A DNA stretch of 64,000 nt from a virus. Shown here one piece after another: positions 1 to 64,000 of the stretch (the stretch's first letter is position 1; every line of letters begins with the position of its first letter). The notes beneath the pieces are model-generated. The model was not told the origin of the DNA, made no database searches, and saw only the letters and a program-made list of their open reading frames with translations. The DNA lies in IMG/VR virus record IMGVR_UViG_3300025087_000039, positions 61,598 to 125,597 of that record; one strand, written 5' to 3'. The translations under genes and the position numbers were made by a program.

Positions 1-1
1 T

Positions 2-1282
2 ACCATGCAATTATGTGCTTTAAGAGTCGGTGGGTTTAACGCCGACTTTGATGGAGATGCAATGGGTGTTTTTCTTCCTTTGAGTAAAGAGGCTCAGGAA
101 GAAGCAAAAATGAAAATGATGAGGCTAACAGCCGGTTCATCAACAAATAGTATGACCTTTGAATTATCAAAAGAAATGGCTCTTGGACTTTATAGTTTAA
201 CAAAAGATGTAAAAGTAAATAAATCCCCAGTTTCGGTTTCAAAGGAATTATTAGAAAAAGGAACAAATCCATATTTACCTGTAATATTTAAAAAAAGACA
301 AACCACTCTTGGAAGAGCAATTTTTAATTATTGTTTTCCAGAAGATTTTAGATTTGTCGATGGACAAATAAACAAGAAAATTGTCAACAATTTAATTCAA
401 GAAATATATCAAAAATACGGAAAAGAAATAACTCTAAATACATTTTTAAAGGTTGAAAATATAGGATTTAAATGGGCTACGATTTTTGGAGATAGCCTTC
501 CCCTAGATGAATTAACAATTCCTGATTCTATAATTCAATTAAAGAAAAAAATGAGTGGGGCCACTATAGAAGAGGCTTCAGACCTTTTAGAAAAAATGAA
601 AAAAATATTAATCGAACATTTAAAAGATACTGGATTATATGAAATAATTGAATCTGGTGCTGGAAAAGGATGGGATTCTCCTATGCAAATTTTAGTGGCA
701 AAGGGTATCATCGCTGATCCAAAAGGAAACGTTTTGCCCCCAATTGAAAGTTCTTTTTCTGAAGGGTTAACAAATAAACAATATTTTGAAGCATCCTCTG
801 GATCAAGACATGGCATCATTTCACGGGTTATATCGACTAGTCAAACTGGCTATTTTGCAAGAAAATTAGTTTATCTTTTAAACTCTGTTGAAGCTGATCC
901 TATATTAAAGGATTGCAAAACAAAAAGAACTTTAAATATTAGACTTACCAAAGAAATGGTCTCTAGATTTATGGGCCGTTATATTTTAAAGAATGATAAA
1001 ATTATAAAATTTGAAGAATCTGGTTTGAAAGAAGGCGATATAGCAAATATCAGAACACCGATTTTTTGCGAATCTTTAAAAATTTGTCATACATGTTATG
1101 GAGATTTATTGAAGGTTAACAAAACCCCGTACATTGGAATTTTTACTGCTTTAAAATTGGGACAAATGAGTACTCAAAATATTATGAGAGTTTTTCATAC
1201 TGGAGGCAAAGTAACAATCGCAAAAAGAAATATGCTTAAAGATATTCTTGAAAACAACCCGTCTGACGATTTGGAACTTTAA
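2..1282 (+). CDS. RNA polymerase beta' subunit, middle fragment (set 1; 5' end outside window)
   Basis: Catalytic beta' subunit of a phage multisubunit RNA polymerase. The first ATG (position 5) is internal, because the reading frame is open to the window edge and the catalytic NADFDGD motif (three Mg-binding Asp) lies only 13 residues in. A beta'-type zinc site is visible as four Cys: one in LKDCKTK, then FC-x5-IC-x2-C in the segment ending CHTCYGDL. The frame stops shortly after MRVFHTGG, which is the start of the trigger loop, so the protein lacks the usual beta' C-terminus. The missing part is encoded separately at 1618-2280. The stop overlaps the next ATG (TAATG). Split RNA polymerase subunits are known in jumbo phages. 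The identification is very secure; whether the break is functional is inference. Confidence 0.95.
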   Translation, partial: TMQLCALRVGGFNADFDGDAMGVFLPLSKEAQEEAKMKMMRLTAGSSTNSMTFELSKEMALGLYSLTKDVKVNKSPVSVSKELLEKGTNPYLPVIFKKRQTTLGRAIFNYCFPEDFRFVDGQINKKIVNNLIQEIYQKYGKEITLNTFLKVENIGFKWATIFGDSLPLDELTIPDSIIQLKKKMSGATIEEASDLLEKMKKILIEHLKDTGLYEIIESGAGKGWDSPMQILVAKGIIADPKGNVLPPIESSFSEGLTNKQYFEASSGSRHGIISRVISTSQTGYFARKLVYLLNSVEADPILKDCKTKRTLNIRLTKEMVSRFMGRYILKNDKIIKFEESGLKEGDIANIRTPIFCESLKICHTCYGDLLKVNKTPYIGIFTALKLGQMSTQNIMRVFHTGGKVTIAKRNMLKDILENNPSDDLEL

Positions 1283-1617
1283 TGGATAGATTTGAAGTAA
1301 AAAAATATTTTTTAGAAAAGAATATTAAAAATCCTGGGTCTTTTAGACAAACTATTAAAAAGTATGATAGAAAAATATATGATTTCATCATTAGTGAAAC
1401 TAAGTATCTAAAAAAAGATAATTTTAGTGAAAGAATATATCATATTTTAAATGATTTATATGAAATACCTAAATGTGAATGCGGAAACATATTAAAATAT
1501 ATTAATTCTTCATTGACATACAGAAAATTTTGTGGAGTTAAATGTTTTTTTAAAAATGAAGAAATGAAAAGAAAATTAAAAATTACACTATTTATATTAA
1601 AAACGAGGAGATCATAA
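1282..1617 (+). CDS. Homing-endonuclease-like N-terminal fragment inside the split beta' gene
   Basis: A 111-residue basic protein with a treble-clef-like CxCGN...FCGVKC Cys pattern near residues 70-93, preceded by a helical 'SFRQTIKKYD...SERIYHIL' segment. This layout matches my recollection of the N-terminal half of phage free-standing homing endonucleases (VSR/EDxHD-like). No nuclease catalytic domain follows, so it looks truncated. It begins inside the stop of the upstream beta' fragment (TAATG) and its stop abuts the ATG of the downstream beta' fragment (TAAATG), so it sits exactly at the break. The likely story is a homing endonuclease insertion that split beta' and then decayed. It could instead be a small zinc protein with a retained role. 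Confidence 0.55.
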   Translation: MDRFEVKKYFLEKNIKNPGSFRQTIKKYDRKIYDFIISETKYLKKDNFSERIYHILNDLYEIPKCECGNILKYINSSLTYRKFCGVKCFFKNEEMKRKLKITLFILKTRRS

Positions 1618-2280
1618 ATGTATAAAATCTCTGATTATTTAACTCAGGAAAATAATTTTTTAATAGCAAAAAAAGATTGTTCTTTAATATTAAATTTAGA
1701 TGACTACGAAATTGACAATAATATACAATTTTTAGAAAATCAAATTTGGCTAGGATCTTTAATCAGTCGTATTCAATTTAGTGACAAAAATAAATTTGAT
1801 TTAATTCTCGACTACTCAGTTGAAATAAATGGTTCCAATATGGAAAAAACTGAGAATTTAATTATATTGACATTTTCTGAGGGTGAAATTATTTTATCAA
1901 CTAGTTATGGGACTGATAACATAAAAGAACAGGTCCAATATGTAGAGAGACTTTTAGGCGGAAAAGAGATTTATAAAGACGTGTCTCATCTTTATAATAA
2001 ACTTTTTAAAATATTTGAATCTTCTGGCTCGGATTCAGTTCATATTGAAACTTTAATTTCTCAAGTTTTACGTGATCAAGCAAATACAGCTTTTCCCGCT
2101 AGAATGGGAAAAACTTGGAATCCAATTATGATGAATATAAAAGAATTAGTTTTTCAAACAGGATTCTTACAGTCCTTAGCTTTTGAAAATGTGAATAAAG
2201 CTATTGTCACCGGGTTAATAACTGAGGAACAATTAGAAGCGTCTCCTCTTGAAAAAATTCTGACTGGAGAATTGAAATAA
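1618..2280 (+). CDS. RNA polymerase beta' subunit, C-terminal fragment (set 1)
   Basis: A 220-residue protein whose C-terminal half has the layout of the beta' C-terminus: 'VHIETLISQVLR' resembles the conserved HIE(V/I)IVRQM helix, followed by 'FLQSLAFENVNKAIVTGLI', equivalent to the 'S(F)xxAxFqxTxxVLTxAAI' region. Its N-terminal half (residues 1-120) is beta-rich and probably replaces trigger-loop/jaw sequence. A strong ribosome site (cgaggagatc) precedes the ATG, so it is translated independently of the upstream pieces. The second beta' in this window (31088-33814) has the same elements in one chain, which supports the idea that this is the missing end of the 2-1282 gene. The stop overlaps the beta start (TAATG). 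Confidence 0.85.
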   Translation: MYKISDYLTQENNFLIAKKDCSLILNLDDYEIDNNIQFLENQIWLGSLISRIQFSDKNKFDLILDYSVEINGSNMEKTENLIILTFSEGEIILSTSYGTDNIKEQVQYVERLLGGKEIYKDVSHLYNKLFKIFESSGSDSVHIETLISQVLRDQANTAFPARMGKTWNPIMMNIKELVFQTGFLQSLAFENVNKAIVTGLITEEQLEASPLEKILTGELK

Positions 2281-5200
2281 TGCTTTGGATAGATAAGTTT
2301 AGACAATATACACAAACTACCGATGTGGTTCGTTATAAAAGGAGCAAAATTAAACCTTATCTTATTGTGTATTTTCCTGAAAACTCCATGTTAATAGATG
2401 ATTATAAAAGTTTAAATATTTCTTTTACCGATATGAAAAATGTGGTAATTCCAAATACAAATTTTCCAAGATCGAGATTATATCCAGAAATTCAAAAAGC
2501 CTTTCGAAAATATAGTTTAAAGTCATTTCAATCTGTAAATTATCCTCCCAATGAACCTTTGATTTTTGATTTAAGTTATTATTTAAAGGCAATTGATAAT
2601 TCTTTAAAACCAGGAAATTATCGTCAGAGGGGTGGGTTATTTATTAAAAATATTTTATTAAAAACTTTTTCAATGTTTCCATCAAATTATACAAAAGTTT
2701 TTCTATATTCAATAAATGTAAATAATGAATTTCCAGAATATATTAACAGGAAGTTTTATCCTATTCTTGAGATGTTAAAAAATGAAGAGGTATTTTTTGA
2801 TGATTTACTTTTTTGTATATTAAAAGATAAACCTAATTATAGACTATTAGTTAAAGAAAGAGAATATAATCTACAAAGAATTATTCCCTATTTAAGATCT
2901 TTAAAATATGAAGAAACAGATTTAGAGGAAGAAAAAGACGAAGAAATAAAAGACGCCTCTGAAAAAGTTTTGAATACAGTGAGAAAAGATGAGATTCCAA
3001 TTCAAAATACTGACAAGTTAAAAAACATTGTAAAAGATTATTTAAAGTCAAATAAGAAAGAAGTTGAAAAAATCTTTAATAAACCAGATGATAAAAATAT
3101 ACAAAAAAAGATTGCGGTATCATCGATATTACAAAAGATTAATAACAATCCCTTAGAAACAAAAAAGATTGTAAAAAATATTCCAATAAAAAGATTAAAT
3201 AAAGCTGTTCATGTTATAGATAAAACATATACAGATAAAATTTTAATGAGAGAAAAAACTGTATCAAACTCTAAAGATTTAGTTACCAAAGAAACAAATA
3301 TACCCATGTTAGTTGATAATAAATCTCCAAAACATATTTTTGAAAAAAGAAAAATTGACTTTGAAAAGAATTTAAAAACTGATATGATAAATTCTTTTAA
3401 AGTTCTCGAAAGAAAAGAAATACCTTTAAAGATTGAACATTTAGAAATACAAGATAAACCGCAAAGACCTGGAGAAGTCGAAAAATCTGATATATCTATT
3501 ATAAAAACTATTTTAAGAGATCAATTAAATAATGAGCATTTAATCGAAATGGAAATTCCTAGAATTGACCCAAATACTGGGGCTTTTAGAATTAATGGAA
3601 GAAAGAAATGTTTGATAAATCAAATAGTACAAGATCCAATTACATTTCCAAAACCATACGATTCTAAATTTGAAAGCTCATATTCTTCTTTTCATATTTC
3701 GAGTCGTAGATTAAAAGCTGGAAATTATCTTGAAATTTATATGGCATCATATAAATTACCTTTATTAGTTTTATTATCATTTAGCTTTGGGTTTGAAAAT
3801 ACTTTGAAGAGGTATGGAATAGAATATGAATTTGTTAACGCTAAAACAAAAAAGGATTTATTTATTACGAAGATTTCTGAAGATAAATTTATTTTATTTA
3901 AAAATGTAGATAATGAATTGAAGAAAGAATTGGTGAGTTCATTGATACGGGCCGATCTTTCTTCTTTAAAAATCAATAAACCATTTCCATCAAAAGAATT
4001 TTTTAATTTAGTAATAATTAAATTATCTGGACGAATCAATTCTACATTTTTAATTCAGTCAAACCTTGAAAATATAGTTGACCCAATTGTCAAAGAAGTT
4101 TTAATTGATAAACAACAACCATTTATTTTAGAAGATATCATTCAATATATGACAGAGAATGTCATTAAAGGAACTGTAATCGATAGAAATGATATTTCAA
4201 ACCAGAGAATTAGAAATTCAGAAATTATTGTGCATTTAGCACAAAAACAAATTTTAATGACATATACACAATATAAAGAACAGGTTTTGTCGGGAAATAA
4301 AAACGCGAAATTTTTACTTTCTCCAACAAAGGTTTTGAGCGAGTTCTTAAATTCTGAAATTGTTACAGATATGGAATATGCAAACCCAATAGAAGAAATG
4401 TCAACTATGACAAGGGTTTCCCCTGTTGGAAAAAAGGTAGGTGGCATTCCAGATAAAATGGTTGTTCAAGTTGAAGCTAGAAATATTCATCCTTCATATT
4501 TTGGAAATATTGATCCGTTGGACACTCCGGAAGGTTCTAATATTGGAGTCGTTCAACATTTAACAATTGACTCACAGTTAACTACAACCCGAGGACTTTT
4601 TGCATTAAAGGAAATAAATAATGAAGAGAGAAGTGGAATTTTATCGACAACTGCCGTGATGATTCCATTCGTGGAAAATAATGAAGGCGCTCGTATTATC
4701 ATGTCAGTTAACCAAGCGAGACAAGCCTTGCCTTTAAAAAATCCAGAGCCGCCAATTATACAAACAGGCTATGAGTCTATTTTAAGCGGAGTGCTTTCAG
4801 ATAATTTTGTAAAAAAATCTCCATGCAATGGAAAAGTTGAAAAAGTGAATAAAGATGAAATTCATTTAAGATGTGAAAAAGGCGAAAGAAAAATTATTAG
4901 TACAATTCCTGTTCATTTAAGATCAGGCTCTGGAAAAAATACATTAAGCGTTTTTAATCATACTGTGAAGAGTGGAGATAATGTAAAAAAAGATGAAATT
5001 ATATCTGAAGGAAGTTGCATTTCAAAAGGGTCCATTGCGTTAGGCAGAACATTGGCAACTTGCTATATGTCATATAAGGGATATAATTTTGAAGATGGTC
5101 TTGTGATAAGTGAAGATTTAGTTGAAAGTCAAAAAATGGTTTCACTCCATGGAATCATTGAAGATATATTTATGTCTGAAAATGATAGATTATTATATTT

Positions 5201-6380
5201 AGCAGAAATTGGATCTTATATTAAAAAAGGTGATCCAATAATAAGAAAAACTGTTGGAGAGATAGAACAATTGATTGGGTTTGATAATATTGATGACGAC
5301 GATTCAAGTTTAATTTCTTCAGGACAATATATTAAAAAGAGTCCGGGTGGAAGAATAGTTGATATTGAGGTTTTGTCAAATCTTCCAAGTTCAAAGTTTC
5401 AAAAATTGAATGAATTAATTCAAAGAACTAATCAGAGATATGGAAAACCTGATAAACAAAATTTCACAATAAAAGGAAATCCTTTTAAAGGATTAATTAT
5501 AAGATTTAAAATTGAACAAGAATTGAATATAAATATCGGAGATAAATTATGTGGAAGATTTGGTAATAAAGGAATAGTTTCGTTAGTTGAAAAAAGAGAA
5601 AATATGCCAAGGACACCTTGGGGAGAAAGAGTTGAAATTATTATGAATCCTATTGGTGTCATTTCTCGAATGAATATTGGTCAAATGTACGAAATGTATT
5701 GTGGATTAATTTCTAAAAAACTATCTCAGGTGATTATCGAAAATCCCAAAAGAATAAATGTTTTAAATATTTTTGATAAGACATTGAGTTTATTAGATAA
5801 TACAAAAAATAAAAAATATACTGTTGATTTTATAAATAGAATAAAAAATCTTTCAGATCAAAATTATAATTTATTAATTGAGCAAATTAAAAAAGAGTCA
5901 TTTGTTCCAATCATAGTTCCACCATTTAAATCACCAAATAAAGAACAGATAACAAAAGCCTTGAAATCTCTTGGCTTACAAGATTCTTATTATTTAACAT
6001 TACCTGAATATGGGACAAAAACAATTAAGCCAGTTCCCTTTGGATATAGTTATATTTATAAGTTAGAACATATTGGAGAAATGAAAGTTCACGTAAGAAG
6101 TACAGGCCCCGTCGCTGGAAAAACATTACAACCTTTAGCTGGAAAGAAAAAGGAAGGTGGACAACGAGTTGGAGAGGGTGATACGTGGGCTTTACTGAGC
6201 TACAATTGCCCCACTATTCTTTCAGAATTATTTGGGCCTCTTTCTGATGATCACGCTATGAAAAATGAAATGGTTTCAGATATAATTCAAACCGGTCAAA
6301 CAAAATGGAAAGAATCAAAAACGAGTCCAACAAAAGATATTTTGAATAGTTATTTTATTTCTTTAATGCTCTCAAAGTGA
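2280..6380 (+). CDS. RNA polymerase beta subunit (set 1)
   Basis: A 1366-residue beta subunit, directly after the beta' pieces. Diagnostic motifs are 'MTRVSPVGKKVGG' and 'HPSYFGNIDPLDTPEGSNIG' (fork loop/active-site side, about residues 710-760), GYNFEDG (about 938), 'GDKLCGRFGNKG' (about 1087) and 'GGQRVGEGDTWAL' (about 1293). The N-terminal part carries a long Lys/Glu-rich, low-complexity stretch (about residues 210-440) not expected in bacterial beta, which could be a linker between lobes. Unlike several jumbo-phage polymerases, this beta is a single chain. It is one of two beta genes in the window. Which set is packaged in virions and which is made after infection cannot be told from sequence. 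Confidence 0.96.
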   Translation: MLWIDKFRQYTQTTDVVRYKRSKIKPYLIVYFPENSMLIDDYKSLNISFTDMKNVVIPNTNFPRSRLYPEIQKAFRKYSLKSFQSVNYPPNEPLIFDLSYYLKAIDNSLKPGNYRQRGGLFIKNILLKTFSMFPSNYTKVFLYSINVNNEFPEYINRKFYPILEMLKNEEVFFDDLLFCILKDKPNYRLLVKEREYNLQRIIPYLRSLKYEETDLEEEKDEEIKDASEKVLNTVRKDEIPIQNTDKLKNIVKDYLKSNKKEVEKIFNKPDDKNIQKKIAVSSILQKINNNPLETKKIVKNIPIKRLNKAVHVIDKTYTDKILMREKTVSNSKDLVTKETNIPMLVDNKSPKHIFEKRKIDFEKNLKTDMINSFKVLERKEIPLKIEHLEIQDKPQRPGEVEKSDISIIKTILRDQLNNEHLIEMEIPRIDPNTGAFRINGRKKCLINQIVQDPITFPKPYDSKFESSYSSFHISSRRLKAGNYLEIYMASYKLPLLVLLSFSFGFENTLKRYGIEYEFVNAKTKKDLFITKISEDKFILFKNVDNELKKELVSSLIRADLSSLKINKPFPSKEFFNLVIIKLSGRINSTFLIQSNLENIVDPIVKEVLIDKQQPFILEDIIQYMTENVIKGTVIDRNDISNQRIRNSEIIVHLAQKQILMTYTQYKEQVLSGNKNAKFLLSPTKVLSEFLNSEIVTDMEYANPIEEMSTMTRVSPVGKKVGGIPDKMVVQVEARNIHPSYFGNIDPLDTPEGSNIGVVQHLTIDSQLTTTRGLFALKEINNEERSGILSTTAVMIPFVENNEGARIIMSVNQARQALPLKNPEPPIIQTGYESILSGVLSDNFVKKSPCNGKVEKVNKDEIHLRCEKGERKIISTIPVHLRSGSGKNTLSVFNHTVKSGDNVKKDEIISEGSCISKGSIALGRTLATCYMSYKGYNFEDGLVISEDLVESQKMVSLHGIIEDIFMSENDRLLYLAEIGSYIKKGDPIIRKTVGEIEQLIGFDNIDDDDSSLISSGQYIKKSPGGRIVDIEVLSNLPSSKFQKLNELIQRTNQRYGKPDKQNFTIKGNPFKGLIIRFKIEQELNINIGDKLCGRFGNKGIVSLVEKRENMPRTPWGERVEIIMNPIGVISRMNIGQMYEMYCGLISKKLSQVIIENPKRINVLNIFDKTLSLLDNTKNKKYTVDFINRIKNLSDQNYNLLIEQIKKESFVPIIVPPFKSPNKEQITKALKSLGLQDSYYLTLPEYGTKTIKPVPFGYSYIYKLEHIGEMKVHVRSTGPVAGKTLQPLAGKKKEGGQRVGEGDTWALLSYNCPTILSELFGPLSDDHAMKNEMVSDIIQTGQTKWKESKTSPTKDILNSYFISLMLSK

Positions 6381-6433
6381 TAGTACATTTAGATTAAATT
6401 AAAATAATTTTTTTGTAACTTTTTGGAGAAAAG

Positions 6434-7027
6434 ATGAATAATGAAAATTCTCAAATTTTAATTGGAGACACGACTCCAATTCCATCGGTAGATCAAGATC
6501 AAAAAGAAATAGATCAAAGAATTGATAGTGGTCTTTTAAATTATCAAGAAATAGAAATAATTGATAATATTGGGAAAGACACTTTTGAAAATATTTATCG
6601 AATTGAGATTAAAGATATATTAAAACTACCAGATGAATATTTACAAATTTTTTGTGAAAAGATTTTAGATAAAATAGAGAATGTTTATAATTTTAGTTTT
6701 CCATCTAAGAAGGAATTTTATACCAAAGAAGATATTAAATTATTTATGGAATTTTTAGAATTTTTACATTTTAAAAATCTTGATTTTTTAATAGAATTAT
6801 GGGAGGGCGTTGTTCCTACAATTTTCATTGATATTAAAAAATTTTCTATCGAGAATAGAAATAAAATAATTAATAGAGTTTCTTTATTATCTAATAAATA
6901 TTTAAACAATATGTTCATTTTTCTTTTTTTAAGAACATATTTTAAAGATGGAATATTATCTTGGATAGTATATATTTCAGATAAACAAAAACCACAAATT
7001 GAACTTGGGATTCGAGAAAGGAAATGA
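6434..7027 (+). CDS. Unknown helical protein downstream of RNAP beta
   Basis: A 197-residue protein of no recognised family. The first ~35 residues are polar and acidic (Asp/Gln/Glu-rich) and look disordered; the remainder is a Lys/Ile/Phe-rich, probably helical domain with alternating hydrophobic stretches but no convincing membrane segment. The ATG follows a good ribosome site (tggagaaaag). It is separated from beta by a 53-bp AT-rich gap and overlaps the next small gene by ATGA, so the two are likely co-translated. No catalytic motif is visible. Confidence 0.7.
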   Translation: MNNENSQILIGDTTPIPSVDQDQKEIDQRIDSGLLNYQEIEIIDNIGKDTFENIYRIEIKDILKLPDEYLQIFCEKILDKIENVYNFSFPSKKEFYTKEDIKLFMEFLEFLHFKNLDFLIELWEGVVPTIFIDIKKFSIENRNKIINRVSLLSNKYLNNMFIFLFLRTYFKDGILSWIVYISDKQKPQIELGIRERK

Positions 7028-7029
7028 CG

Positions 7030-7281
7030 ATGGAAGAATTTATGGTTACAATTAAGAAAGGAAACGTTATTTTAACGTGCCCCAGAAAAACATTAACTGG
7101 AGTTCAAGAAACACATGATGGTGTTGTTTTTAATTTTTCAAATGGGAGTTTTCTTTATTTTGTGGATACCCAGATGCCCATTGATACAAAACATCTTATT
7201 TCTAATTCAAGTAAAATTCCTAAGGGAAATTTGTTTTTTGATTTATTAAATTATAGGCAACCTGCACGAATCGAAACCTAA
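7030..7281 (+). CDS. Small unknown protein
   Basis: An 83-residue protein, predicted all-beta by eye (alternating hydrophobics around 'GVVFNFSNGSFLYFVDT'). Two ATGs are possible. The one at 7024 lies only 2 nt from the ribosome site (aaagg), while the one at 7030 has an 8-nt spacer, so 7030 is preferred. It is coupled to the upstream unknown gene. No family recognised. After its stop come about 155 bp of AT-rich sequence with no feature I can name. Confidence 0.55.
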   Translation: MEEFMVTIKKGNVILTCPRKTLTGVQETHDGVVFNFSNGSFLYFVDTQMPIDTKHLISNSSKIPKGNLFFDLLNYRQPARIET

Positions 7282-7435
7282 TATGTATTAACCTTTTATC
7301 TATATATATTAATAAATGAAGAGAAGGTTTATTAATTTTTTTAATTGAATTGATGAACTAATTTTTAAAAATTGTAAACCTATTTTTTGAACTTTTTATT
7401 TTCTCTTTAAACTTTTTTTGAAAGGTTCGAGAACG

Positions 7436-7996
7436 ATGTTAGATGCTTTTAGCCTTGAAAAAATGGTTGAGAATGAAGAAGTTTACCCTATCACTTTAAT
7501 GAAATTTATCTTGTCGAAGCAGAGAATTATGAGCTTTTTTCAAAAGGCATCAGATCCAAATTTTGAAATCTTTACTGAAATTAAAATTGATAATTCAGAT
7601 TGTGAAGCTTGTAAAGATACTAAGAAAAAGAACCTTTTGTGCCGCAGACATACCTCAATCACTCGAATTATAGGATCGGGGTCTGGTCGAATTATGAGAG
7701 ATTTGGATACTAATTTATTTTTTTACAAGAACGAAATTTATCGAATGGTTGGGGATAAATTGGTAATTGTGTATTGCCCCCATACAAAATTAATTCCCTC
7801 AATAACCGTAGATAATGTAAAGAAGGTATCTCCCATTACAATTCAAATGGCCCCAGATTTTAAACTTCCTGAGCCAAAAGAAATTAGGGATTTTATTTCA
7901 ACAGAACTTTCTGGAAAAAGATTGAAGTGCTGGTTTAATGATGTATTTACAATTTATTCAGAAGGAGAAAACTTTTTCCTAACCCCAAATAAATAG
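7436..7996 (+). CDS. Unknown protein with a CxxC...C...H cluster
   Basis: A 186-residue protein. Near residues 50-72 it has a Cys/His cluster (CEAC-x9-CRRH) suited to one zinc ion; the rest is mixed alpha/beta. An upstream TTG at 7418 is in frame, but the ATG at 7436 has a well-placed gaaagg site and is preferred. It sits 12 bp before the acidic-tailed zinc protein at 8009, suggesting one transcript. The family is not recognised. Confidence 0.65.
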   Translation: MLDAFSLEKMVENEEVYPITLMKFILSKQRIMSFFQKASDPNFEIFTEIKIDNSDCEACKDTKKKNLLCRRHTSITRIIGSGSGRIMRDLDTNLFFYKNEIYRMVGDKLVIVYCPHTKLIPSITVDNVKKVSPITIQMAPDFKLPEPKEIRDFISTELSGKRLKCWFNDVFTIYSEGENFFLTPNK

Positions 7997-8008
7997 AGGT
8001 GATAAAAC

Positions 8009-8887
8009 ATGAAGGATGAATTTGAAGGACTGTATGGGGAATCTTCCAGTAAGAAAAAAATGGTGGCGCCTGAGGATGAAATTTTTCATTCAATTTATAT
8101 TAGTGGAATCTCAAGATTTAATGAAAGTTCTGGGGTAAAAGAAGAACCAGGCAAATTACAAATACGTGGGGTTTCTTCAAATCACAATGATGTAAATATG
8201 ATAATTTTACATGTTAAAAAAGTTTTTGTAAATGAAATTAGTATGGGAACTCAGAGAAAATTAAAATGTTTTTCTTATAAAAATAGTTCTCCATTTAAAG
8301 GATCATCAGAAAAAGTTTGTCCAGAAAATAGCTCGGAACGAAGAAATGATAGTTTTTGTTCAACATGTAGAGAACATATTATTTTGTCAGGTATTTATAC
8401 TGACCAAACAGGAAAGCCGATTATAGATAAAGATAATAAACCGATTTTAGTTTTTATCCGAGCGAATGGAATGAAATATAAAAATGTTGGAGATTATCTT
8501 GATAAACTTTCTGAAGAAAACTTTGATTTAGTTTTATTTCCTGGTGAAGAAGAATTTGAAAAAAGGGTCGTGAATAATAAGAAGGTTGTAACAAAGATCA
8601 CAGTCGGTAAAGAAGATTCAAATTACGGGCCTAAAAGTGTATTCTTACTTGAGGCCATCAATGAAGTTTCAAAAGAAAATGTACTCACCGTATTAAAAAT
8701 TGCTAAAAAGTTTTTACCTGACTTCGATGAAAAATTTGATTGGTCAAAAAATAATAAGCAAGTATCTAAGGATCAAATGTTTTCTGAATCGGCAAAGACG
8801 CAAGAAAAGTCAAAAGAAGAAAATACCTCAACCAATTCTCAAAAAGAAAAAATCGCTAACATGTTTGATTTTAATTTAGATATTTAA
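8009..8887 (+). CDS. Zinc-binding protein with acidic C-terminal tail, possible ssDNA-binding protein
   Basis: A 292-residue protein. A central Cys cluster (KCF...VCP...FCSTCREH) can bind zinc. The last ~50 residues are a Lys/Glu/Ser-rich, presumably flexible stretch ending in an acidic-hydrophobic tip, MFDFNLDI, which recalls the protein-docking tip of single-stranded DNA-binding proteins. Phage SSBs of the gp32 type also combine a zinc site with an acidic tail, but no clear OB-fold signature could be read, so the SSB assignment is an inference. It is followed immediately by a strong hairpin terminator, which would give the gene a defined 3' end and fits a highly expressed product. Confidence 0.4.
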   Translation: MKDEFEGLYGESSSKKKMVAPEDEIFHSIYISGISRFNESSGVKEEPGKLQIRGVSSNHNDVNMIILHVKKVFVNEISMGTQRKLKCFSYKNSSPFKGSSEKVCPENSSERRNDSFCSTCREHIILSGIYTDQTGKPIIDKDNKPILVFIRANGMKYKNVGDYLDKLSEENFDLVLFPGEEEFEKRVVNNKKVVTKITVGKEDSNYGPKSVFLLEAINEVSKENVLTVLKIAKKFLPDFDEKFDWSKNNKQVSKDQMFSESAKTQEKSKEENTSTNSQKEKIANMFDFNLDI

Positions 8888-8906
8888 TAATACGAAACCA
8901 AATAAA

Positions 8907-8944
8907 AAAATAAGGCGAGGGGATGAAACCTCTCGCCTTATTTT
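8907..8944 (+). terminator. Stem-loop terminator
   Basis: A 13-bp perfect stem (8907-8919 with 8932-8944; core taaggcgag/ctcgcctta) closes a 12-nt loop. An A-run precedes and a short T-run ends the stem, so this is the most classical Rho-independent terminator of the window. It separates the acidic-tailed zinc protein from the AAA+ gene. Confidence 0.85.
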
Positions 8945-8963
8945 CCACAGAAGGGAATAGGTT

Positions 8964-10160
8964 ATGGACTATATCAAGAAGCTGAATATACAAAAAACAA
9001 GTATAGGTAAAGCTAAAATAATTTTGAAAAAATATTTTACCCAAATGACTAAAAAAATACTTAATGGAGAATCACCAATTAAAATTTCTATTCGTTTGAT
9101 TGGAAATGCGGGAATTGGAAAAACTGATATTTTAAGGCAAATTGCATTGGAACTTCAAGAAGAATTGAAAGTTGAGTTTGGATTTATTGAATTAAAGTGC
9201 CCGGTTATTACAAGAGATGATTTTTTGATTCCTTATCCGATTGGGGAATCCGATCAATTTAAGATGCTTTATTCAGATTTTGTTCCTTCAAAGGAAGAAT
9301 TTGGAATTTTGGTTTTAGACGAATTTTCAAGGGGCGACACGAATCTTCAAATGCTTCTTTGGCAAGCTCAGAATGAATGCCGAATTCATACAAAATCTTT
9401 TCCAAGAGGATGGTTTGTGGTCTCTATTGATAACCCAGATGACGATAATTATTCAATGAATACGATTGACGACTCCGCTGGAATGAGACGGTCGTTGCAT
9501 ATTGGATGTGAATGCAGTACTTCAGAATGGATCAATTATGCAATAAATTCTAAATTTCATCCATTTGTTACAAACTTTATTATGAATTTTACAGACAGAC
9601 TTTATGATAATCAATCTCATCATAATGGGCAGGCATTTGCAAATCCATCATCTTGGGAAAAGGTATCAGAAATTTTAAAATTGATGGAAATTAGAAGCAC
9701 GAATGCTTCGGAGATAGAAAGCATTGATTTACTTATTTCTGGATTGATAAATACTGGGATGTCATCACAATTCATTGAATATGTACAGAAAAATGAAACC
9801 ATTAGCCCTGATAAAATTATTTTTAATTTTGAAACAATAAAGGACGCGGTGAAGGTAATTTGTGAAACTGATAATTTTAGTGCCTCAGAATTGACAGTTG
9901 GATTATTTTTGACTTTGAAAAATAATACCCCTGGGTTAACTGATGCTCAAAAGGAAGGCATCTCTGAATTCTTTTGTATGATTCCAAGGGATATTTTTCA
10001 AATATTTTTGTCTGAATTTAATAAAATAAAGGCTGAAGAGTCTTTTAAATATATAGCTTTATTGATGAGAGATCTAACGAGGTTTGAAAAATTCAGAGTC
10101 GAAGTTCATGAAAGGACCCTTAATGGATCAGATTCAGAAACAGATAAAGGAAAAAGTTGA
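8964..10160 (+). CDS. MoxR-type AAA+ ATPase
   Basis: A 398-residue AAA+ ATPase. Walker A is GNAGIGKTD (about residues 48-56), Walker B is ILVLDEFSR (about 114-122), and a sensor/arginine-rich region follows ('DDSAGMRRSLHIG'). MoxR-family ATPases commonly work with a vWA-domain partner encoded next door to remodel or insert cofactors into protein complexes. That arrangement is present here: the downstream gene overlaps by about 38 bp and encodes a metallopeptidase-like/vWA protein. The substrate in the phage is unknown. The start follows an aaggga-type ribosome site just after the terminator hairpin. Confidence 0.85.
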   Translation: MDYIKKLNIQKTSIGKAKIILKKYFTQMTKKILNGESPIKISIRLIGNAGIGKTDILRQIALELQEELKVEFGFIELKCPVITRDDFLIPYPIGESDQFKMLYSDFVPSKEEFGILVLDEFSRGDTNLQMLLWQAQNECRIHTKSFPRGWFVVSIDNPDDDNYSMNTIDDSAGMRRSLHIGCECSTSEWINYAINSKFHPFVTNFIMNFTDRLYDNQSHHNGQAFANPSSWEKVSEILKLMEIRSTNASEIESIDLLISGLINTGMSSQFIEYVQKNETISPDKIIFNFETIKDAVKVICETDNFSASELTVGLFLTLKNNTPGLTDAQKEGISEFFCMIPRDIFQIFLSEFNKIKAEESFKYIALLMRDLTRFEKFRVEVHERTLNGSDSETDKGKS

Positions 10161-11340
10161 GGGTGTAATTTGTGATTTAATTGTCAGAAACAGTTTCTGG
10201 GGCTTTCTATTTTCAAGGGTCAATAAAAAATATCATTTTCCGGGACAAATATGTGCTGTTGCGCTTGAAAATAAAGAGATAAACCTTTGCGTAAATTCTG
10301 AATATTTTTCTACAATGTCAAAGGAAGATATTGAGAAAGTTTTGGTTCATGAGGGATATCATTTAATTTTAAAACACTTATTTAGATTAAGAGAATTGAA
10401 GGAGATAAAAAAAGAGAAATTTAATTATGAAATTTTTGCTATTGCGGTTGATATGGCAGCTAATGACGTTGGAGATATTAAAGGCGGTGTTACATGCATG
10501 GGAAAATTTTTTCCTGTCGCAAGACCTGAAATGTTTAATTTACCAAGAAATATGGCTTTTGAATGGTATTATCATGAATTAGAAAAGAAAATGAAAGATG
10601 AATCCATCCCCCAGGAATTCAAATTTGATGAGCATCTTATTCCTAAAGATATCGAAAAAGAATTAAGAAATTTACAAAATGTTATGTCAAAAGCAGCAGA
10701 TGAATGGAAACGAATAAGTAATAGAGGATCTGATGGGGGAAACTTAGAAGAACTTTTAAATCAATTTTTTAATGCGTCATTGCCATATTATGAATTAATT
10801 CGAAGGTTTGTTAAGAAAAGTAGAAGAGCTATAATGCAACGAAGAATGATTTTAAATAAAAAGAAAATTTATATTGTCAAGGAGAAAATGACAAGGATTC
10901 TTCCTTATCCTGGCTATAAAAGGAAAAGGACTTTTTCCATAGGGGTTTTAATTGATACCTCTGGATCAATGGGTTTGCGCGACATGGCTGAAGGATTATC
11001 ATCGATTAAAAATATTTTAGAAAAGGATCCAGATGTCTCAATCACCGTTTTAGAAAATGATACACAAGTTCAAAAAGAATATTCAGTTAAAAAAATATCA
11101 GACATTCAACCTAAATTTCATGGGCGGCATGGAACTACTTTACAACCAGGTCTTGCAAGATTAAAAGAAATTAATTCTGATGTTAATTTAGTCTTTACCG
11201 ATGGAGAGTGTGATAAACATTCTCGTGGAGATAGTCATTTGCCACATTCGATTTTATGGATTTTAAATCACAGAGGCAGTGAATCTCAAATTGAAGGGAC
11301 AGGCCCGATAATTAGGCTTCCGGAATTTTTCGAAGAATGA
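10123..11340 (+). CDS. vWA-like protein with metallopeptidase-like N-terminus (partner of MoxR ATPase)
   Basis: A 405-residue protein of the family pairing a predicted zinc-metallopeptidase domain with a vWA-like domain (DUF2201-like). The N-terminal half shows an HExxH zinc motif in 'VLVHEGYHLILKH' (about residue 76). The C-terminal half carries a vWA metal site, LIDTSGSMG (about residue 277), and a later 'FTDGECD'. In-frame starts exist at 10084 (TTG) and 10108, but ATG 10123 is preceded by aaagga at ideal spacing. Its gene overlaps the MoxR-type ATPase gene, and such pairs usually form one chaperone-like machine. A terminator hairpin follows directly. Confidence 0.8.
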   Translation: MDQIQKQIKEKVEGVICDLIVRNSFWGFLFSRVNKKYHFPGQICAVALENKEINLCVNSEYFSTMSKEDIEKVLVHEGYHLILKHLFRLRELKEIKKEKFNYEIFAIAVDMAANDVGDIKGGVTCMGKFFPVARPEMFNLPRNMAFEWYYHELEKKMKDESIPQEFKFDEHLIPKDIEKELRNLQNVMSKAADEWKRISNRGSDGGNLEELLNQFFNASLPYYELIRRFVKKSRRAIMQRRMILNKKKIYIVKEKMTRILPYPGYKRKRTFSIGVLIDTSGSMGLRDMAEGLSSIKNILEKDPDVSITVLENDTQVQKEYSVKKISDIQPKFHGRHGTTLQPGLARLKEINSDVNLVFTDGECDKHSRGDSHLPHSILWILNHRGSESQIEGTGPIIRLPEFFEE

Positions 11341-11351
11341 GTTAGAAATAT

Positions 11352-11385
11352 ATGTGGTGGGAAGGGGAAACTCTTCCCACCACAT
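11352..11385 (+). terminator. GC-rich stem-loop after vWA gene
   Basis: A perfect 13-bp stem (11352-11364 with 11373-11385; gtggtgggaag / cttcccaccac) with an 8-nt loop, 11 bp after the vWA stop. No U-tract follows (caatataata), so it may be a transcript 3' end protected by RNA structure or a terminator specific to the phage polymerase. Confidence 0.75.
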
Positions 11386-11404
11386 CAATATAATAGAGAG
11401 GAAT

Positions 11405-11776
11405 ATGAAAAAGTTTAATCGAAAACTTCATCAAAAACGTATAGATAGAAATGATGTTCAAATTAGATTTAAAGGAAAAACTATTTATATTAGAGAATCT
11501 ATCGTTGATGACATACAACGTAGTGCAAGAAGGTTTGATACATTTTTTCAAAAAGGATCTTATGACGAATTTTTCCAATTTTCTTCTGATCTTTTTATAA
11601 TGGGAATCAGAAGAATAATTAATAAAACCTTTCCAAAAAAATCTTGGGTCTCTGAAAGTGTTAAAGTCGAACTTCATACGGATCATGGAATTTATATTTT
11701 TGAAGGAACATCCTCATGGGCGCAATGTATTCATGCACCACAGTGGACCAGTCTTAAAATAACAGATGGGGTATAA
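11405..11776 (+). CDS. Unknown basic protein
   Basis: A 123-residue protein with a Lys/Arg-rich N-terminus and a C-terminal region containing 'GTSSWAQCIHAPQW'. No family recognised. The frame extends upstream to 11354, but that would run translation through the hairpin; ATG 11405 with an agagagg ribosome site is the natural start. It lies 18 bp before the topoisomerase B-subunit gene and may share its transcript. Confidence 0.65.
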   Translation: MKKFNRKLHQKRIDRNDVQIRFKGKTIYIRESIVDDIQRSARRFDTFFQKGSYDEFFQFSSDLFIMGIRRIINKTFPKKSWVSESVKVELHTDHGIYIFEGTSSWAQCIHAPQWTSLKITDGV

Positions 11777-11794
11777 AATCTCTGGAGGAAAAAT

Positions 11795-13600
11795 ATGTCT
11801 TATGACCATAATTCTATTGAAGTTATAGATCATATAAGTCACATTCAAATAAATCCAACAATGTATATAGGGAGTACAGAAACTCCCACACATCTTTTGG
11901 AAGAATGTTTTGATAATTCCTTAGATGAGTGTTTAGGAAAACACGCTGACATTGTTGCAATTAATATGGATACAAAAAATAATGAATTTTCTGTAATTGA
12001 TAATGGCAGAGGAATTCCTATAGAAAAAGATATGCCAAAAGTTGTTTCCTATGAAATGTTTTCTGGAGCAAAATTTAAAGGTCGAAAAACCGCATATGAA
12101 ATTTCTAGCGGCCTTCATGGTGTTGGATTGGTTGCTGTAAATGCCCTAAGTGAAAAATATATTGTTGAAGTTTATAGAAACAAAAGACACGCAATTTACG
12201 AATTTAATAATGCAAAATTAATTCAAGAGAAAAAAGAAGAATTTACAGGCGAGCCACCCTTTTCAACAAGAATTCTTTTTAAACCAATGAAAAACATTTT
12301 TGAAGAACTTTTACCTTCTATCGAAAGAATTAGGGAAAGGTTATTTGTTGCCTCAGTAGAGATGCCGAAAGTTAAATTTGTATTGATCATAGATAATAAA
12401 AAAGAAGTTATAAATATTTCCAAACAAAACTTTTTTAAAGAATATTGTCTAGCCAACGGAGATAAAGATTGTACTCCAATTATTGAGATATTTTCTGATA
12501 AATCTCCAGAATTATTTAGAGCGTCTTTTTGTTATTCATTCGATGGATCTTCTTCTCCAAAAATACGGTCTAGTGTAAATTTATTACCTGTTCAAAAGGG
12601 CGGAACTCATGTTAATCTTTTTATCGATTTATTAAGAGAATTTTTTATTTCTAAGGCTAAAAAATATAATTTTAAGTTTCAGCCAAATTGTGCAATTTGT
12701 GGGTTAAGAGGTTATTTTTCTTTGTCATTAGTCAAGCCTGATTTTTCAGGACAAACAAAAGATAGTTTGACAAATAAAAAAACAGATTTAGTAAAATTTA
12801 TTCCTCAATTGAAAACTGGGTTAGAAGATTTTTTTAAAGATCATGAAGAAGATTTGTTAATTCCTTTATTAACGCACATGGAAAATTATCAAAGAAGATT
12901 AGATTCTAAAAAAATCATTACCGTAGATTCTAATAGAAGAGTCTCTGTTAAATATACAAAATTAAGAGATTGTAATAAACCAAATGGTGAATTATTTATT
13001 GTCGAAGGACAAAGCGCCGGCGGAAGTTTAATTCAAGCCAGAGACCCTTCATTACATGCAATATTGCCTTTAAAAGGAAAACCCCCTTCTACGATTAATA
13101 AAGATATATTACAAAATAAAGAAATGTTTGAATTGATTCAAAGTATTGGGACTGGGTATGGGCCAGATTTTAATATTGATAATATTAGATATAATAAAAT
13201 TATTTGTGCCGCCGATGCTGATGACGATGGATTTCATATATTCTGTTTGTTGACTTTGAATTTGGTTGCAACAATTCCTGAGATTATCAAAAAAGGATTT
13301 TATTATTTAGCGATGACTCCTCTTTTCGCTATAAATAAAAAGACTGTTTTTACTCCGTTATGGACAAAAGATGAATTAGAAAAAGCTCGAAAAAATAATG
13401 AGCCAATTTCGAGATTTAAAGGATTAGGAGAATTAACTCCTCAACAATTAAAGAAATGTTTATTAGATGAAAAAAATCGCAGATTAATTCAAATTGAATA
13501 TTCGGAAAATATTGAAGATATGTTTAAATTATTTTCTGACGCAGAGGAAAAAAGAAGCTTGATTTATAACCAAGATATAAAAATAGAGGAGATGTTTTAA
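11795..13600 (+). CDS. Type II DNA topoisomerase, ATPase (GyrB/ParE-like) subunit
   Basis: A 601-residue ATPase subunit of a type II topoisomerase, which would manage DNA supercoiling and decatenation during phage replication. The GHKL ATP site is visible (ECFDNSLDE; VIDNGRGIP; 'SGLHGVGLVAVNALS'), as are the TOPRIM motifs EGQSAGG (about residue 404) and DADDDG (about 475), and the C-terminal 'RFKGLGELTPQQL'. The length is shorter than E. coli GyrB and closer to ParE. The A subunit follows three bases downstream, so the two are co-expressed. It has a good ribosome site (ctggagg). Confidence 0.95.
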   Translation: MSYDHNSIEVIDHISHIQINPTMYIGSTETPTHLLEECFDNSLDECLGKHADIVAINMDTKNNEFSVIDNGRGIPIEKDMPKVVSYEMFSGAKFKGRKTAYEISSGLHGVGLVAVNALSEKYIVEVYRNKRHAIYEFNNAKLIQEKKEEFTGEPPFSTRILFKPMKNIFEELLPSIERIRERLFVASVEMPKVKFVLIIDNKKEVINISKQNFFKEYCLANGDKDCTPIIEIFSDKSPELFRASFCYSFDGSSSPKIRSSVNLLPVQKGGTHVNLFIDLLREFFISKAKKYNFKFQPNCAICGLRGYFSLSLVKPDFSGQTKDSLTNKKTDLVKFIPQLKTGLEDFFKDHEEDLLIPLLTHMENYQRRLDSKKIITVDSNRRVSVKYTKLRDCNKPNGELFIVEGQSAGGSLIQARDPSLHAILPLKGKPPSTINKDILQNKEMFELIQSIGTGYGPDFNIDNIRYNKIICAADADDDGFHIFCLLTLNLVATIPEIIKKGFYYLAMTPLFAINKKTVFTPLWTKDELEKARKNNEPISRFKGLGELTPQQLKKCLLDEKNRRLIQIEYSENIEDMFKLFSDAEEKRSLIYNQDIKIEEMF

Positions 13601-13603
13601 TAA

Positions 13604-14932
13604 ATGGTTAAAAAAGATTTGTTTAAAACAGTTCAATATTTTTATAAAAAATATGGAATGTATGTAAATATCAATCGAGCTTTTCCTGGACCCGATGGAT
13701 TGAAGCCCGTTGAGCGCAGAGTACTTTACTCGTCGTATCTTATCGCAAAAAATAAATATGTTAAGTCTGCCAGAATAGAAGGAGATGTGATGGGTAGATT
13801 CCACCCACACGGTTCTTCTTATGGCACAATAGTACAGTTAGCTCAACAGGATATCCTCGAAGGCCAGGGAAGCTTTGGATGCAATACCGGAATCGAACCG
13901 GTAGAGGCTTCCGCTTCGAGATATACTGAGTGCCGTTTGCCTGAAAAGACACAAGAATTGGCTTTTAATCTGATTAATTTTGTTCCATATTTTTTAAATC
14001 CATTGGGTCAAAATGAACCTGTAATTTTACCAGTTAAATATCCTATTTGTTTAATTGGAAAAACTACAAGTTTTGGAATTGGTTTTGGTTTTAGAACTGT
14101 AATTCCAAGTTATGAAGTTAAAGATTTATATAAAAGGCTATTATGGCTTTTAGGAGAAAAGAAAGAAAAGCCTTTGATTTTACCAAGAATGGAATTGGAT
14201 ATTTTATCACCACCTGAAGAACTTGAAAAATTATTAACAACTGGCGAAGCAAAATTAGAAGTGATGGGGAAATATAAAGAAAATAAAGAAGCATTTGAAA
14301 TAGAAATTTATTCTTGGCCATTTCCTAAAAGATTTGAAAAATTTTTAAAGTGTTTAGAAACAGAATTGAAAAACGGAGATGTTGGATTTAGAGATGATTC
14401 TACAACAGAAACAAAAATAGTATTTTCAATTTTAAGACAAAGAAATAAAGAAGTCACTTATGAAAAGGTTAAGCAAAAGATTTTAAGGGAATTACACGGA
14501 ACACAAAATTTTCAAATTACAATTGTAAATGAAAATGACGAAATTGAGGTTATTGGTGTCGATGATTATTTAAAAAGGACTTTTTCGAGATATGAAAATT
14601 TTCTAAAAATCTCTATCGAGGATCAAATAGAAAAATTAAAAGGTTCAATTAAAGAATATGAAATATTACAAAAAATTAGGCCTTATTTATCACAAGCATT
14701 GTTAAAAATCATTAAAGATTCTGACAAAGAAATTAAAATAATTTCTGAAAAATCCGGTGTTTCATTTGAAGAAGTAAAAGAAATATTAGGAAAATATAAA
14801 TTGTTACAAATTCTAAATATGGATATACGTACTGAAGAAATGTTAGATCTTTTAAAATTTGAAAATCAAAAGTTAAAAGAGATAAGAAAAAGCGCTTTAG
14901 AAGAATATCAACAAACAACAAGGAGATGGTAA
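13604..14932 (+). CDS. Type II DNA topoisomerase, cleavage (GyrA/ParC-like) subunit
   Basis: A 442-residue breakage-reunion subunit. Expected landmarks are 'GPDGLKPVERRVLY', 'GRFHPHGSSYGTI', 'LEGQGSFGCNTG' and the catalytic Tyr in ASRYTECRL (about residue 107). The chain ends after the coiled-coil region, so the DNA-wrapping C-terminal beta-pinwheel of GyrA is absent. That predicts topoisomerase IV/T4-like relaxation activity rather than gyrase supercoiling. The segment 13680-13960 is visibly less AT-rich than its surroundings, presumably because the protein is most constrained there. The stop is followed at once by queD. Confidence 0.94.
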   Translation: MVKKDLFKTVQYFYKKYGMYVNINRAFPGPDGLKPVERRVLYSSYLIAKNKYVKSARIEGDVMGRFHPHGSSYGTIVQLAQQDILEGQGSFGCNTGIEPVEASASRYTECRLPEKTQELAFNLINFVPYFLNPLGQNEPVILPVKYPICLIGKTTSFGIGFGFRTVIPSYEVKDLYKRLLWLLGEKKEKPLILPRMELDILSPPEELEKLLTTGEAKLEVMGKYKENKEAFEIEIYSWPFPKRFEKFLKCLETELKNGDVGFRDDSTTETKIVFSILRQRNKEVTYEKVKQKILRELHGTQNFQITIVNENDEIEVIGVDDYLKRTFSRYENFLKISIEDQIEKLKGSIKEYEILQKIRPYLSQALLKIIKDSDKEIKIISEKSGVSFEEVKEILGKYKLLQILNMDIRTEEMLDLLKFENQKLKEIRKSALEEYQQTTRRW

Positions 14933-14933
14933 T

Positions 14934-15362
14934 ATGTATTATATAGAAAAGAAGTTTTCCATTCCAATTGGACATAGACTTTATTTGAATAAGAATCGGT
15001 GCCAAAACCCTCATGGCCACAATTTCTCAATATTGGTTGGGATTAAGTCTGAAGAAGTAAATAATGAAGGAATGGTCATGGATTTTACAGTGTTAAAAGA
15101 AATTTGTAATAAAGTTTTGGATAAATTTGATCACGCTTTTATGTTAAATTCATTGGATGAGGAACTTATAGATTTGTATATAAGGCGAAATTTTAAGGTT
15201 ATTGTATTTGATGGAGAACCCACAGCTGAAAATTTATCATGTAATCTGTATAATGAGATAGAATGGGCTTTGAAGAATTATCAATTTAGCAATAAAATAT
15301 ACATGGACTATGTAACGGTATATGAAAATGAAAATTCAAAAGCGACTTATAGAGTTTCCTAA
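14934..15362 (+). CDS. queD: 6-carboxytetrahydropterin synthase (QueD)
   Basis: A 142-residue QueD/PTPS-family enzyme. QueD converts 7,8-dihydroneopterin triphosphate to 6-carboxy-tetrahydropterin, the second step toward preQ0, which phages use to modify tRNA or to place 7-deazaguanines in their DNA. Zinc ligands H14, H27 and H29, the catalytic Cys23 (CQNPHGHNF), the Asp66-His67 pair and the 'PTAENLS' substrate loop are all present. A FolE2-type enzyme for the first step is encoded at 36977. QueC was not seen, and QueE is uncertain among the radical SAM genes. The ribosome site is aaggagatgg. Confidence 0.92.
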   Translation: MYYIEKKFSIPIGHRLYLNKNRCQNPHGHNFSILVGIKSEEVNNEGMVMDFTVLKEICNKVLDKFDHAFMLNSLDEELIDLYIRRNFKVIVFDGEPTAENLSCNLYNEIEWALKNYQFSNKIYMDYVTVYENENSKATYRVS

Positions 15363-16752
15363 AACATCGGGAATATTAATTCCCTCAAAATATCAAAAAG
15401 AAGATTTTTATCAAAATATAAAGAATGATCTAACTCGTCTCTCTGTTGATTGGCAAGATCCCTCTCTAAAGATAAAACAAGAATATTTTTATGAAGCAGA
15501 AGATTATCTTTTAATTCCAAGAAATTTTCCAATAAAAGATTTTTGTGATGAAATTGAAATAAAAAATATGTTACCAAAGGGGAAAGATATTGAAATTAAT
15601 CATAATATCATTCCAAGAAGTGAGGTTCAAAAGACTTCAATTGATTATATGTTAAAAAATGAAAATTGCATTTTACAATTAGATCCTGGAGTTGGAAAAA
15701 CGGTAATTGCTATTTATGTTATCTCTATGTTAAAGAAAAGAAGTTTGATAATTGCTCATAGAGATTCTCTTGTTGAACAGTGGATGAATCGAATTTTAGA
15801 ATTTACCGATTGTAAAAAAGAAGATATTATGAGGTTAACCTCTAATAATTATAAAGAAGGAATCAATAAAAAAATAATGGTTACCACAGTTCAGACTATT
15901 TTATCTTTACTTAGAAGAGATAAAGAAGAATTTATAAAAAGTTTAATTGAAATGAAATTAGGAATTTTGATAGCCGATGAAATTCATATATCTGTTGGGG
16001 CATATGAGTTTTCAAAATGTTCATTGTGGATTCCTTCATATAGATCATATGGCTTGAGCGCGACCCCTTATAGATATGATGGAAATACTGATATTATTAA
16101 ATATCATTTGGGAGAAACATTTCAAGGAGAGGATTTAGAAAATACAATAAATCCTACCGTTAATATTTTACTTTTAGATTATAATATTTATACAGAAAAG
16201 AGAGTTAGGTATTTAATGTGGGGAGGACAATTTCAGAGATCAAGATATTTAAATTTAATGAAAAAATCAGTTCAATTTTTGAGTTTATCAAAGACTTTAA
16301 TTGATAAATTAAAAGAAAAAAGAAAAATAATTTTTGTTGCTGAAAGAATAAAATTATTAGATTTTATGTATGAGATAATTGAAGGAGATAAAGGAAAATT
16401 TTATGGGCCTGGTGGATTAGAGAATATGGATAATAAAATTACATTTGCGACTCCTGGAAAAGTCCGAGATGGCATTGATAAACCTGAAAAAGATTGTTTA
16501 ATTATGACGTCTCCAATAAAAAATATCAATCAGATTTCAGGAAGAATTTCAAGAACTTTTAAAGATAAAATGAATGCAGAGATTTATGATATTGTTGATA
16601 TTGGGTGCAGATTTATTTATCAAACTCTATTTCAGAGGATTAAATATTATGAATCTAAAAAATGGGATATAAATTTTATAGTATGTTTTCAGGATGGAAA
16701 AACAGAAAAAGTAACAAAAAATGATGCAATAAAAATTCTTGGAAGGAAATAG
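15322..16752 (+). CDS. SF2 DNA/RNA helicase (UvsW/XPB-like)
   Basis: A 476-residue superfamily 2 helicase. Motif I is LDPGVGKTV (about residue 121), motif II is DEIH (about 219), motif III is 'YGLSATPYR', and a C-terminal motif VI-like 'NQISGRISRTF' completes the RecA-like pair. The ~110-residue N-terminal region is consistent with a UvsW-like accessory domain. UvsW-type helicases unwind branched DNA and R-loops in recombination-dependent replication, which fits the SbcD/SbcC genes immediately downstream. The gene overlaps queD by about 40 bp in another frame; ATGs at 15322 and 15328 are both possible. Confidence 0.88.
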   Translation: MKMKIQKRLIEFPKTSGILIPSKYQKEDFYQNIKNDLTRLSVDWQDPSLKIKQEYFYEAEDYLLIPRNFPIKDFCDEIEIKNMLPKGKDIEINHNIIPRSEVQKTSIDYMLKNENCILQLDPGVGKTVIAIYVISMLKKRSLIIAHRDSLVEQWMNRILEFTDCKKEDIMRLTSNNYKEGINKKIMVTTVQTILSLLRRDKEEFIKSLIEMKLGILIADEIHISVGAYEFSKCSLWIPSYRSYGLSATPYRYDGNTDIIKYHLGETFQGEDLENTINPTVNILLLDYNIYTEKRVRYLMWGGQFQRSRYLNLMKKSVQFLSLSKTLIDKLKEKRKIIFVAERIKLLDFMYEIIEGDKGKFYGPGGLENMDNKITFATPGKVRDGIDKPEKDCLIMTSPIKNINQISGRISRTFKDKMNAEIYDIVDIGCRFIYQTLFQRIKYYESKKWDINFIVCFQDGKTEKVTKNDAIKILGRK

Positions 16753-16753
16753 A

Positions 16754-17776
16754 ATGAAATTTGCTTTTATTGCAGATTTACATCTTTCTGGTTTTGGAAA
16801 TGATCCTATAGACTCAGTTGAAAATTTACCTTTAAGAATCGCCAGCATTAAAAGATGTTTGGAATTTATTATTCTTGAATGTAAAAAAAGAAATATCAAT
16901 ACGTTGGAAATTGGTGGAGATTTATTAAATGATAAATCTTTAATATATGTAGTTGCGCAAAATCTTTTATTACAGTTTTTTCGAAATCACAAGGACTTTA
17001 AATTTATTATTATAGATGGAAATCATGATGTTACGGATAAAGGAAAATATTTAAAATCAGGTCTAGAATGTTTAGATAGCGAATCAAATGTAGTTAGAAT
17101 AAAAAATTCTTCTTTTATGAATATAGAAGATAAAAAGATTTTTCATGTTCCCTGGACTTTTGGGATGTTTGAAGACATAAAGAATAATAAAGCGGATATT
17201 TTAATATCCCACTTCGGACTTTCTGAAGCGGTTTTATCTTCAGGGATTAGCGTAAAATCTGAAATAAGTGTAAAAGATCTTATTGGAAAATATAAATTAG
17301 TTTTGTTGGGACATTATCATAAACCCCAAGAAATGATTCTTCCAGAAATATCATTATATTATTCTGGATCTATTATACAAAAAGATTGGGGTGAAAAAGG
17401 CGAGGAAAAAAGATTTTTAATTATTGATACAGATAATTTATCTGTCGAGAGTATCCCTATTGAAGGTTATAAAAAACATTATTATTTTAGTTTAAATGAA
17501 GAAAATAAAAATGAGATTTTAAAAAATGCTTTAAAATTAAGAGATGAAGGACATTATGTAAAAATTGAAAGTGAAGAAAATATTGATGTGGTTGACAATA
17601 AAGGAATTATTTTTATTAAAAATGAAACGTCCGATTTAACGAATAGAGGAATGTCAATGAATATGAGTGAGAGAGAAAGAATGGAAAAATATTGTAAATT
17701 TAAAGAAGTTAAAAATTCGGATATAGAAGAATTTATTCAAGTTGGAATAGAAATAATAGAAAAGGACATAAAATGA
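16754..17776 (+). CDS. SbcD/Mre11-like nuclease subunit
   Basis: A 340-residue calcineurin-like phosphoesterase with the full motif series: FIADLHLSG, IGGDLLND, IDGNHD, ILISHFG and LLGHYHKP. Mre11/SbcD (T4 gp47) is the nuclease that, with a Rad50 ATPase, opens and resects DNA ends and hairpins. It overlaps its partner gene by 4 bp (ATGA). The frame can be extended to a TTG at 16739, but ATG 16754 with ggaagg at 7-nt spacing is preferred. The C-terminal 80 residues are Lys/Glu-rich and probably bind the Rad50 coiled coil. Confidence 0.92.
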   Translation: MKFAFIADLHLSGFGNDPIDSVENLPLRIASIKRCLEFIILECKKRNINTLEIGGDLLNDKSLIYVVAQNLLLQFFRNHKDFKFIIIDGNHDVTDKGKYLKSGLECLDSESNVVRIKNSSFMNIEDKKIFHVPWTFGMFEDIKNNKADILISHFGLSEAVLSSGISVKSEISVKDLIGKYKLVLLGHYHKPQEMILPEISLYYSGSIIQKDWGEKGEEKRFLIIDTDNLSVESIPIEGYKKHYYFSLNEENKNEILKNALKLRDEGHYVKIESEENIDVVDNKGIIFIKNETSDLTNRGMSMNMSERERMEKYCKFKEVKNSDIEEFIQVGIEIIEKDIK

Positions 17777-19974
17777 AAACAGTAAAATTTACTGAGATAG
17801 GGATGAAAAATTTTAAAGGATATAAAGGGCAAATATCATTGCCCATTTATGATAATAAATTAGTTTTAATTATGGGGAAAAATGGGATTGGAAAAACTAC
17901 CCTTTTTGATTCGATTCCATTTACTTGGTATGGAGCAACCCCTGAAGCTTCTGGAGACGAGTGTGTAAATCGAGAAATAGGGAAAAACTGCAAAACATGG
18001 ACTAAATTTATTTTGGCTCCAGAAAATATAAATTATACAATCGAAAGATATCAAAAATATGATAAGATGGGGAACACAGTAATTTTATTGAAAGAAAATG
18101 AAAAAATTAAAGTTGGACAAAGAGATGTTATAGCTGAAATTGAACGTCTTTTAGTTCCAAAAAATCTGTTCTTTAATACATTTTATTTTGCTCAGCAAGT
18201 AAAAACATTTTTCACAAATCTTCCAGACTCAAACAAAAAAGAAATTTTTAGAACCATTTTAAAGCTAGAAAAATATGTTGAATATCAAAAGAAAGCAAAT
18301 AAGTTTTTAAAAGAATTAGAGGATTTAATTAAAGATCTTGAAATTCAAAAAAGAATCAAATTAGAATTGATTAATCAATATGAAAATGATATAATGAGTT
18401 TTAATAGAAATATACGAGATATAGTTATAAGAAGAGAAAAAGAAATTGAAAATATAAATCATAAAATATCTGAATTAAATATTAAAAAAGAAACTATTAA
18501 AGATGATATAAAAAAATTGGAACATGAAATAGAATCATTTAATGATTTATCAGGAAATATAAATTTGACGGAAAATAAAATTCGAAAAATTGAAGAAAAA
18601 ATAAGAACTGTATTTTTAAAGATAGAAAATGAAAAAAATATTAAGATCAATGATGCGAATAAAGAATATTATAAATTAAAGGAAGACGTTGAAGAAGTAA
18701 AGGAATATAAATTATTAGAATGTCAAAAACAATACGATTTATTTATAGAGCATCTTTCAGAAAAAAATAAAGAAATAGATATAGCTATTTCTAAAAATCT
18801 TTTAAACTCTCAAGAGGTAAATATTTTTATTAAAAATCTAGAAAATAAAATAAAAGAGATAACTGAGAGAATTATTAAAACAGATGTCCCACAGTGCCCA
18901 ACATGTGAATCTCTTTTAGATAAAAAAGCAAAAGATGTTCTTGAGAAAAAAGTGCAAAAATATCAAACAGAAAAAGATCTTTTATGTACAGAGTTAGAAG
19001 TGTTAAAAGCTGAAAGACTCGATCTAGAAGAAAAGAAAACAAAATTAAGAAAAATCGAAGATGTAAATAGAAAAAAGTTTATTGAAGAAAAAGATAAAAT
19101 TAATGTACAAAATAAAAATGATATAAAAGGAATAAAGGAAGCATTAGATAATAAATTAAATTTAATATCAGATTTAATGTTAAGAGAAAAAGAAAATTTA
19201 ACAAGAGAATTTCTTTCTGATTTAAAAACTAACAGATTTCTTTTATCTGAGTTAAATGAAAAACAAGAAGTATTAAATAGAAAAAAAGAAATGCTACCTT
19301 ATTGTAAATTAGATTTAGTTAAAATAGATTCGACAATTGAGAATACTGAAAAAGAATTGGAAAATTTAAAAGATTCTAAGGTTTATGAAGATTATAATTT
19401 TAAAATCATTGAAATTAAAGAGAAAATTTTGATTGAAAAAGGTTCTATTGAGAATATAGATTTATTAATGTTAAAAAATATAAAGAAAAAAGATATTATA
19501 GATTTTTGGTCAACAGGCTTTTCTAGCCAAGGTATTCAGAGTTTATTAATAGATGAATCAATTCCTTTTATGAATCGAAATGTTAAGAGATATTTAGATG
19601 AAATTTCTAATGGAAGATATAAGGTTTCTTTTGATACATTATCTGAGACAAAAGATAAAGAAAAATTAAAAGATAAAATATCGGTAAATGTTTTTGATAA
19701 TGTCACAAAAGCAAATTCCGTATCTATGCTTTCAGGTGGCCAAAAAAGATTGATTGATCTGGCAACTATTTTAACATTGAGCGATCTTCAATCAAATATT
19801 TATGGAATCGATTTTAATATTCTTTTATTTGATGAAATATTTGATAGTTTGGATGAGGAAAATACTGAGAGTGTTTCGTTCCTTTTAAAAGAAAAGTCTA
19901 AAGAGAAGTCGATATATATCATCAGCCATATGCACAATGAAAAAATAGAATATGATGAGCTCATAAAACTGTAA
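17773..19974 (+). CDS. SbcC/Rad50-like ATPase
   Basis: A 733-residue SMC-like ATPase. Walker A is GKNGIGKTT (about residue 36); two long coiled-coil arms follow, with a zinc hook CPTC at about residues 375-378 in the middle; then the ABC signature 'LSGGQKRLIDLA' and Walker B 'ILLFDEIFDSLD' near the C-terminus. It should dimerise through the hook and control the SbcD nuclease encoded upstream. The coiled coil is shorter than in E. coli SbcC and about that of phage gp46 proteins. Together with the helicase and topoisomerase it forms the replication/recombination block of the window. Confidence 0.93.
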   Translation: MKTVKFTEIGMKNFKGYKGQISLPIYDNKLVLIMGKNGIGKTTLFDSIPFTWYGATPEASGDECVNREIGKNCKTWTKFILAPENINYTIERYQKYDKMGNTVILLKENEKIKVGQRDVIAEIERLLVPKNLFFNTFYFAQQVKTFFTNLPDSNKKEIFRTILKLEKYVEYQKKANKFLKELEDLIKDLEIQKRIKLELINQYENDIMSFNRNIRDIVIRREKEIENINHKISELNIKKETIKDDIKKLEHEIESFNDLSGNINLTENKIRKIEEKIRTVFLKIENEKNIKINDANKEYYKLKEDVEEVKEYKLLECQKQYDLFIEHLSEKNKEIDIAISKNLLNSQEVNIFIKNLENKIKEITERIIKTDVPQCPTCESLLDKKAKDVLEKKVQKYQTEKDLLCTELEVLKAERLDLEEKKTKLRKIEDVNRKKFIEEKDKINVQNKNDIKGIKEALDNKLNLISDLMLREKENLTREFLSDLKTNRFLLSELNEKQEVLNRKKEMLPYCKLDLVKIDSTIENTEKELENLKDSKVYEDYNFKIIEIKEKILIEKGSIENIDLLMLKNIKKKDIIDFWSTGFSSQGIQSLLIDESIPFMNRNVKRYLDEISNGRYKVSFDTLSETKDKEKLKDKISVNVFDNVTKANSVSMLSGGQKRLIDLATILTLSDLQSNIYGIDFNILLFDEIFDSLDEENTESVSFLLKEKSKEKSIYIISHMHNEKIEYDELIKL

Positions 19975-19988
19975 GAAAGGTCTTTAGA

Positions 19989-20282
19989 ATGATTCTTTAT
20001 CGTACCTTGGATTTAGGTTATGATTTCTTTGACGAATCTCTGGAAAAAATACAAGAAAAAATTAATTTTCTCATTGATCAGAACGGAAAAGATTCTACCA
20101 TTGCTATCAGGGAAGATTATGGAGATATAAATATTTCATTACATACATGTAGGGAAGAAACTAAAGAAGAAGAAGCGTTACGTCTTAAAAAAGTAGAGTA
20201 TTATTCTATCTTAAAAGAATTAGAAAAAGATAAAAAAGTTAAACAATATTTAGATCTTAAAGAAAAAATTAATAATGGATAG
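19989..20282 (+). CDS. Small radical-SAM-associated protein (divergent LETDEEF-family member)
   Basis: A 97-residue protein with the same plan as four other small proteins in this window (39494, 39825, 40968, 61818): an N-terminal '(S)L..I...I..L....G' helix, a short strand, a charged 'CREETKEEEALR' segment where the others read LETDEEFxxR, and a C-terminal helix ending YLDLKEKI. This copy is the most diverged. It overlaps the start of a radical SAM gene by 8 bp, as expected for a translationally coupled partner. The function is unknown; it could be a subunit, substrate or regulator of the radical SAM enzyme. Confidence 0.65.
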   Translation: MILYRTLDLGYDFFDESLEKIQEKINFLIDQNGKDSTIAIREDYGDINISLHTCREETKEEEALRLKKVEYYSILKELEKDKKVKQYLDLKEKINNG

Positions 20283-21312
20283 AATTCAAATTGTAAATTG
20301 GCTTTTAACGAGGCGATGTAATTTAAATTGTTCATATTGTCGAATATCTGATCCAAAATATAAAAATAGAAATTATCCATCATTTAAATATTTTATAAAT
20401 TATGAAATGTCCACCCAATATGTTCTTGATTCATTAGATATTTTAAAAGAACATAATCCAAATTGTTTTCATATTTTTTATGGTGGAGAGCCTTTTTTAA
20501 GAAAAGACTTAATTGAGATTATTGATTTTTGCAATAAGAAAAATATTCATTATACAATTATCTCAAATAATAGTGATCAAGTTCAAGAACGAATAATTAA
20601 ATTGATTGATAATGTTGAAGTTAAAGGTTTTACTTCATCCGTTGATCCAGTTTTATTTTCTACAAACTATGATAAAGATCGATATGAAAAAAGTAAAAAA
20701 GGTCTTGAACGTTTAACAAAATTAACGGAGAAAATAAAAGACGTTGTAGCCGAGGTTACGATAGATAGAGAAACGATAAATTATTTAAAGCCTTTATTAA
20801 AAGATTTAACCAACAGAAAAATTTCTAGCAGCGTGACATCTATAGATATTGCAAAGAATGATTTTTATGATTTTTCAAATGTAACAGATAAAAATTTATT
20901 AGTATTGCCTGATGAAAACACAAAGAAAATTTTTGATGAAATAAAACAAGAAGACTTTAATATTCATATGGGAAAAGAATTTTTAGATAGATTATTTGAA
21001 ATATTACCCTCAAACTACGATTGTAAATTAGAAGAAGATCTTCATAATATTACAATTGATTCGGACGGTTCATTGAGATTGTGTTTAAGAATTATGGGAT
21101 ACGTTGGGTTACCTTTTAAAATTCAAAATATTTTTAATTCGGATTTAACCTTTAATAAAGGTTTTTTAGAATTATTAAAAGAGGATAAAAAGAGATTTTG
21201 TCAAGGTTGTAATTGGACATGCCCGATATTTAGCAAACTTTCTCAAAAAGATGAATATAGGGATTTAGTCATCCATACAAAAAATAGGGAGAATGAAAAT
21301 GGAAATCATTGA
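20275..21312 (+). CDS. Radical SAM protein with SPASM-like C-terminal cysteines
   Basis: A 345-residue radical SAM enzyme. The 4Fe-4S/SAM motif is CNLNCSYC (CxxxCxxC, about residues 16-23), followed by a 'YGGEPFLR' GGE motif. The C-terminal region carries more Cys (DCKLEED, RLCLRI, FCQGCNWTC) placed like an auxiliary iron-sulfur cluster domain. Such enzymes often modify peptides or proteins. It is coupled to the small protein at 19989. QueE-type activity for preQ0 synthesis is conceivable but the auxiliary Cys argue against it. The substrate is unknown. Confidence 0.85.
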   Translation: MDRIQIVNWLLTRRCNLNCSYCRISDPKYKNRNYPSFKYFINYEMSTQYVLDSLDILKEHNPNCFHIFYGGEPFLRKDLIEIIDFCNKKNIHYTIISNNSDQVQERIIKLIDNVEVKGFTSSVDPVLFSTNYDKDRYEKSKKGLERLTKLTEKIKDVVAEVTIDRETINYLKPLLKDLTNRKISSSVTSIDIAKNDFYDFSNVTDKNLLVLPDENTKKIFDEIKQEDFNIHMGKEFLDRLFEILPSNYDCKLEEDLHNITIDSDGSLRLCLRIMGYVGLPFKIQNIFNSDLTFNKGFLELLKEDKKRFCQGCNWTCPIFSKLSQKDEYRDLVIHTKNRENENGNH

Positions 21313-21598
21313 CAAGGCTATTGATTTTATTCGTATTTTGAGAGTTGATGAATCAAAAGTTTCTTTTATTAAAAAAGACGGAACTGCAAGAATAATGAAA
21401 TGCACTTTAGATTTTGATAAGATACCAAAAGAAAAGAGACCAAAAGGAATTGATATTACAAAAATTTTAAGTTTGATAAGCAAGTCAAATCTTTTACATG
21501 TTTTTGATCTCGAGAAAAAAGAATGGAGATCTATACCTTTTGACAGGACTGAATATGTTGAAAACGGGAATAAAAAATTTAAAATAAGCATAAGATAG
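21293..21598 (+). CDS. WYL_2-like SH3-fold small protein
   Basis: A 101-residue protein matching, by eye, the phage family called DUF2693/WYL_2: 'VSFIKKDGTARIMKCTLDF', an 'IP....RPKG' loop, then 'LHVFDLEKKEWRSIPFDR'. Related proteins are frequent in large phages and are thought to adopt an SH3-like beta barrel; no activity is established to my knowledge. It overlaps the end of the radical SAM gene and is followed by an aaaggg site and the next gene. Confidence 0.7.
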   Translation: MKMEIIDKAIDFIRILRVDESKVSFIKKDGTARIMKCTLDFDKIPKEKRPKGIDITKILSLISKSNLLHVFDLEKKEWRSIPFDRTEYVENGNKKFKISIR

Positions 21599-21612
21599 AA
21601 AGGGCTTAAAAA

Positions 21613-21975
21613 ATGATAATGAAGCCTTTAATCGGTCAAATAGTTTTAGATATATATGGAAAAAAAGTTTGGATCAATTCAATAGGTGGTTGTATTTTAC
21701 GAATTAATAATGTTAATTTTGTAAGAAATAATAATGAAGAACTGGATGAAAATATTATAGAAAAATTCAATATGATAGATATTAATTGTTCAGATAGTAA
21801 TAGCGCTGTTGTATTAAATAATAATATAGGAAGTGAAAAAAATATAAATAAATTTACGTTTTTAGAAAAGAGTTTATTTTGTTTATCTCAAATAGACAAT
21901 GAAGAACTTCAAAAAGAAATAATAGATTTTTTTGAAAAGGTTAGAACGAAAGGGCTAACAACGGATGGAAAATAA
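21613..21975 (+). CDS. Unknown protein upstream of the E2-like genes
   Basis: A 120-residue protein. Residues 1-40 look beta-rich (IGQIVLDIYGKKVWINSIGG), the middle is Asn-rich and probably flexible, and the C-terminal ~35 residues form a Glu/Lys helix. It overlaps the start of the first large E2-like gene by 11 bp, so it probably belongs to the ubiquitin-like cassette transcriptionally. No domain is recognised, and a role in that pathway is guesswork. Confidence 0.55.
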   Translation: MIMKPLIGQIVLDIYGKKVWINSIGGCILRINNVNFVRNNNEELDENIIEKFNMIDINCSDSNSAVVLNNNIGSEKNINKFTFLEKSLFCLSQIDNEELQKEIIDFFEKVRTKGLTTDGK

Positions 21976-24322
21976 TTGGATCTATAAGTTAGATTCAAGA
22001 ATAGTTATCGATAAAAATTTTGTGATAAAGGAATATGGTTATAAAAAAGATGATCTATTTTTAAAACTTGGAGATGTAAAATTTCCTGCTGCAAAATTTT
22101 CAAATCAATTTATTAATAAAGATTCAGAAGATTTATTGATGTTACCTGGGGTTAGGTTTTTGAAAAAAATTTCTGGAAATCAATGGAAATTTTTATTTGA
22201 GGAACCTCCTCAAATAAAAACAGTTTATGTTTCACCAGCATTGATTGATTATGAAAAAGGAATGATACAGAATCCAGAAATTGTTGAACTCTTTTTGAAA
22301 AATATTTATAAAATAAAGGGACGATATGCGGTTCGATTATCTTTTCCTTTTGTCATCTTTACTGGGGTAATTAGAAAAATAAAGGAAAATGTTTTTGACT
22401 CAATGTCATTATCAGCTTACATTGCTCCAAGACAATTAAATAGTTTTGATGATAAATTATATTTGCCACCTTTGTCAAATATTATGTTTACTGGATCGGT
22501 ATGTTGCCCGAGAACTTCTGGAGATACGATAGGGAGCACAATTTTAAATCAATTAAGAGTTTTTTGGGAATCTGAATTTAATACAGATTATTATAATGGA
22601 AGAAAATATACAAGTGAAAGTGGAAATGAGTTAGGAACAATTTTAGCTTGGAATTATAATACAAAGATTGATCCATTATTTATTTATGATAAAAAATTTG
22701 TCCAAGCGGATTCTTTGTTGAGTAATCTTTTTAATGGTGAAAATTTAATAACTGTTAAAACTCTTTTTGAAAGAATACAAAGTTCTTTTTCGAATATTGA
22801 ATCAGATAATTTTTCTAGGATAGAAAGAACATTGACATATTTAGAAATTCAGAAAGATAATAATATTATCAGGTTGGATATTGGTGATGAGATTGTAATA
22901 GGGGATAAAGTTTTATATATTTTAAATATATTTTTAGAAAACAATATATCTGTTATAGATTATGACACAAATGAAACGAAAGAAATTAAATTAACAAAGA
23001 AAATTTCTCATGATACTTATGATTATTATATTAAGAAAAAGTTTTTGATTAATAATTTAGAATTTTCTAGAGGAGATTTAATTCATATCACTTCTCCTAT
23101 GAATTATTTTGGATCGATTAATAGAATTGTCCAAAGGGCAGATGGAAGTCAATATTTAAAATTAGATAATAGTTATTTTAATTTTAATATCAAAAATTTA
23201 GTTTTTGAAAAATATCAAGATTCTAGTAAAGATTATTGTGGTGAGTCAATCAAATTAAATAAGAAATATTTTTATTTCAGGTCAGGTCATACTCCTTATG
23301 AAATTGAATTGTCAGATATTTTTATAAAAGATGGAAATATAATGTATAAAACTTTAAGAGATGGATATAATAATAATAATACCATTATCCCAGATACAAA
23401 AAATCTCGTTCCTATAGAAAAAGTTAAAACACACAAAGAAGAGTTTTTCTATAACGGAGCACAGATTTTTCATATAAGCGAATATTATAGTATCGATGAT
23501 TATAAGTTTGTAGATAACGGCTTCGACCTTTTTTTAGATTTTTCAAATGTTTTAAAAAATAATTCGATAAATATTTCTGGTAGAAAGAATTTTTCTTTTA
23601 AAGAGGGTGATCTTGTTATCGAAACAAGAAATACAAAATATAAAGTATATGAAATCAAAAAAATTACATCTTCAAGAAATAATAATTTAGAGGTCACTTA
23701 TCAAGATGGTAAAATATCTCCTCTACTTATTTATAATACAAATGTTAATCCATTTATAAATAAATTTTATATGAAATACAATGAGTTATATAGCGGTATA
23801 GAATTTAAAGCAATAAATAGTGATATTCCCGGTTTTGTAAAAAATAAAATATACAAATTAATAGGTTTTGTAGATGGATTTAAAAATATTCCACTGTGTT
23901 ACATGTCAAATGGAATGACTGTTTGGCCACACAATTTAATTCAATCTTTTAATGTCGTTTCAATAAATGAATTGAAAATTGAAGATTTAAATAGTCATGC
24001 AATAGGAGAGAAATTTCCTAAAGTTGAAGGCCCAAAAGCAAGAGTCCCTCATTTGGACGGAGAAGTGTCCTTCAAATATATAAACGGAAGATTTACAGAA
24101 AAAATTATAAATGGACAAATAAAATTGTACATGGGAGAAAAAAACTTTATTCCAAAAATAGATGAAGACGATTTAGATAATCAAATTTGTAGAGGAATAA
24201 TTTTTCCAAGGTTGACTGGTGAAAAAAATGTATTTTTAAATCAAAATTACATAGAACATAATTTATTAGGGCTGATTCCGAATTATTTTATTCCTGAAGA
24301 GGTTTTAAAAGGAGCAGCTTAA
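21965..24322 (+). CDS. Large E2-like protein A of the ubiquitin-like conjugation cassette
   Basis: A 785-residue protein. Residues ~90-230 resemble the prokaryotic E2-like family B (Prok-E2_B/PRTRC-B type): a 'LPPLSNIMFTGSVCCP' segment with candidate active-site Cys180/181, then 'FWESEFNTDYY', the pattern in which PRTRC-B-like proteins carry their conserved Cys. The long C-terminal region (about 260-785) is beta-rich and ends with a module ('KLIGFVDGFKN...YMSNGMTVWPHNLI') that is clearly repeated in the next protein. The two genes are therefore tandem paralogs. The giant C-terminal part is unusual for an E2 and could recognise targets. The E2 activity is inferred from motif and from the E1, Ubl and JAB neighbours. 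Confidence 0.65.
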   Translation: MENNWIYKLDSRIVIDKNFVIKEYGYKKDDLFLKLGDVKFPAAKFSNQFINKDSEDLLMLPGVRFLKKISGNQWKFLFEEPPQIKTVYVSPALIDYEKGMIQNPEIVELFLKNIYKIKGRYAVRLSFPFVIFTGVIRKIKENVFDSMSLSAYIAPRQLNSFDDKLYLPPLSNIMFTGSVCCPRTSGDTIGSTILNQLRVFWESEFNTDYYNGRKYTSESGNELGTILAWNYNTKIDPLFIYDKKFVQADSLLSNLFNGENLITVKTLFERIQSSFSNIESDNFSRIERTLTYLEIQKDNNIIRLDIGDEIVIGDKVLYILNIFLENNISVIDYDTNETKEIKLTKKISHDTYDYYIKKKFLINNLEFSRGDLIHITSPMNYFGSINRIVQRADGSQYLKLDNSYFNFNIKNLVFEKYQDSSKDYCGESIKLNKKYFYFRSGHTPYEIELSDIFIKDGNIMYKTLRDGYNNNNTIIPDTKNLVPIEKVKTHKEEFFYNGAQIFHISEYYSIDDYKFVDNGFDLFLDFSNVLKNNSINISGRKNFSFKEGDLVIETRNTKYKVYEIKKITSSRNNNLEVTYQDGKISPLLIYNTNVNPFINKFYMKYNELYSGIEFKAINSDIPGFVKNKIYKLIGFVDGFKNIPLCYMSNGMTVWPHNLIQSFNVVSINELKIEDLNSHAIGEKFPKVEGPKARVPHLDGEVSFKYINGRFTEKIINGQIKLYMGEKNFIPKIDEDDLDNQICRGIIFPRLTGEKNVFLNQNYIEHNLLGLIPNYFIPEEVLKGAA

Positions 24323-26766
24323 TGCTGAAAAAGCAGATTTTCATATGCGGAAATGAAGCTGGAATAAACTATTTAAACGGTACGACTATTTTTGCAAAAA
24401 AATCATGGTTCTATCAACCAATAGCAGAAAAACCTTTTCAATTAACAAAAGAAATGTCAGAATTGGATTTTTATATTTCTGATTCTAATAAAAATAAATA
24501 TATTGTTTTTCATGATGAACCACAAAAAAGAACAATACGCCTTCATAGCTATTTAGTTCAGAGACATTTAGAAGAATTAAATGAAATAAATCCTGAAGGG
24601 TTTAAAACATTACGTGAAATAAAAAAGAATGAATTGATTGAACCGATGAACTTTTTTCTTTCGTTTCCTTATATTTATTTTGGAGCAAAATTATTTGAAG
24701 ATGAAGGTGATATTCATGCTGAAAGGGTTTGTGCATTTGTCTCTAAAACTCCAATTAAATCTATGGAAGAAAAAGTATTTAGAGTTCCATTACCTAATAT
24801 AGAGCCTAGTGGAAAAATTTGTATGGGAACAGGAATTAGAAGCAAAAATATTTCTGGACTTATAAAAACAATACGAACGGTATTTTGGACATCGACATTT
24901 AATGATGATATTTTACAAAATGTTATTGCATATTCATCATATCCAACATTCAAAAACTTTTTTCAGTGGCAAATTCTAACAAAAAGCTCAGAAGAAAATA
25001 TAGCTTTGAAATCTAAATATGTCCAAATTGGATCATTATATGATGCTTTAGTTTTTGGAAGATCTCAGAATAATCGACCGTCTGAGGAACCTGTAAGACG
25101 TCAAAGTTCTGAAGATTATAATTATAATAATTTTGAAGATTTATATCACTCAATTTTAAAAAAAATGGAACCTAAAAAGATTTCTTTATATGGCAAGGAA
25201 TATTATGTATATTCTACAAATTTTTACTATGGGGAGCCATTTTATTTATCAAAAAAGAAAAAAACATTTTTCTTAGCTTGTGTTCATGATAATAGAAGAT
25301 TATATTTTATTTTAGAAAAAAATAAATATGGCAATACAGATCGTGAAAAATATTTTCTTATTAAACTTAGTGGTAAAAAGGATATGGATTTTTATATTAA
25401 AAAAAGAGGTATTCTTCATAAAAACACAGAAATTATAGTTGGGGGAATTCCATTTAAAAAAGATGATATGGTAAAAAATGAGAATCATATTAAAGATAAT
25501 TTTTCTTTAATTTCAATGGTTTATACAGATTCTGATGGAAATAATGTTTATATAAAAGATAATTCTAATTTAACTTTTTTCATTAATAATGATAATACAA
25601 TTAAAAAATTTATTCTAACAGATTGTTTTGATAAGCCAATAGATGGTAATAAAATATATTATAATCTTGATAATGTTCCTGGAACTAATTTATTAATTGG
25701 AGATATGAGATTTTATGGGAGAGATTTGAAAGTTCAAAGTAATGGAAGCAATACATATCTTTCTTATAATAAAAATTTAATAGCAATAAAAAATATTATT
25801 TTAGCAGAGGATGTCGAAAAATTTACATGTATTGATAAGAAATTAGGTTTCATAGATAATCGTTCTAGAATATCTATGGGCGTAAATGTCTGTACATATG
25901 AGGATGAAATATATTTAATAAAAAATACGTCAAGTTTTTGTCCCAATTTGAGAAAATTCTTTAAAGACGATAAAGTACAAATTGGTGGAATCACTGATTT
26001 TAATTTACCTCTTAACGAAATATTCTTCTTTGGGCATGAATTTTTATTTGGAATTGATAGATTTAAGGAATATAGTTCTGAGTATATAACTGGACTTAAA
26101 CAAAGACATGCCGTCATAGATTCAAATTGTAGTATTTTTAATCCTTTTATAAGGAAATTTTATACAAGTTATTTTAATTTACATACTGGAATGGTTATGA
26201 GATATATTTCAGGTTTGCCTAATTTTATAGAAAATGAAGAATATTGTATTTTAGGCTTTGTTGATGGTTTTATTGATATGGCCAAAAATATAAGAATTCC
26301 AGCCATTTTCATGTCAAATGGCGTTACGATATGGCCTCAAGATTTGATTAGATTTTTTCAATTTACAGAAAAGAAGAATGAAATTGATCTAGAGAAGTTT
26401 CAATTCACTAATCATGTTCATTCGACTTTTCAAAAAGGAGATTTATTGTTTAAAAGATCAGCTTTTTATTTACATGATGATCAACCAGATTCAAATGAAT
26501 TTGATTGGTATAATTTCAATACTATTTGTGAATCGGCAATAGATTCAAAGATTAAAAGTATAAATTTATTTTTAAGACCAATTGTGTATCCAAGAGTTCC
26601 CTTAAATGAAGAAGGAACAAAAGATAGAGTTTTTATTGGACAAAGATGTATTACAAACTGTCCTAAAACTTTTGATTTAGAAGAAAAATATTTATATCCT
26701 TATAAACCGGAATTTATAGATTCAAAAGTTCTTGATAAGTTTGTTTCGAAAAAGAAAGGAAAGTAA
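24322..26766 (+). CDS. Large E2-like protein B, paralog of the preceding gene
   Basis: An 814-residue paralog of protein A. The E2-like core shows 'PLPNIEPSGKICMGTG' with candidate catalytic Cys167 and 'FWTSTFNDD', aligning with the same elements of protein A. The shared C-terminal module is 'CILGFVDGFID...FMSNGVTIWPQDLI'. Overall similarity is low outside these islands, so the duplication is old. The start overlaps the previous stop (TAATG) with an aaaggagc ribosome site, and the stop overlaps the JAB gene in the same way. Having two large E2-like paralogs may mean two target classes or one inactive partner. Confidence 0.65.
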   Translation: MLKKQIFICGNEAGINYLNGTTIFAKKSWFYQPIAEKPFQLTKEMSELDFYISDSNKNKYIVFHDEPQKRTIRLHSYLVQRHLEELNEINPEGFKTLREIKKNELIEPMNFFLSFPYIYFGAKLFEDEGDIHAERVCAFVSKTPIKSMEEKVFRVPLPNIEPSGKICMGTGIRSKNISGLIKTIRTVFWTSTFNDDILQNVIAYSSYPTFKNFFQWQILTKSSEENIALKSKYVQIGSLYDALVFGRSQNNRPSEEPVRRQSSEDYNYNNFEDLYHSILKKMEPKKISLYGKEYYVYSTNFYYGEPFYLSKKKKTFFLACVHDNRRLYFILEKNKYGNTDREKYFLIKLSGKKDMDFYIKKRGILHKNTEIIVGGIPFKKDDMVKNENHIKDNFSLISMVYTDSDGNNVYIKDNSNLTFFINNDNTIKKFILTDCFDKPIDGNKIYYNLDNVPGTNLLIGDMRFYGRDLKVQSNGSNTYLSYNKNLIAIKNIILAEDVEKFTCIDKKLGFIDNRSRISMGVNVCTYEDEIYLIKNTSSFCPNLRKFFKDDKVQIGGITDFNLPLNEIFFFGHEFLFGIDRFKEYSSEYITGLKQRHAVIDSNCSIFNPFIRKFYTSYFNLHTGMVMRYISGLPNFIENEEYCILGFVDGFIDMAKNIRIPAIFMSNGVTIWPQDLIRFFQFTEKKNEIDLEKFQFTNHVHSTFQKGDLLFKRSAFYLHDDQPDSNEFDWYNFNTICESAIDSKIKSINLFLRPIVYPRVPLNEEGTKDRVFIGQRCITNCPKTFDLEEKYLYPYKPEFIDSKVLDKFVSKKKGK

Positions 26767-27881
26767 TGTTCCCAATATATTTATACGATGATAAAAAACT
26801 AATACCAAAAGAAGACATTGCATATCTTATCGGAAAAAATGGAATTTTTATTAAAAAACATTCTCCTATCGTTGATGCTTTGGTTCCGGTCGATAAAATT
26901 TCTTGTCTGGAAGAAATCAAAAGTTATGGGGTAATAAACGTTCCAAAATTACCTAAAGAAATAGGGGGATTAACTTATAAATTTATGAAAAAAATGTATG
27001 AAAAATATCATTCAGAAAGTATTGTAATGCTTTTTTATTCTCCGGAAAAAGGGTTTAGATTATATTGTCCCTTTCAAAATATTTCATCTGCTTCAATTAA
27101 ATATTTAAAGCCTAAAACTTTTAGGGGGTATACATTAATTGGAACTATTCATAGTCATGCTGGATTTTCAGCATTTCATTCCGGAGTCGATGATTCAGAT
27201 GAATTTGGTTTTGATGGGTTACATGTCACTTTTGGAAATTTTAGTGATGAAAAAACTTTTACAATTTCTTGTAGTTGTGTGGTAAATGGAAAAAGGTTTA
27301 TGTATGATCCCAAAGATTATTTTGAGGGCTTAACGGTTATAAAGGAGTTTACAAAAACATGGGATTATCGCATCCAAGGATATAATACAACTCCTTCAAA
27401 TAAATTTATGTTTAAAGAAAAAGATTTAAAGAAAATTAATATTCCCACCTGTTGGGATCGAAGAATAAATCAGCCGAAAATTTCTCAACTTAAAGAAAAT
27501 ATTGGAGAACTTAAAGTAAATGATTTTCAATACAGTGGACGTTTTAGTGGGGCTTATAGAGAATTTTATGAAGGTTATGGAGATTATTTATTTGGAGCTG
27601 GTGGCTCCAATTATTATAAAAATTATGGGTTAATTGATTGGGCTGGAAAAACGCCAACCACCGATCAAAAATTACGACATGAAAATCAAAAGAAAATAAA
27701 TGCACTAACTGAGTTTTATAAAACTGAAGATTTTGAACCAAGTATGTTGGTCGATGAATTGATAGATAGAGGTCTTTGTTTTGAAATTGATAGGGATCAA
27801 CTTGAAGCGGTTATCGATACATTTTTTAATGGAGAAATAGTTGAGGATGATGCTGAAGAAGGAGGTCTTGCTGTTTCATGA
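26766..27881 (+). CDS. JAB1/MPN (JAMM) metallo-isopeptidase
   Basis: A 371-residue protein with a textbook JAMM zinc motif: His129-x-His131, seven residues, Ser139, two residues, Asp142 ('TIHSHAGFSAFHSGVDD'). A candidate upstream Glu is at about residue 84. JAMM enzymes cut ubiquitin-like proteins from targets or trim their C-termini; in bacterial Ubl operons they sit beside E1 and E2 genes exactly as here. The C-terminal third contains a Gly/Tyr-rich stretch (about 265-285) and an acidic end. It overlaps the E2-like B gene by 1 bp and the E1 gene by 4 bp. Confidence 0.88.
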   Translation: MFPIYLYDDKKLIPKEDIAYLIGKNGIFIKKHSPIVDALVPVDKISCLEEIKSYGVINVPKLPKEIGGLTYKFMKKMYEKYHSESIVMLFYSPEKGFRLYCPFQNISSASIKYLKPKTFRGYTLIGTIHSHAGFSAFHSGVDDSDEFGFDGLHVTFGNFSDEKTFTISCSCVVNGKRFMYDPKDYFEGLTVIKEFTKTWDYRIQGYNTTPSNKFMFKEKDLKKINIPTCWDRRINQPKISQLKENIGELKVNDFQYSGRFSGAYREFYEGYGDYLFGAGGSNYYKNYGLIDWAGKTPTTDQKLRHENQKKINALTEFYKTEDFEPSMLVDELIDRGLCFEIDRDQLEAVIDTFFNGEIVEDDAEEGGLAVS

Positions 27882-28570
27882 ATATAAAAATTATAGGGTT
27901 GGGTGGAATAGGAACAGTTTTTTCTGAATTGGTAACGAGATATTTAACATATTCTGGAATTAATAATATTTCAATTTGTTTTATTGACGGTGATTCTTTT
28001 GAAAGAAAAAATTCTGAAAGACAAATTTTTCAAAATCTTGGGAATAAAGCAGAGATAAAATTTAGAGAAATTAATAATCCGATGGGAAGTATTAATTATA
28101 CATATATTCCGGAATATATTAATGAAAATAATATCAACAGAATTATTTTTGAGGATGACATTGTATTTTTGTGTGTTGATAATCACGCAACAAGAAAATT
28201 AGTCTCAGATCATTGTGTATTGTTAAGGAACATAATATTAATATCTGGTGGCAATGAACTTTTGGATGGCAATGTTCAAATTTTTATTAGGAAAGATAAC
28301 AAAAATATTACCCCAACCATAACTGATTATCATCCAGAGATCAATGAGCCATTGGATAAAAACCCCAATGATATGAGTTGCGAAGAATTATCAAGATTAT
28401 CAGAACCCCAAATTTTCTTTACAAACGCTGGAGTCGCAATTTTTATGTGTTTTTCATTTTATAATATTTTAAATCAAAAAGATTTTAATGTTTCTGAAGT
28501 TTATTTTGATATTCCGAAACTTGTGTCTGATTCAAAAATTAGGTCTCCATATGTCAGAAAGCATGCTTAA
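27878..28570 (+). CDS. ThiF/E1-like ubiquitin-like protein activating enzyme
   Basis: A 230-residue E1/ThiF-superfamily adenylyltransferase. The nucleotide-binding loop GLGGIG lies at residues 7-12. It is followed by acidic residues D37/D39, the NSERQ motif (N45, R48, Q49) that contacts ATP in E1 enzymes, and Asp101 in 'CVDNHATR'. A candidate catalytic Cys168 in MSCEE sits where bacterial ThiF-like E1s place theirs, just before 'FTNAGVA'. It should adenylate the C-terminus of the ubiquitin-like protein encoded 85 bp downstream. It overlaps the JAB gene by ATGA. Confidence 0.88.
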   Translation: MNIKIIGLGGIGTVFSELVTRYLTYSGINNISICFIDGDSFERKNSERQIFQNLGNKAEIKFREINNPMGSINYTYIPEYINENNINRIIFEDDIVFLCVDNHATRKLVSDHCVLLRNIILISGGNELLDGNVQIFIRKDNKNITPTITDYHPEINEPLDKNPNDMSCEELSRLSEPQIFFTNAGVAIFMCFSFYNILNQKDFNVSEVYFDIPKLVSDSKIRSPYVRKHA

Positions 28571-28655
28571 AAATTAAGTTTTTCGTTTTTTTACCTTCTG
28601 TTTTCCTCGCAGCAAAAACAAAACCACGAAGTACCACAAGAAAGGGTCTCACACC

Positions 28656-29093
28656 ATGTATACCGCCGAACAGCTGTCCGCCATGACCGTTCGTGAACTC
28701 CGTGACATCTGCGTCAGCCGTGGGATCACCGGGATGTCCAAGCGCCGGAAGGATGAGATCATCAGCGCCATCCTGGCCAACACCCGGAACGACGAAGCGG
28801 GTCAGCCTGGCCCCACCGCAATCCGTGGGCTCCAGTATGACGCGACCAGCACCCGGGTGTCCGGTGGGAACCAGATCACAACGACCATCCGGGTCACCTC
28901 CGGTGCAAGCTCGGGGAACTACCCCGTCGTCGGGAAGACCGTGGGCGAGGTTTCTCGCTTCCTGGCGGAAGCCCTCAACATCGACCGGATGGCCCAGGGT
29001 ATCGTGAACGGTGACGTGAAGGACGACAACTACGTTCTCCAGGCCAACGACTCCCTCGAGTTCCTGAAGCCTGCCGGACGGAAGGGTTTCTAA
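28656..29093 (+). CDS. Ubiquitin-like (beta-grasp) protein with N-terminal Rho-N/SAP-like domain; GC-rich gene
   Basis: A 145-residue protein. Residues 5-42 resemble the Rho N-terminal/SAP-type helical domain (MTVRELRDICVSRGI...SKRRKDEII), a nucleic-acid-binding fold. After a flexible linker, residues 72-145 read like a prokaryotic ubiquitin-like domain of the PRTRC-C/multi-ubiquitin sort: 'TTTIRV', 'GKTVGEVSRFLAEAL', 'GIVNGDVKDDNYVL', 'NDSLEFLKPAGRKGF'. The protein ends Gly144-Phe145, so removal of one residue would expose a C-terminal Gly for E1 activation. The gene is about 62% GC with GC-ending codons, in complete contrast to both neighbours (near 25%), and a UUCG hairpin follows. This implies strong expression, host-like codon tuning or recent transfer. 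Confidence 0.75.
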   Translation: MYTAEQLSAMTVRELRDICVSRGITGMSKRRKDEIISAILANTRNDEAGQPGPTAIRGLQYDATSTRVSGGNQITTTIRVTSGASSGNYPVVGKTVGEVSRFLAEALNIDRMAQGIVNGDVKDDNYVLQANDSLEFLKPAGRKGF

Positions 29094-29103
29094 ACCATCT
29101 AAC

Positions 29104-29135
29104 CATGAGGGGGGCTTCGGCCCCCCTCATGTTTT
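29104..29135 (+). terminator. UUCG-capped intrinsic terminator after the ubiquitin-like gene
   Basis: A perfect 12-bp stem (29104-29115 with 29120-29131, including six G:C pairs in a row) is closed by a c(UUCG)g tetraloop, one of the most stable RNA loops known, and is followed by tttt. It lies 10 bp after the stop of the GC-rich Ubl gene, isolating it from the downstream half of the cassette. Confidence 0.92.
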
Positions 29136-29149
29136 AAAAGGGAATAAAA

Positions 29150-29788
29150 ATGACATTTTTTATTTTTTCTATTGTGGTGTTGTTTATGGCAGCGTTTTTA
29201 CTTAAAATCCTAAAATTGAAGAAAAATAATAATATTATAGAAGCTGATTATATTGTAGAAGATTCATTAAATTTATGGGAAAAGTATTTTAGTAAAAGAA
29301 TTGTATATGTTTTTAGGAAAAATTTTTTAGGTAAATTTATGACAATATGTCTTTTTCTTGATAGCGAAGGTAATGTTTTGTCCAGGGGTATTTCAATTTG
29401 TTCCTTAGATGATAATATGACAAATTATGGAGGAATTTCATTATCTGCGTCTAGAGCGTATAATGCGTTTATCACCACAAAAAATTCAGAAAGAATAATT
29501 CCAAGAAAAATGAAAAATTATACAAGAAGATATAATTTTAAAACAATTGAAGAAAGAGATATTTTTATAAAAGATATTGAACTAGAATTGGAAAGACTTT
29601 TATTACCTCATGAATATTCTTTAAAAATAAGAAACTTAACTTTACATCTGACGATTCCTAAAAGTTATTTACTATTTTTTGCTAAACAATATTATGAATA
29701 TAAATCTGAATATCAACCTTTATTTTTAACGGAAGAAGAAAAACAAGAAATCAACAAAAGGATTGAAAAAGAAAGATTGAAAAAATGA
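29150..29788 (+). CDS. Membrane-anchored protein within the ubiquitin-like cassette
   Basis: A 212-residue protein. Residues 2-21 form a strongly hydrophobic N-terminal helix (signal anchor), followed by Lys-rich residues, giving an N-out/C-in anchored topology. The soluble part contains 'RGISICSLDDNMTN' followed by 'SLSASRAYNAF', which recalls a short motif found in small phage and plasmid proteins, and ends with a Glu/Lys-rich helix. The ribosome site aaaaggga lies just after the terminator, and the stop overlaps the second E1-like gene. No enzymatic role is seen; it could bring conjugation to the membrane. Confidence 0.6.
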   Translation: MTFFIFSIVVLFMAAFLLKILKLKKNNNIIEADYIVEDSLNLWEKYFSKRIVYVFRKNFLGKFMTICLFLDSEGNVLSRGISICSLDDNMTNYGGISLSASRAYNAFITTKNSERIIPRKMKNYTRRYNFKTIEERDIFIKDIELELERLLLPHEYSLKIRNLTLHLTIPKSYLLFFAKQYYEYKSEYQPLFLTEEEKQEINKRIEKERLKK

Positions 29789-30672
29789 TTATTCGTGAAA
29801 TATGTATAATTGGAACCGGAACGTTCGGGAGTCATTTATCAATCAAATTTTCAGAGGCTAAAGAAATAAAAAAATTAATACTTATTGATTATGATTTAGT
29901 AAATGAAAATGATATTTTAAAGGGTGATTTTACCACGTTAGGAAAAAGAAAAGTTTTTGATTTATCTGAAAGAATAGAAAAAACAAGGGGCTATGAATTT
30001 ATAAAGCCCATTGATTCGAAGAACGGATTTGATTTTTCAAAAATACTTAGATATAGTTATGAAAATTTATTAATTATTGATTGTACTGATGTATTAAATA
30101 ATAAAAATCAATCAGATATAAAAAGTTATATTTCTGGAAGAAAAGTTATTTTAGATTGCAGAAAAAATTTGAATTATAGCAATGGATTTGAAGGAAGATA
30201 TTTTGAAGATTTATCAAAATATGAATTAGAACAAGCGGCAATTTTAGCAAGAAATACAATTCTTAATAAATCTTTTGAAAATATTTTGACTAAGGAATTA
30301 GTTCAAATTTTAGATATTCCTAGAATAGATAATTATCTTCAAAAGACTTTAAAAAATGAATCTGAAAAAGATGATTTAATAGTTCAAAACGATGGAAATT
30401 TAGAAAGATTTTATAATTTTTCAAGTTCAGTAAAACCGATCATAGAAAAGAATAAGAGGCAAGATATAGATTTTTATCTAGATTCTAAGTTTTCTACCTT
30501 CCCAATTAAAACTACATGTTTAAAAGAAAGACTACAAACTCCTTTAGATCTTTGTGAATTATTAAAAACCTTTTCTAGTTTTCCAACTGTTAAATATAAT
30601 TATATTATTAACATCGTAGATGAAGGGAATGATTTTTATGTGGAATTAATAAGAGAATCGGGAGCAGCATGA
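29785..30672 (+). CDS. Second, divergent E1/ThiF-like protein
   Basis: A 295-residue Rossmann-fold protein related to ThiF/E1: GTGTFG at residues 10-15, acidic LIDYD at 33-37, 'NENDILKGDFTTLGKRKV' where E1s have NxxRQ...GxxK, and 'IIDCTD' near residue 98. The conserved Arg of the E1 NxxRQ motif is not present, and no clear catalytic Cys motif follows (Cys125 in LDCRKN is a weak candidate). It may therefore be a non-catalytic partner of the first E1 or an enzyme with altered chemistry. The C-terminal ~150 residues are unique. Its stop overlaps the small E2 gene (ATGA). Confidence 0.65.
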   Translation: MIIREICIIGTGTFGSHLSIKFSEAKEIKKLILIDYDLVNENDILKGDFTTLGKRKVFDLSERIEKTRGYEFIKPIDSKNGFDFSKILRYSYENLLIIDCTDVLNNKNQSDIKSYISGRKVILDCRKNLNYSNGFEGRYFEDLSKYELEQAAILARNTILNKSFENILTKELVQILDIPRIDNYLQKTLKNESEKDDLIVQNDGNLERFYNFSSSVKPIIEKNKRQDIDFYLDSKFSTFPIKTTCLKERLQTPLDLCELLKTFSSFPTVKYNYIINIVDEGNDFYVELIRESGAA

Positions 30673-31103
30673 ATGATATCATCCTTCAAAATGGAGCGAT
30701 AGTTATAAACAAAGATTCTAAAATAAAAATTGAGAAGATAAATAAAAAAATTATTCCTTCTTATTTTATTTTGAATAATGAATATTTTAAAATATTAGAA
30801 ATAGATTTGCCATATATTATTAATGGTTATTATGTTAGGGTGATAGATCAAAGAATTCTATCAATTATTTTATGTGGTGTTCATCCGAACGCTGATTTAT
30901 ATTCTGGTTTATTATGTTTACCTAAGCCTTTTATTGGAAAACATTTTAACGAAAAATTTTTAAACATAATAGAGAATCGGTTTATTTCAATACATAATTT
31001 GGATAATAGTTATTTTATAGATAAAGCTATTTATCTTAAATATGAAAAGGTAACACACAAACCAAAAATATATATTGTGGAGGATCAATGCCCAAACTCT
31101 TAG
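30669..31103 (+). CDS. Small canonical-looking E2 (UBC-fold) conjugating enzyme
   Basis: A 144-residue protein with the strongest E2 signature in the window: HPN at residues 72-74, then Cys83 in 'GVHPNADLYSGLLCLP', closely echoing the HPN-x7-C-L-P active-site region of eukaryotic ubiquitin-conjugating enzymes. The length also fits a minimal UBC fold. It starts in the stop of the second E1-like gene with a gggagc ribosome site. Its last 16 bp overlap the start of the second RNA polymerase beta' gene, so the conjugation cassette and polymerase set 2 are translationally linked. The target and Ubl partner are inferred only from context. Confidence 0.75.
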   Translation: MNDIILQNGAIVINKDSKIKIEKINKKIIPSYFILNNEYFKILEIDLPYIINGYYVRVIDQRILSIILCGVHPNADLYSGLLCLPKPFIGKHFNEKFLNIIENRFISIHNLDNSYFIDKAIYLKYEKVTHKPKIYIVEDQCPNS

Positions 31104-33814
31104 ATATTTCTAAGTTTTGTGAAAATCTTCCAGAGGTAACTACATTTGAGATTATTGATAAGAAAAAATTTCATCCAAATGGCCTTTTTTCAGAACAACT
31201 TTTTGGACCAATAAGAAATTATACATGTCAATGTAAAATTTATAGGGGCGTTTCAAAATCCGGAGGAAAATGTAATATTTGTAATGTTGACATAGTTAAT
31301 AGTAATGTAAGAAGAAGAAGATTTGGAAAAATTGTTTTGCCTTTTCCAATTGTAAATCCAATGTTTTTTGAACTATTAAGTTTTGTTGGCGGAAAGAAAG
31401 TTAAAGAAATGATTTCTATGTTAATGAAAAATGATAAAAGTATTTTATATAAAGATGATAATGGAGAATTTGTTATAACCACAGATATTGAAAGCATCCC
31501 TAAAGAAAAAATATTTTTTGAAAAAACTGAGGCAATAAAAGAATTTATTACACAAATTACAAAAGAGATTTTAAAGGATGAAGAAAATCCAGAATTAAGT
31601 TATTGGAATATAATAAAAGAAAATTTAAATAATATTTTAATAAACGAAGTAATTGTTTTACCTCCAGATTTAAGACCCCCATCAAAAACTACGGTAAAAA
31701 ATGTTCCTGTCGCAGATCCAATAAATAGATTTTATGTTCAACTTTTAACAAATAAAAAGATCATTGAAAACACTTTGGTCGAAGTTCAAAAAAATAAAAA
31801 GATATATTATATGTATTTTAAAGAAATTCAAAAAACTGTAAATCAACTTTATGTTTTTATATTGGAAAAACTTTCTAAAAAAGAAGGATTGATAAGAGGA
31901 AATATTTTAGGAAAAAGAATTGATTTTTCAGGGAGAGCCGTAATAGTCCCATCTCCAACTATTAATATTGACGAATGTGTTTTACCCTATGTTATGATTT
32001 TAGAATTATTTAAAATTCAAATTGCACAAAAATTAGTGAATAATGAAAGTTTTAAAATTCTCAACGAGGCAATAGATTTTGTTGATAGATGCATTGATCT
32101 TAAAAGTTTGGATTTATATAAAGAAGCTGAAGAAATTGTAAAGGGTGAAGTTTGTATTTTAAATAGGCAACCCACGCTTCATAGATTAGGAATGCTTGGT
32201 TTCAAAATTAAAATATCCTCAGATAATGTTATAAAAATTCACCCTTTAGCATGTGAGCCATTTAATGCTGATTTTGATGGGGATCAGATGGCGGTATATT
32301 TACCAATATCTCAAGAGGCAAAAGATGAAGTTCTTGATAAGTTATTGATAACAAATAATTTAAACAGTCCATCAAATGGACAATTAGCGACTATGCCAAA
32401 TCAAGATATAATTTTGGGAATTTATATGTTAACAAATGATAAATTTCCTGATTTAACAAAAGAAACTATTTTTAAAAATATTAAAATCACAGAAGGAAGA
32501 AAATTATTCAATGAGTGTTTTCCAGAAGACTATCCTATAATAAATTACTCTGTAGGCAAAAATGAATTATTAAAAATCTTAAGTGATATTTCACAAAATT
32601 ATTCTAAAGAAATATTAGCCATAGTTTTAGATAAGATCAAATTATTGGGATTTAAATATTCAACAATTTTCGGAACCACTATGTCTTTAATTGATTGTAC
32701 ATCAAAAGATTCTAAGGAATATGTAGATAAAATATTTTCAGGAGAAAATATAAGAAAACAAATCGAAGATATATCTTCAAATGAAACTATAGAAACTTTA
32801 AAGAAAATATTTAAATATTCTTATATGGTTGAATCTGGAGCCAGAGGAACTTGGGACCAAGTTAGACAAATTGTTTTATCAAGAGGGTTTATCTCAAATT
32901 TTGAAGGACAAATTTTACCTGAACCAATTAAAAATAGTTTAATGAATGGGTTAACCAAAAGAGAATTTTTTATATCCACATATGGATGTCGAAAAGGTTT
33001 ATTAGACGTTGCATTAAATACTGGAATCTCAGGCTATCTTTCAAGAAAGTTGATTTTTACCTGTTGTAATCTTCAACTTGATTTAAATTTAGAAGATTGT
33101 GGAACTAAAGATTGTATAGAACTTTTTATTGAAAATGCAGATAAAAGTAAATCTTTAATAGGCAGAAATTATATAGAGAATAATGAATTGAAAAAAATTA
33201 CAATGTTAAATTTTAAAAGTTTAGTTGGAAAAACTTTAAAACTACGAAGTCCTATTTATTGTGAATCTGAAAATATTTGTAAAACTTGTTATGGAGATTT
33301 ATACAAAATTATCAATAGTAAATTTATTGGCGTAGTTGCGGCTCAGTGTCTTGGTGAAAGAGGAACTCAATTAGTTTTAAGAACTTTCCATACTTCTGGG
33401 TCTGCTATAATTAATGAAAAATCTGAAGAAAAAATTGATGAGATGAAACAGATGGATATTATTGGGGATTTAGAAACCGCTTCTGATTTATTACATAGAT
33501 TTAAAGATAATAATTTTATGAATTCTTTAAATAATTTATTTAAAGTATATTCCTCTTCTGGAAAAATACATCATGTTCATTTTGAATGTGTGATTTCTCA
33601 GTTAATGTGGCATGGAATGAAAAAATGGAGATTAACCAAAGATCGTGATAAAAAATCTTTAGAAATGAAAAGTGTCCAATCGGTTCCCAGTTATGAAAGT
33701 TGGCTTTTAGCTTTAGCTTTTTCTAATCCAAAAAAGAGCATATTAAATGGAATGGTATATAAAGGTTTATATACTGGAATTATGGACCGAATATTAAAAG
33801 GGGAAAAAGTTTAA
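31088..33814 (+). CDS. RNA polymerase beta' subunit (set 2, intact)
   Basis: A 908-residue beta' subunit in one chain. The N-terminal zinc-binding domain has Cys47, 49, 62 and 65, the same spacing as bacterial beta'. The switch/rudder region includes 'GLIRGNILGKRIDFSGRAV', and the catalytic NADFDGD is at about residues 393-399. The second zinc site has Cys in EDCGT and YC-x5-IC-x2-C. 'LRTFHTSG' and the C-terminal helix 'VHFECVISQLM' follow. It is much shorter than the E. coli protein, as in other phages. It starts within the E2 gene with a gtggagg site and precedes the beta gene by 19 bp. Confidence 0.96.
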   Translation: MPKLLDISKFCENLPEVTTFEIIDKKKFHPNGLFSEQLFGPIRNYTCQCKIYRGVSKSGGKCNICNVDIVNSNVRRRRFGKIVLPFPIVNPMFFELLSFVGGKKVKEMISMLMKNDKSILYKDDNGEFVITTDIESIPKEKIFFEKTEAIKEFITQITKEILKDEENPELSYWNIIKENLNNILINEVIVLPPDLRPPSKTTVKNVPVADPINRFYVQLLTNKKIIENTLVEVQKNKKIYYMYFKEIQKTVNQLYVFILEKLSKKEGLIRGNILGKRIDFSGRAVIVPSPTINIDECVLPYVMILELFKIQIAQKLVNNESFKILNEAIDFVDRCIDLKSLDLYKEAEEIVKGEVCILNRQPTLHRLGMLGFKIKISSDNVIKIHPLACEPFNADFDGDQMAVYLPISQEAKDEVLDKLLITNNLNSPSNGQLATMPNQDIILGIYMLTNDKFPDLTKETIFKNIKITEGRKLFNECFPEDYPIINYSVGKNELLKILSDISQNYSKEILAIVLDKIKLLGFKYSTIFGTTMSLIDCTSKDSKEYVDKIFSGENIRKQIEDISSNETIETLKKIFKYSYMVESGARGTWDQVRQIVLSRGFISNFEGQILPEPIKNSLMNGLTKREFFISTYGCRKGLLDVALNTGISGYLSRKLIFTCCNLQLDLNLEDCGTKDCIELFIENADKSKSLIGRNYIENNELKKITMLNFKSLVGKTLKLRSPIYCESENICKTCYGDLYKIINSKFIGVVAAQCLGERGTQLVLRTFHTSGSAIINEKSEEKIDEMKQMDIIGDLETASDLLHRFKDNNFMNSLNNLFKVYSSSGKIHHVHFECVISQLMWHGMKKWRLTKDRDKKSLEMKSVQSVPSYESWLLALAFSNPKKSILNGMVYKGLYTGIMDRILKGEKV

Positions 33815-33833
33815 TTTTTTCATGGAGGATTCA

Positions 33834-36830
33834 ATGATTCGAAATCCTTTTTATGAGATTGACGATCCTGTAAATAATATGTTTTCAATCAGAAAAAATG
33901 AATATGATGAAATACTTAGCAAGGTTAATATAATTTTACAACCTGCTAGAGATCTTGATTTTATTGTCGAAGAATTGGATTTTTATGATCATAAATTTAC
34001 TTCTGGTGAACTTCATAGAACATTGAGACGAAATTTGATTATCAAATTGAAGAAAAGAAATTCAACGATTGATTTAAGTATGTCTGTTCCAAAATTAATT
34101 GATAATAATTATTTTTATATTAACGGTCGAAAGAAAATGCCTTTATTTCAAATGTTCGATTTACCTGTTGTGACAAGAGGAAAAATTATTAAATTAAGAA
34201 CTTGTGTTTCTACATTAATGTTAATAAATGAAAAAACAGAGCCTTTTATAAAAGCATCTTTTTTGGGTAAAAAAGTCCCTTTAGTTTTATTGATGGCATG
34301 CTATTTTTCTGAAAAAGAGTTGGAAGAAAGAAAACAAAAACTTTTAGGTATGAAAGAGCATAATGTTTTTTCAGAAAATTTATTAAAAGATATTGAGGAA
34401 TTTCAGGTTGAAAATGAAGGAATTGAAGAAGAATTTTTGATGGAAATGTTAGGGCGGCATTACACAAAATATAATATTAAATCAAAAGGTTATGATGTTA
34501 TATATGCTCTTGATATAATTCCAAAAGTTGATATTATGTCTTCCCAATTCTTCAGAACTGAAAATGTTTTAGATGAAATTCTTTATCCTTTAATTAATGG
34601 ATTTTATAATGATTTAGATTTAAGAAATAAAAGAATAAGATGTTTTGAATATGTTGTTTTAGAAAAGGTTGCTAAAGCCGTTTTTGATTTATGCGTTACA
34701 AATAGAACAACACGAAATCCAAATTTCAATATTAATACTAGCCATATAATTTCTGAATGTAATGTTTCAGATATTGTTCAATTTGATTTTGCGATAAATC
34801 CAATTGAAGAATTAACCAGTTTATCAAGAACCAGTTTAGTTGGGCCTGGTGGTTTTAAGAGAGAAAATGTTCCAAGGGGGTTGAGAGATATAAATGACTC
34901 TATGTATAATCGAATCTGTCCTGTTGATACCCCAGATAGAGAAAATTGTGGAGTTTTACAAAATCTTCTAATAAATACAAAATTAGATAATAATTTAAGA
35001 TTTTCAGAAGAGAGAAGCAATCAACCAATTTCTATCCCAGTATCATTTGTCCCATTTCTTGAAAGAGATGACCAGACGAGATTGCAAATGGCATCATCAC
35101 AAATGAGACAAACAATTCTTTTAAAAAATAATGATTCACAATTAATCAAAACAGGTTGTGAAGGATTATATACCGATAAAACTCAATTTGTAAAAACTGC
35201 AAAAAATAAAGGAACTGTAATTTATTTGGATCAAAAGATTTTAATTGTAAAATATGAGGATGAAACGCCTGACTTTTTTGAGGTTGGCCATAGAGAAATA
35301 TATGTAAAAAATTTAGACATTTATAAAGTTTATGTGAAAGTTGGAGATACATTTAATAAAGGAGATATTTTAGCGGAGAGTTTATTTTGTAGAAATGGTG
35401 AAATAAATTTTGGAAAAAATCTTCTGACCGGAGTTATGGTTTATTATGGATATAATTATGAAGACGGCATTGTAATTTCAGATCGATTGATAAAAGATGA
35501 TTCATTTACCTCAGTTCATTTTAAAGATTTATCTTTTAATATTCCATCAAATAAAGTTCTTTTATCTTTAGAAAAAAATTCATATAAACCTCTTCCAGAA
35601 AAATTTGAAAGAATTTATAAAGGGCAAGCATATGCCAAAACTAAAAGTATTTTATCTGGAACTGAATTTACTAGTGTTTTTGAAGAAGTGGAAGAACAAA
35701 CTACAGATAAAAATGTTATAATCACAGACCTCAATTTATATATAAATGATTGGAACAAAGAAATTCCAGAATATTCAAGATGGGTTGAAACCGTTAAAAA
35801 TGAACAGATACGAAATGAAGATATTTTTAGAGAATCTCTAAAAGATCATTTTGAAAAAAGAGATATTGAAGATATTATTAGAGATAATTTTCTAAATAAA
35901 TTTTCTCAGGCTGGAAGATATAAAATTAAGGGAGAAAGAATAAGCGGTATACTTGTTGAAATGTCAGGAATATTTTTTAGAAAAATCCAGGTTGGAGATA
36001 AGATAGCTAACAGACATGGAAATAAAGGGGTTATCTCAGCAATAATTCCTGAAGAAAAAATGCCTGTTTTGGAAGATGGAAGACATTTAGATATCTGTAT
36101 AAATCCTCTTGGAATAATTTCCAGAATGAATATTGGACAATTATTTGAACTTCATTTGGGGATGGCAGTTAATACCCTTAAAATGAAATCTTTAGAGATG
36201 TTAAAAAATTCAGAACCTCAGGAAAAAATAAAGGAATTTTTAATTGAGTTTATTAAAATAATTGATAGAACAGAAGGCAATTGGTATACAAAACAATTTA
36301 TTGAAAATTTTCCAGAAAATATTGAAAAAGAATTTTTAGAGAATTTTTCAGTTCATCAGCCACCTTTTGAGTCAACAGATATGAAGGGAATTGAAGACGC
36401 TTTAAAATATACAAATGAGAATTTTAAGTATAAGGTTTTTGATCCAATTTCTAAGATGGATATTTTAAATGAGGTTGCAGTAGGGTTTTTAACTTTTTTT
36501 AGAATTGCACATATTGCTGAAGATAAGCTCGCCGCCAGAGGAATCGGCTCATATACAAAGAAAACTCTTCAACCGTTAGGTGGAAGAAAGAATAAAGGCG
36601 GACAAAGATGTGGTGAAATGGAGTCCGCTAGTTTGATTGGGTACGAAGCGAGCACAAATCTTTTTGAGATGTTTACCACAAAATCTGATTGTATAGATTT
36701 AAAAAATCAACATATTAAAAATAGTATTAGAAATACTGGAATGACGATGTTTGATGAAGAAATAAATATTTCCCCTGAATCTGTAAATCTCTTATATTCA
36801 TATTTAAAGGCAATCGGAATAGAGCCGTGA
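33834..36830 (+). CDS. RNA polymerase beta subunit (set 2)
   Basis: A 998-residue beta subunit, far shorter than the 1366-residue beta of set 1. Motifs include 'SRTSLVGPGGF' and 'RICPVDTPDRENCGV' (about residues 340-380), GYNYEDG (about 540), 'GDKIANRHGNKGVIS' (about 720) and 'GGRKNKGGQRCGEME' (about 917). An ATG 12 bp upstream is in frame, but ATG 33834 has ggagg at 4-5 nt and is preferred. It forms an operon with the beta' just upstream and ends at a strong hairpin. Together with set 1 it shows that the phage encodes two polymerases, a hallmark of phiKZ/PBS1-type jumbo phages. Confidence 0.95.
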   Translation: MIRNPFYEIDDPVNNMFSIRKNEYDEILSKVNIILQPARDLDFIVEELDFYDHKFTSGELHRTLRRNLIIKLKKRNSTIDLSMSVPKLIDNNYFYINGRKKMPLFQMFDLPVVTRGKIIKLRTCVSTLMLINEKTEPFIKASFLGKKVPLVLLMACYFSEKELEERKQKLLGMKEHNVFSENLLKDIEEFQVENEGIEEEFLMEMLGRHYTKYNIKSKGYDVIYALDIIPKVDIMSSQFFRTENVLDEILYPLINGFYNDLDLRNKRIRCFEYVVLEKVAKAVFDLCVTNRTTRNPNFNINTSHIISECNVSDIVQFDFAINPIEELTSLSRTSLVGPGGFKRENVPRGLRDINDSMYNRICPVDTPDRENCGVLQNLLINTKLDNNLRFSEERSNQPISIPVSFVPFLERDDQTRLQMASSQMRQTILLKNNDSQLIKTGCEGLYTDKTQFVKTAKNKGTVIYLDQKILIVKYEDETPDFFEVGHREIYVKNLDIYKVYVKVGDTFNKGDILAESLFCRNGEINFGKNLLTGVMVYYGYNYEDGIVISDRLIKDDSFTSVHFKDLSFNIPSNKVLLSLEKNSYKPLPEKFERIYKGQAYAKTKSILSGTEFTSVFEEVEEQTTDKNVIITDLNLYINDWNKEIPEYSRWVETVKNEQIRNEDIFRESLKDHFEKRDIEDIIRDNFLNKFSQAGRYKIKGERISGILVEMSGIFFRKIQVGDKIANRHGNKGVISAIIPEEKMPVLEDGRHLDICINPLGIISRMNIGQLFELHLGMAVNTLKMKSLEMLKNSEPQEKIKEFLIEFIKIIDRTEGNWYTKQFIENFPENIEKEFLENFSVHQPPFESTDMKGIEDALKYTNENFKYKVFDPISKMDILNEVAVGFLTFFRIAHIAEDKLAARGIGSYTKKTLQPLGGRKNKGGQRCGEMESASLIGYEASTNLFEMFTTKSDCIDLKNQHIKNSIRNTGMTMFDEEINISPESVNLLYSYLKAIGIEP

Positions 36831-36836
36831 GATAAT

Positions 36837-36871
36837 GTGGGATGGGAGATTTGGCATTTCTCCCATCCCAC
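36837..36871 (+). terminator. GC-rich stem-loop after RNAP set 2
   Basis: A perfect 13-bp stem (36837-36849 with 36859-36871; gtgggatgggaga) with a 9-nt loop, 7 bp after the beta stop. It is followed by taaaaagg rather than a T-run. The 105 bp between it and FolE2 are AT-rich and probably hold a promoter, but no motif could be assigned. Confidence 0.78.
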
Positions 36872-36976
36872 TAAAAAGGTAATAAAATTGTAAGAAGTAC
36901 AAATAAAGTTGTTATGTTTTAAGGTAAATGATTGTTTAACGAAGAACTTCCTCAATGAAATCAGGAGCGTATAAAT

Positions 36977-37822
36977 ATGACACTGCCGGACATTCAAAAA
37001 ACAGAGCCAGAGATTAAAAGATATATTAATCAGGTTGGGGTTGAAAATATTGAGCTTCCGTTTATTCTTCAATTAAAATCAGGTGGTTATACGGATGTCT
37101 TAGCTTCAGTTTCTTTAAAAACAAATTTAAAAGAAGATATTAAAGGCATTTCCATGTCAAGACTTTTATTAACCCTAAAACCATTTTTAGGAAAACCGTT
37201 AAAACATTTTTTAATTCTTGAAATTTTAAAAGATATTGCAAAAAATCTTGAAACAAAAAATAGTATGTTAACATTTAAGTTTAAACTTCCTATTATTAAA
37301 AAATCTCCAATTTCAAACAATGAATTTCCTTTATATTATAAAAGTATGTTTGAAGGGCATCTATTAGATGATAAATTTTCATTTTATCAGGGCGTAACAG
37401 TTCAATATTCTTCATATTGTCCATGTTCTGCTGAATTATGTAAAGATTTAAAAAATAATGGCTTAGAAGGTTTTCCTCATGCACAGAGATCTTTCTCATC
37501 AATCATAGCAAAAATAAAAGAGAATAATTATATATGGTTAGAGGATCTAATATTTACTGTCGAAAACTCGATACGAACTCAGCCATACCCTATAATCAAA
37601 AGAATAGATGAGCAAGAGATCGCTAGAATCGCAGCAGAAAATCCCATTTTTGTTGAAGATGCAATTCGAGTTATTTCTCAAAAAATCGATTCGATAGATG
37701 GGATAGAGGATTGGATCATAAAATGTTCTCATGAGGAATCAATCCATACATCAGAGGCAGTTGCAAGTTCTTGGAAAGGAATTCAAGGAGGATTTGATGA
37801 AAAATATTTTCTTCAGGTTTGA
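36977..37822 (+). CDS. folE2: GTP cyclohydrolase IB (FolE2)
   Basis: A 281-residue FolE2 (GTP cyclohydrolase IB), which makes 7,8-dihydroneopterin triphosphate from GTP. Recognisable elements are 'DIQKTEPEIKRYINQVGVE', 'GISMSRL', the metal-binding 'SSYCPCSAE' (about residue 146), 'HAQRSFSS', 'IKRIDEQEIARIAAENP' and the C-terminal 'SHEESIHTSEAVA'. Its product feeds QueD (14934) and hence preQ0-type 7-deazaguanine synthesis, or folate. The ribosome site is caggagc. A phage FolE2 rather than the commoner FolE is noteworthy because FolE2 does not need zinc. Confidence 0.9.
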   Translation: MTLPDIQKTEPEIKRYINQVGVENIELPFILQLKSGGYTDVLASVSLKTNLKEDIKGISMSRLLLTLKPFLGKPLKHFLILEILKDIAKNLETKNSMLTFKFKLPIIKKSPISNNEFPLYYKSMFEGHLLDDKFSFYQGVTVQYSSYCPCSAELCKDLKNNGLEGFPHAQRSFSSIIAKIKENNYIWLEDLIFTVENSIRTQPYPIIKRIDEQEIARIAAENPIFVEDAIRVISQKIDSIDGIEDWIIKCSHEESIHTSEAVASSWKGIQGGFDEKYFLQV

Positions 37823-38226
37823 TGTTGTTTCCTTGCAATAATTGCATTTTACAAAAATTTTGTTCCGAACCTTGTATAAATTTTTTAAATGATTTTGATA
37901 TAAAAACTTTTATTGAATTAAATGTTATTGAAGATTGTATTATAAAGTGTTGTTTTTGTAAAAATAACATTAATGTTAATGTAGATAAAGAACATAGTCA
38001 TATTGAATTTTTTGATGGAATTTGTTCAAAATGTTCTTTTGAAATTGAATTTGATTTTAAAATTTATAAGGATTTAATAAGATATACTAGATTATTTTTA
38101 ATAACTTATGGATTTAAAATTGTTATTTTAAAATCTTTTAAAAAAATAGATCAATGGAAACCAGTTTCCAGTTGGACAACATTATTTGAAGATGATGAAA
38201 TTCTTATAACATGGGCTCTATGTTAG
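37822..38226 (+). CDS. Cys-rich putative zinc protein
   Basis: A 134-residue protein with many Cys: N-terminal CNNC...CSEPC, a central CIIKCCFCKN and FFDGICSKC, enough for two zinc sites. The remainder is helical and aromatic. The ATG lies inside the FolE2 stop (TGATG), so the two are coupled. No family recognised; a DNA/RNA-binding or metal-handling role is possible. After it come ~88 bp of AT-rich sequence with only a ribosome site for the ligase. Confidence 0.6.
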   Translation: MLFPCNNCILQKFCSEPCINFLNDFDIKTFIELNVIEDCIIKCCFCKNNINVNVDKEHSHIEFFDGICSKCSFEIEFDFKIYKDLIRYTRLFLITYGFKIVILKSFKKIDQWKPVSSWTTLFEDDEILITWALC

Positions 38227-38314
38227 AATTTAATTGTATAAAATTTTTATCAGAATCTTTTAAAAAACTTCTTTTAACTTCACCTATAAAATCAAAACCT
38301 AAGGCGGAATACAT

Positions 38315-39430
38315 ATGATTTCTTTTCCTATTCTTTATGGTAGATCGTCAAAAGATCTTGTTAAAATATGGGAAATATTTGTAGAAGAAAAAAATGGAGT
38401 TCCAACCATTATTACAAAACATGGTTATCAAGGAAAGAAAATTATAACCACAGCAAAAGAAATTACAGAAGGAAAAAATATTGGAAAATCGAATGAAACA
38501 ACTCCGTTTGAGCAAGCGGTTTCTGAGGCTCAATCAACCTGGACAAATAAAAAAGATCATGGCTATCAGGAAGATAATCCTCCTGAAATAGGTTCGATTT
38601 TATATCTTCCTATGTTAGCTCAAGATTATAAAAATAGTAAACGACATATTGTTTATCCATGTTATGCCCAACCAAAAATGAATGGGGTTCGAAGTATCTC
38701 AAATTTAATTGATAAACAAAAAGTAAAATATATTTCAAGAAATGGAAAATTATATAATACGGTTCAACATTTAGATGAAGAATTAAGTGAATTTTTAGAG
38801 GGACGTTCTGATATATTTGGAGATGGGGAATTATATAAACATACATGGAGTTTTCAAGAAATTATAAGAAACGTAAAGAAACAAAGAGAAACATCTAATG
38901 AGATTGAATATTGGATTTATGATATGGCTGAGTTGGCTCCTAAAATGAATTTTGAGAAGAGATTAGATTATATTTCAAATAAATTTTCTAAAATAAATTT
39001 CAAAAAATTAATTCAAGTTCCAACTATAAAAATAAATAATGAAAATGAAATGTTAAAATTACATGATAAATTTATTTCTGAAATGTATGAGGGAATTATT
39101 TTAAGAAATATAAATGGTCAATACACATTTGATTATAGAAATAAAGATTTGCAAAAATATAAAGTTTTTGAAGATTCTGAATTTATGATTGTTGGTGGAG
39201 AAGAGGGAACTGGTGTCGAAAAAGGTTGTGTTATTTTTATAGTACAATTAGACGTCAATCCTTCAGAAACTTTTAGTGTTAGACCAAAAGGTTCAAGAGA
39301 ATTAAGAAAATCATGGCTCCAAAATATTCAATCTTTAAAGGGATTGCCTTTAACGGTTAGATTTATTGGAAGATCTGAAACTGGAGTTCCAGTTCATGCT
39401 ACGGGTATAGCGATAAGGGATTATGAATAG
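38315..39430 (+). CDS. ATP-dependent DNA ligase
   Basis: A 371-residue DNA ligase. The N-terminal ~95 residues ('LYGRSSKDLVKIWEIFVEE', 'NIGKSNETTPFEQAVSEA') resemble the WGR-like N-domain of some phage ligases. The nucleotidyltransferase core has the catalytic Lys in 'CYAQPKMNGVRS' (KxxGxR, motif I), then 'DGELY' (motif III), 'YEGIILRN' (motif IV) and 'LQKYK' (motif V). A C-terminal OB domain ('RPKGSRELR...LTVRFIG') completes it. It would seal nicks in replication and SbcCD-linked recombination. The ribosome site is aaggcgg. Confidence 0.9.
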   Translation: MISFPILYGRSSKDLVKIWEIFVEEKNGVPTIITKHGYQGKKIITTAKEITEGKNIGKSNETTPFEQAVSEAQSTWTNKKDHGYQEDNPPEIGSILYLPMLAQDYKNSKRHIVYPCYAQPKMNGVRSISNLIDKQKVKYISRNGKLYNTVQHLDEELSEFLEGRSDIFGDGELYKHTWSFQEIIRNVKKQRETSNEIEYWIYDMAELAPKMNFEKRLDYISNKFSKINFKKLIQVPTIKINNENEMLKLHDKFISEMYEGIILRNINGQYTFDYRNKDLQKYKVFEDSEFMIVGGEEGTGVEKGCVIFIVQLDVNPSETFSVRPKGSRELRKSWLQNIQSLKGLPLTVRFIGRSETGVPVHATGIAIRDYE

Positions 39431-39493
39431 TATTTGAAAAAAGAAAGGAACAAAGGAGAATGAAAAAAGAGATCCTAAAGGAGAAGTTAAAAA

Positions 39494-39838
39494 TTGAATG
39501 ACGTTTTGAGAAAAGAAAAGAAACTTTTATATAAAGAAATTTATCTGGATGATGATGTTTTTAACATCTCTTTAAAAGATATTATAAAAACTGTAGAGGA
39601 TCTTTCGGAAAAATATGGAGAATCTGCTGTAGTAAATATGACTGGACATGATCGTTCAATAGAATTATCTTATAAAAGAATTGAGACAGATGAAGAATTT
39701 GAGGCAAGGAAAAAAGACGAGGAATCAATTAAAATCTATAGAAATAAAATGCAAGAACGTGAAAGGAAAAACCGGTATAATAAATATTTGGAATTAAAAA
39801 AAGAGTTCGATAAGGAGATCATAGATGGGAAAAAATAA
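39494..39838 (+). CDS. Small radical-SAM-associated protein, LETDEEF family (copy 2)
   Basis: A 114-residue protein: 'SLKDIIKTVEDLSEKYGE', a short strand, then YKRIETDEEFEAR and a long charged helix ending 'YLELKKEFD'. It is one of five paralogs here, all next to radical SAM genes. The start is a TTG at 39494 with aaggagaag at 7-nt spacing; the nearby ATG (39499) is out of frame and stops after three codons, so the TTG start is forced. It overlaps copy 3 by 14 bp. Confidence 0.75.
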   Translation: MNDVLRKEKKLLYKEIYLDDDVFNISLKDIIKTVEDLSEKYGESAVVNMTGHDRSIELSYKRIETDEEFEARKKDEESIKIYRNKMQERERKNRYNKYLELKKEFDKEIIDGKK

Positions 39839-40166
39839 AAATAAATGTTCTTCAGAAAAAGAAGTTGTCACCTTAGTTGTAGATTTAGATCAAGATGATT
39901 TTATTGGACATACATTAAAAGAAAATATCATAAAAATAAATGAATTAATTAAAAACTTTGGAGAAAATGCGAGAACAGAGTTGGATTATAGTAGACTTAT
40001 CTTGAGATATCAACGGTTGGAAACTGATGATGAATTTAAAGAGAGAATGAGGAAAGAAGAGATAATTAAAATGAGATGTAAAAGGGAAAAAGAATTAAAG
40101 GAAGAATACGAACGTAAAGAATATATAAGATTAAGGAAAAAGTTTGAAAAGGATTCGAAAATTTGA
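39825..40166 (+). CDS. Small radical-SAM-associated protein, LETDEEF family (copy 3)
   Basis: A 113-residue paralog of the preceding gene: 'TLKENIIKINELIKNFGE', then YQRLETDDEFKERM, then a Lys/Glu helix ending 'YIRLRKKFE'. It has an aaggaga ribosome site. Its stop overlaps the TTG start of the radical SAM gene at 40163, implying translational coupling. The tandem pair upstream of one enzyme and a third copy downstream suggests the small proteins have diverged to serve one shared enzyme. Confidence 0.75.
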   Translation: MGKNKNKCSSEKEVVTLVVDLDQDDFIGHTLKENIIKINELIKNFGENARTELDYSRLILRYQRLETDDEFKERMRKEEIIKMRCKREKELKEEYERKEYIRLRKKFEKDSKI

Positions 40167-40975
40167 AAACATGTGACTTTTGTTTTGAGGAAGAATGTAA
40201 GAAAACAAATACCCCATTTTCTTGTAATTGTGAAACATGTGAAAGGTTCGATACATGTTATAGAATTTTACAACCCACGGTTAGAATGACTTTGAAATGT
40301 ACTCAAGAATGTTCACATTGTTGTTATGAGTGTTCTCCTCAAAAAGAAAGTCACATGTCAATTTTAATGTCTGAAAAAATCTCTGAATTTTTGAAAAAAT
40401 ATGAAATATCAACTGTGAATTTAATGGGTGGTGAATTTTCTTGTAATCCAAATTGGTTAGAAATAATTAGAAATATCACTATGAACACAAATGTTCGTTT
40501 AGTTACCAATGGAGATTTTGGAGAAGATATTATTGATAAACTTCAAGAATTTAAAACAAATTTAAGAATAGCCGTTTCTAAAGATAGGTGGCATTCAAAT
40601 AAAAATGTTAAAAGAGCTGAGAAACTTTTAAAAAAATATAAATTTAATTATAGAATTACGACTGAAGAAGAAGGAAGCTCAAACTCAATTGTTCCCATCG
40701 GAAGATCATTTTTCTTCCTTGAAGGGCCATATTCTCAATTTAGTTGTTATTGTCGAAATCCAATAAGAAAGTATAGTTTTTTAATTGATGAAAAAGGAAT
40801 AATTTTTAAATGTCCTTTTGGATTATGGGAGATTGATGATATAGAAAATGATATAAAGGAAAATAGTTTTCTTGAAAGTTTTAAAGATTTTAATAAAAAA
40901 TTTCATTCTTGTTTTATTCCTAATTGCTATAGATGTGTCATGATAACTAAGTTTAGGGGAAAAAAAGATGTCTGA
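40163..40975 (+). CDS. Radical SAM protein with N-terminal Cys cluster
   Basis: A 270-residue radical SAM-like protein. The cluster motif is CTQECSHC (CxxxCxxC, about residues 46-53), preceded by an N-terminal Cys-rich stretch (TCDFCFEEEC...CNCETCERFDTC) and followed by a 'LMGGEFSCN' GGE-like motif. C-terminal Cys (FSCYCRN, FKCPFG, SCFIPNCYRC) could hold an auxiliary cluster. The start is a TTG overlapping the previous stop; no in-frame ATG occurs before the Cys-rich N-terminus. It is embedded among three LETDEEF-family small genes. The substrate is unknown. Confidence 0.78.
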   Translation: MKTCDFCFEEECKKTNTPFSCNCETCERFDTCYRILQPTVRMTLKCTQECSHCCYECSPQKESHMSILMSEKISEFLKKYEISTVNLMGGEFSCNPNWLEIIRNITMNTNVRLVTNGDFGEDIIDKLQEFKTNLRIAVSKDRWHSNKNVKRAEKLLKKYKFNYRITTEEEGSSNSIVPIGRSFFFLEGPYSQFSCYCRNPIRKYSFLIDEKGIIFKCPFGLWEIDDIENDIKENSFLESFKDFNKKFHSCFIPNCYRCVMITKFRGKKDV

Positions 40976-41309
40976 AAGATTGATGGTAGAAAGAAGAGTT
41001 GATGTTTCAATGGAAGATTTTGAAGAAGAATATAGAGTTTTATCATTAAAAAATTTATTAGCATATGTCAATAATTTAATTGATAGATTTGGAATTGATT
41101 ATCTTTTAGAAACAGATGATGATCCTGAAAAAGAACGAAACTATCGAATAACATTTAAAAGTTTAGAAACGGATCTGGAATTTGAACGTAGAAAAAAACG
41201 TGAAGCTGAATTTGAAAAAAGAACAAAAGAAAGTGAAGATAGGGTTAAAAAAGTTCAATATGAATTATATTTAAATTTAAAGAAAAAGTTTGAGGGAGAG
41301 AATGGATGA
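40968..41309 (+). CDS. Small radical-SAM-associated protein, LETDEEF family (copy 4)
   Basis: A 113-residue paralog: 'LSLKNLLAYVNNLIDRFG', then FKSLETDLEFERR and a long charged helix ending 'YLNLKKKFE'. It overlaps the end of the radical SAM gene by 8 bp and the next gene by 4 bp. The N-terminal Arg/Glu-rich extension differs from the other copies. Confidence 0.75.
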   Translation: MSERLMVERRVDVSMEDFEEEYRVLSLKNLLAYVNNLIDRFGIDYLLETDDDPEKERNYRITFKSLETDLEFERRKKREAEFEKRTKESEDRVKKVQYELYLNLKKKFEGENG

Positions 41310-41752
41310 AAAGGATTTTGAAATTTTTTATATTTCATATTCAATCAGATTGGCTTAATTATAAGGTTAATAATCTTTATTTTAAACATCCGAATTTATT
41401 CTATTTCTTTCATTATCTGATTGTTTTTCTTACAAATATACTTTGTTATTTGTCTGGGTATAGAAATAGAAAAAATATTATTTTTCCAGGAATGATTTAT
41501 TTAGCTTGTAATAGCCACCCAACTATTTGTACTGAAACAGACGGTTTTGTTATTTGTGGAATATCTTTGATAGATGGGGTCAAACACATAGGAAGTGTCG
41601 ATCAATGTTCCAGAGGAAAATTAAATATCAATGATGTTATTTTTATTAGATTAAATTGGAAAGAAAAATATAAAGAAAGTGCAGATTATATGATTAAAAA
41701 TGGATGGTGGGATGAAGAATATAGATATAAATATGATAACTTTGAACCTTAG
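41306..41752 (+). CDS. Unknown protein with a membrane segment
   Basis: A 148-residue protein. Residues ~30-50 (FYFFHYLIVFLTNILCYLSG) form one convincing transmembrane helix after a basic N-terminus, followed by a soluble domain with four Cys (ACNSHPTIC, FVICGI, DQCSRG) and a Trp-rich acidic end. No family recognised. It overlaps the LETDEEF copy 4 gene by 4 bp. Confidence 0.6.
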   Translation: MKRILKFFIFHIQSDWLNYKVNNLYFKHPNLFYFFHYLIVFLTNILCYLSGYRNRKNIIFPGMIYLACNSHPTICTETDGFVICGISLIDGVKHIGSVDQCSRGKLNINDVIFIRLNWKEKYKESADYMIKNGWWDEEYRYKYDNFEP

Positions 41753-41761
41753 GAGAAGAAG

Positions 41762-42025
41762 ATGAATCTTGAAGAAAGGATCATAAATTTAGAAAAAATT
41801 GTTGGAGGAGTTCCTGGAACGATCTTACAAAAAAATTTGAAAGAAATAGAATATACTGGAAGCGAATGGACATTGGGTATTGGAAAATCATCATGTCCAA
41901 AAATATTTTTTAAGGGAGACACAATTGAAGAATGTGTTCAGAAGGCTGAAAAATTATTAATAAATAAAAATATACCTTTTGAAGAAGTGCTTGAGTTATT
42001 TTTAAGTGGAGAATTTAATGGATGA
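41762..42025 (+). CDS. Small unknown protein
   Basis: An 87-residue protein starting with a coiled-coil-like 'LEERIINLEKIVGG' followed by a domain with 'GDTIEECVQKAEKLL'. The latter resembles the end of small phage alpha/beta domains in which a helix follows a '(G)xTxxEAxxKA' turn. The ribosome site aggagaag is ideal. Function unknown. It overlaps the next gene by 8 bp. Confidence 0.6.
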   Translation: MNLEERIINLEKIVGGVPGTILQKNLKEIEYTGSEWTLGIGKSSCPKIFFKGDTIEECVQKAEKLLINKNIPFEEVLELFLSGEFNG

Positions 42026-42242
42026 AAAGCAATGTAAAACATGTTCTATATTTAAAAGAGGTAGATACATAAATATGAATACTGAAAAAGATGAAGGCCC
42101 AAGATCTGATGGACATTGTGAATTACTTTTAAAACTTCTACAGATAGAAAATTATAGTTTAATTTCTTTAGAAAAAATTTATATTCAAGATACATTTAGG
42201 TGTGTATTTCATAAAGAGAAGGAAGAAATAATTGAAAAATAA
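42018..42242 (+). CDS. Small Cys-containing protein
   Basis: A 74-residue protein with QCKTCSIFKRG, 'DGHCELL' and 'FRCVFHK', a four-Cys arrangement for one zinc or Fe-S site. The frame extends to a GTG at 42006, but ATG 42018 has agtggag 6 nt upstream. Similar short Cys peptides recur in this window (48817, 51745). After it, about 74 bp carry no gene. Confidence 0.55.
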   Translation: MDEKQCKTCSIFKRGRYINMNTEKDEGPRSDGHCELLLKLLQIENYSLISLEKIYIQDTFRCVFHKEKEEIIEK

Positions 42243-42316
42243 AATTATTATATCAAATTTAAAAAGGATAAAAACTCTTTTAGAATGTCGTGATTTGAAA
42301 GGGGATAATATAAAAG

Positions 42317-42646
42317 ATGGGTTATAATTCTTGTATCTTAGTTTTAAATGATGCTTTGAATGAAATAAAAGAAGATAAAGATTTTGGAGAAAAGGTATAT
42401 CATGCAGTTTTAAAATTATCAGTTTTGAAAGAAAAAATTGTTGACATTCCTTCTGGAATTTTTATAAATGCGGCTTCAGCGATATCTTCTGAACATGCTG
42501 ATGTAACACAGATAATTTCTATTGGTGGAAACATGGGGCAAACAATTGCAAATTTATATTATACCCCATCAAATAATAAAATTAAAATTTTAAAACAACT
42601 TGCTGATCAACACGGATATGAAATTAGGAAAAAGAAACGAAGTTAG
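42317..42646 (+). CDS. Conserved-looking small phage protein of unknown function
   Basis: A 109-residue protein beginning MGYNSCILVLNDALNEIKED and containing 'SSEHADVTQIISIGGNMGQT'. I recall similar unassigned proteins in unrelated phages with an 'LNDAL...DxxFGxK...HAD' layout, but no function is known to me. The ATG follows an aaagggg site at long spacing. Confidence 0.6.
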   Translation: MGYNSCILVLNDALNEIKEDKDFGEKVYHAVLKLSVLKEKIVDIPSGIFINAASAISSEHADVTQIISIGGNMGQTIANLYYTPSNNKIKILKQLADQHGYEIRKKKRS

Positions 42647-42672
42647 ATGGAGAATTTTTCTTCCTTTTAATC

Positions 42673-43068
42673 ATGGGGCATTTATTCGGAGATTATCTTT
42701 TTCAAACAAATAAGATGGCTTTTTTTAAAAAGAAAAAGATAGAATATTTACTTTTACATTGTTGGATATATTCTATATCAGTTTTAATTTTTGTAAGTCC
42801 ATATTATAAATCTCATAATGGACTTATATTTCTATTTTTAATTTTTATTTCTCATGCAATTTTAGATGGGACGAATTTTATTGAGTGGTATCTTTCAAAA
42901 ATTAAAAGTCGATCATGGAAAACCATTAAAGATAATCCTTTAAATTTAGAAAAATATCATACTGAAATAAACATATCATTTGTTTCTTTGGTTCAAACAA
43001 TTGCAGATAACACAATCCATTTATTTCTCATGTATTTGATCTTTAAATATTCATATTTATTCTTTTGA
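42673..43068 (+). CDS. DUF3307-like membrane protein
   Basis: A 131-residue membrane protein. The start 'MGHLFGDYLFQTNKMAFFKKKK' matches the conserved opening of DUF3307 proteins (HxxgDFxxQ...A..K). Three or four hydrophobic helices follow (about 25-42, 50-64, 103-129). Phages and prophages often carry such genes; the role is unknown. Its stop codon overlaps the TTG start of the downstream broken glycosylase gene. Confidence 0.7.
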   Translation: MGHLFGDYLFQTNKMAFFKKKKIEYLLLHCWIYSISVLIFVSPYYKSHNGLIFLFLIFISHAILDGTNFIEWYLSKIKSRSWKTIKDNPLNLEKYHTEINISFVSLVQTIADNTIHLFLMYLIFKYSYLFF

Positions 43069-43476
43069 GATTATGGACTTTTCACCCATCATATCTAGAT
43101 AAAAAAGGTTTGCAAGGTTTGTGGTATGACTCAATTGTAGTCCAGGGAATTTTAAAAAAAATTAATAAATGGTGAAGGACATTGTTGTAAAAATCATCCT
43201 TGTGTTAAATCCTTCTTAACTACGGAGTTTCCTCTAAAAACTTTATCAACATATATGCAGGATATAATTTTGGAAGGAGAAAAGTTCAATATAAATTTTG
43301 ATAGAAAAAAGATTTTAGAAAATGGATTAAATTTAAAATTGTTTGTTAATAAAAATATAACTCAAGAAGAAATTTCAATTTTAATGGAAAGATTAAAAAC
43401 TCGTTCTCCAGAAATTTATAATCAAAACTCTATAAAATTAAAAGAAGAAATACTATTAAATAGTTTGTATATTTAA
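43065..43476 (+). pseudogene. Pyr_excise-type pyrimidine-dimer DNA glycosylase, frameshifted
   Basis: Two frames together spell one protein. From a TTG at 43065 the frame reads MRLWTFHPSYLDKKGL, the conserved opening of a Pyr_excise-family protein, and continues to a TGA at 43173. The +1 frame then continues 'GEGHCCKNHPCVKSF' and runs through the ORF ending at 43476, giving the family's KNHP motif and '...FDRKKI' segment. A single-base excess lies at or near a run of eight A (43154-43161). It could be a true mutation, a sequencing error in the homopolymer, or a programmed +1 frameshift. If intact, the enzyme would excise UV photoproducts from DNA. Confidence 0.75.
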
Positions 43477-43546
43477 TCCAACATCTATATGAATTTAGGT
43501 TTCCCTCTTCTTTAGAACATAAAAGATCTTTGAAAAAGGAAAAAAG

Positions 43547-44653
43547 ATGACCGAGAAAAAGAAAGTTTCAATGGCGCTTCTTTCTATCCTTGAAAACCCA
43601 ATGGTTCTTGACATTATTAATAGAGAAAAAGATGTTATGGATTTAATTCCAGAGGTATTAAATTTTTGGAAATACGATTTAATGAATCGAAAACCTTCTC
43701 CAGCCTATAATGACGGAAATACTTTTCAAAGTACTGATTTAGATTTGGCGACATTTCTTTATTCTCTATCAGGACGTTCCGCAATTATCAATCTTCCAGT
43801 TTATAAAAGTAGAACCGCTAAAACCATTAACGAAGAACAAATGATTGTTTCTTCGAAAAATCGACATGGAAAATTAGTTGGCGTTATGTCAAATAAAGAA
43901 ACATTTGCATTTTCAGTTAGAGTCATTGATATGAATGTCATGACAACTGATAAAGTCGGGTTTCCCAGAAATTTCAACATCACAGATCCTTCTGGAGAAT
44001 TTTATGATGGGTGGCATGAAATTCAATTTCTGCCAAATAATGATGAAAATAAATTTCTTCAAGAAACCCAAATTTTGACAGAGAACAAAATTATCTTTAA
44101 AAACTTTGTTCACCCAAATAGATGGATTAGTTTTTATGGTCAATATTATTTCATTACAAAAATTTTAGAGAAGAGACTCACAGAAGAATGTCAAAATATT
44201 TTTGAACAGATTAAAGAGATGAAGAAAAAAATTCCTTTAACTTCCTCTGATAAAGATTTTACTCCATCGCCTAAAAAAGATACCTCAGATTTAGTATCAA
44301 ATAAAGTTCAGTGTTTTGAATGCGATATTGATATAGATTTTTCAGGAGATTTTAAGAAATATGATATAACGAAAGAAATTATGCTTGATCTAATTGATAA
44401 AAGAAATTATTATTTGTATACAGCCCTTCCATTGCTTAGATTTAATACAAGACTTACAGAATTTGCATTCTATAAATATGGAGAGGGAAAATTTCCATCC
44501 TGGTTGAAAAATGTTAAATGGGAAGAAGGTTATCGAGAAAAAGGAAAGAGGACTGATTGGGAAAGATTAGTTCTTTTTCAACCAAAGCCATTTCAACCAG
44601 GAATTGCAATTAGAAAAAGAACTTTTGAAAGGACAATTCAAGAGAGGGAATAG
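43547..44653 (+). CDS. Unknown protein
   Basis: A 368-residue soluble protein of no recognised family. The N-terminal half is mixed alpha/beta with 'HGKLVGVMSNKETFAFSVRV'. A disordered Ser/Lys/Pro-rich linker lies near residues 230-255, and a C-terminal domain carries a single CFEC pair (about 261-264). The end 'KPFQPGIAIRKRTFER' is basic. It has an aaaaagga-type ribosome site. It is coupled to the RNA ligase gene downstream (TAGTG), so a role in nucleic-acid repair is possible but unsupported. Confidence 0.7.
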   Translation: MTEKKKVSMALLSILENPMVLDIINREKDVMDLIPEVLNFWKYDLMNRKPSPAYNDGNTFQSTDLDLATFLYSLSGRSAIINLPVYKSRTAKTINEEQMIVSSKNRHGKLVGVMSNKETFAFSVRVIDMNVMTTDKVGFPRNFNITDPSGEFYDGWHEIQFLPNNDENKFLQETQILTENKIIFKNFVHPNRWISFYGQYYFITKILEKRLTEECQNIFEQIKEMKKKIPLTSSDKDFTPSPKKDTSDLVSNKVQCFECDIDIDFSGDFKKYDITKEIMLDLIDKRNYYLYTALPLLRFNTRLTEFAFYKYGEGKFPSWLKNVKWEEGYREKGKRTDWERLVLFQPKPFQPGIAIRKRTFERTIQERE

Positions 44654-45285
44654 TGTTAGAAAAATATCCAAAAACATTTCATCTTCCATGGAGTCCCGGG
44701 AAAACAAAAGATGATAGGACTCTTTTTGATTTAGAAAATTTTAAAAACAAAATTGTAGTGATGACTGAAAAAATGGATGGTGAAAATACATCCATGACTA
44801 GAGAGAAAATTTGGCACAGAAGTTTAGATTCATTTTCTGGACATTTTTCAAGACATTATGTAAATAGAATTCATGGAAATATTAAATCTTTAATTCCAGA
44901 AAATATAAGAATATGTGGTGAGAATCTTCATTATCAAAAAAGTATAAAATATGATAACTTAAAAGATTTCTTTTTAGTGTTTTCGATTTGGGAAAATAAT
45001 ATATGTTTAAGTTTGGATGATACAAAAAGACTATGTAGTTATTTTGGTTTAACTTTTGTTCCAATTTTTAAAATATTTTTATGGGATGAAGAAGAAATAT
45101 TACATGTTCAAAATGATTTAAATTTTGAAAAAACTGAAGGGTATGTCATAAGATTATTTGACTCTTTTAAATTTGAAGATTTTAATAAATCAGTTGTTAA
45201 ATATGTTAGGAAACATCATGTTCAAACTGATGAGCATTGGATGAATAATAAGAATCTAAAAAAGAACCTTTTAGAAAAAATCTAA
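44653..45285 (+). CDS. RNA ligase family protein
   Basis: A 210-residue nucleotidyltransferase of the RNA_ligase superfamily: 'YPKTFHLPWSPG' at the N-terminus, motif I 'TEKMDGENTSM' with the adenylated Lys, 'RICGENLHYQKS' (motif III region), 'FEKTEGYVIRL' (motif IV) and 'VVKYVRKHH' (motif V). Minimal ligases of this kind join RNA ends, commonly to mend tRNAs cut by host defence nucleases. The start is a GTG overlapping the previous stop, with agaggga upstream. A second, larger RNA ligase is encoded at 62739. Confidence 0.85.
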   Translation: MLEKYPKTFHLPWSPGKTKDDRTLFDLENFKNKIVVMTEKMDGENTSMTREKIWHRSLDSFSGHFSRHYVNRIHGNIKSLIPENIRICGENLHYQKSIKYDNLKDFFLVFSIWENNICLSLDDTKRLCSYFGLTFVPIFKIFLWDEEEILHVQNDLNFEKTEGYVIRLFDSFKFEDFNKSVVKYVRKHHVQTDEHWMNNKNLKKNLLEKI

Positions 45286-45301
45286 AAAGAAAGATCTTTG
45301 G

Positions 45302-45973
45302 ATGCCCGATCCATTTCGGATTTTTTCTGTTTTTTGCCCTTGCTGCAATAAAAGATTTCAAGTCAAAGGAGATAAATTTTGGCCAAGCCGAAATATGAAT
45401 TTTTTAATTTGTAAACGTTGTTATGAAACTGTTGAAGAGGGATCAGTTTTTGTAGTTAATGAAAAAGAAATTAAAATTATTAAATGTCCAAAATGTAATA
45501 TAAAAAGAGGAGTCTCATTAAATGAATTTAATATTAAAAAAGAAAGATATATTAAGGGAGAAATTATTTGTATTTCTTGTAGAAGGATTGAGAATTCAAC
45601 AGGAATCAAAACAAGAAGTGATAATAATTTAAAACCTTTTTCTTTGAAATGTTCTAATTGTCAAGAATCTAGAATGGTTTCATCTCCAATTTATCAAAAG
45701 TCTCAAGTGGAAATTTTAGAAAAATATAACATTTGTTTTAAATGTGTAAAAGCTATTAAAGAAAATCCTTATTTTGAAAAACAACAAATTAAAAATGGGA
45801 AGTGTATTTTGATTTCAGGAAAAGTCGAAGATCGTTGTTCTAACTTTTTAAAATCTGGAAAAAATCAATATGAAAAAGATTGTGAATATTATGATTCTTG
45901 TTTAACTTTAGCAGGAAAATTAAATTGGCCAGGATTTAAAAATATTGTTATTGAAGATATAAAAAATGTCTAA
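45302..45973 (+). CDS. Multi-zinc-ribbon protein
   Basis: A 223-residue protein with three successive CxxC...CxxC units: CPCC/CKRC (about 12-40), CPKC/CISC (about 60-93) and CSNC/CFKC (about 115-149), then a fourth Cys-containing C-terminal region. Repeated zinc ribbons of this kind usually bind nucleic acid or proteins. No named family recognised. It overlaps the next small gene by 8 bp. Confidence 0.65.
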   Translation: MPDPFRIFSVFCPCCNKRFQVKGDKFWPSRNMNFLICKRCYETVEEGSVFVVNEKEIKIIKCPKCNIKRGVSLNEFNIKKERYIKGEIICISCRRIENSTGIKTRSDNNLKPFSLKCSNCQESRMVSSPIYQKSQVEILEKYNICFKCVKAIKENPYFEKQQIKNGKCILISGKVEDRCSNFLKSGKNQYEKDCEYYDSCLTLAGKLNWPGFKNIVIEDIKNV

Positions 45974-46223
45974 TATATTTCATGTATATAAAGACACCAA
46001 ATTAAATATTATGATAAAAATTCCACCTGATTCTGAATTGTGTTCATTTTTAGAATTAGGACTAGGTTATCCAAAATTTTATAGGAGAGATGTTTCAAAG
46101 GAAATTGAAGATTTCACATTTGTTAAAAGAGTATTGAGCACAGAAAAAGACGATAATATTTTATCATTATCTGAATACTTTTCACTGAGAGACAACAATA
46201 AAAAACGGAGAGAGAAAAAATGA
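45966..46223 (+). CDS. Small unknown protein
   Basis: An 85-residue protein with mixed alpha/beta character and a strongly basic C-terminus (NNKKRREKK). It is bracketed by 8-bp and 4-bp overlaps with its neighbours, so it is almost certainly translated. Function unknown. Confidence 0.55.
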   Translation: MSNIFHVYKDTKLNIMIKIPPDSELCSFLELGLGYPKFYRRDVSKEIEDFTFVKRVLSTEKDDNILSLSEYFSLRDNNKKRREKK

Positions 46224-46990
46224 ATTTAGCAGATCTTGTGAAGAATGAGAATCCAGACAATATGGTAAATCAATCTAAAGAATCAATTGAACAGACAGAA
46301 AAAAATCCTGTCGAAGAAAAAAAAGAAATTAGTCAAACGACAAATAATTTTTCTGCGCCAATTATAGATTTTTCATCTTGGTTTTTAAAATATAGTAAAC
46401 AACTTCCAAATATTAATCATTCTCAAATTGACATTAGGGGCATTGACCCTATGGAAACTATGGTGTGTTCATACCTTGATCCAAAAGGTGGGGAATTCAA
46501 AGGAAATCCAAAGAAATTGATTAAGGTTATTACTAGGGCAAATACCACACCGGTTTTGTCCCTACCTCCTGTTGGAATGAAAATTTTTAATAATGGATTT
46601 TTTATTCTTTATGGAATAAATGAAAAACTTTTTATTAAAACGTATGGAACAAAAACTGGCCTTTTTTATCGTTTATGTGGCATCACTGAAGATGGGTGTG
46701 TACCGTTTCCCATTGGAAATAAAATCAAAAGAAAAGATATCGGCAAAGCTTCAATTTCTATTCCAATCGAGAATATTGAAGCGATTCAATCTCAAATGAA
46801 TAAACCTGTAAATATGGAAGATATCGTTTTACTTTACCCCCAGATTTCAAAAACAAATATTGAATTTAAAACTTTGGGTGAAGTGGTTAAATGGTTTAAT
46901 GAAAGACTTACAAATATTTTTGACGTTAATCATTATATTCAGATTGATGAAGTTTTGTTAAATTTGTTTTTTAATGTTGAAAAAAGTTAA
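46220..46990 (+). CDS. Unknown protein with a disordered N-terminus
   Basis: A 256-residue protein. Residues 1-45 are Asn/Glu/Gln-rich and look disordered; the rest is a globular domain with 'PPVGMKIFNNGFFILYGINEKLFIKTYGTKTG'. It has a good ribosome site (acggagag). A strong hairpin follows, as after the other possibly abundant proteins of the window. No family recognised; a structural role is possible. Confidence 0.65.
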   Translation: MNLADLVKNENPDNMVNQSKESIEQTEKNPVEEKKEISQTTNNFSAPIIDFSSWFLKYSKQLPNINHSQIDIRGIDPMETMVCSYLDPKGGEFKGNPKKLIKVITRANTTPVLSLPPVGMKIFNNGFFILYGINEKLFIKTYGTKTGLFYRLCGITEDGCVPFPIGNKIKRKDIGKASISIPIENIEAIQSQMNKPVNMEDIVLLYPQISKTNIEFKTLGEVVKWFNERLTNIFDVNHYIQIDEVLLNLFFNVEKS

Positions 46991-47024
46991 GCGAATATGA
47001 ACAACTAAACCCGTAAACGATAAA

Positions 47025-47062
47025 AGGGGGTTGGGAGAAAACTAAATTTCTCCCAACCCCCT
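47025..47062 (+). terminator. Long GC-rich stem-loop
   Basis: A perfect 16-bp stem (47025-47040 with 47047-47062; core ggggttgggagaaa) with a 6-nt loop, the longest stem in the window. It is followed by agaattga, not a T-run. It lies between the 46220 gene and the heptose kinase gene, whose ribosome site follows closely. Confidence 0.8.
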
Positions 47063-47083
47063 AGAATTGAAGGGAGAAAAATA

Positions 47084-48046
47084 ATGAAAGAAAAAAAAGA
47101 TGATTATAAAAAAATTGATTACAGAGGAAAAAATGTTTTAATTTTTGGAGACTTAATGTTAGATTATTATATTTGGGGAAATGTTGAAAGAATTTCCCCA
47201 GAAGCTCCAGTTCCAATTGTCGAAGTGGTTGACAAATCTTATAATCTTGGTGGGTGTGGAAATGTTGCAAATAATATTTCTTCATTGGGTGGAAATGCTT
47301 TTTTATGTAGTATTATTGGAGATGATAAATCATCAAGAAAAATTTTAGAGATTTGTGAAAGAAATAATATTAATACAGATGGAGTTTTAAGAACTAAAGA
47401 AAGAAAAACAACGACTAAAGTTAGAATTATGTCAAATAGACAACAACTTTTAAGAATTGATGAAGAAATAAAAACTATAGTGTCTGATAGTCAAATAAAA
47501 AATTTTAAAGATATTATTGAAAAAATAAATGTAGAAATTCATGTCATATTAATTTCTGATTATTTAAAAGGAGTTGTTGAAAGTTCAATTATAAATTATC
47601 TTTCTAATAAGTTTAAAGACTCTTATATTTTGGTTGATCCAAAAGGAACTGATTATAAGAAATATGGAAAAGTTTATGCAATTACACCAAATTTAAAAGA
47701 AGCAAAAGAGTTTTCTAAAAAAGAAAAATTATCAGAGATGGGAAAATATATTTTAAATGAAGCAGATGTTCAAAATGTAATAATAACCAGAGGAAAAAAT
47801 GGTATGTCATTATATGGAAAAACTTATGAAAAACAGTTTCCAGCAAAAAGGCCAAGACAAGTTTTTGATGTATGCGGGGCTGGGGATACAGTTCTAGCCA
47901 CACTTGGTTTAGAGATATCCAAACAAAGTGAAATTTTTCAAGCGATAAAAATTGCAAATATTGCAGGAGGGATTGTAGTTGGAAAAATTGGAACTAGCTT
48001 TGTAACCCCTTTAGAAATAGAACGTGTCTTGAATGAAAATAAATGA
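47084..48046 (+). CDS. D-glycero-beta-D-manno-heptose-7-phosphate kinase (HldE/RfaE kinase domain)
   Basis: A 320-residue PfkB/ribokinase-fold sugar kinase matching the kinase half of HldE: 'VLIFGDLMLDYYIWGNVERISPEAPVPIV' (cut here as successive motifs), 'LGGCGNVANNI', the anion-hole/catalytic 'FDVCGAGDTVLA' with base Asp, and 'GKIGTSFVTPLEI' at the end. The bacterial enzyme makes heptose bisphosphate for lipopolysaccharide inner core. The cytidylyltransferase half is absent. A phage copy suggests alteration of host LPS, synthesis of a heptose-based modification, or production of signalling heptose phosphates. It points to a Gram-negative host. The ribosome site is aaggga. Confidence 0.86.
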   Translation: MKEKKDDYKKIDYRGKNVLIFGDLMLDYYIWGNVERISPEAPVPIVEVVDKSYNLGGCGNVANNISSLGGNAFLCSIIGDDKSSRKILEICERNNINTDGVLRTKERKTTTKVRIMSNRQQLLRIDEEIKTIVSDSQIKNFKDIIEKINVEIHVILISDYLKGVVESSIINYLSNKFKDSYILVDPKGTDYKKYGKVYAITPNLKEAKEFSKKEKLSEMGKYILNEADVQNVIITRGKNGMSLYGKTYEKQFPAKRPRQVFDVCGAGDTVLATLGLEISKQSEIFQAIKIANIAGGIVVGKIGTSFVTPLEIERVLNENK

Positions 48047-48764
48047 ATCGGTTTCATATTATTTAAATAATGTTTATTCTTATGACATAAGATCTTGTCA
48101 TTATTCTATTTTAAAAAATTTATGTACAGATTTATCTAATATAAATGAGAATGATAAAGAACAAAGAAATATTGAAATCGGTAAAAAAATGAGGGATAAT
48201 CCTAAACTTATTAAATTACTTAGAAATACGACAGAAAAAATTATAGACGAATATATAAGAATAAATAATATTGATAATTCAGAAATCGTAATAAGACAAT
48301 ATGATGGTTTGTTATTAACAAAAAAATTAAACAGAGAAAAAATAGATTTATTTTTACCATTAGAATTACAAAATATTTTTGATAAATTCTTGATTTCGAT
48401 AAATAGAAATATGTATATATCTTTTGATAGTCAAAAAAACAAACTTAAAATAAAAGGAGTTTCACATCAATATGAAAGAATGAATTATCTATATGAAAAA
48501 ATAATAAAACTAAATTTTGCTGAAAGGGGTTCAATTTTTAAAGGGTTACAAAAAATAAAAAATTATTTATTTGAATGCGATGATATAGAATTATTTTGCA
48601 TTCCATTTGAAGATAAATATAGTATTCTCCTTAAAGAATATGGAGAAGTTTATCTAAACGAAAATTCTTTTAAATTGATTGATATAAATGAGGTTGACAA
48701 ACAAAAATATTTTGATATTTATATATTACCTTTTTCAAAAAGTATTGTTTGGCAATTTTCTTAA
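48033..48764 (+). CDS. Unknown protein with polymerase-palm-like motifs
   Basis: A 243-residue protein. 'VYSYDIRSCHYSILKNL' (about residues 15-30) resembles the metal-binding 'D-x2-SxYPS' motif of family B DNA polymerases, and 'IVIRQYDGLLL' (about 87-97) could supply a second acidic strand like the YxDTDS motif. It is far too short for a full polymerase. It may be a polymerase-derived fold used in another role or chance similarity. It overlaps the kinase gene by 14 bp. Confidence 0.4.
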   Translation: MKINESVSYYLNNVYSYDIRSCHYSILKNLCTDLSNINENDKEQRNIEIGKKMRDNPKLIKLLRNTTEKIIDEYIRINNIDNSEIVIRQYDGLLLTKKLNREKIDLFLPLELQNIFDKFLISINRNMYISFDSQKNKLKIKGVSHQYERMNYLYEKIIKLNFAERGSIFKGLQKIKNYLFECDDIELFCIPFEDKYSILLKEYGEVYLNENSFKLIDINEVDKQKYFDIYILPFSKSIVWQFS

Positions 48765-48816
48765 AAAAGAAAACTAAAAAATAGTTTTAAAACGGAGTAG
48801 AAAGGATAAAAAGCAA

Positions 48817-49071
48817 ATGAGTGAAGATCGTTGTAAAATCAAAGTTTCTGGTTTTTCTTTTCCAATGCTTTGTCCTCCTAATTGCAAATATTTCAAAATT
48901 TTGAATGACTGTGAAATTTGTTCTAAATGTCCTGTTCGTTTATGTTCAGTGGCATTAAATCCTTTAAGAAGAATGGGAACAGTTCATCCAAATATTTATC
49001 GAAAAGATTGGGCGGAAGAATGGCATAAGTTTTTCACTGGAATTATTGAAGAGCCAAATCTCGAGGAATAG
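48817..49071 (+). CDS. Small Cys-rich protein
   Basis: An 84-residue protein with eight Cys, including LCPPNCKYF, CEICSKCPVRLC, able to bind one or two metal sites, then an aromatic acidic tail. The pattern recalls short phage zinc peptides; no function known. It is followed 10 bp later by the next small gene. Confidence 0.55.
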   Translation: MSEDRCKIKVSGFSFPMLCPPNCKYFKILNDCEICSKCPVRLCSVALNPLRRMGTVHPNIYRKDWAEEWHKFFTGIIEEPNLEE

Positions 49072-49080
49072 GAATATAGA

Positions 49081-49383
49081 ATGAAAGTCATCCCGACTTA
49101 TGGGGAAGAACAAGTTATTTTTGCTGATCAATGTGATGATGAAAAATGGTTTATAGCTAGAAGAGACGATGAAAGTGGATTTTTGATCAAAACTAATGAT
49201 AATATTTATTCATTTATTTCTTTGGAAACAAGAACTGAATTATTAGGGATTGAACCATCTGAGGATCTTAAGGAGTTTTTAGAGGAAGCAATTAAAAAAG
49301 GTTATGAGGTTGAAATGTTCAACTCACTTATGGATTTTAAAAATTGGATTTATGAAACATTTATCAAAACTGAAATAAAGTGA
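49081..49383 (+). CDS. Small acidic unknown protein
   Basis: A 100-residue acidic protein, mixed alpha/beta, with 'DDEKWFIARRDDESGFLIK' and a C-terminal helix ending in FKNWIYETF. It has a good ribosome site (aggaatatag). No family recognised. Confidence 0.55.
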   Translation: MKVIPTYGEEQVIFADQCDDEKWFIARRDDESGFLIKTNDNIYSFISLETRTELLGIEPSEDLKEFLEEAIKKGYEVEMFNSLMDFKNWIYETFIKTEIK

Positions 49384-49429
49384 GTATTTTTCTTGAATCT
49401 CAAAGATTAAAAGAAAGGAATCAATTTTT

Positions 49430-49729
49430 ATGACTCTTCTAGAAATGAAAGAAATAATTGAAGATCTTATTGATAAAGGTTTTGGAGAACGACAAGTTAT
49501 TTTACGAGGAAATATAATGCATGGTGCATTTGCTGGAGTTTTTACCTCAGAAGATTATGATGGAAACAATGAAGAAGATTTTGAAAAAGAAATTATTGAG
49601 CATGGGGCAACTTGTCATAATGTACCTGGTATAATTTATATAGATTCTTCTTGGGATGAAAGAAATTATATTGAAGAAAAATGGGATGAAATAAATAGAA
49701 AGTTTCATCCAGAGGAATATAATGATTGA
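49430..49729 (+). CDS. Small acidic unknown protein
   Basis: A 99-residue protein beginning 'TLLEMKEIIEDLIDKGFGERQVIL', a helix-strand start common in small phage proteins, then a Glu/Asp-rich segment and 'GIIYIDSSWDERNYIE'. It overlaps the macro-domain gene by 8 bp. Function unknown. Confidence 0.55.
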   Translation: MTLLEMKEIIEDLIDKGFGERQVILRGNIMHGAFAGVFTSEDYDGNNEEDFEKEIIEHGATCHNVPGIIYIDSSWDERNYIEEKWDEINRKFHPEEYND

Positions 49730-50201
49730 TATAACATATACAAATGGAGATGCGACAAATCCCATAGGATCTGGGAAAAAATATATTATTCATGTTTGCA
49801 ATGATATTGGAAAATGGGGCGCTGGGTTTGTTTTAGCAATTTCTAAAAAATGGTCTTTTCCGCAAGCTAAATTTTTAGTTATATCCAAAGCTGGTAATTC
49901 TATTTTGGGCAGTTGTCAATTTTGTAAAGTATCAGATGAAATCACAGTTATAAATATGATCGCTCAACATGGCATAAGATCAAAAAATAATATTTCACCA
50001 ATACGTTATGATGCGTTAGAAAAATGTTTAAAAGAAATTTCAGAATTTATTTTATATAAAAAGTTAAATAATATATCAATTCATGCCCCAAGAATAGGCT
50101 GTGGATTAGCCGGGGGAAAATGGGAAAAAATTGAACCTTTATTGATTAAATATTTTTCTAAAAATAATATTCCAATTTTTATTTATGATTATAAACCTTA
50201 A
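49722..50201 (+). CDS. Macro-domain (ADP-ribose-1''-phosphatase-like) protein
   Basis: A 159-residue single macro domain: 'ITYTNGDATNPIGSGKK', ligand-loop 'IIHVCNDIGKWGAGFVLAI' and 'IHAPRIGCGLAGGKWEKI'. Macro domains of this Poa1-like layout bind or hydrolyse ADP-ribose derivatives, for example the ADP-ribose 1''-phosphate made during RNA end healing, or remove ADP-ribose from macromolecules. Its position next to a nucleotidyltransferase and near RNA ligases favours RNA repair or counter-defence. The ribosome site is agaggaa. Confidence 0.85.
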   Translation: MIDITYTNGDATNPIGSGKKYIIHVCNDIGKWGAGFVLAISKKWSFPQAKFLVISKAGNSILGSCQFCKVSDEITVINMIAQHGIRSKNNISPIRYDALEKCLKEISEFILYKKLNNISIHAPRIGCGLAGGKWEKIEPLLIKYFSKNNIPIFIYDYKP

Positions 50202-50210
50202 AAATATAAA

Positions 50211-51122
50211 ATGAATATTTTAGCTGACTTATTTAAAAAGGGTTTATTACCCAAAGGAATTAAAAAATGGATTATTGAAGATTGTCATTATTTAGTGACC
50301 ATGGGAAGTTATGCGTACGGCATTTCCCAAGAATTATCTGATGTTGATTTATACGGTTTTTGTATCCCTCCAAGAGAAATTGTATTTCCTCATACTTTAG
50401 GAATTATTCGTAGTTTTGGAAATCAAGGAGAGAGATTCGATCAATTTCAACAACATCATATTTTAGATAAAGAACAAAAGAAAGAATTTGATATTACAAT
50501 ATATAATATTGTTAAATATTTTCAATTATGTATGGACAATAATCCAAACATGATTGACAGTTTGTTTGTCCCTTTCAATTGTATTAATCATATGACAAAG
50601 GTTGGAAATATTGTTAGAGAAAATAGAAAAATATTTTTAAGTAAAAAGGCATGGTGGAGTTTTAAAGGGTATTCTTTTTCACAAATTCATAAATTAAAAA
50701 CTAAAAATCCGATTGGTAAAAGAAAATCCTTAATTGAAAAATATGGATGGGATACAAAATTTGGTAGCCATGCGGTTCGACTTCTTTTAGAAGTAGAGCA
50801 AATATTAAATGAAGGGGATATAGATCTTCAAAGAGATCGTGAACAATTAAAGGCAATACGTCGTGGCGAATGGACAATGGATGAATTAATTAAATATGTA
50901 TCTGATAAAGAAAAACAATTAGAAGGGTTATATCTGAAAAGTAAATTGCCTCAATATCCAAGGGAAAGAGAGCTGAAAAATTTATTAATGTCATGTCTTG
51001 AAGAACATTATGGTTCTCTGGATTCTGCAATGAAATCGTTAGATGGATTGGGAGATTTTCAAAAATTATTTTTAGACCTTGAAAATATTTTATCTAAGTA
51101 CGATTGGAGAGGACCTTCCTAA
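50211..51122 (+). CDS. RlaP-like nucleotidyltransferase
   Basis: A 303-residue polymerase-beta-type nucleotidyltransferase. The active-site motif is 'TMGSYAYGISQELSDVDLYG' (GSxAYG...SDxDxxG), with the two catalytic Asp of a GS-x10-DxD arrangement. The layout matches the 'RNA repair pathway DNA polymerase beta family' (PF10127, RlaP-type). The C-terminal half is helical. It is 9 bp after the macro-domain gene, which together with the ligases suggests a dispersed RNA-repair system. Confidence 0.75.
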   Translation: MNILADLFKKGLLPKGIKKWIIEDCHYLVTMGSYAYGISQELSDVDLYGFCIPPREIVFPHTLGIIRSFGNQGERFDQFQQHHILDKEQKKEFDITIYNIVKYFQLCMDNNPNMIDSLFVPFNCINHMTKVGNIVRENRKIFLSKKAWWSFKGYSFSQIHKLKTKNPIGKRKSLIEKYGWDTKFGSHAVRLLLEVEQILNEGDIDLQRDREQLKAIRRGEWTMDELIKYVSDKEKQLEGLYLKSKLPQYPRERELKNLLMSCLEEHYGSLDSAMKSLDGLGDFQKLFLDLENILSKYDWRGPS

Positions 51123-51125
51123 ACG

Positions 51126-51488
51126 ATGTCAGAAAAAAAGATGACTAATCAGGAGATAATCAATAAAATAAAAGATTTAAAAAATGAATTGAATCAAAGA
51201 CAACAAGAATTGGAACTTGAGAATCTTAAAAAAGAACATAGAAGAAACACATTTGGATTTCAAAATATAGATCTCCTTTTAGAATATTTTAAAGATCATG
51301 AAAATGTTAATTGTAATGACGTTAATAAAATTAATAAAAGACACTGTCCAAGATGCATATTATTAGAAATGAAAGATAGAGGTTTTTGGGATGATGATTT
51401 TATTTTAGAAATCACAATTAAGAAATTCGATTTTCGTAATTATGCTGAAAAACTCAGAAGGCTACCAGACTTATCAAAAGGAGAATAG
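51126..51488 (+). CDS. Unknown coiled-coil protein with a CPRC pair
   Basis: A 120-residue protein. The first ~45 residues form an amphipathic coiled coil (Lys/Glu/Gln-rich, NKIKDLKNELNQRQQELELE), followed by a domain with 'HCPRCILLEMKDRGFW'. The stop lies 1 nt before the next ATG. No clear ribosome site. Function unknown. Confidence 0.5.
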   Translation: MSEKKMTNQEIINKIKDLKNELNQRQQELELENLKKEHRRNTFGFQNIDLLLEYFKDHENVNCNDVNKINKRHCPRCILLEMKDRGFWDDDFILEITIKKFDFRNYAEKLRRLPDLSKGE

Positions 51489-51489
51489 A

Positions 51490-51735
51490 ATGAAAGGTTT
51501 AAGTCTTGAACTGAAAGATGCTTTTTATTGCAAAGGGTGTAAGGCATTATGGAATCTCGATGAAACAATGGATTGTGCCCTTCAATTTCCTCAGATCTTC
51601 AAAATTAAAAAAGATGGAAAAAAGTTTAGTTCTGGATTTAACATGCAAGTAATTCCCGCTGGACCTTGTTTTAAGCCATTGACCAATGAAGAATTTGAAG
51701 AGATTAAAAATAGTTTGAAAACAAGAAAAAGATAA
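51490..51735 (+). CDS. Small Cys-containing unknown protein
   Basis: An 81-residue protein with 'FYCKGCKALW', 'MDCALQF' and 'AGPCFKP', a possible single zinc site. The frame can begin at 51442, but ATG 51490 has an ideal aaaggaga site. It is tightly linked to the coiled-coil gene upstream. Confidence 0.55.
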   Translation: MKGLSLELKDAFYCKGCKALWNLDETMDCALQFPQIFKIKKDGKKFSSGFNMQVIPAGPCFKPLTNEEFEEIKNSLKTRKR

Positions 51736-51744
51736 TCACATAGC

Positions 51745-51966
51745 ATGAGTCTTAATTTAAGAGAGAGATTATTTTATCTTTCTAGCATTCTCTCATATCA
51801 AAGATGTGAAAATTGTAAATTTTTTAAATCTAAAAAAAGATCCATAGATGGAAAATGTTCAAAATTAAATATAAGTGTTGAATGTTTTAAGTATTGTGTA
51901 TATTTTAAAGTTCTAAGTTGGGAAGACTTTATCAGGAAAGGATTAAAAATACTTTTTCCATGGTAG
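51745..51966 (+). CDS. Small Cys-rich protein
   Basis: A 73-residue protein with RCENCKFFKS...GKCSKL...CFKYCVYF, the third short Cys protein of this kind here (compare 42018 and 48817). Its end overlaps the start of the J-domain gene by a few bases. Function unknown. Confidence 0.5.
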   Translation: MSLNLRERLFYLSSILSYQRCENCKFFKSKKRSIDGKCSKLNISVECFKYCVYFKVLSWEDFIRKGLKILFPW

Positions 51967-53003
51967 GAGATAAAAACTCCATTTTATCTGGAGAAGAAAT
52001 ACTTAAGATCAAGCATCCCGAGATATTATTCAAGGAGCCAGATCAAATAGATCAAATATTTATCAAGTTGGCTCATAGATGGCATCCTGATAAATGTAAA
52101 GAAAAAAATGCTGGTGAAGTATTTAAACATATAAATAAATTAAGAAAATTAGCAAAGGAAAAAGTAAAAGAAAATATTTGGGATTATCCAAATCTTTTAA
52201 TTTTGAAAATTAAAGGAAAAATTATAAGGTTTAAATATTTAACTCAACATGAAATCAACGTAGGAAAAATGTATGTGGGTAATTCACTTGTCATGTTTGT
52301 AATTGATCAGGATAAAAAAGATTTATATTTGAATGGATTTAAAAATATAAATAAGTTTAAATTTTATTCTGAAGATATGAAAAATGAAATGATTAAATAT
52401 TTACCTCAGATTGAAAAATCTTTTAGTACGGATGATAATAAATATGTTTTAATTTTAAAGAAAACTCCAGATGTTTTTGTTTTAAAGGATATATTAAATT
52501 ATTTTAAAGGAAAGATTGACCCTGTGCATGTTGCCTGGATTTTAAATTCATTATACAATATAGCTTGTTATTTAAATTATGCAAAATTGGTTCATAATGA
52601 TTTTTCCCAAACCTCAATATTTTTATCACCAAAATATCATAGTGGATTACTTTTGGGAGGATGGTGGTTTTCTTCTGATATTGGCTCAAAAATAGAATTA
52701 ATTCCAAAAAGAACTAAAGAACTTTTACCCACAAGAATTATCAAAGAAAAAACTTATGATTCGATTATTGATTTAGAATTGATCAAACAAATCGGTAGAG
52801 AATTATTAGGAGATCCAACAGGAATAAAATTAAGAACCATGAAAATACCTTTGCCTATTTGTGAATATTTATTAATGCCATCGACATCTAATCCAGTCGA
52901 TGAATATAAAAATTGGGGAGAAATTTTAACAGAGGTTTTTGGAAAAAGAAAATTTGTCAAAATGGACATAGAAAAAAAAGATCTGTACGAAAGGGTTGAA
53001 TAG
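51960..53003 (+). CDS. J-domain (DnaJ-like) protein fused to a pseudokinase-like domain
   Basis: A 347-residue fusion. The N-terminal ~75 residues form a J domain with the diagnostic HPD in 'HRWHPDKCKEK', the signature for stimulating Hsp70 ATPases. The C-terminal ~200 residues resemble a protein kinase fold: 'LVHNDFSQTSIFL' stands where kinases have HxD...N, but the expected Asn is Ser and the DFG metal-binding motif is replaced by 'LLLGGWW', so catalysis is doubtful. The frame extends to a TTG at 51918; ATG 51960 is used here but neither has a good ribosome site. The vWA gene starts 1 nt after its stop, suggesting a joint complex. Confidence 0.7.
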   Translation: MVGDKNSILSGEEILKIKHPEILFKEPDQIDQIFIKLAHRWHPDKCKEKNAGEVFKHINKLRKLAKEKVKENIWDYPNLLILKIKGKIIRFKYLTQHEINVGKMYVGNSLVMFVIDQDKKDLYLNGFKNINKFKFYSEDMKNEMIKYLPQIEKSFSTDDNKYVLILKKTPDVFVLKDILNYFKGKIDPVHVAWILNSLYNIACYLNYAKLVHNDFSQTSIFLSPKYHSGLLLGGWWFSSDIGSKIELIPKRTKELLPTRIIKEKTYDSIIDLELIKQIGRELLGDPTGIKLRTMKIPLPICEYLLMPSTSNPVDEYKNWGEILTEVFGKRKFVKMDIEKKDLYERVE

Positions 53004-53004
53004 A

Positions 53005-53925
53005 ATGGGATATTCCCGGTGGGATGATAAATCGTGGTCGGCATATAGTTCGACAAAAACCAAAGGAAAATCAACTTCGGCAATTTTCACATCAAGTCGT
53101 TTACATCCTGAATTTGATCCATCAAAAATCACTATTCGTGAATCAAGAGACTCAGATTTAAATCCAAAATCAAATGCAATTATCATCGCTTTGGATGTGT
53201 CTGGATCAATGGGAATTTTAGCTGACGCAATGATCAGAGAAGGCCTCAATATTCTCTTAACAGAAATTTATGCAAGAAAACCAGTTGAAGATCCTCATGT
53301 AATGTTGATGGGCATTGATGATGTTGAAGTGGGAGATGAAGTTCCCCTTCAAGTCACTCAATTTGAGGCTGATATTAAATTGGCTGAACAGCTTCAGAAA
53401 ATTTTTCTTGAACATGGTGGCGGCGGAAATCATTATGAATCTTATGCATTGGCGTGGTATTTTGCCGCGACAAGAACAAGCATTGATTGTTTTGAAAAAC
53501 GAGGACAAAAAGGAGTTCTTTTCACCATCGGTGATGAAGAACCCACTCCTTATCTTCGTGCAAATGATATTAAAAAGGTTATGGGAACTGGACCCCAAAC
53601 CGATTTAAACTCTGAAGAATTGTTAACTATGGTTAGACGTCAATATGATGTTTATCATATTATGGTTGAACAAGGAAATCATTTTCGGAGTTATGGTGAT
53701 AGAGTCACAAAAAAATGGCGTGATATTTTGGGACAAAATGCGATCCTTCTTCCTGATCATACCAAAATTTCTGAAACCATTGTTTCGATCCTTCAATTGA
53801 GAAGTGGAAAAGATAAGGATGAAATTTTATCAAGTTGGGATGGCAGTACAGCCGTTTCTGTTCGTAAATCAATTAATGATCTTGTTGTATCCAAAATTGA
53901 TTCCTCAGAAATAGTTTCTTTATAA
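53005..53925 (+). CDS. von Willebrand factor A domain protein
   Basis: A 306-residue vWA protein with the metal-ion-dependent adhesion site 'IALDVSGSMG' (about residues 66-75) and later 'FTIGDEEPTPY', plus a Gly run HGGGGNH. The Ser/Lys/Trp-rich N-terminus (first ~45 residues) looks flexible. It directly follows the J-domain/pseudokinase gene. vWA proteins paired with kinase-like proteins are known in TerY-type and chaperone-like systems. ATG 53005 is preferred over a TTG at 52996. A hairpin follows. Confidence 0.82.
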   Translation: MGYSRWDDKSWSAYSSTKTKGKSTSAIFTSSRLHPEFDPSKITIRESRDSDLNPKSNAIIIALDVSGSMGILADAMIREGLNILLTEIYARKPVEDPHVMLMGIDDVEVGDEVPLQVTQFEADIKLAEQLQKIFLEHGGGGNHYESYALAWYFAATRTSIDCFEKRGQKGVLFTIGDEEPTPYLRANDIKKVMGTGPQTDLNSEELLTMVRRQYDVYHIMVEQGNHFRSYGDRVTKKWRDILGQNAILLPDHTKISETIVSILQLRSGKDKDEILSSWDGSTAVSVRKSINDLVVSKIDSSEIVSL

Positions 53926-53932
53926 TTGGAAT

Positions 53933-53963
53933 GGGGGCATATCTCGAAAGGGATATGTCCCCC
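53933..53963 (+). terminator. GC-rich stem-loop before the PurA-like gene
   Basis: An 11-bp stem (gggggcatatc 53933-53943 with 53952-53963) with one bulged T and an 8-nt loop, 7 bp after the vWA stop and only 7 bp before the next ATG. No T-run follows. It could terminate the upstream transcript or, being so near the start codon, hinder translation of the downstream gene. Confidence 0.7.
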
Positions 53964-53970
53964 AACCATC

Positions 53971-55167
53971 ATGAAAGACGCTAAGGTTGTTATCGGCTCT
54001 AATTTTGGTGATGAAGGCAAAGGACTTTTTACAGATTATCTTTCTAATAAATTTAAAGAAAGTGGGATAGTCATACGATTTAATGGAGGTTCTCAGGCAG
54101 CACATTCTGTACAATTAGAAAATGGAAAAAGACATGTTTTTGGACATTTTGGTGCAGGAACTTTTAATAATGTTCCAACTTTTTTAAGTAGATATTTTAT
54201 TGTAAATCCTTATGTATTTTTAGATGAATATGAATTACTTAAAAATTATAACCCTATTGTTTTTGTTGATAAAGAATGTATTGTCACAACCCCATTTGAT
54301 GTATTGATAAATCATATAATTGAGGAAAAACGAGGAGATAAAAAACATGGTAGTTGTGGTCTAGGAATAAATGAAACAATTGAAAGATCTTTAAATAATA
54401 ACAGATATTTAATCGAAGTTTCTGATCTATTAAAAAATCCAAAAGAACTTAAAGATAAATTAAGATTAATAAAAGAAGAATATTTTTTTAATAGATTACG
54501 AATTTTAGGAATAGAAAATATTGATGATAAATATAAGGAAAGATTATATAATGAAAATATAATTGAAAATTTTATTTTGGATTGTCAAGAATTTATTAAA
54601 AAAATTATAATTCCTTCTGATTTAAATTTTGTTAAAAATAAGAATATTATTTTTGAAGGGGCTCAAGGGCTTCTCTTAGATCAAAATCATAAATGGTTTC
54701 CTCATGTCACCAGATCAAATACCGGATTAAAAAATGTAATTGAACTTTGTAATGATTTTGAAATTTCTAAGTTAGATATTTATTATATTACAAGAACATA
54801 TATGACGAGACATGGGGCTGGCCCATTTCCGACAGAACAACCAGAAAAAATATATTCTAAAATTATTGATAAAACTAATATCCCTAATAATTTTCAAGGT
54901 AGTTTGAGATTCGGATATTTAGATATTCCCTTAATGAATGACACAATAAATTTTGATTTAATATATGCAAATAAATTTATAATACGAAAAAATATTGTAA
55001 TTACTTGTATGGATCAGGTAGATGAAGATATACCTTTCAAAGATTTATATGATATTTTAAAATTAAGAAAAGAATTATTTCCTAATTTTCTAAAAGTAAC
55101 TTTAGGGTTTGATAGATTTATTTGTAGTTATGGGCCAACAAGAAATGATATCTTAAATAGATTTTAG
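53971..55167 (+). CDS. Adenylosuccinate synthetase-like enzyme (PurA/PurZ family)
   Basis: A 398-residue PurA-family ligase: P-loop GSNFGDEGKG at residues 9-18, 'NGGSQAAHSVQLENGKRHVF', 'GHFGAGTF', 'IIFEGAQGLLLDQNHKWFPHVTRSNTG' (as two adjacent motifs) and 'YMTRHGAGPFPTE'. PurA joins Asp to IMP; the phage PurZ branch uses dGMP to make 2-aminoadenine. Here the catalytic Asp of GDEGKG is kept, which argues for PurA-like chemistry, while AGHT is changed to AAHS. An in-frame ATG at 53926 would run through the hairpin and is rejected. An HD-domain gene follows, a pairing seen in Z-genome phages, so the substrate deserves testing. Confidence 0.82.
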   Translation: MKDAKVVIGSNFGDEGKGLFTDYLSNKFKESGIVIRFNGGSQAAHSVQLENGKRHVFGHFGAGTFNNVPTFLSRYFIVNPYVFLDEYELLKNYNPIVFVDKECIVTTPFDVLINHIIEEKRGDKKHGSCGLGINETIERSLNNNRYLIEVSDLLKNPKELKDKLRLIKEEYFFNRLRILGIENIDDKYKERLYNENIIENFILDCQEFIKKIIIPSDLNFVKNKNIIFEGAQGLLLDQNHKWFPHVTRSNTGLKNVIELCNDFEISKLDIYYITRTYMTRHGAGPFPTEQPEKIYSKIIDKTNIPNNFQGSLRFGYLDIPLMNDTINFDLIYANKFIIRKNIVITCMDQVDEDIPFKDLYDILKLRKELFPNFLKVTLGFDRFICSYGPTRNDILNRF

Positions 55168-55181
55168 AAAAAGGGGATCAT

Positions 55182-56360
55182 ATGCTAGATAAAGGAAAGT
55201 TTCTTAGTATCTTTCTTAAAAGATTTCCAACCTTTCCTCATAGAATGAGAAGTTGTTTACATTCTTATTCTTCAGAAAATTTATCTCCTTATCATTTAGA
55301 GGATGATTGCTGGTCTCATACAATGATGGTTTATGAATCCATTAAAATTCATGATTTTACCGAAAATGAAGAATATAAAGTCATAGCGTGTTTAATCTCT
55401 GCATTATGTCATGACGCTGGAAGACAATTTACAAGAGAATCTCATAAACCAGGGAGAATCAATTTTGGAGGGCATGAATATGCCGGAGTTCAATTTGCAA
55501 TAGATGTTTGTTTTGATTTATTTTATAAAGCTGAAATTAAAGATTCATGTTCTGAACTTTTTTTAAATAGAAAATATTTTAAAGATATTTTAGAAATTGT
55601 GGTTTATTGTGTTTCAGCACATAATAGTCTCGATGAACTTTATTTACCTGAACAATTCATATCATTTTTAAATCAAAATAAAGATCTCGCTGATGTTCTT
55701 TTGAGATTAAGGAATGCTGATATTCAAGGACAAATTAGCATTGATCTATATTCAAGAATAAGCAAATTGGAGACGGCTGAAAGATTGAGAAATAGTATTA
55801 TTCATTTTAAGGAAAAAGAACAAGATAATTATGGAGAAGTGATTTTATTTTGCGGAATTCCAGGGGTAGGAAAAGACTTTTATGGAAATGGTTATTCAGA
55901 AATGTTTGGATCTAATTTTGAAGTTTTAACATATGATAAATGTAGGGTTGAATATTTTATTAGCAAACACCCAAAAATAAAAAATCATATGAACGATTTA
56001 GAAATTTATAGCGAAGCGTATAAAACATGTACTGATGAAATTGCTTTAAATCTAATAGGAGAAAAAATTATTGAGAGAGTTAATAAGAATGAATTTCCAA
56101 TTATAATTTCAAATACTTATACCACTTTTAAAACAAGATCAAAAATTATTAAACTCATTCAAAATAAAATAAAAAGAAATATAAAAATTTCTTGTGTATA
56201 TATTTTATCTCCCTTAAATCAGGCAATTGATTTAGATTTTAATAGAAAAGATCATATAGTTGGAAAGGATGTTATAATGAAATTTGCTATGCATCAAGAA
56301 TTGCCTTCAATGTCTGAAGGATTTATCTCAGTTGATTTTATTCCAAATATAATTATATGA
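55182..56360 (+). CDS. HD phosphohydrolase fused to a P-loop kinase
   Basis: A 392-residue two-domain protein. The N-terminal half is an HD domain: an early His in 'CWSHTMMVY', the HD pair in 'SALCHDAGRQF', a later His in 'CVSAHNS' and Asp in 'RNADIQG'. The C-terminal half has a Walker A motif 'FCGIPGVGKDFYG' (about residues 225-237) and looks like a polynucleotide- or small-molecule kinase (AAA_33/PNK-like). Such fusions could process RNA ends (phosphatase plus kinase), consistent with the RNA ligases and RlaP-like gene, or hydrolyse nucleotides. The ribosome site is aaaagggg. Confidence 0.8.
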   Translation: MLDKGKFLSIFLKRFPTFPHRMRSCLHSYSSENLSPYHLEDDCWSHTMMVYESIKIHDFTENEEYKVIACLISALCHDAGRQFTRESHKPGRINFGGHEYAGVQFAIDVCFDLFYKAEIKDSCSELFLNRKYFKDILEIVVYCVSAHNSLDELYLPEQFISFLNQNKDLADVLLRLRNADIQGQISIDLYSRISKLETAERLRNSIIHFKEKEQDNYGEVILFCGIPGVGKDFYGNGYSEMFGSNFEVLTYDKCRVEYFISKHPKIKNHMNDLEIYSEAYKTCTDEIALNLIGEKIIERVNKNEFPIIISNTYTTFKTRSKIIKLIQNKIKRNIKISCVYILSPLNQAIDLDFNRKDHIVGKDVIMKFAMHQELPSMSEGFISVDFIPNIII

Positions 56361-56617
56361 ACGAAATAGAAAGATTTCAACATATTCTTGAAAATGTGAA
56401 CGATTCATTAAAGAGGATTCAGGAGGCAGGCTCATATTTTTTAAATGGAGATAAAACAGAATCTTCAAATATTTTACATTCTGAAAATGTTAAATTATCT
56501 TTAGTAGGAAAAGAAATAGAATATTTAATAAATATGATCAAACCAAGAAAAGAATATTCTCAACCTAAACCAAAAGTAATATGCTTAGAGGATTCGAAAG
56601 GAAAAGTCTATGACTGA
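56357..56617 (+). CDS. Small unknown helical protein
   Basis: An 86-residue mainly helical protein ('NEIERFQHILENVNDSLKRI'), overlapping the HD-kinase gene by 4 bp and the methyltransferase gene by 8 bp. No family recognised; it may form a coiled-coil dimer. Confidence 0.55.
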   Translation: MNEIERFQHILENVNDSLKRIQEAGSYFLNGDKTESSNILHSENVKLSLVGKEIEYLINMIKPRKEYSQPKPKVICLEDSKGKVYD

Positions 56618-57218
56618 GCAATCCCGTATGCCAAAAACTATTCTGAATGTCGCAAGTGGAAAATTAATGCCATTTGATTCTGAAAATGATATTGTTGTAA
56701 ATATTGACCCAATATATTCAACCCCTCCTTTATACCCTGAAAGTTTAGAAAAAATATTGAATTCAAAAATTGGAAATCAAAAATACTTTTTTAAGTATCA
56801 CTGGGATAATTTTTATATTGAAAATCCAACTCTTTTATTTGATAAAATATGTATTTATCGATTTTTGGAACATGTTGAATTTACGGCGGTTCCTTATTTT
56901 ATTTATGTCATGTCACAACTTCTTAAACCAAATGGAATTATTGATGTCATTGTTCCTGACTATGAAAAATTATCAGGAATGATTTTAAATGAGTCGCCAG
57001 GAACAGCAGGATGGGAATTACATAATATCATTTTGACAACTGAAATGTTAAATACCCCGGAAGACCCTCATGCAAGTATTTGGACTGAAGATCGTCTTAT
57101 TTATTATTTTGATCTTGAAAAATATTTTAGGGATATTGAAGTAAGATCTGATTTTTCATTGGATGGTCGTGATATTTATTTGCGGATGATAGCTAAAAGA
57201 AATGAGCTTATATCATGA
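56610..57218 (+). CDS. Class I SAM-dependent methyltransferase-like protein
   Basis: A 202-residue protein with a degenerate SAM-binding motif I 'ILNVASGKLMPF', acidic 'VVNIDP' (motif II) and 'IYRFLEHV...LLKPNGIIDVIVPDY' as seen in Methyltransf_11-type enzymes. The GxGxG loop is reduced to ASGK, so activity is uncertain. The substrate could be a small molecule or the O-antigen; nothing in the neighbourhood decides. ATG at 56610 has aaaggaaa upstream. Confidence 0.7.
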   Translation: MTEQSRMPKTILNVASGKLMPFDSENDIVVNIDPIYSTPPLYPESLEKILNSKIGNQKYFFKYHWDNFYIENPTLLFDKICIYRFLEHVEFTAVPYFIYVMSQLLKPNGIIDVIVPDYEKLSGMILNESPGTAGWELHNIILTTEMLNTPEDPHASIWTEDRLIYYFDLEKYFRDIEVRSDFSLDGRDIYLRMIAKRNELIS

Positions 57219-57460
57219 TAATTATTTTAACGCCTTCAGATTTAAAAGCAAATCTCTCGGCTCATGATGCAATTGGGTTAGAACATTTTAATTCTATAAT
57301 TTTTGATTGTTCTAAATATGCTGATTTAGTTTTATATATTCATATGAATGGCGGAAAGATTTTGAAATCCAGAAGTGATGAATATTTTAATAATGAATTG
57401 ATCAATGATGAAAAAGTAGAAACTATAATTTTTAACGAAGTTAATAAAACAATTAATTAA
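57215..57460 (+). CDS. Small unknown protein
   Basis: An 81-residue alpha/beta protein ('FNSIIFDCSKYADLVLYIHMNGG'), overlapping the methyltransferase gene by ATGA. No family recognised. Confidence 0.5.
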   Translation: MIIILTPSDLKANLSAHDAIGLEHFNSIIFDCSKYADLVLYIHMNGGKILKSRSDEYFNNELINDEKVETIIFNEVNKTIN

Positions 57461-57461
57461 A

Positions 57462-57650
57462 ATGATGAATTTTTTAGAAAATGATTTATTTCCGATAGCG
57501 TTTTTAATTATTGTCGTATCACTATTTTTATTAATTGAGTTTCCTGAAATAAAAAAATATATTATAATTAGAACAAAATGTATGATAATTAAAATAAAAA
57601 CAAATATGTTAAGAATTTGTAATTATAAAAAATTTACAGTTAAGCTATAA
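57462..57650 (+). CDS. Small single-pass membrane protein (copy 1 of 3)
   Basis: A 62-residue protein with one transmembrane helix (about residues 8-27), an acidic 'EFPEIKKYI' and a basic amphipathic tail ending YKKFTVKL. It shares this plan and tail with the proteins at 58049 and 58762. Confidence 0.55.
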   Translation: MMNFLENDLFPIAFLIIVVSLFLLIEFPEIKKYIIIRTKCMIIKIKTNMLRICNYKKFTVKL

Positions 57651-57654
57651 TAAA

Positions 57655-58056
57655 ATGAAAAAGACAAATGGTTTCACCCTTCTTGAGATTTTAATATCTA
57701 TATTTTTATTAGCAGTTGGACTTTTGGGAGTAATAACTTTAGTCTATACAATAATTAAAACAAATGATCTTTCCAAGAATATTACAAAATCAACAAAATT
57801 AGCAGAAAACACCATAGAGAGTGAAATCACACATATATTTCTTGAAGAAAATTTTCCTGAAACAGATATCTCATATACCAGAGATTATAATGAAATATAT
57901 CAATATGAAGAATTTAAAGAAGTCGTTAAAATTAAATCTAACAATCCAACAAAAAATATGTGTTCTTTAAATGTGATAATTTATTGGGATAATGATCAAA
58001 AAAAGACAGAATTTAATATGATCATAAAAGATACGAGGAGTGAAAAAGATGATTGA
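57655..58056 (+). CDS. Type IV prepilin-like protein (PilV/minor pseudopilin type)
   Basis: A 133-residue protein with a class III (prepilin) signal: short basic leader MKKTNG, cleavage expected after Gly6, mature Phe+1, Glu+5 (GFTLLEILIS) and a long hydrophobic helix 'IFLLAVGLLGVITLVYTII', closely resembling the PilV/GspI opening. The soluble region is short, with one Cys and an 'NVIIYWDNDQ' strand typical of minor pilins. Host prepilin peptidase would have to process it. A phage-encoded pilin-like protein could interfere with or decorate host type IV pili or secretion systems. It lies between small membrane-protein genes. Confidence 0.82.
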   Translation: MKKTNGFTLLEILISIFLLAVGLLGVITLVYTIIKTNDLSKNITKSTKLAENTIESEITHIFLEENFPETDISYTRDYNEIYQYEEFKEVVKIKSNNPTKNMCSLNVIIYWDNDQKKTEFNMIIKDTRSEKDD

Positions 58057-58222
58057 AAATATAATTATTCATGTATCAATTTTACTTTCTTTTTCTATTA
58101 TTTTTGTAATAGTTGGGACTGTAATTTCAGATGTCATTTCTAATGATTCAGAATTGATAAAAGGTATTTTCAATTCATTAAAAAAGAAAATTTTAAAACA
58201 TAGAAAAATAGTTATAAAATAG
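58049..58222 (+). CDS. Small single-pass membrane protein (copy 2 of 3)
   Basis: A 57-residue protein: transmembrane helix about residues 5-26, then 'SELIKGIFNSLKKKIL' and a basic tail ending RKIVIK, aligning with 58762 ('FELIKEIFQLVKRKIE...RFVIR'). A GTG at 58040 is in frame, but ATG 58049 has the better-spaced cgaggag site. It overlaps the prepilin gene. Confidence 0.55.
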   Translation: MIENIIIHVSILLSFSIIFVIVGTVISDVISNDSELIKGIFNSLKKKILKHRKIVIK

Positions 58223-58280
58223 TTTATACATATTTGTATTTTTTTTAAGACAGGAGTTCTTTCAAACTTAGGAGAAAAAT

Positions 58281-58724
58281 ATGGAGCAGATAAGCAATTT
58301 TATAGGAGACTATGGATTTTTATCAAATTTTTATGATTCAGAAATTATAGATAATGATGGCATAAAATATAAAACCGTAGAACATTATTATCAAGCTCAA
58401 AAAACTTTAGATTTGAATGATCAAGAAAAAATAAGAAATTCACCATCTCCGGGAATTGCTAAAAAATTAGGAAGAAAAGTTGTTATGAGAAACGACTGGG
58501 ATAAAGTAAAAATATTTATTATGGAAAAAGCATTGAGAATGAAATTTAATCAAAACTTAGAACTAAAGAAAAAGTTAATAGAAACAAATGGTTATGAATT
58601 AATTGAAGGAAATTGGTGGCATGATACATATTGGGGCGTTTGCAATGGAAAAGGACAAAACCATTTAGGACAATTATTAATGAAATTGAGAAATGAATAT
58701 ATTTTGGGGTTAACTAAATTCTAA
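58281..58724 (+). CDS. NADAR (YbiA-like) domain protein
   Basis: A 147-residue NADAR/DUF1768 protein: 'FLSNFYDSEI', 'KYKTVEHYYQAQKTLD', 'IRNSPSPGIAKKLGR', 'ALRMKFNQN' and the C-terminal 'DTYWGVCNGKGQNHLGQLLMKLR' (as contiguous motifs). The E. coli homolog YbiA acts as an N-glycosidase on riboflavin intermediates, and related phage/bacterial NADAR proteins have been linked to removal of ADP-ribose from nucleic acid. With the macro-domain protein at 49722 it gives the phage two ADP-ribose-related enzymes. The ribosome site is ttaggaga. Confidence 0.88.
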   Translation: MEQISNFIGDYGFLSNFYDSEIIDNDGIKYKTVEHYYQAQKTLDLNDQEKIRNSPSPGIAKKLGRKVVMRNDWDKVKIFIMEKALRMKFNQNLELKKKLIETNGYELIEGNWWHDTYWGVCNGKGQNHLGQLLMKLRNEYILGLTKF

Positions 58725-58761
58725 ATCTACGTTTCATAGTTTGCCGAAAAAGGAGAACGAG

Positions 58762-58962
58762 ATGATCACCTTAGGCTATGCGATGTTAGAAGTAATGTTA
58801 AAGATAATTCTTGGAATTTCTATTTCTTTTATCACTATTCTTTTAGTTCTCATTATTACGGATATTATGTTTCGGGATTTTGAACTTATAAAAGAAATTT
58901 TTCAATTAGTAAAGAGAAAAATTGAAAAAATTACTAATTATAAAAGATTTGTTATTCGATGA
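58762..58962 (+). CDS. Small single-pass membrane protein (copy 3 of 3)
   Basis: A 66-residue protein with a transmembrane helix at about residues 9-32, followed by 'FELIKEIFQLVKRKIEKI' and the tail NYKRFVIR. The frame starts at a TTG at 58741, but ATG 58762 has aaaggag at good spacing. It is related to 58049 and 57462. It overlaps the next gene by ATGA. Confidence 0.55.
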   Translation: MITLGYAMLEVMLKIILGISISFITILLVLIITDIMFRDFELIKEIFQLVKRKIEKITNYKRFVIR

Positions 58963-59345
58963 GTGATAATTTTAAAGATACTTTAAAATTAATTTCAATT
59001 GAAAAATCTATTGAAAGATTGGTTAACAAAAAAGAAAAATGTATTAAAAAAATTATAGAAGAATGGAAAGAAATTGTTTGGCTTTATTTAGAAGAAACTA
59101 ATCCTGGACATTTTGAAGGACATAAAAAATCTTTTGGAAGAAATTCAAGAAAATTTGATGAGTATAAAGAAGGAGTTTTAAAACATTTAGAATTTGAAAA
59201 GATAAATATGAAATATAATCAAATAGTTTTTAAAATTGGCGTAGACCATAAGGAATTAATATTTTTGAATCTAAGACTTATATATTTTAGACACATGACT
59301 CGAGAAGAATTAAAAGCAGAATTCAGAAGGTATATAAAAGATTAA
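58959..59345 (+). CDS. Unknown protein whose 3' end is duplicated downstream
   Basis: A 128-residue Lys/Glu-rich helical protein ending 'LRLIYFRHMTREELKAEFRRYIKD'. The coding sequence of this C-terminal end is present again at 59841-59915 without the rest of the gene, as part of a 118-bp direct repeat. Function unknown. Confidence 0.6.
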   Translation: MSDNFKDTLKLISIEKSIERLVNKKEKCIKKIIEEWKEIVWLYLEETNPGHFEGHKKSFGRNSRKFDEYKEGVLKHLEFEKINMKYNQIVFKIGVDHKELIFLNLRLIYFRHMTREELKAEFRRYIKD

Positions 59346-59389
59346 TATGAAAATTGATAATGTATGGTATATAAATGAGGAAAAATATA
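59272..59389 (+). repeat. 118-bp direct repeat, copy 1
   Basis: Runs from taagacttat to aaaaatata and matches 59841-59958 with only a handful of mismatches. It contains the 3' end of the 58959 gene plus the first ~14 codons of a truncated copy of the 59916 gene (20-codon stub starting at 59347). Confidence 0.9.
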
Positions 59390-59405
59390 TGATAAGGAGA
59401 GAGTT

Positions 59406-59816
59406 ATGAAAACATACGCGGTGGATAGTGATATGAACTATTTTCAGAAAGAAGTCTCTCTAAAGAAAATTCCTCTTAGTGAAGATTTCATGGTTATTTT
59501 CAAAGGAGAAATTAAAGAATTTCCTACTATTGAGTATCATCTTTCGACTCTTGAAGATGATAAAGAAAATATCATTCACGGTCTTGGTTTAATAATTGAT
59601 AGATCTGGAGACAAACACTTAGGAAATTGTTCTGTGTACATTCCGGCGGAAGCCATGAAATTTATTTTTCAATGGATTGAATGGGAAAAAGAAATTCTTC
59701 ATAGAGATGAAATAATTAAAGATTTAAAAAAGAAAATAGAATTTTTGGAAAATATCATTCAATCTAACAAAAATCCAGAAATCTACTATACTCATAATAT
59801 TGAGAGTGAGAAGTGA
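59406..59816 (+). CDS. Unknown protein lying between two direct repeats
   Basis: A 136-residue protein: a mixed alpha/beta first part with 'SVYIPAEAMKFIFQWIEWEKEIL', then a coiled-coil C-terminus (DEIIKDLKKKIEFLENII). It is precisely the unit bounded by the 118-bp repeats, so it was probably inserted here together with a duplicated flank. It has an aaggagag ribosome site. Function unknown. Confidence 0.6.
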   Translation: MKTYAVDSDMNYFQKEVSLKKIPLSEDFMVIFKGEIKEFPTIEYHLSTLEDDKENIIHGLGLIIDRSGDKHLGNCSVYIPAEAMKFIFQWIEWEKEILHRDEIIKDLKKKIEFLENIIQSNKNPEIYYTHNIESEK

Positions 59817-59840
59817 AAAATAAAAAAGTAAAATATGGTT

Positions 59841-59958
59841 TAAGACTTATATATTTTAGACACATGACTTCTGAAGAATTAAAAGAAGAATTCAGAAGGT
59901 ACATAAAAGATTAATATGAAAATTGATAATGTATGGTATATAAATGAGGAAAAATATA
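59841..59958 (+). repeat. 118-bp direct repeat, copy 2
   Basis: Second copy of the repeat. Its left part encodes an orphan version of the last ~23 residues of the 58959 protein with no start codon of its own; its right part is the authentic beginning of the 59916 gene. Confidence 0.9.
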
Positions 59959-60254
59959 AAGATTACTCCGAAAAATTAATTTTATATGAAAGAAAATTAT
60001 TAGTTAAAGACCGTGACCTTCATGAAAGCATTAATGCGCTTAAAAAATATCCCATAGAAAAGAAAGAAATAAAAATTAATAAAACATTACTTTTATTTTG
60101 GATGTTAAGTTCTATCTCAGCATTTATTATATCGGCTTTTTTGAATGATTTTTGGATATTGACATTTTCATTTATTTTATCATTATCTTTATTTTGGCAT
60201 TGGTTTCCTAAATTTTTCAATAAATCTAAAAAATATATTACGTTTAAATTTTGA
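59916..60254 (+). CDS. Unknown protein with two transmembrane helices
   Basis: A 112-residue protein. Residues 1-50 are charged and helical; two hydrophobic helices follow (about 60-77 and 80-98), with a basic tail. Its first codons are duplicated at 59347 in the upstream repeat, where the copy is truncated after 20 codons. Function unknown. Confidence 0.6.
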   Translation: MKIDNVWYINEEKYKDYSEKLILYERKLLVKDRDLHESINALKKYPIEKKEIKINKTLLLFWMLSSISAFIISAFLNDFWILTFSFILSLSLFWHWFPKFFNKSKKYITFKF

Positions 60255-60304
60255 TTTATGAAATTTTTAACATTCTAAAAAGATTGTAGAAAAAAGAGGA
60301 GATA

Positions 60305-60826
60305 ATGAATAAATATAAAATCTGTGAAAGTTGTGGTAGCACATTAGAATACAAACAAGATAAGCATTGTTATCTTGAATCTGGGTTAAATAAAATATAT
60401 TTAAATAATGTTTTTGTTGCTAAATGCAAATATTGTACTGAAAAATATGTAAGTATAGGTTATATTACTGAATTACATAAAAAGATTTCTGAACTTTTAA
60501 TTAAAAAATATTGGTCACTAACTGGGAATGAATTAAGATTTCTTAGAAAAAATATAAATTTTTCTACAACACTTTTGTCAACCTATATTGGAATCACAAA
60601 TAATCAAATTTTGGATTATGAAAAATCTAAAACTGAAATTCCTTTAATTTTAGATAGATTAATTAGGTGCCTTTCTATCATCATAAATAAATTTGAGGTT
60701 GAAAATATCAGAGATAAAGTTCTTAATGATATAGAAAATATAGATTCTGAAAAAGAAAGAGATGGTGAATTAAAAATCAATTTGACATATAATTTTTTAG
60801 AAAAAGACATGTGGACTGAAAGCTAG
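60305..60826 (+). CDS. MqsA/YgiT-like zinc-finger HTH regulator
   Basis: A 173-residue protein with an N-terminal YgiT-type zinc finger (CESCGS...CKYC, about residues 8-46), a linker 'LTGNELRFLRKNINFSTTLLSTYIG' matching the MqsA 'LTGxEIRFLRK' segment, and an XRE-type helix-turn-helix ('TLLSTYIGITNNQILDYE'). MqsA is the antitoxin of MqsRA, but no toxin gene is next to this one, so it is more likely a stand-alone repressor or an anti-toxin weapon against host modules. The ribosome site is aggagat. Confidence 0.78.
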   Translation: MNKYKICESCGSTLEYKQDKHCYLESGLNKIYLNNVFVAKCKYCTEKYVSIGYITELHKKISELLIKKYWSLTGNELRFLRKNINFSTTLLSTYIGITNNQILDYEKSKTEIPLILDRLIRCLSIIINKFEVENIRDKVLNDIENIDSEKERDGELKINLTYNFLEKDMWTES

Positions 60827-60839
60827 AAAGGCTATTCAT

Positions 60840-61814
60840 ATGATCTTGGAAGATATAGGGTTTTACACTCTTGAAGATGAAAGAGCAAAAACCTCAAATG
60901 AAAAAACTCCTTTATGGAGATGTGAATTGATTTTAACGGATCGATGTAATTTCAATTGTACTTATTGTCGTGGAATAAGAAAAGAAGATCAAGGTGATAT
61001 TTCTCTTCAAGATGCAATTAAAATTATAGATCTTTGGACAGGGCAGGGATTGAGAAATGTCAGGTTTTCTGGCGGAGAACCCACCCTATGGGTAAATCTT
61101 CCTGAATTGATAAAATATTCAAAAACCAAAGGAATTAAGAGAATTGCTTTATCCACTAATGGTTCTAATGATCTTGACTTTTATCTTCATTTAATAGACT
61201 GTGGAATCAATGATTTTTCAATTTCATTAGATTCCTGTTGTTCAACAAATGGAGATAAAATTTCAGGAAATATTCAAGGGTCTTGGGAGAAGGTTATTTC
61301 GAATATCAAAGAATTGTCTAAAAAGACTTATGTTACAATTGGAGTGGTTTTAACAAATGATAATATGAATGAAATTAACGAGATAATTAAATTTTCTTCA
61401 TCAATGAATGTTTCTGATATAAGGATTATAACCGCATCACAAAATAATTCTTTATTTGAAGATTTATTTATTGATGATATTATTTTAAATAAACATCCTA
61501 TTTTAAAATATAGATATAATAATTTTAAAAATGGTCGAAGGGTTAGAGGGATAACGAGCGGAGATTATTATCGTTGTCCTTTAGTTTTGGATGATATGGC
61601 GGTATTAAATGGACAACATTATCCCTGCATTATTTATCTTAGAGAACAAGGAAAGCCCATTGGGAAGGTTGGAGAAAATATGAGAGAAGAAAGAAAAAAT
61701 TGGTTTGAAAATCATAGGACAGTTTTAGACCCAATTTGCAAGAAAAATTGTTTGGACGTTTATATAGATTTTAATAATAGATGGAAATTCTTTCACTCTT
61801 TTCAAGGAGAATAA
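60840..61814 (+). CDS. Radical SAM protein (MoaA/SPASM-like)
   Basis: A 324-residue radical SAM enzyme: CNFNCTYC cluster motif (about residues 37-44), 'VRFSGGEPTLW' (GGE motif), 'IALSTNGS', 'FSISLDSCC' and later SAM-contacting strands. C-terminal Cys (YRCPLVL, YPCIIYL, PICKKNC) could bind an auxiliary cluster. It resembles MoaA-type proteins in overall order. The ribosome site is gaaagg. It is followed at once by a LETDEEF-family small gene, as for the other two radical SAM genes here. Confidence 0.86.
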   Translation: MILEDIGFYTLEDERAKTSNEKTPLWRCELILTDRCNFNCTYCRGIRKEDQGDISLQDAIKIIDLWTGQGLRNVRFSGGEPTLWVNLPELIKYSKTKGIKRIALSTNGSNDLDFYLHLIDCGINDFSISLDSCCSTNGDKISGNIQGSWEKVISNIKELSKKTYVTIGVVLTNDNMNEINEIIKFSSSMNVSDIRIITASQNNSLFEDLFIDDIILNKHPILKYRYNNFKNGRRVRGITSGDYYRCPLVLDDMAVLNGQHYPCIIYLREQGKPIGKVGENMREERKNWFENHRTVLDPICKKNCLDVYIDFNNRWKFFHSFQGE

Positions 61815-61817
61815 AAC

Positions 61818-62117
61818 ATGGAAAGAAAAATGGTTGATAAAAAGATTCCTGCATCTGATATTTTATATAATTCTTTAGGGGAGGCAATAAAAACTATAGA
61901 AGAATGGCGAGATATGTATGGAGAAGAAGCTTATTTTGAAGTTGATCATGGAGAATATGGAATGGGTGAAACATTATATTTATGCTATAAAAGTTTAGAA
62001 ACTGATGAAGAATTTGAAGAGAGAATTGAAAGAGAAAAAAAATATATAATAATTAATGAACATAGAGAAAAAGAAGAATATGAAAGACTGAAGAAAAAAT
62101 ATGAAGGAACAAAGTAA
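61818..62117 (+). CDS. Small radical-SAM-associated protein, LETDEEF family (copy 5)
   Basis: A 99-residue paralog: 'SLGEAIKTIEEWRDMYGEEA', then YKSLETDEEFEER and a charged helix ending 'YERLKKKYE'. It starts 3 nt after the radical SAM stop with a caaggagaat site. Together with 19989, 39494, 39825 and 40968 it shows that the association with radical SAM genes is not accidental. Confidence 0.78.
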   Translation: MERKMVDKKIPASDILYNSLGEAIKTIEEWRDMYGEEAYFEVDHGEYGMGETLYLCYKSLETDEEFEERIEREKKYIIINEHREKEEYERLKKKYEGTK

Positions 62118-62165
62118 CATGAATAAAAAGATATATAAAACTAGAATCATGAAAAATATAATCTA

Positions 62166-62378
62166 ATGAAATTTATAAAAAGAGGAGTGAAAAAACAAAT
62201 TCCTGAACTAAAAAAGGTCGATGATATTGTCAAACTTGAAGTTTCTAAAGATGTAAAGGTTAATGAAATTAGAGAAAACTATTTAAAAAAATTATCACAC
62301 AAATTTGTTATATTTTTTGATAATAAAGATATTTCAAAAGAACTTGTTATCAAAAGATATTTGGAACAAAAGATATAG
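62166..62378 (+). CDS. Small basic unknown protein
   Basis: A 70-residue Lys-rich protein with 'LSHKFVIFFDNKDISKELV'. No ribosome site stands out; it may be translated by read-on from a 15-codon frame just upstream (62119-62166, TAATG overlap). Low certainty and unknown function. Confidence 0.4.
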   Translation: MKFIKRGVKKQIPELKKVDDIVKLEVSKDVKVNEIRENYLKKLSHKFVIFFDNKDISKELVIKRYLEQKI

Positions 62379-62389
62379 AAGAAATTTTT

Positions 62390-62737
62390 ATGGTATTAGA
62401 AGAGAAAAAATTTGATAGAGTACTTCAAATTGAATTTAGACAACTAGAAAGCGCAACTTATAAATGTTATTTAAGTTTTGATTTAGCTAAGGAACATTCA
62501 GTTTTTGATCATACGGATAATATATCTGTTTTCGTTGAAGGAGAATTATTAAACGAATTTCTTGTAGTAGATATTAATATTGAACATTGTATAATCTGTA
62601 GATTTAGAGTTGACATGAAGCTCTTTTTAGATTTTTGGAAAAGCATTAATTATAAAACAGATATTAAATATCAAGATGTTAAAAAATGGAAATCTCAAAT
62701 GGGGCAAACATCTGAAATAAAAGATGGAGATGAATAG
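62390..62737 (+). CDS. Unknown protein upstream of RNA ligase
   Basis: A 115-residue, mostly beta protein ('ATYKCYLSFDLAKEHSVF', 'CIICRFRVDMKLFLDFW'), with a basic C-terminal helix and an acidic end. Its stop is next to the RNA ligase start. No family recognised. Confidence 0.55.
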   Translation: MVLEEKKFDRVLQIEFRQLESATYKCYLSFDLAKEHSVFDHTDNISVFVEGELLNEFLVVDINIEHCIICRFRVDMKLFLDFWKSINYKTDIKYQDVKKWKSQMGQTSEIKDGDE

Positions 62738-62738
62738 A

Positions 62739-63899
62739 ATGGTCATATCCTATGCAAGGGATGTGTCTCATTGTGATATTTCCCCATATGTAAAAGAAGT
62801 TACAATTTCTAAAATTATTCCTGCGGAGAATTCAGATAATTTAGAATGTATTATAGTTGAAGAAATGGGTTGGAGATTTATATCCCAAAAAGGACTTCAT
62901 CAAATTGGAAAAAAGGTATTTGTAATTCCAGCAGAATCAGTTCTTCCTGAAATTTTAGCAGAAGAGCTAAATATTACAAATTATCTATCCAGAGGAAAAG
63001 TGAAAGTCGTTAAATTAAGAGGAAATATTTCTGAAGGATTGATTGTTGATAAAGAAAAGGTTTTAAAATATTTACCATATATTATGAAATGGGAAGATCC
63101 ACCTGAATTATTTATGGAGCAATTATTTCCTTCTGAAAAAAATACTTTAGTTGGAAAAATTTTAAGTTTTCATTTTAGAAGAAATGTTCCTAATATTTTT
63201 AAACAGTTATTTCATGTTAATAATAATATCTTAAATGATACAACCCTATTAAAAGAAGGAGAGGAAATCAATTATTCAGAAAAAATACATGGAACTCAAT
63301 TTAGATGTGGTCGTTTAGAAAATCCTAAATCTAAATCCTTTGAGGATTTTGTCGGGACACACAATTCAACTCTTTTTAACCCATATGATCCAATACCATT
63401 ATGGCTTAAATATTTTGTTATATTTATAAACTTCATTAGAAAATTTATTTCTAAAAGAAAAGCTATTAATTTAGATTTGGAGCCATCTATTTATTGGAAG
63501 GTTTATTCTAAATTATTAAAAACTAAAATTGAACCTGGATTAGTTTATTATGGAGAATTATATGGTGGTAAAGTTCAACATTTAAATTATGGTTTAAAAA
63601 TTGGGGAGGAAACAATTAGAATTTTTGCTATCAGAGATAAAAATAGATTATGGAGTCCTGAAGAAATTATAGAACATTGTAAAGAAAGGGAAATTCCTGT
63701 TGTTCAGATTCATACGACTACTTTTAAGTCAATCGATCAATTAAGAGAATTAGCCGATAGTCCATCAGAAATAACTAATAAACATCTTAGGGAAGGAATT
63801 GTTATTATTCCAAAAAAATATTCAATCAGTTTTTCCAACTATATAAAATGTTTAGGGTTTTCTTATTTATCTTCTAAAAATAGAACTGAAAGGCATTAA
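62739..63899 (+). CDS. RNA ligase, DraRnl (Rnl5)-like
   Basis: A 386-residue RNA ligase with an N-terminal OB-like domain ('VTISKIIPAENSDNLECIIVE', 'VFVIPAESVLPE', 'LRGNISEGLIV') followed by the nucleotidyltransferase domain: motif I 'YSEKIHGTQFR' with the catalytic Lys, 'YYGELYGGKVQHL' (motif III), 'REGIVI' (motif IV) and a final 'YSISFSNYIKCLG'. The N-OB plus ligase order is that of Deinococcus Rnl5-type enzymes, which seal nicks with a 3'-OH RNA end. ATG 62739 is used; ATG 62724 in the same frame overlaps the previous stop. Confidence 0.85.
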   Translation: MVISYARDVSHCDISPYVKEVTISKIIPAENSDNLECIIVEEMGWRFISQKGLHQIGKKVFVIPAESVLPEILAEELNITNYLSRGKVKVVKLRGNISEGLIVDKEKVLKYLPYIMKWEDPPELFMEQLFPSEKNTLVGKILSFHFRRNVPNIFKQLFHVNNNILNDTTLLKEGEEINYSEKIHGTQFRCGRLENPKSKSFEDFVGTHNSTLFNPYDPIPLWLKYFVIFINFIRKFISKRKAINLDLEPSIYWKVYSKLLKTKIEPGLVYYGELYGGKVQHLNYGLKIGEETIRIFAIRDKNRLWSPEEIIEHCKEREIPVVQIHTTTFKSIDQLRELADSPSEITNKHLREGIVIIPKKYSISFSNYIKCLGFSYLSSKNRTERH

Positions 63900-63902
63900 A
63901 AA

Positions 63903-64000
63903 ATGAATGATAAGGGATTTTTGATTTTTAATATCTTAGCATGTATTATATTTATAATTTTATTATTTATATTTAAAAGTTTATTCATATTTTTTATATG
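63903..64000 (+). CDS. Small membrane protein, cut by window end
   Basis: An open frame from ATG 63903 to the edge encodes MNDKGFLIFNILACII followed by more Ile/Phe/Leu, clearly a transmembrane segment. The 3' end lies outside the window. Function unknown. Confidence 0.45.
   Translation, partial: MNDKGFLIFNILACIIFIILLFIFKSLFIFFI

Follow-up and report, generated by a model that had tools for sequence, protein, structure and literature searches.

Does a jumbo phage possess its own ubiquitin-like conjugation pathway, and on which proteins would it act? The question is raised by a 64,000-nucleotide window (positions 61,598 to 125,597) of the 125.6 kb viral fragment IMGVR_UViG_3300025087_000039 in IMG/VR, in which an initial annotation had described a row of eight genes at 21965-31103 as a complete pathway from a large phage. 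Most of what is known of the conjugation of ubiquitin-like proteins (Ubl) in bacteria concerns weapons against phages or uncharacterised plasmid operons (PRTRC). We estimate, with a probability of roughly two in three, that the locus encodes a functional ubiquitin-like conjugation system, which forms a core block of a jumbo-phage clade and would tag proteins that work on DNA or RNA.

All eight open reading frames were found in this interval, followed directly by an rpoC-rpoB pair that is treated as a neighbour:

21965..24322, + strand: E2a, 785 aa, Prok-E2_D-type E2 domain near the N-terminus, long C-terminal part without recognised fold
24322..26766, + strand: E2b, 814 aa, paralogue of E2a (24% identity), Pfam Prok-E2_D E=2.5e-5, just under the cut-off
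26766..27881, + strand: JAMM/JAB protease, 371 aa, PRTRC_A E=2.5e-9 (below the model cut-off), Prok-JAB 2.9e-5
27878..28570, + strand: E1, ThiF fold, 230 aa, ThiF E=3.3e-20, PRTRC_ThiF 5e-12
28656..29093, + strand: Ubl modifier, 145 aa, Rho_N/SAP domain, linker and beta-grasp core
29104..29135, + strand: terminator-like hairpin directly 3' of the Ubl gene, CATGAGGGGGGC-TTCG-GCCCCCCTCATG-TTTT
29150..29788, + strand: variable protein, 212 aa, N-terminal transmembrane segment, no match in Pfam
29785..30672, + strand: E1b, second E1-like protein, 295 aa, NCBIfam thiF_fam2 3.7e-7
30669..31103, + strand: E2c, small E2-like protein, 144 aa, HPN..C at 30882-30917
31088..36830, + strand: rpoC-rpoB pair, matching the rpoC and rpoB models

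The genes had been said to overlap nearly throughout by 1 to 4 bp, which is slightly generous: five of the seven junctions overlap (by 1, 1, 4, 4 and 4 bp), but the Ubl gene is flanked on both sides by gaps, of 85 and 56 bp. The large-phage origin agrees with the size of the relatives, which reach 277 to 312 kb, and homology bore out a complete kit of E1, E2, Ubl with a processed-type tail and JAMM deconjugase. A chance origin is excluded, since the gene set and its order are conserved across dozens of phages.

The E2, protease, E1 and modifier proteins

The two large proteins both matched Prok-E2_D, in line with their earlier description as E2-like. The match in E2a covered residues 162 to 220 (Pfam E=2.2e-3, just under the cut-off), with LSNIMFTGSVC as the active-site stretch, and the E2 domain of E2b spanned approximately residues 50 to 245 (24469-25056), with the catalytic Cys167 at 24820-24822 within LPNIEPSGKICMG. 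Cys167 and Asn159 were invariant in the alignment of the large E2s, and 15 of 24 family members matched Prok-E2_D (best E=3.3e-6). The N-terminal domain of E2b aligned with E2s of bacterial 4-gene systems (hhalign 99.9%), 8 of 12 of which match Prok-E2_D, and with PRTRC_B-type E2s (91%). An AF2 model of E2b was confident over the E2 domain only and low elsewhere, and its strand-Cys-helix order agrees with that of an E2. Foldseek gave no E2 match with this model, which is weak outside residues 50 to 245, and matches to Tudor/RimM-like barrels were set aside because the full-length model was of low confidence. The profile matches and the motif suggest a putative E2 fold in the large proteins. 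The tandem pair was seen in this phage, and no second copy was found in the other phages examined.

The protease contains the HxH-x7-SxxD motif that had been read from it, as HSH-AGFSAFH-S-GV-D (residues 129 to 142, 27150-27191), whose H, H, S and D did not vary among the first six phages. The pattern H[ST]H-x7-S-xx-D was present in 36 of 37 and 63 of 65 JAB reading frames of two locus sets. Glu84, upstream of the motif, was invariant among the six phage JABs, which thus have the residues of a JAMM deubiquitinase-like enzyme, and the best PDB matches were weak but every one was to Rpn11/PSMD14. In the E1, both the GLGGIG and the NxxRQ motif withstood comparison: GLGGIG, NSERQ, K57, D101 and Cys168 (28379-28381) were kept across the alignment, with GxGGxG in 66 of 66 sequences and the Arg finger of NxxRQ in nearly all.

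At its N-terminus the Ubl carries a Rho_N/SAP domain (28671-28781, E=1.8e-9), which the initial annotation had not noticed, and its core at approximately 28875-29090 ends in AGRKGF. The beta-grasp fold previously assigned to the protein was corroborated by matches to ThiS in 11 and to TGS in 15 of 22 members (best E approximately 2-3e-4). Gly-x-Lys-Gly was invariant at the C-terminus of the 22 members and was trailed by 0 to 9 residues, in this phage by one Phe. These matches and the GxKG are consistent with a beta-grasp modifier with a C-terminal Gly, and the protein would be suited to processing by a protease, because the tails after KG are short and variable.

As the beta-grasp part matched ThiS and TGS best among the Pfam families, and the E1 resembles ThiF/MoeB, the Ubl could instead be a ThiS/MoaD-like carrier that supplies sulphur to a cofactor or modified base together with radical SAM proteins, the genes for which are located nearby in conserved order. 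We consider this highly improbable: every complete locus contains E2-type proteins with an invariant Cys, whereas sulphur transfer needs no E2, rhodanese and sulphurtransferase genes are absent from the block, and the Ubl combines GxKG and a tail with a Rho_N domain.

The hairpin and the genes downstream of it

The hairpin behind the Ubl gene, also overlooked at first, resembles an intrinsic terminator (dG -26.1 kcal/mol, z -10.4). An equivalent post-Ubl hairpin was found in 21 of 23 phage loci, compared with 0 to 3 after E2, JAB, E1, E1b, E2c or rpoC. All parts of the single eight-gene pathway envisaged earlier are present, but they read better as two separable modules. The eight genes probably consist of E2-JAB-E1-Ubl and E1b-E2c, since the two halves are lost independently and the terminator-like hairpin lies between them: E2-JAB-E1-Ubl was kept without E1b/E2c in one locus (L033), and E1b/E2c without the core in two others (L190 and L208).

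The 212-aa protein had been called membrane-anchored, which holds for this virus but not for the related proteins, and its family is missing from some relatives. A membrane-anchored step as a general feature was rejected, the transmembrane segment being confined to this virus. E1b was confirmed as E1-like by its thiF_fam2 match and the Rossmann GxGxxG, which is kept. It is a degenerate E1, which in an alignment of 21 sequences has lost the NxxRQ Arg finger and always ends in Ala, mostly as TGAA or TGGA. A Ubl domain fused within E1b would be a guess from topology, for which comparison of the E1b C-terminus with the Ubls by hhalign gave no support.

The HPN..C signature ascribed to E2c was recovered with H, N and C invariant in 20 of 20 sequences; an apparent loss of the Cys in some members was rejected, as the alignment places it beyond longer insertions. 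The best fold match of the AF2 model (pLDDT 87.9) was Ube2T, which was weak (prob 0.63, TM 0.42, E=0.25), and the best PDB sequence match was an E2 (E=0.047). The E2c profile gave no significant match to the large E2s.

Distribution in phages and relatives in bacteria

Related loci were retrieved with the Ubl and an E1 alignment as queries; the JAB alone as query found nothing among viral contigs and GenBank phages. Synteny was assessed in viral contigs fetched by rpoC and not by the system, in which 56 loci had 9 kb or more of upstream sequence. JAB-E1-Ubl was located upstream of rpoC in the same order in 52 of these loci, a large E2 was present in addition in 51, and every part was absent in 2. 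Because it is near-universal and in the same order in loci selected by rpoC, the block is a core syntenic part of the jumbo-phage clade and not a passing acquisition. A phage clade as a whole appears to own a complete and near-universal E1-E2-Ubl-JAMM set beside RNA polymerase genes. The adjacency to rpoC-rpoB, which is conserved in related phages, may reflect the general synteny of the clade, in which SbcC, radical SAM and other genes are equally fixed.

Counter-defence genes are usually patchy in their distribution, and the near-universal and syntenic occurrence of the block therefore fits less well with counter-defence or host takeover, by which tags would inactivate host defence proteins, RNA polymerase or other factors, and the JAMM protease would free phage proteins of host Ubls of the Bil or CBASS type. 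Such a role is suggested by the use of Ubl conjugation in bacterial anti-phage systems (PMC10097602, PMC11153139; Hor 2024, as cited in PMC12660748), but the kit, with its own Ubl and E1/E2, goes beyond a deconjugase, and we regard the role as unlikely.

The block lies among genes for replication, repair and RNA polymerase (SbcCD, topoisomerase, rpoBC) and not among structural genes. This argues against a function in virion assembly, in which the Ubl would be placed on capsid, tail or packaged-polymerase proteins at maturation, with trimming by the JAMM protease. The pairing of Ubl with JAB in lambda-type phage tail operons, for which processing by JAB/TAPI has been proposed (Iyer 2006, PMC1779556), would favour a virion role, but E1 and E2 are both absent from those operons, and we find the explanation quite improbable.

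The PRTRC plasmid system corresponds to operon type 6d of Iyer 2006 (PMC1779556). It shares with the phage a PRTRC_A-type JAB, a PRTRC_B/Prok-E2_D-type E2 and a PRTRC-type ThiF, and its small Ubl, which ends in TKG, resembles the phage Ubl in kind, whereas the giant E2, the SAP-Ubl, E1b and E2c are additions of the phage. Direct membership in PRTRC was rejected, the bit scores being far below the NCBIfam curated cut-offs (A 37 versus 101.8, B 14.8 versus 131.5, ThiF 45.6 versus 144.8). PRTRC_C had no NCBIfam match in the phage proteins and was not alignable with the phage Ubl by hhalign, and PRTRC ParB and D/E/F had no NCBIfam match among the operon proteins scanned. As in type 6d, Ubl, JAB, E1 and E2 are encoded within one predicted operon. 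In type 6d E2s the HPN His is missing and the catalytic Cys is followed by a His that is conserved without exception, and in front of the type 6d JAB lies a domain whose Arg and Trp are strictly conserved (PMC1779556). The large phage E2s likewise had an invariant Cys and no HPN His, but neither of two alignments (A10, A11) contained an invariant His, and no Arg or Trp was invariant before the JAMM motif across six phage JABs. Judged by these sequence comparisons, the phage system is related to PRTRC/Iyer type 6d but divergent from it. The open-licence papers covered included no functional study of PRTRC, and the phages provide a tractable, self-contained viral system for probing what Prok-E2_D/PRTRC-type conjugation does, a question that goes back to 2006.

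Bacterial 4-gene systems (Ubl, Prok-E2_D-type E2, JAB and ThiF; loci L045 to L122) were present in Methylomirabilota, Desulfobacterota, Chloroflexota, Planctomycetota, Lentisphaerota and CPR. Their E1s were 35% to 49% identical to that of the phage, their E2 domains and Ubls belonged to the same families (hhalign 99.9%), and their Ubls also ended in [AGS]GxKG with a short tail, so that the phage and bacterial Ubls (hhalign 99.9%) are best classified as one family. Unlike the phage, most of these systems have a small E2 (approximately 220 to 300 aa) and no Rho_N domain; no E1b/E2c pair directly follows the Ubl, the gene order differs, and several of the systems adjoin an AAA+ ATPase. The AAA+ genes, which lie beside Ubl/E2 in operons of KSB1, Myxococcota, Ignavibacteriota and Methylomirabilota, would fit a pathway in which conjugates go to an unfoldase for unfolding or degradation; three have proteasomal-ATPase OB matches, and one operon contains a second JAB. 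For the phages we think such a fate very improbable, as an AAA+ of that kind is missing from the block and the one clear AAA+ match per phage genome, of approximately 325 to 350 aa, has the size of a clamp loader.

In the E1 tree, the phage E1s formed a supported clade that was sister to chromosomal systems in Uhrbacteria (98/96), and both sit inside the wide bacterial 4-gene family. The Uhrbacteria loci (L076, L079, L083 and L099) also contained a SAP-type N-terminal region joined to the Ubl, and, like this phage, two giant E2s, but the E2s come after the Ubl, the Ubl ends in GDKA, and there is no E1b-E2c-rpoC. The nearest cellular relatives of the phage system, with its Ubl fused to a nucleic-acid-binding-type domain, are in Uhrbacteria.

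The initial annotation knew of no such system in a phage, and we found no description of one in the open-licence literature covered, but a PRTRC-like set (gp194-gp199) is already present in the cultured Bacillus jumbo phage vB_BauM_KLEB27-3. Its E2_D-like gp196, PRTRC_A JAB gp195 and ThiF gp194 resemble the proteins studied here, with approximately 31% identity between the E1s over part of their length. The JAB and E1 of KLEB27-3 are accompanied by four tandem Ubl repeats, each ending in KAGVKG, and, unlike in this phage, the poly-Ubl has no Rho_N, the E2 is small and the set does not adjoin rpoC.

Bil and Bub/type II CBASS (Cap2/Cap3) share an E1, an E2 and a JAB-type protease acting on the C-terminus of a Ubl or protein, but they are bacterial and not phage genes, have another type of E2 and differ in the composition and order of the genes. 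The best PADLOC matches covered just part of the E1, with E-values of 2.6e-4 to 2.3e-3, PDB matches were marginal, and there was no significant component-model or gene-set match to Bil, Bub or CBASS Cap2-Cap3. The weak E1-E2/BilD matches in PADLOC reflect common ancestry only.

Predicted function

Homology and conservation establish the parts, their active-site residues, their order and their near-universality in the clade, and from these we infer the conjugation activity and the order of its steps. The JAMM protease would trim the residues past the GxKG of the Ubl, here the single Phe, and the ThiF-type E1 would adenylate the Ubl at its terminal Gly and hand it, probably by way of Cys168, to the Prok-E2_D-type large E2 (Cys167), which would conjugate it onto proteins; the JAMM protease would later strip the tag from its targets. 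By such a route the phages probably mark proteins as cells do with ubiquitin. Because the Ubl carries a Rho_N/SAP nucleic-acid-binding-type domain, conjugation would add an extra DNA/RNA-binding domain to the target. E1b-E2c would act as a separable second module, the E2-like protein of which may extend or redirect conjugation.

The favoured substrates would be nucleic-acid-bound proteins of the phage and may include the RNA polymerase encoded alongside. Proteins unrelated to transcription can contain Rho_N domains as well. The more specific proposal of a viral Ubl system within the core replication and transcription machinery, which places a Rho_N/SAP Ubl on the RNA polymerase or DNA-bound proteins of the phage itself and includes a separable E1b-E2c relay, is tentative and rather unlikely.

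The Ubl gene also stands out in base composition, which had gone unremarked, with a GC content of 62% in a region of approximately 27% GC. Its GC3 value of 0.81 is out of line with the values of 0.13 to 0.20 in the neighbouring genes, which argues for a recent replacement of the Ubl gene in this phage.

Composition and conservation of the gene block

The window covers the final 64 kb of a virus record of 125,597 bp. All eight open reading frames listed in the initial annotation (21965-31103) were found on the + strand, in the order E2a, E2b, JAB, E1, Ubl, a variable 212-aa protein, E1b and E2c. The genes had been described as nearly all overlapping, which held for 5 of the 7 junctions (1 to 4 bp) but not for the Ubl gene, the sole member of the block with gaps on either flank (85 and 56 bp). 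The E1 was unambiguously a ThiF protein (E=3.3e-20) and the JAB protein matched PRTRC_A (E=2.5e-9), as proposed, while the matches of the 2 large E2 proteins to Prok-E2_D were weak (2.5e-5 and 2.2e-3). The beta-grasp assignment of the 145-aa Ubl was borne out among 22 members, with ThiS matching 11 and TGS 15. A Rho_N/SAP domain at its N-terminus (E=1.8e-9) had been missed.

Searches recovered 6 viral contigs with the Ubl as query and 29 with an E1 alignment. The usual order, on one strand, was SbcC, radical SAM, small genes, large E2, JAB, E1, SAP-Ubl, (variable gene), E1b, E2c, rpoC and rpoB; the E2a/E2b tandem was found in this virus only, among the phage loci compared. We also fetched 80 loci by their phage-type rpoC, so that the system itself would not select them. 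Of these, 56 had 9 kb or more of upstream sequence; in this set, which was not dereplicated, the large E2 was present in 51, JAB, E1 and Ubl in 52 each, and E1b and E2c in 53 each. Among these rpoC-selected loci, L190 and L208 contained E1b/E2c alone, L197 (=L033) the core (E2-JAB-E1-Ubl) alone, and L186 and L213 no part of the system. Whole-record searches of L190, L208, L186 and L213, which may be fragments, identified no core E1 or Ubl elsewhere, and a weak E1 match in L190 had the size of its E1b. Because of these counts and the loci keeping one half, we conclude that the block is a clade-wide core made of 2 separable halves.

A second small Rho_N/SAP-like gene, without the Ubl part and with an acidic tail, was located just upstream of the large E2 in several relatives:

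L003, 5414-5776
L005, 5337-5774
L006, 5324-5764
L026, 6259-6585

The Ubl proteins of L027 (10721-11365) and L030 (10683-11396) contained 2 tandem SAP-type domains. It was also noted that the window holds 2 multisubunit RNA polymerase gene sets (5-6380 and 31088-36830), one of which includes an RpoC divided into pieces and an RpoB-like protein of 1366 aa, and 3 genes that possibly hint at modified-base DNA synthesis:

36977-37822, folE2-type GTP cyclohydrolase
40163-40975, radical SAM protein
53926-55167, adenylosuccinate-synthetase-like gene

Active sites, folds and proposed mechanism

Cys167 and Asn159 were invariant in an alignment of 24 large E2 proteins, as were H, N and C in 20 E2c proteins. 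The E1 retained GxGGxG, the Arg finger and Cys168, and the JAMM motif was present in 36/37 and 63/65 JAB ORFs of 2 locus sets. The Ubl GxKG, followed by 0 to 9 residues, was invariant in an alignment of 22 and only rarely missing among the rpoC-selected loci. E1b kept the Rossmann motif and lost the Arg finger; its family (window 29785-30672) always ends in Ala, mostly as TGAA/TGGA, after a beta-beta-alpha-beta-beta-like stretch. This end is perhaps a fused Ubl-like tail, for which hhalign gave no support.

The small-E2 fold claimed for the 144-residue E2c was supported, weakly, by structure and sequence: the AF2 model (pLDDT 87.9) had Ube2T as top PDB match (prob 0.63, TM 0.42, E=0.25), and the top sequence match in the PDB was an E2 with HPN..tGEiCLD (E=0.047). 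The E2b model was confident over about residues 50-245 only, where the modelled helix-strands-Cys-helix order would be compatible with UBC. In profile comparisons, this domain matched bacterial E2s at 99.9% (4.7e-36) and PRTRC_B-type E2s at 91% (1e-6).

In the established route of the E1, E2 and JAMM families, a modifier is trimmed, adenylated, bound to E2 as a thioester, transferred to lysine and removed by JAMM. By analogy, the phage Ubl would first be trimmed and adenylated, then form a thioester on E2, pass to a lysine and be taken off again by the JAMM protein. The Rho_N/SAP part makes the Ubl tag a candidate nucleic-acid-binding module. The SAP domain, the neighbouring genes and the core status suggest phage transcription or DNA-bound proteins as targets, although the neighbours count for little here, since synteny extends over the entire region.

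Predicted transcription unit and probable replacement of the Ubl gene

A strong hairpin (median dG -20.2, z -6.3) was located 3' of the Ubl stop codon in 21 of 23 loci, as compared with 0 to 3 loci for the ends of E2, JAB, E1, E1b, E2c and rpoC, and 7 for rpoB. The simplest reading is that E2-JAB-E1-Ubl forms one predicted transcription unit, which would end after an abundant Ubl message. In the window, the Ubl gene (28656-29093; 62% GC) has its own GC-rich terminator-like hairpin. Since its GC3 is 0.81, compared with 0.13-0.20 for its neighbours in a region of ~27% GC, and that of the relatives' Ubl genes is only moderately raised, the gene was probably swapped in place, recently, from a GC-rich source.

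Cellular relatives and known systems

A scan of 84,980 genomes yielded 80 bacterial or archaeal MAG loci, mostly Ubl-E2-JAB-E1 sets in which the Ubl ends as in the phages. In the E1 tree, a supported clade (96/93) held every phage sequence except one, together with 3 MAG contigs, of which L043 and L078 carry a phage-type rpoC and L044 stops at E1. These contigs resemble the phages, with rpoC adjoining the block in L043 and L078; their bins (L043, Thermoplasmatales; L044, Heimdallarchaeota; L078, Woesearchaeota) probably reflect mis-binning, or else are a host clue. The GC-rich viral contig L034 took another position in the tree. Uhrbacteria were the sister of the phage clade (98/96), and their systems, like that of this phage, have SAP-type Ubls and 2 giant E2s.

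Type 6d, defined by Ubl, JAB, E1 and E2 (Iyer et al. 2006; PMC1779556), corresponds to PRTRC. The phage genes encode a distant variant of it, with scores below the PRTRC cut-offs and without the conserved His or the Arg/Trp features. A keyword search of a comparative jumbo-phage overview (PMC7824862) found no mention of a comparable system. The cultured jumbo phage KLEB27-3 provides another example among phages, independent of this one and distinguished by a poly-Ubl; here a polyubiquitin-like precursor adjoins E2_D-like, JAB and ThiF genes:

L039 (OM634661.1, KLEB27-3), 2718-3425, gp199, 4 tandem Ubl repeats each ending KAGVKG

In several other bacteria an AAA+ ATPase adjoins the operon; no comparable ATPase was found within the block of the phage genomes. 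Three had proteasomal-ATPase OB matches beside Ubl-E2-JAB-E1, and possibly represent Ubl-dependent unfoldase operons:

L119, 2238-9963
L113, 5874-7736
L088, 5867-7717

A second JAB was also present in L119. Furthermore, the locus of a Lentisphaerae relative (L094) has a reverse transcriptase gene and an apparent repeat array beside Cas-like genes at its flanks (5524-6432, 12050-14016).

Follow-up and report, generated by a model that had tools for sequence, protein, structure and literature searches.

We identify, in the DNA of a large phage, an open reading frame (ORF) that is predicted to encode a functional E2 within a ubiquitin-like conjugation pathway of the phage; we put the probability of this reading at about 0.6. 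The ORF lies at 30669-31103 of the window, by which we mean the whole stretch of 64,000 nucleotides that was analysed, positions 61598-125597 of a virus contig of 125,597 bp. Its product has the HPN motif and a candidate thioester cysteine, and its tightest partner is the adjacent E1b, an E1-like adenylation protein with a Ubl-like tail. At somewhat less than even odds, one can go further and envision an uncultivated large phage lineage that combines an E1 bearing its own tag with a minimal HPN-type E2 and has an independent PRTRC-like pathway as well. Both would sit in an RNA polymerase block, and the E1-Ubl fusion, or a tail freed from it, would modify phage or host proteins in infection. 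The features on which the argument draws are as follows.

21965-24322, + strand: Prok-E2_D-like protein, copy a (weak match)
24322-26766, + strand: Prok-E2_D/PRTRC_B-like protein, a second kind of E2, copy b
26766-27881, + strand: JAB/JAMM protease, PRTRC_A-like, with HxH-x7-S-x2-D intact
27878-28570, + strand: E1, ThiF/PRTRC_ThiF-like, with a conserved SCEEL cysteine motif
28656-29093, + strand: PRTRC_C-like ubiquitin-like protein (Ubl), with a Rho_N/SAP-like N-terminal domain and a presumed beta-grasp domain, ending in KGF
29785-30672, + strand: E1b, E1-like adenylation protein of 295 aa, directly upstream of the E2 gene and its near-obligate neighbour
30466-30669, + strand: putative Ubl-like C-terminal domain of E1b, residues 228-295, ending in Gly-Ala-Ala (fold by predicted topology only)
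30661-30669, + strand: codons of the conserved tail, Gly293-Ala294-Ala295
30669-31103, + strand: E2-like protein of 144 aa with an ATG start, a predicted minimal UBC-like core with an HPN-8-C active site
30882-30890, + strand: HPN codons (cat ccg aac), residues 72-74, from translation and homologue conservation
30915-30917, + strand: Cys83 codon (tgt), predicted thioester residue
31077-31083, + strand: Shine-Dalgarno-like sequence of beta' (gtggagg), inside the E2 gene
31088-33814, + strand: RNA polymerase beta', the second such gene of the contig, sharing 16 bp with the E2 gene
33822-36830, + strand: RNA polymerase beta subunit

The E2-like protein and its active site

A first-pass annotation of this DNA had placed HPN at residues 72-74 and Cys83-Leu-Pro after it, and translation of the ORF bears this out, with Leu84-Pro85 directly following Cys83. 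It had also described the spacing as one residue longer than the canonical one. Eight residues indeed separate Asn74 from Cys83, against the seven that lie between the HPN Asn and Cys in UbcH5-type E2s. Of the homologous loci with a match to the motif, 50 of 55 have the longer spacing, and Pex4 E2s in the PDB likewise have eight residues at this place.

Relatives were collected by retrieving 80 viral contigs via the neighbouring beta' protein and examining the region upstream of beta', where about 70 of the 80 have an ORF of the E2 family. Across an alignment of 56 family members, the window protein included, Pro30, His72 and Cys83 are invariant (56/56), Pro73 is kept in 54 and Asn74 in 52. 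The homologues share only about 17-41% identity with the window protein, and motif conservation at this distance means that HPN and Cys83 are not there by chance. Conservation of these residues among homologues was one check that the annotation had put forward, and both are kept across the family.

Direct sequence comparison gives little. The window E2 alone as query has no significant match in direct sequence searches and none in Pfam, PHROGs or NCBIfam. UQ_con (PF00179) is not matched by the window protein and is matched weakly by 2 of the 56 family members (best E 0.0059). A profile of the E2 family searched against the whole PDB returned only two matches, both Pex4 E2s and both weak (E 0.24 and 1.3), and these (5nkz/6xod) align with the profile exactly on HPN-8-C. 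Comparison by hhalign with five classical E2s, the sequences of which are approximate, gave P = 0.00067 over 43 columns at a probability of 27%, the aligned part being HPN...C and the helix that follows; with the E1b tail domain as a control, P was 0.19.

Searches for relatives beyond the retrieved contigs were also negative. A search of 50,697 phage records turned up no homologue for any of the E2, E1b and the Ubl at 28656. Pattern scans needed a closer subset of sequences (A3), as A1, the wider alignment, proved too heterogeneous; scans of GTDB for the E2 and E1b, with one or two short patterns per scan, found no relatives. Absence of the two proteins from cells is only indicated by these patterns. 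In PADLOC, the Bil models were not matched by the phage E2, and there is a weak match to PDC-M30A (E 6e-4).

An AlphaFold model of the E2 built from the 56-row alignment (pLDDT 88.5, pTM 0.79) has a five-strand meander, a loop carrying HPN and the cysteine, and one helix. It lacks helix 1, the N-terminal helix that binds E1 in classical E2s, as well as their C-terminal helices. The annotation had called for comparison with UBC folds, and here the predicted fold appears UBC-like: after re-ranking with VIA-align, all of the best 50 rows shown are UBC E2s, though with Z of at most 4.5. Foldseek ranks non-E2s first; against the PDB and BFVD it gave no significant E2 match for the model (E-values above 1), and no E2 and no viral E2-like model stands among the best 50 listed. 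We read the protein as having a divergent, minimal UBC fold, a predicted match that rests on consistency and not on the strength of any score.

The more distant loci L071 and L081 each encode two E2-like proteins of the HPN/HP type. One of them lies upstream of beta', and the other is an internal HPN...C E2-like domain of a protein of 583-591 aa (L071:47-1822 and L081:8-1759) that adjoins another ThiF-type E1.

E1b and its conserved tail

The association between E1b and the E2 is close. In a scan anchored on E1b, the E2 gene was adjacent in 56 of 56 loci, at distances of -64 to +25 nt. When loci were instead anchored on beta' and had at least 3 kb upstream (n=70), E1b and E2 were found together in 66 loci and were jointly missing from 3; L078, the one locus left, has a single E1-like match and no E2.

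E1b retains the GxGxxG and DxD motifs together with N43, K56 and D99, and G10, G12, G15, D35, K56 and D99 are invariant in its family. Its profile matches MoeB, MccB, ThiF, Cap2 and eukaryotic E1s in the PDB, with MoeB best (E 5.7e-14). In a structure search that covered the E1 part of the E1b model (pLDDT 89.1), the E1 domain of Cap2 was the top match (Z 17.4, rmsd 2.6, 167 residues). E1b lacks the Arg of NxxRQ, a motif of MoeB and E1s, and has no separate cysteine domain, its only conserved cysteines being those of the DCRD and DCRK motifs.

Residues 228-295 of E1b are predicted to form beta-beta-alpha-beta-beta, the order of a ubiquitin-like domain. Sequence searches returned no Ubl match for this region. 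We propose from the predicted topology that the domain is Ubl-like, which would make E1b an E1-Ubl fusion. The protein ends in a near-invariant Gly-(Ala/Gly/Ser)-Ala, in which the last Ala is kept in 67 of 69 sequences and the third-last Gly in 63 of 69; the C-termini of the neighbouring E1, JAB and E2 proteins, taken as controls, vary freely. That the tail is kept only as a ribosome-binding site for the E2 gene was considered and rejected. Its synonymous codons vary and GGAG is missing in half of the genes, and the tail is thus kept for its amino acids. In CBASS, the residue by which Cap2 attaches cGAS is a Gly or Ala at the end of cGAS, and conservation of this residue is confined to systems with an E2 (PMC10097602). 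On this analogy, the conjugated end would most likely be the tail of E1b.

In L071, L079 and L081, a separate ORF of 92-95 aa stands between E1b and E2 and also ends in Ala; it has no sequence link to the E1b domain.

A PRTRC-like module upstream

Upstream of E1b lie the genes for the Ubl, E1, JAB and Prok-E2_D-like proteins. The RQ motif and the SCEEL cysteine, both missing from E1b, are retained in the E1 at 27878. The PRTRC_A, PRTRC_B and PRTRC_ThiF models score 37, 14.8 and 45.6 bits, against curated cut-offs of 101.8, 131.45 and 144.75, and judged by these scores the genes are related to PRTRC and not members of it. We liken the Ubl to PRTRC_C by the tail of that family and not by any profile match; G-(R/K)-K-G is conserved at the end of its homologues. 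Among the 60 loci with 8 kb or more upstream, 52 have both modules. The modules are nonetheless separable, because L055 has the E1b-E2 pair without PRTRC-like genes nearby and L062 has those genes without the pair. The pair is also without PRTRC-like genes nearby in L071, L079 and L081.

Several features of these genes may be of interest in their own right. The Ubl gene has 62% G+C, and 81% at third codon positions, in a window of 28% G+C; it is richer in G+C than its surroundings in 65 of 65 related loci checked, by a median of 11 points. Codon adaptation to high expression, or import of the gene, could account for this. Of the homologues, 39 end the Ubl in KG-stop and about 20 in KGC, and the Ubl of the window ends in KGF; the tail may be processed, or the terminal cysteine may have its own function. 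A Rho_N/SAP-like domain at the Ubl N-terminus (28656-28790, Pfam E 1.8e-9) suggests that the modifier binds nucleic acid. The Prok-E2_D-like proteins at 21965-26766 are large (785 and 814 aa) and in tandem; relatives, where examined, usually have one gene matching the Prok-E2_D family. A cultured Bacillus phage, vB_BauM_KLEB27-3 (OM634661.1, our locus L082), has a PRTRC_A-annotated gene followed by a ThiF gene. The sole match to the phage E2 family in KLEB27-3 has an E of 0.027 and runs across a stop codon, and we count no E2 of this family there. This phage could serve as a laboratory model of the PRTRC-like genes.

Proposed mechanism and alternatives

We envision that E1b binds ATP and adenylates a C-terminal tail ending in Gly-Ala-Ala, as its conserved E1 motifs and Cap2-like model suggest. 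The tail would be that of E1b's own Ubl-like domain, to which the tail residues and predicted topology point, and the fusion could act in cis or in trans. Cys83 of the E2 would then take the tail as a thioester, consistent with the invariance of this residue and with the HPN loop. Asn74 would support transfer to a target amine, a role of the HPN Asn that is established E2 chemistry. Since the module is fixed upstream of the beta' and beta genes, we would guess, with low confidence, that the targets are phage or host transcription proteins. The PRTRC-like Ubl, E1, JAB and Prok-E2_D would form a second, separable module.

Alternatively, the two sets of genes could form one shared cascade, in which the E1 at 27878-28570 activates the Ubl at 28656-29093 and the Ubl in turn charges the E2. 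E1b would then be a scaffold or one half of an AOS1-like heterodimer, with its C-terminal domain a ubiquitin-fold domain that recruits the E2. This would place the RQ motif and SCEEL cysteine, which E1b lacks, in the activating enzyme; the near-universal KG tail of the Ubl and the frequent co-occurrence of the modules fit as well. We still consider it unlikely. The PRTRC-like module already owns an E2 (Prok-E2_D), the E1b-E2 pair stands without PRTRC-like genes nearby in four loci, with the reverse in L062, and a recruiting domain leaves the near-invariant last residues of E1b unexplained.

Two further readings would take the E2 out of protein conjugation altogether. In a sulfur-carrier pathway, the E1-like protein and a Ubl-like thiocarboxylate would deliver sulfur that the E2-like cysteine relays to nucleotide, tRNA or cofactor modification. 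The E1s do also match ThiF and MoeB, and the neighbourhood has conserved radical SAM and FolE2 genes, but FolE2 fits 7-deazaguanine synthesis without sulfur, and the genes checked around the cassette included no recognisable rhodanese, cysteine desulfurase or sulfurtransferase. Moreover, the E2 retains the HPN Asn that is used for amine transfer, and sulfur-carrier systems are not known to use a UBC-fold partner; this is the least probable of the readings considered. Hardly more probable is a catalytically dead UBC-like domain of the UEV or RWD kind, with no role beyond binding a Ubl or RNA polymerase. The shortness of the protein, its missing flanking helices and the weak fold scores would be in keeping with such a domain. 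Dead E2 folds lose the cysteine (PMC1779556), however, and here Cys83 and His72 are invariant, and Asn74 is kept in more than 90%, at about 17-41% identity.

Relation to known systems

A conjugating E2 of the kind we favor is most readily compared with eukaryotic UBC-fold E2s (PF00179), which, like the phage protein, have an HPN loop, a later catalytic Cys and, as in our model, a strand meander followed by a helix. Pex4 (5nkz/6xod) is nearest at the active site, with the eight-residue spacing in both. Unlike these enzymes, the phage E2 has no significant Pfam match and no predicted helix 1 or C-terminal helices, it is viral, and no E3 was seen with it. The E1-E2 protein Cap2 of type II CBASS contains the closest structural match of E1b. 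CBASS would also be alike in a conjugated Gly or Ala end with a conserved terminal residue, in a non-classical protein as modifier and in a JAB-type partner (Cap3 in CBASS). Unlike Cap2, the phage E1 and E2 are separate genes, and the E1 carries the tail in its own chain. No nucleotidyltransferase was seen in the cassette, which is phage-encoded and not a defence operon.

The neighbouring genes resemble PRTRC and operon type 6d in their PRTRC_A, PRTRC_ThiF and PRTRC_B/Prok-E2_D matches and in a Ubl with a conserved Gly tail. Unlike in those systems, the matches fall far below the curated cut-offs, and the HPN-type E2 and the proposed E1-Ubl fusion are extra to the operon type. Type 6d consists of Ubl, JAB, E1 and Prok-E2_D, with an E2 that lacks the His (Iyer et al., 2006; PMC1779556). 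BilABCD and Bub operons are like the phage cassette in having separate genes for Ubl, E1, E2 and a JAB-type protease, and the motif of the BilB E2 is CEHH, not HPN (PMC11354881). The first-pass annotation had remarked that most bacterial E2-like proteins lack HPN, which agrees with both the type 6d and the BilB enzymes. E1-E2-RING operons of archaea (Caldiarchaeum, Asgard) are likewise prokaryotic, and in them the gene of an HPN-type E2 accompanies those of an E1 and a Ubl (PMC5654768). Unlike these operons, which we liken by description, the phage cassette has no recognised RING gene, and its tail is GAA, not GG.

No report of a phage system of this kind was found in the open-access literature searched. 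The proposed chemistry is known from other ubiquitin-like pathways; novel, as far as tested, are an HPN-type E2, its occurrence in phages and the joining of E1 and tail. The ubiquitin-like systems reported from bacteria until now serve mostly in host defence against phages, and their E2s are mostly without HPN. Here it is phages that carry the system, with a classical HPN...C site kept across deeply diverged relatives; phages may thus label proteins much as eukaryotic cells do. An E1 fused to its own tag would be an apparently new architecture. If our reading is true, the pair is a minimal and directly testable E1-E2 system, it raises the question of what the phage tags during infection, and it brings viruses into the debate on the origin of eukaryotic E2s.

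The RNA polymerase block

Both modules form part of an operon-like block that also contains RNA polymerase genes and for which the order radical SAM - WYL_2 - Prok-E2_D - JAB - E1 - Ubl - E1b - E2 - beta' - beta - FolE2 is widely common. The annotation was right to speak of a second RNA polymerase beta' gene, as the other starts before the window and ends at 1282, and right about the 16-bp overlap, given an E2 end at 31103 and a beta' ATG at 31088. From this overlap it had suggested co-regulation of E2 and beta'. Co-regulation is plausible: the block stands upstream of beta' in about 70 contigs, and in the window the Shine-Dalgarno-like sequence of beta' is inside the E2 gene. Direct overlap is not the rule, however, and in most relatives E2 and beta' are separated by one or two genes for small helical proteins (60-100 aa). 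These small ORFs were considered as a missing Ubl and rejected; they resemble short helical proteins.

The window has two multisubunit RNA polymerase gene sets (5-1282, 2280-6380 and 31088-36830) and gyrase-like subunits at 11795-14932. A FolE2-type GTP cyclohydrolase is encoded at 36977-37822, and two radical SAM proteins at 20275-21312 and 40163-40975. The FolE2 and radical SAM proteins near the cassette perhaps serve deazaguanine or peptide modification.
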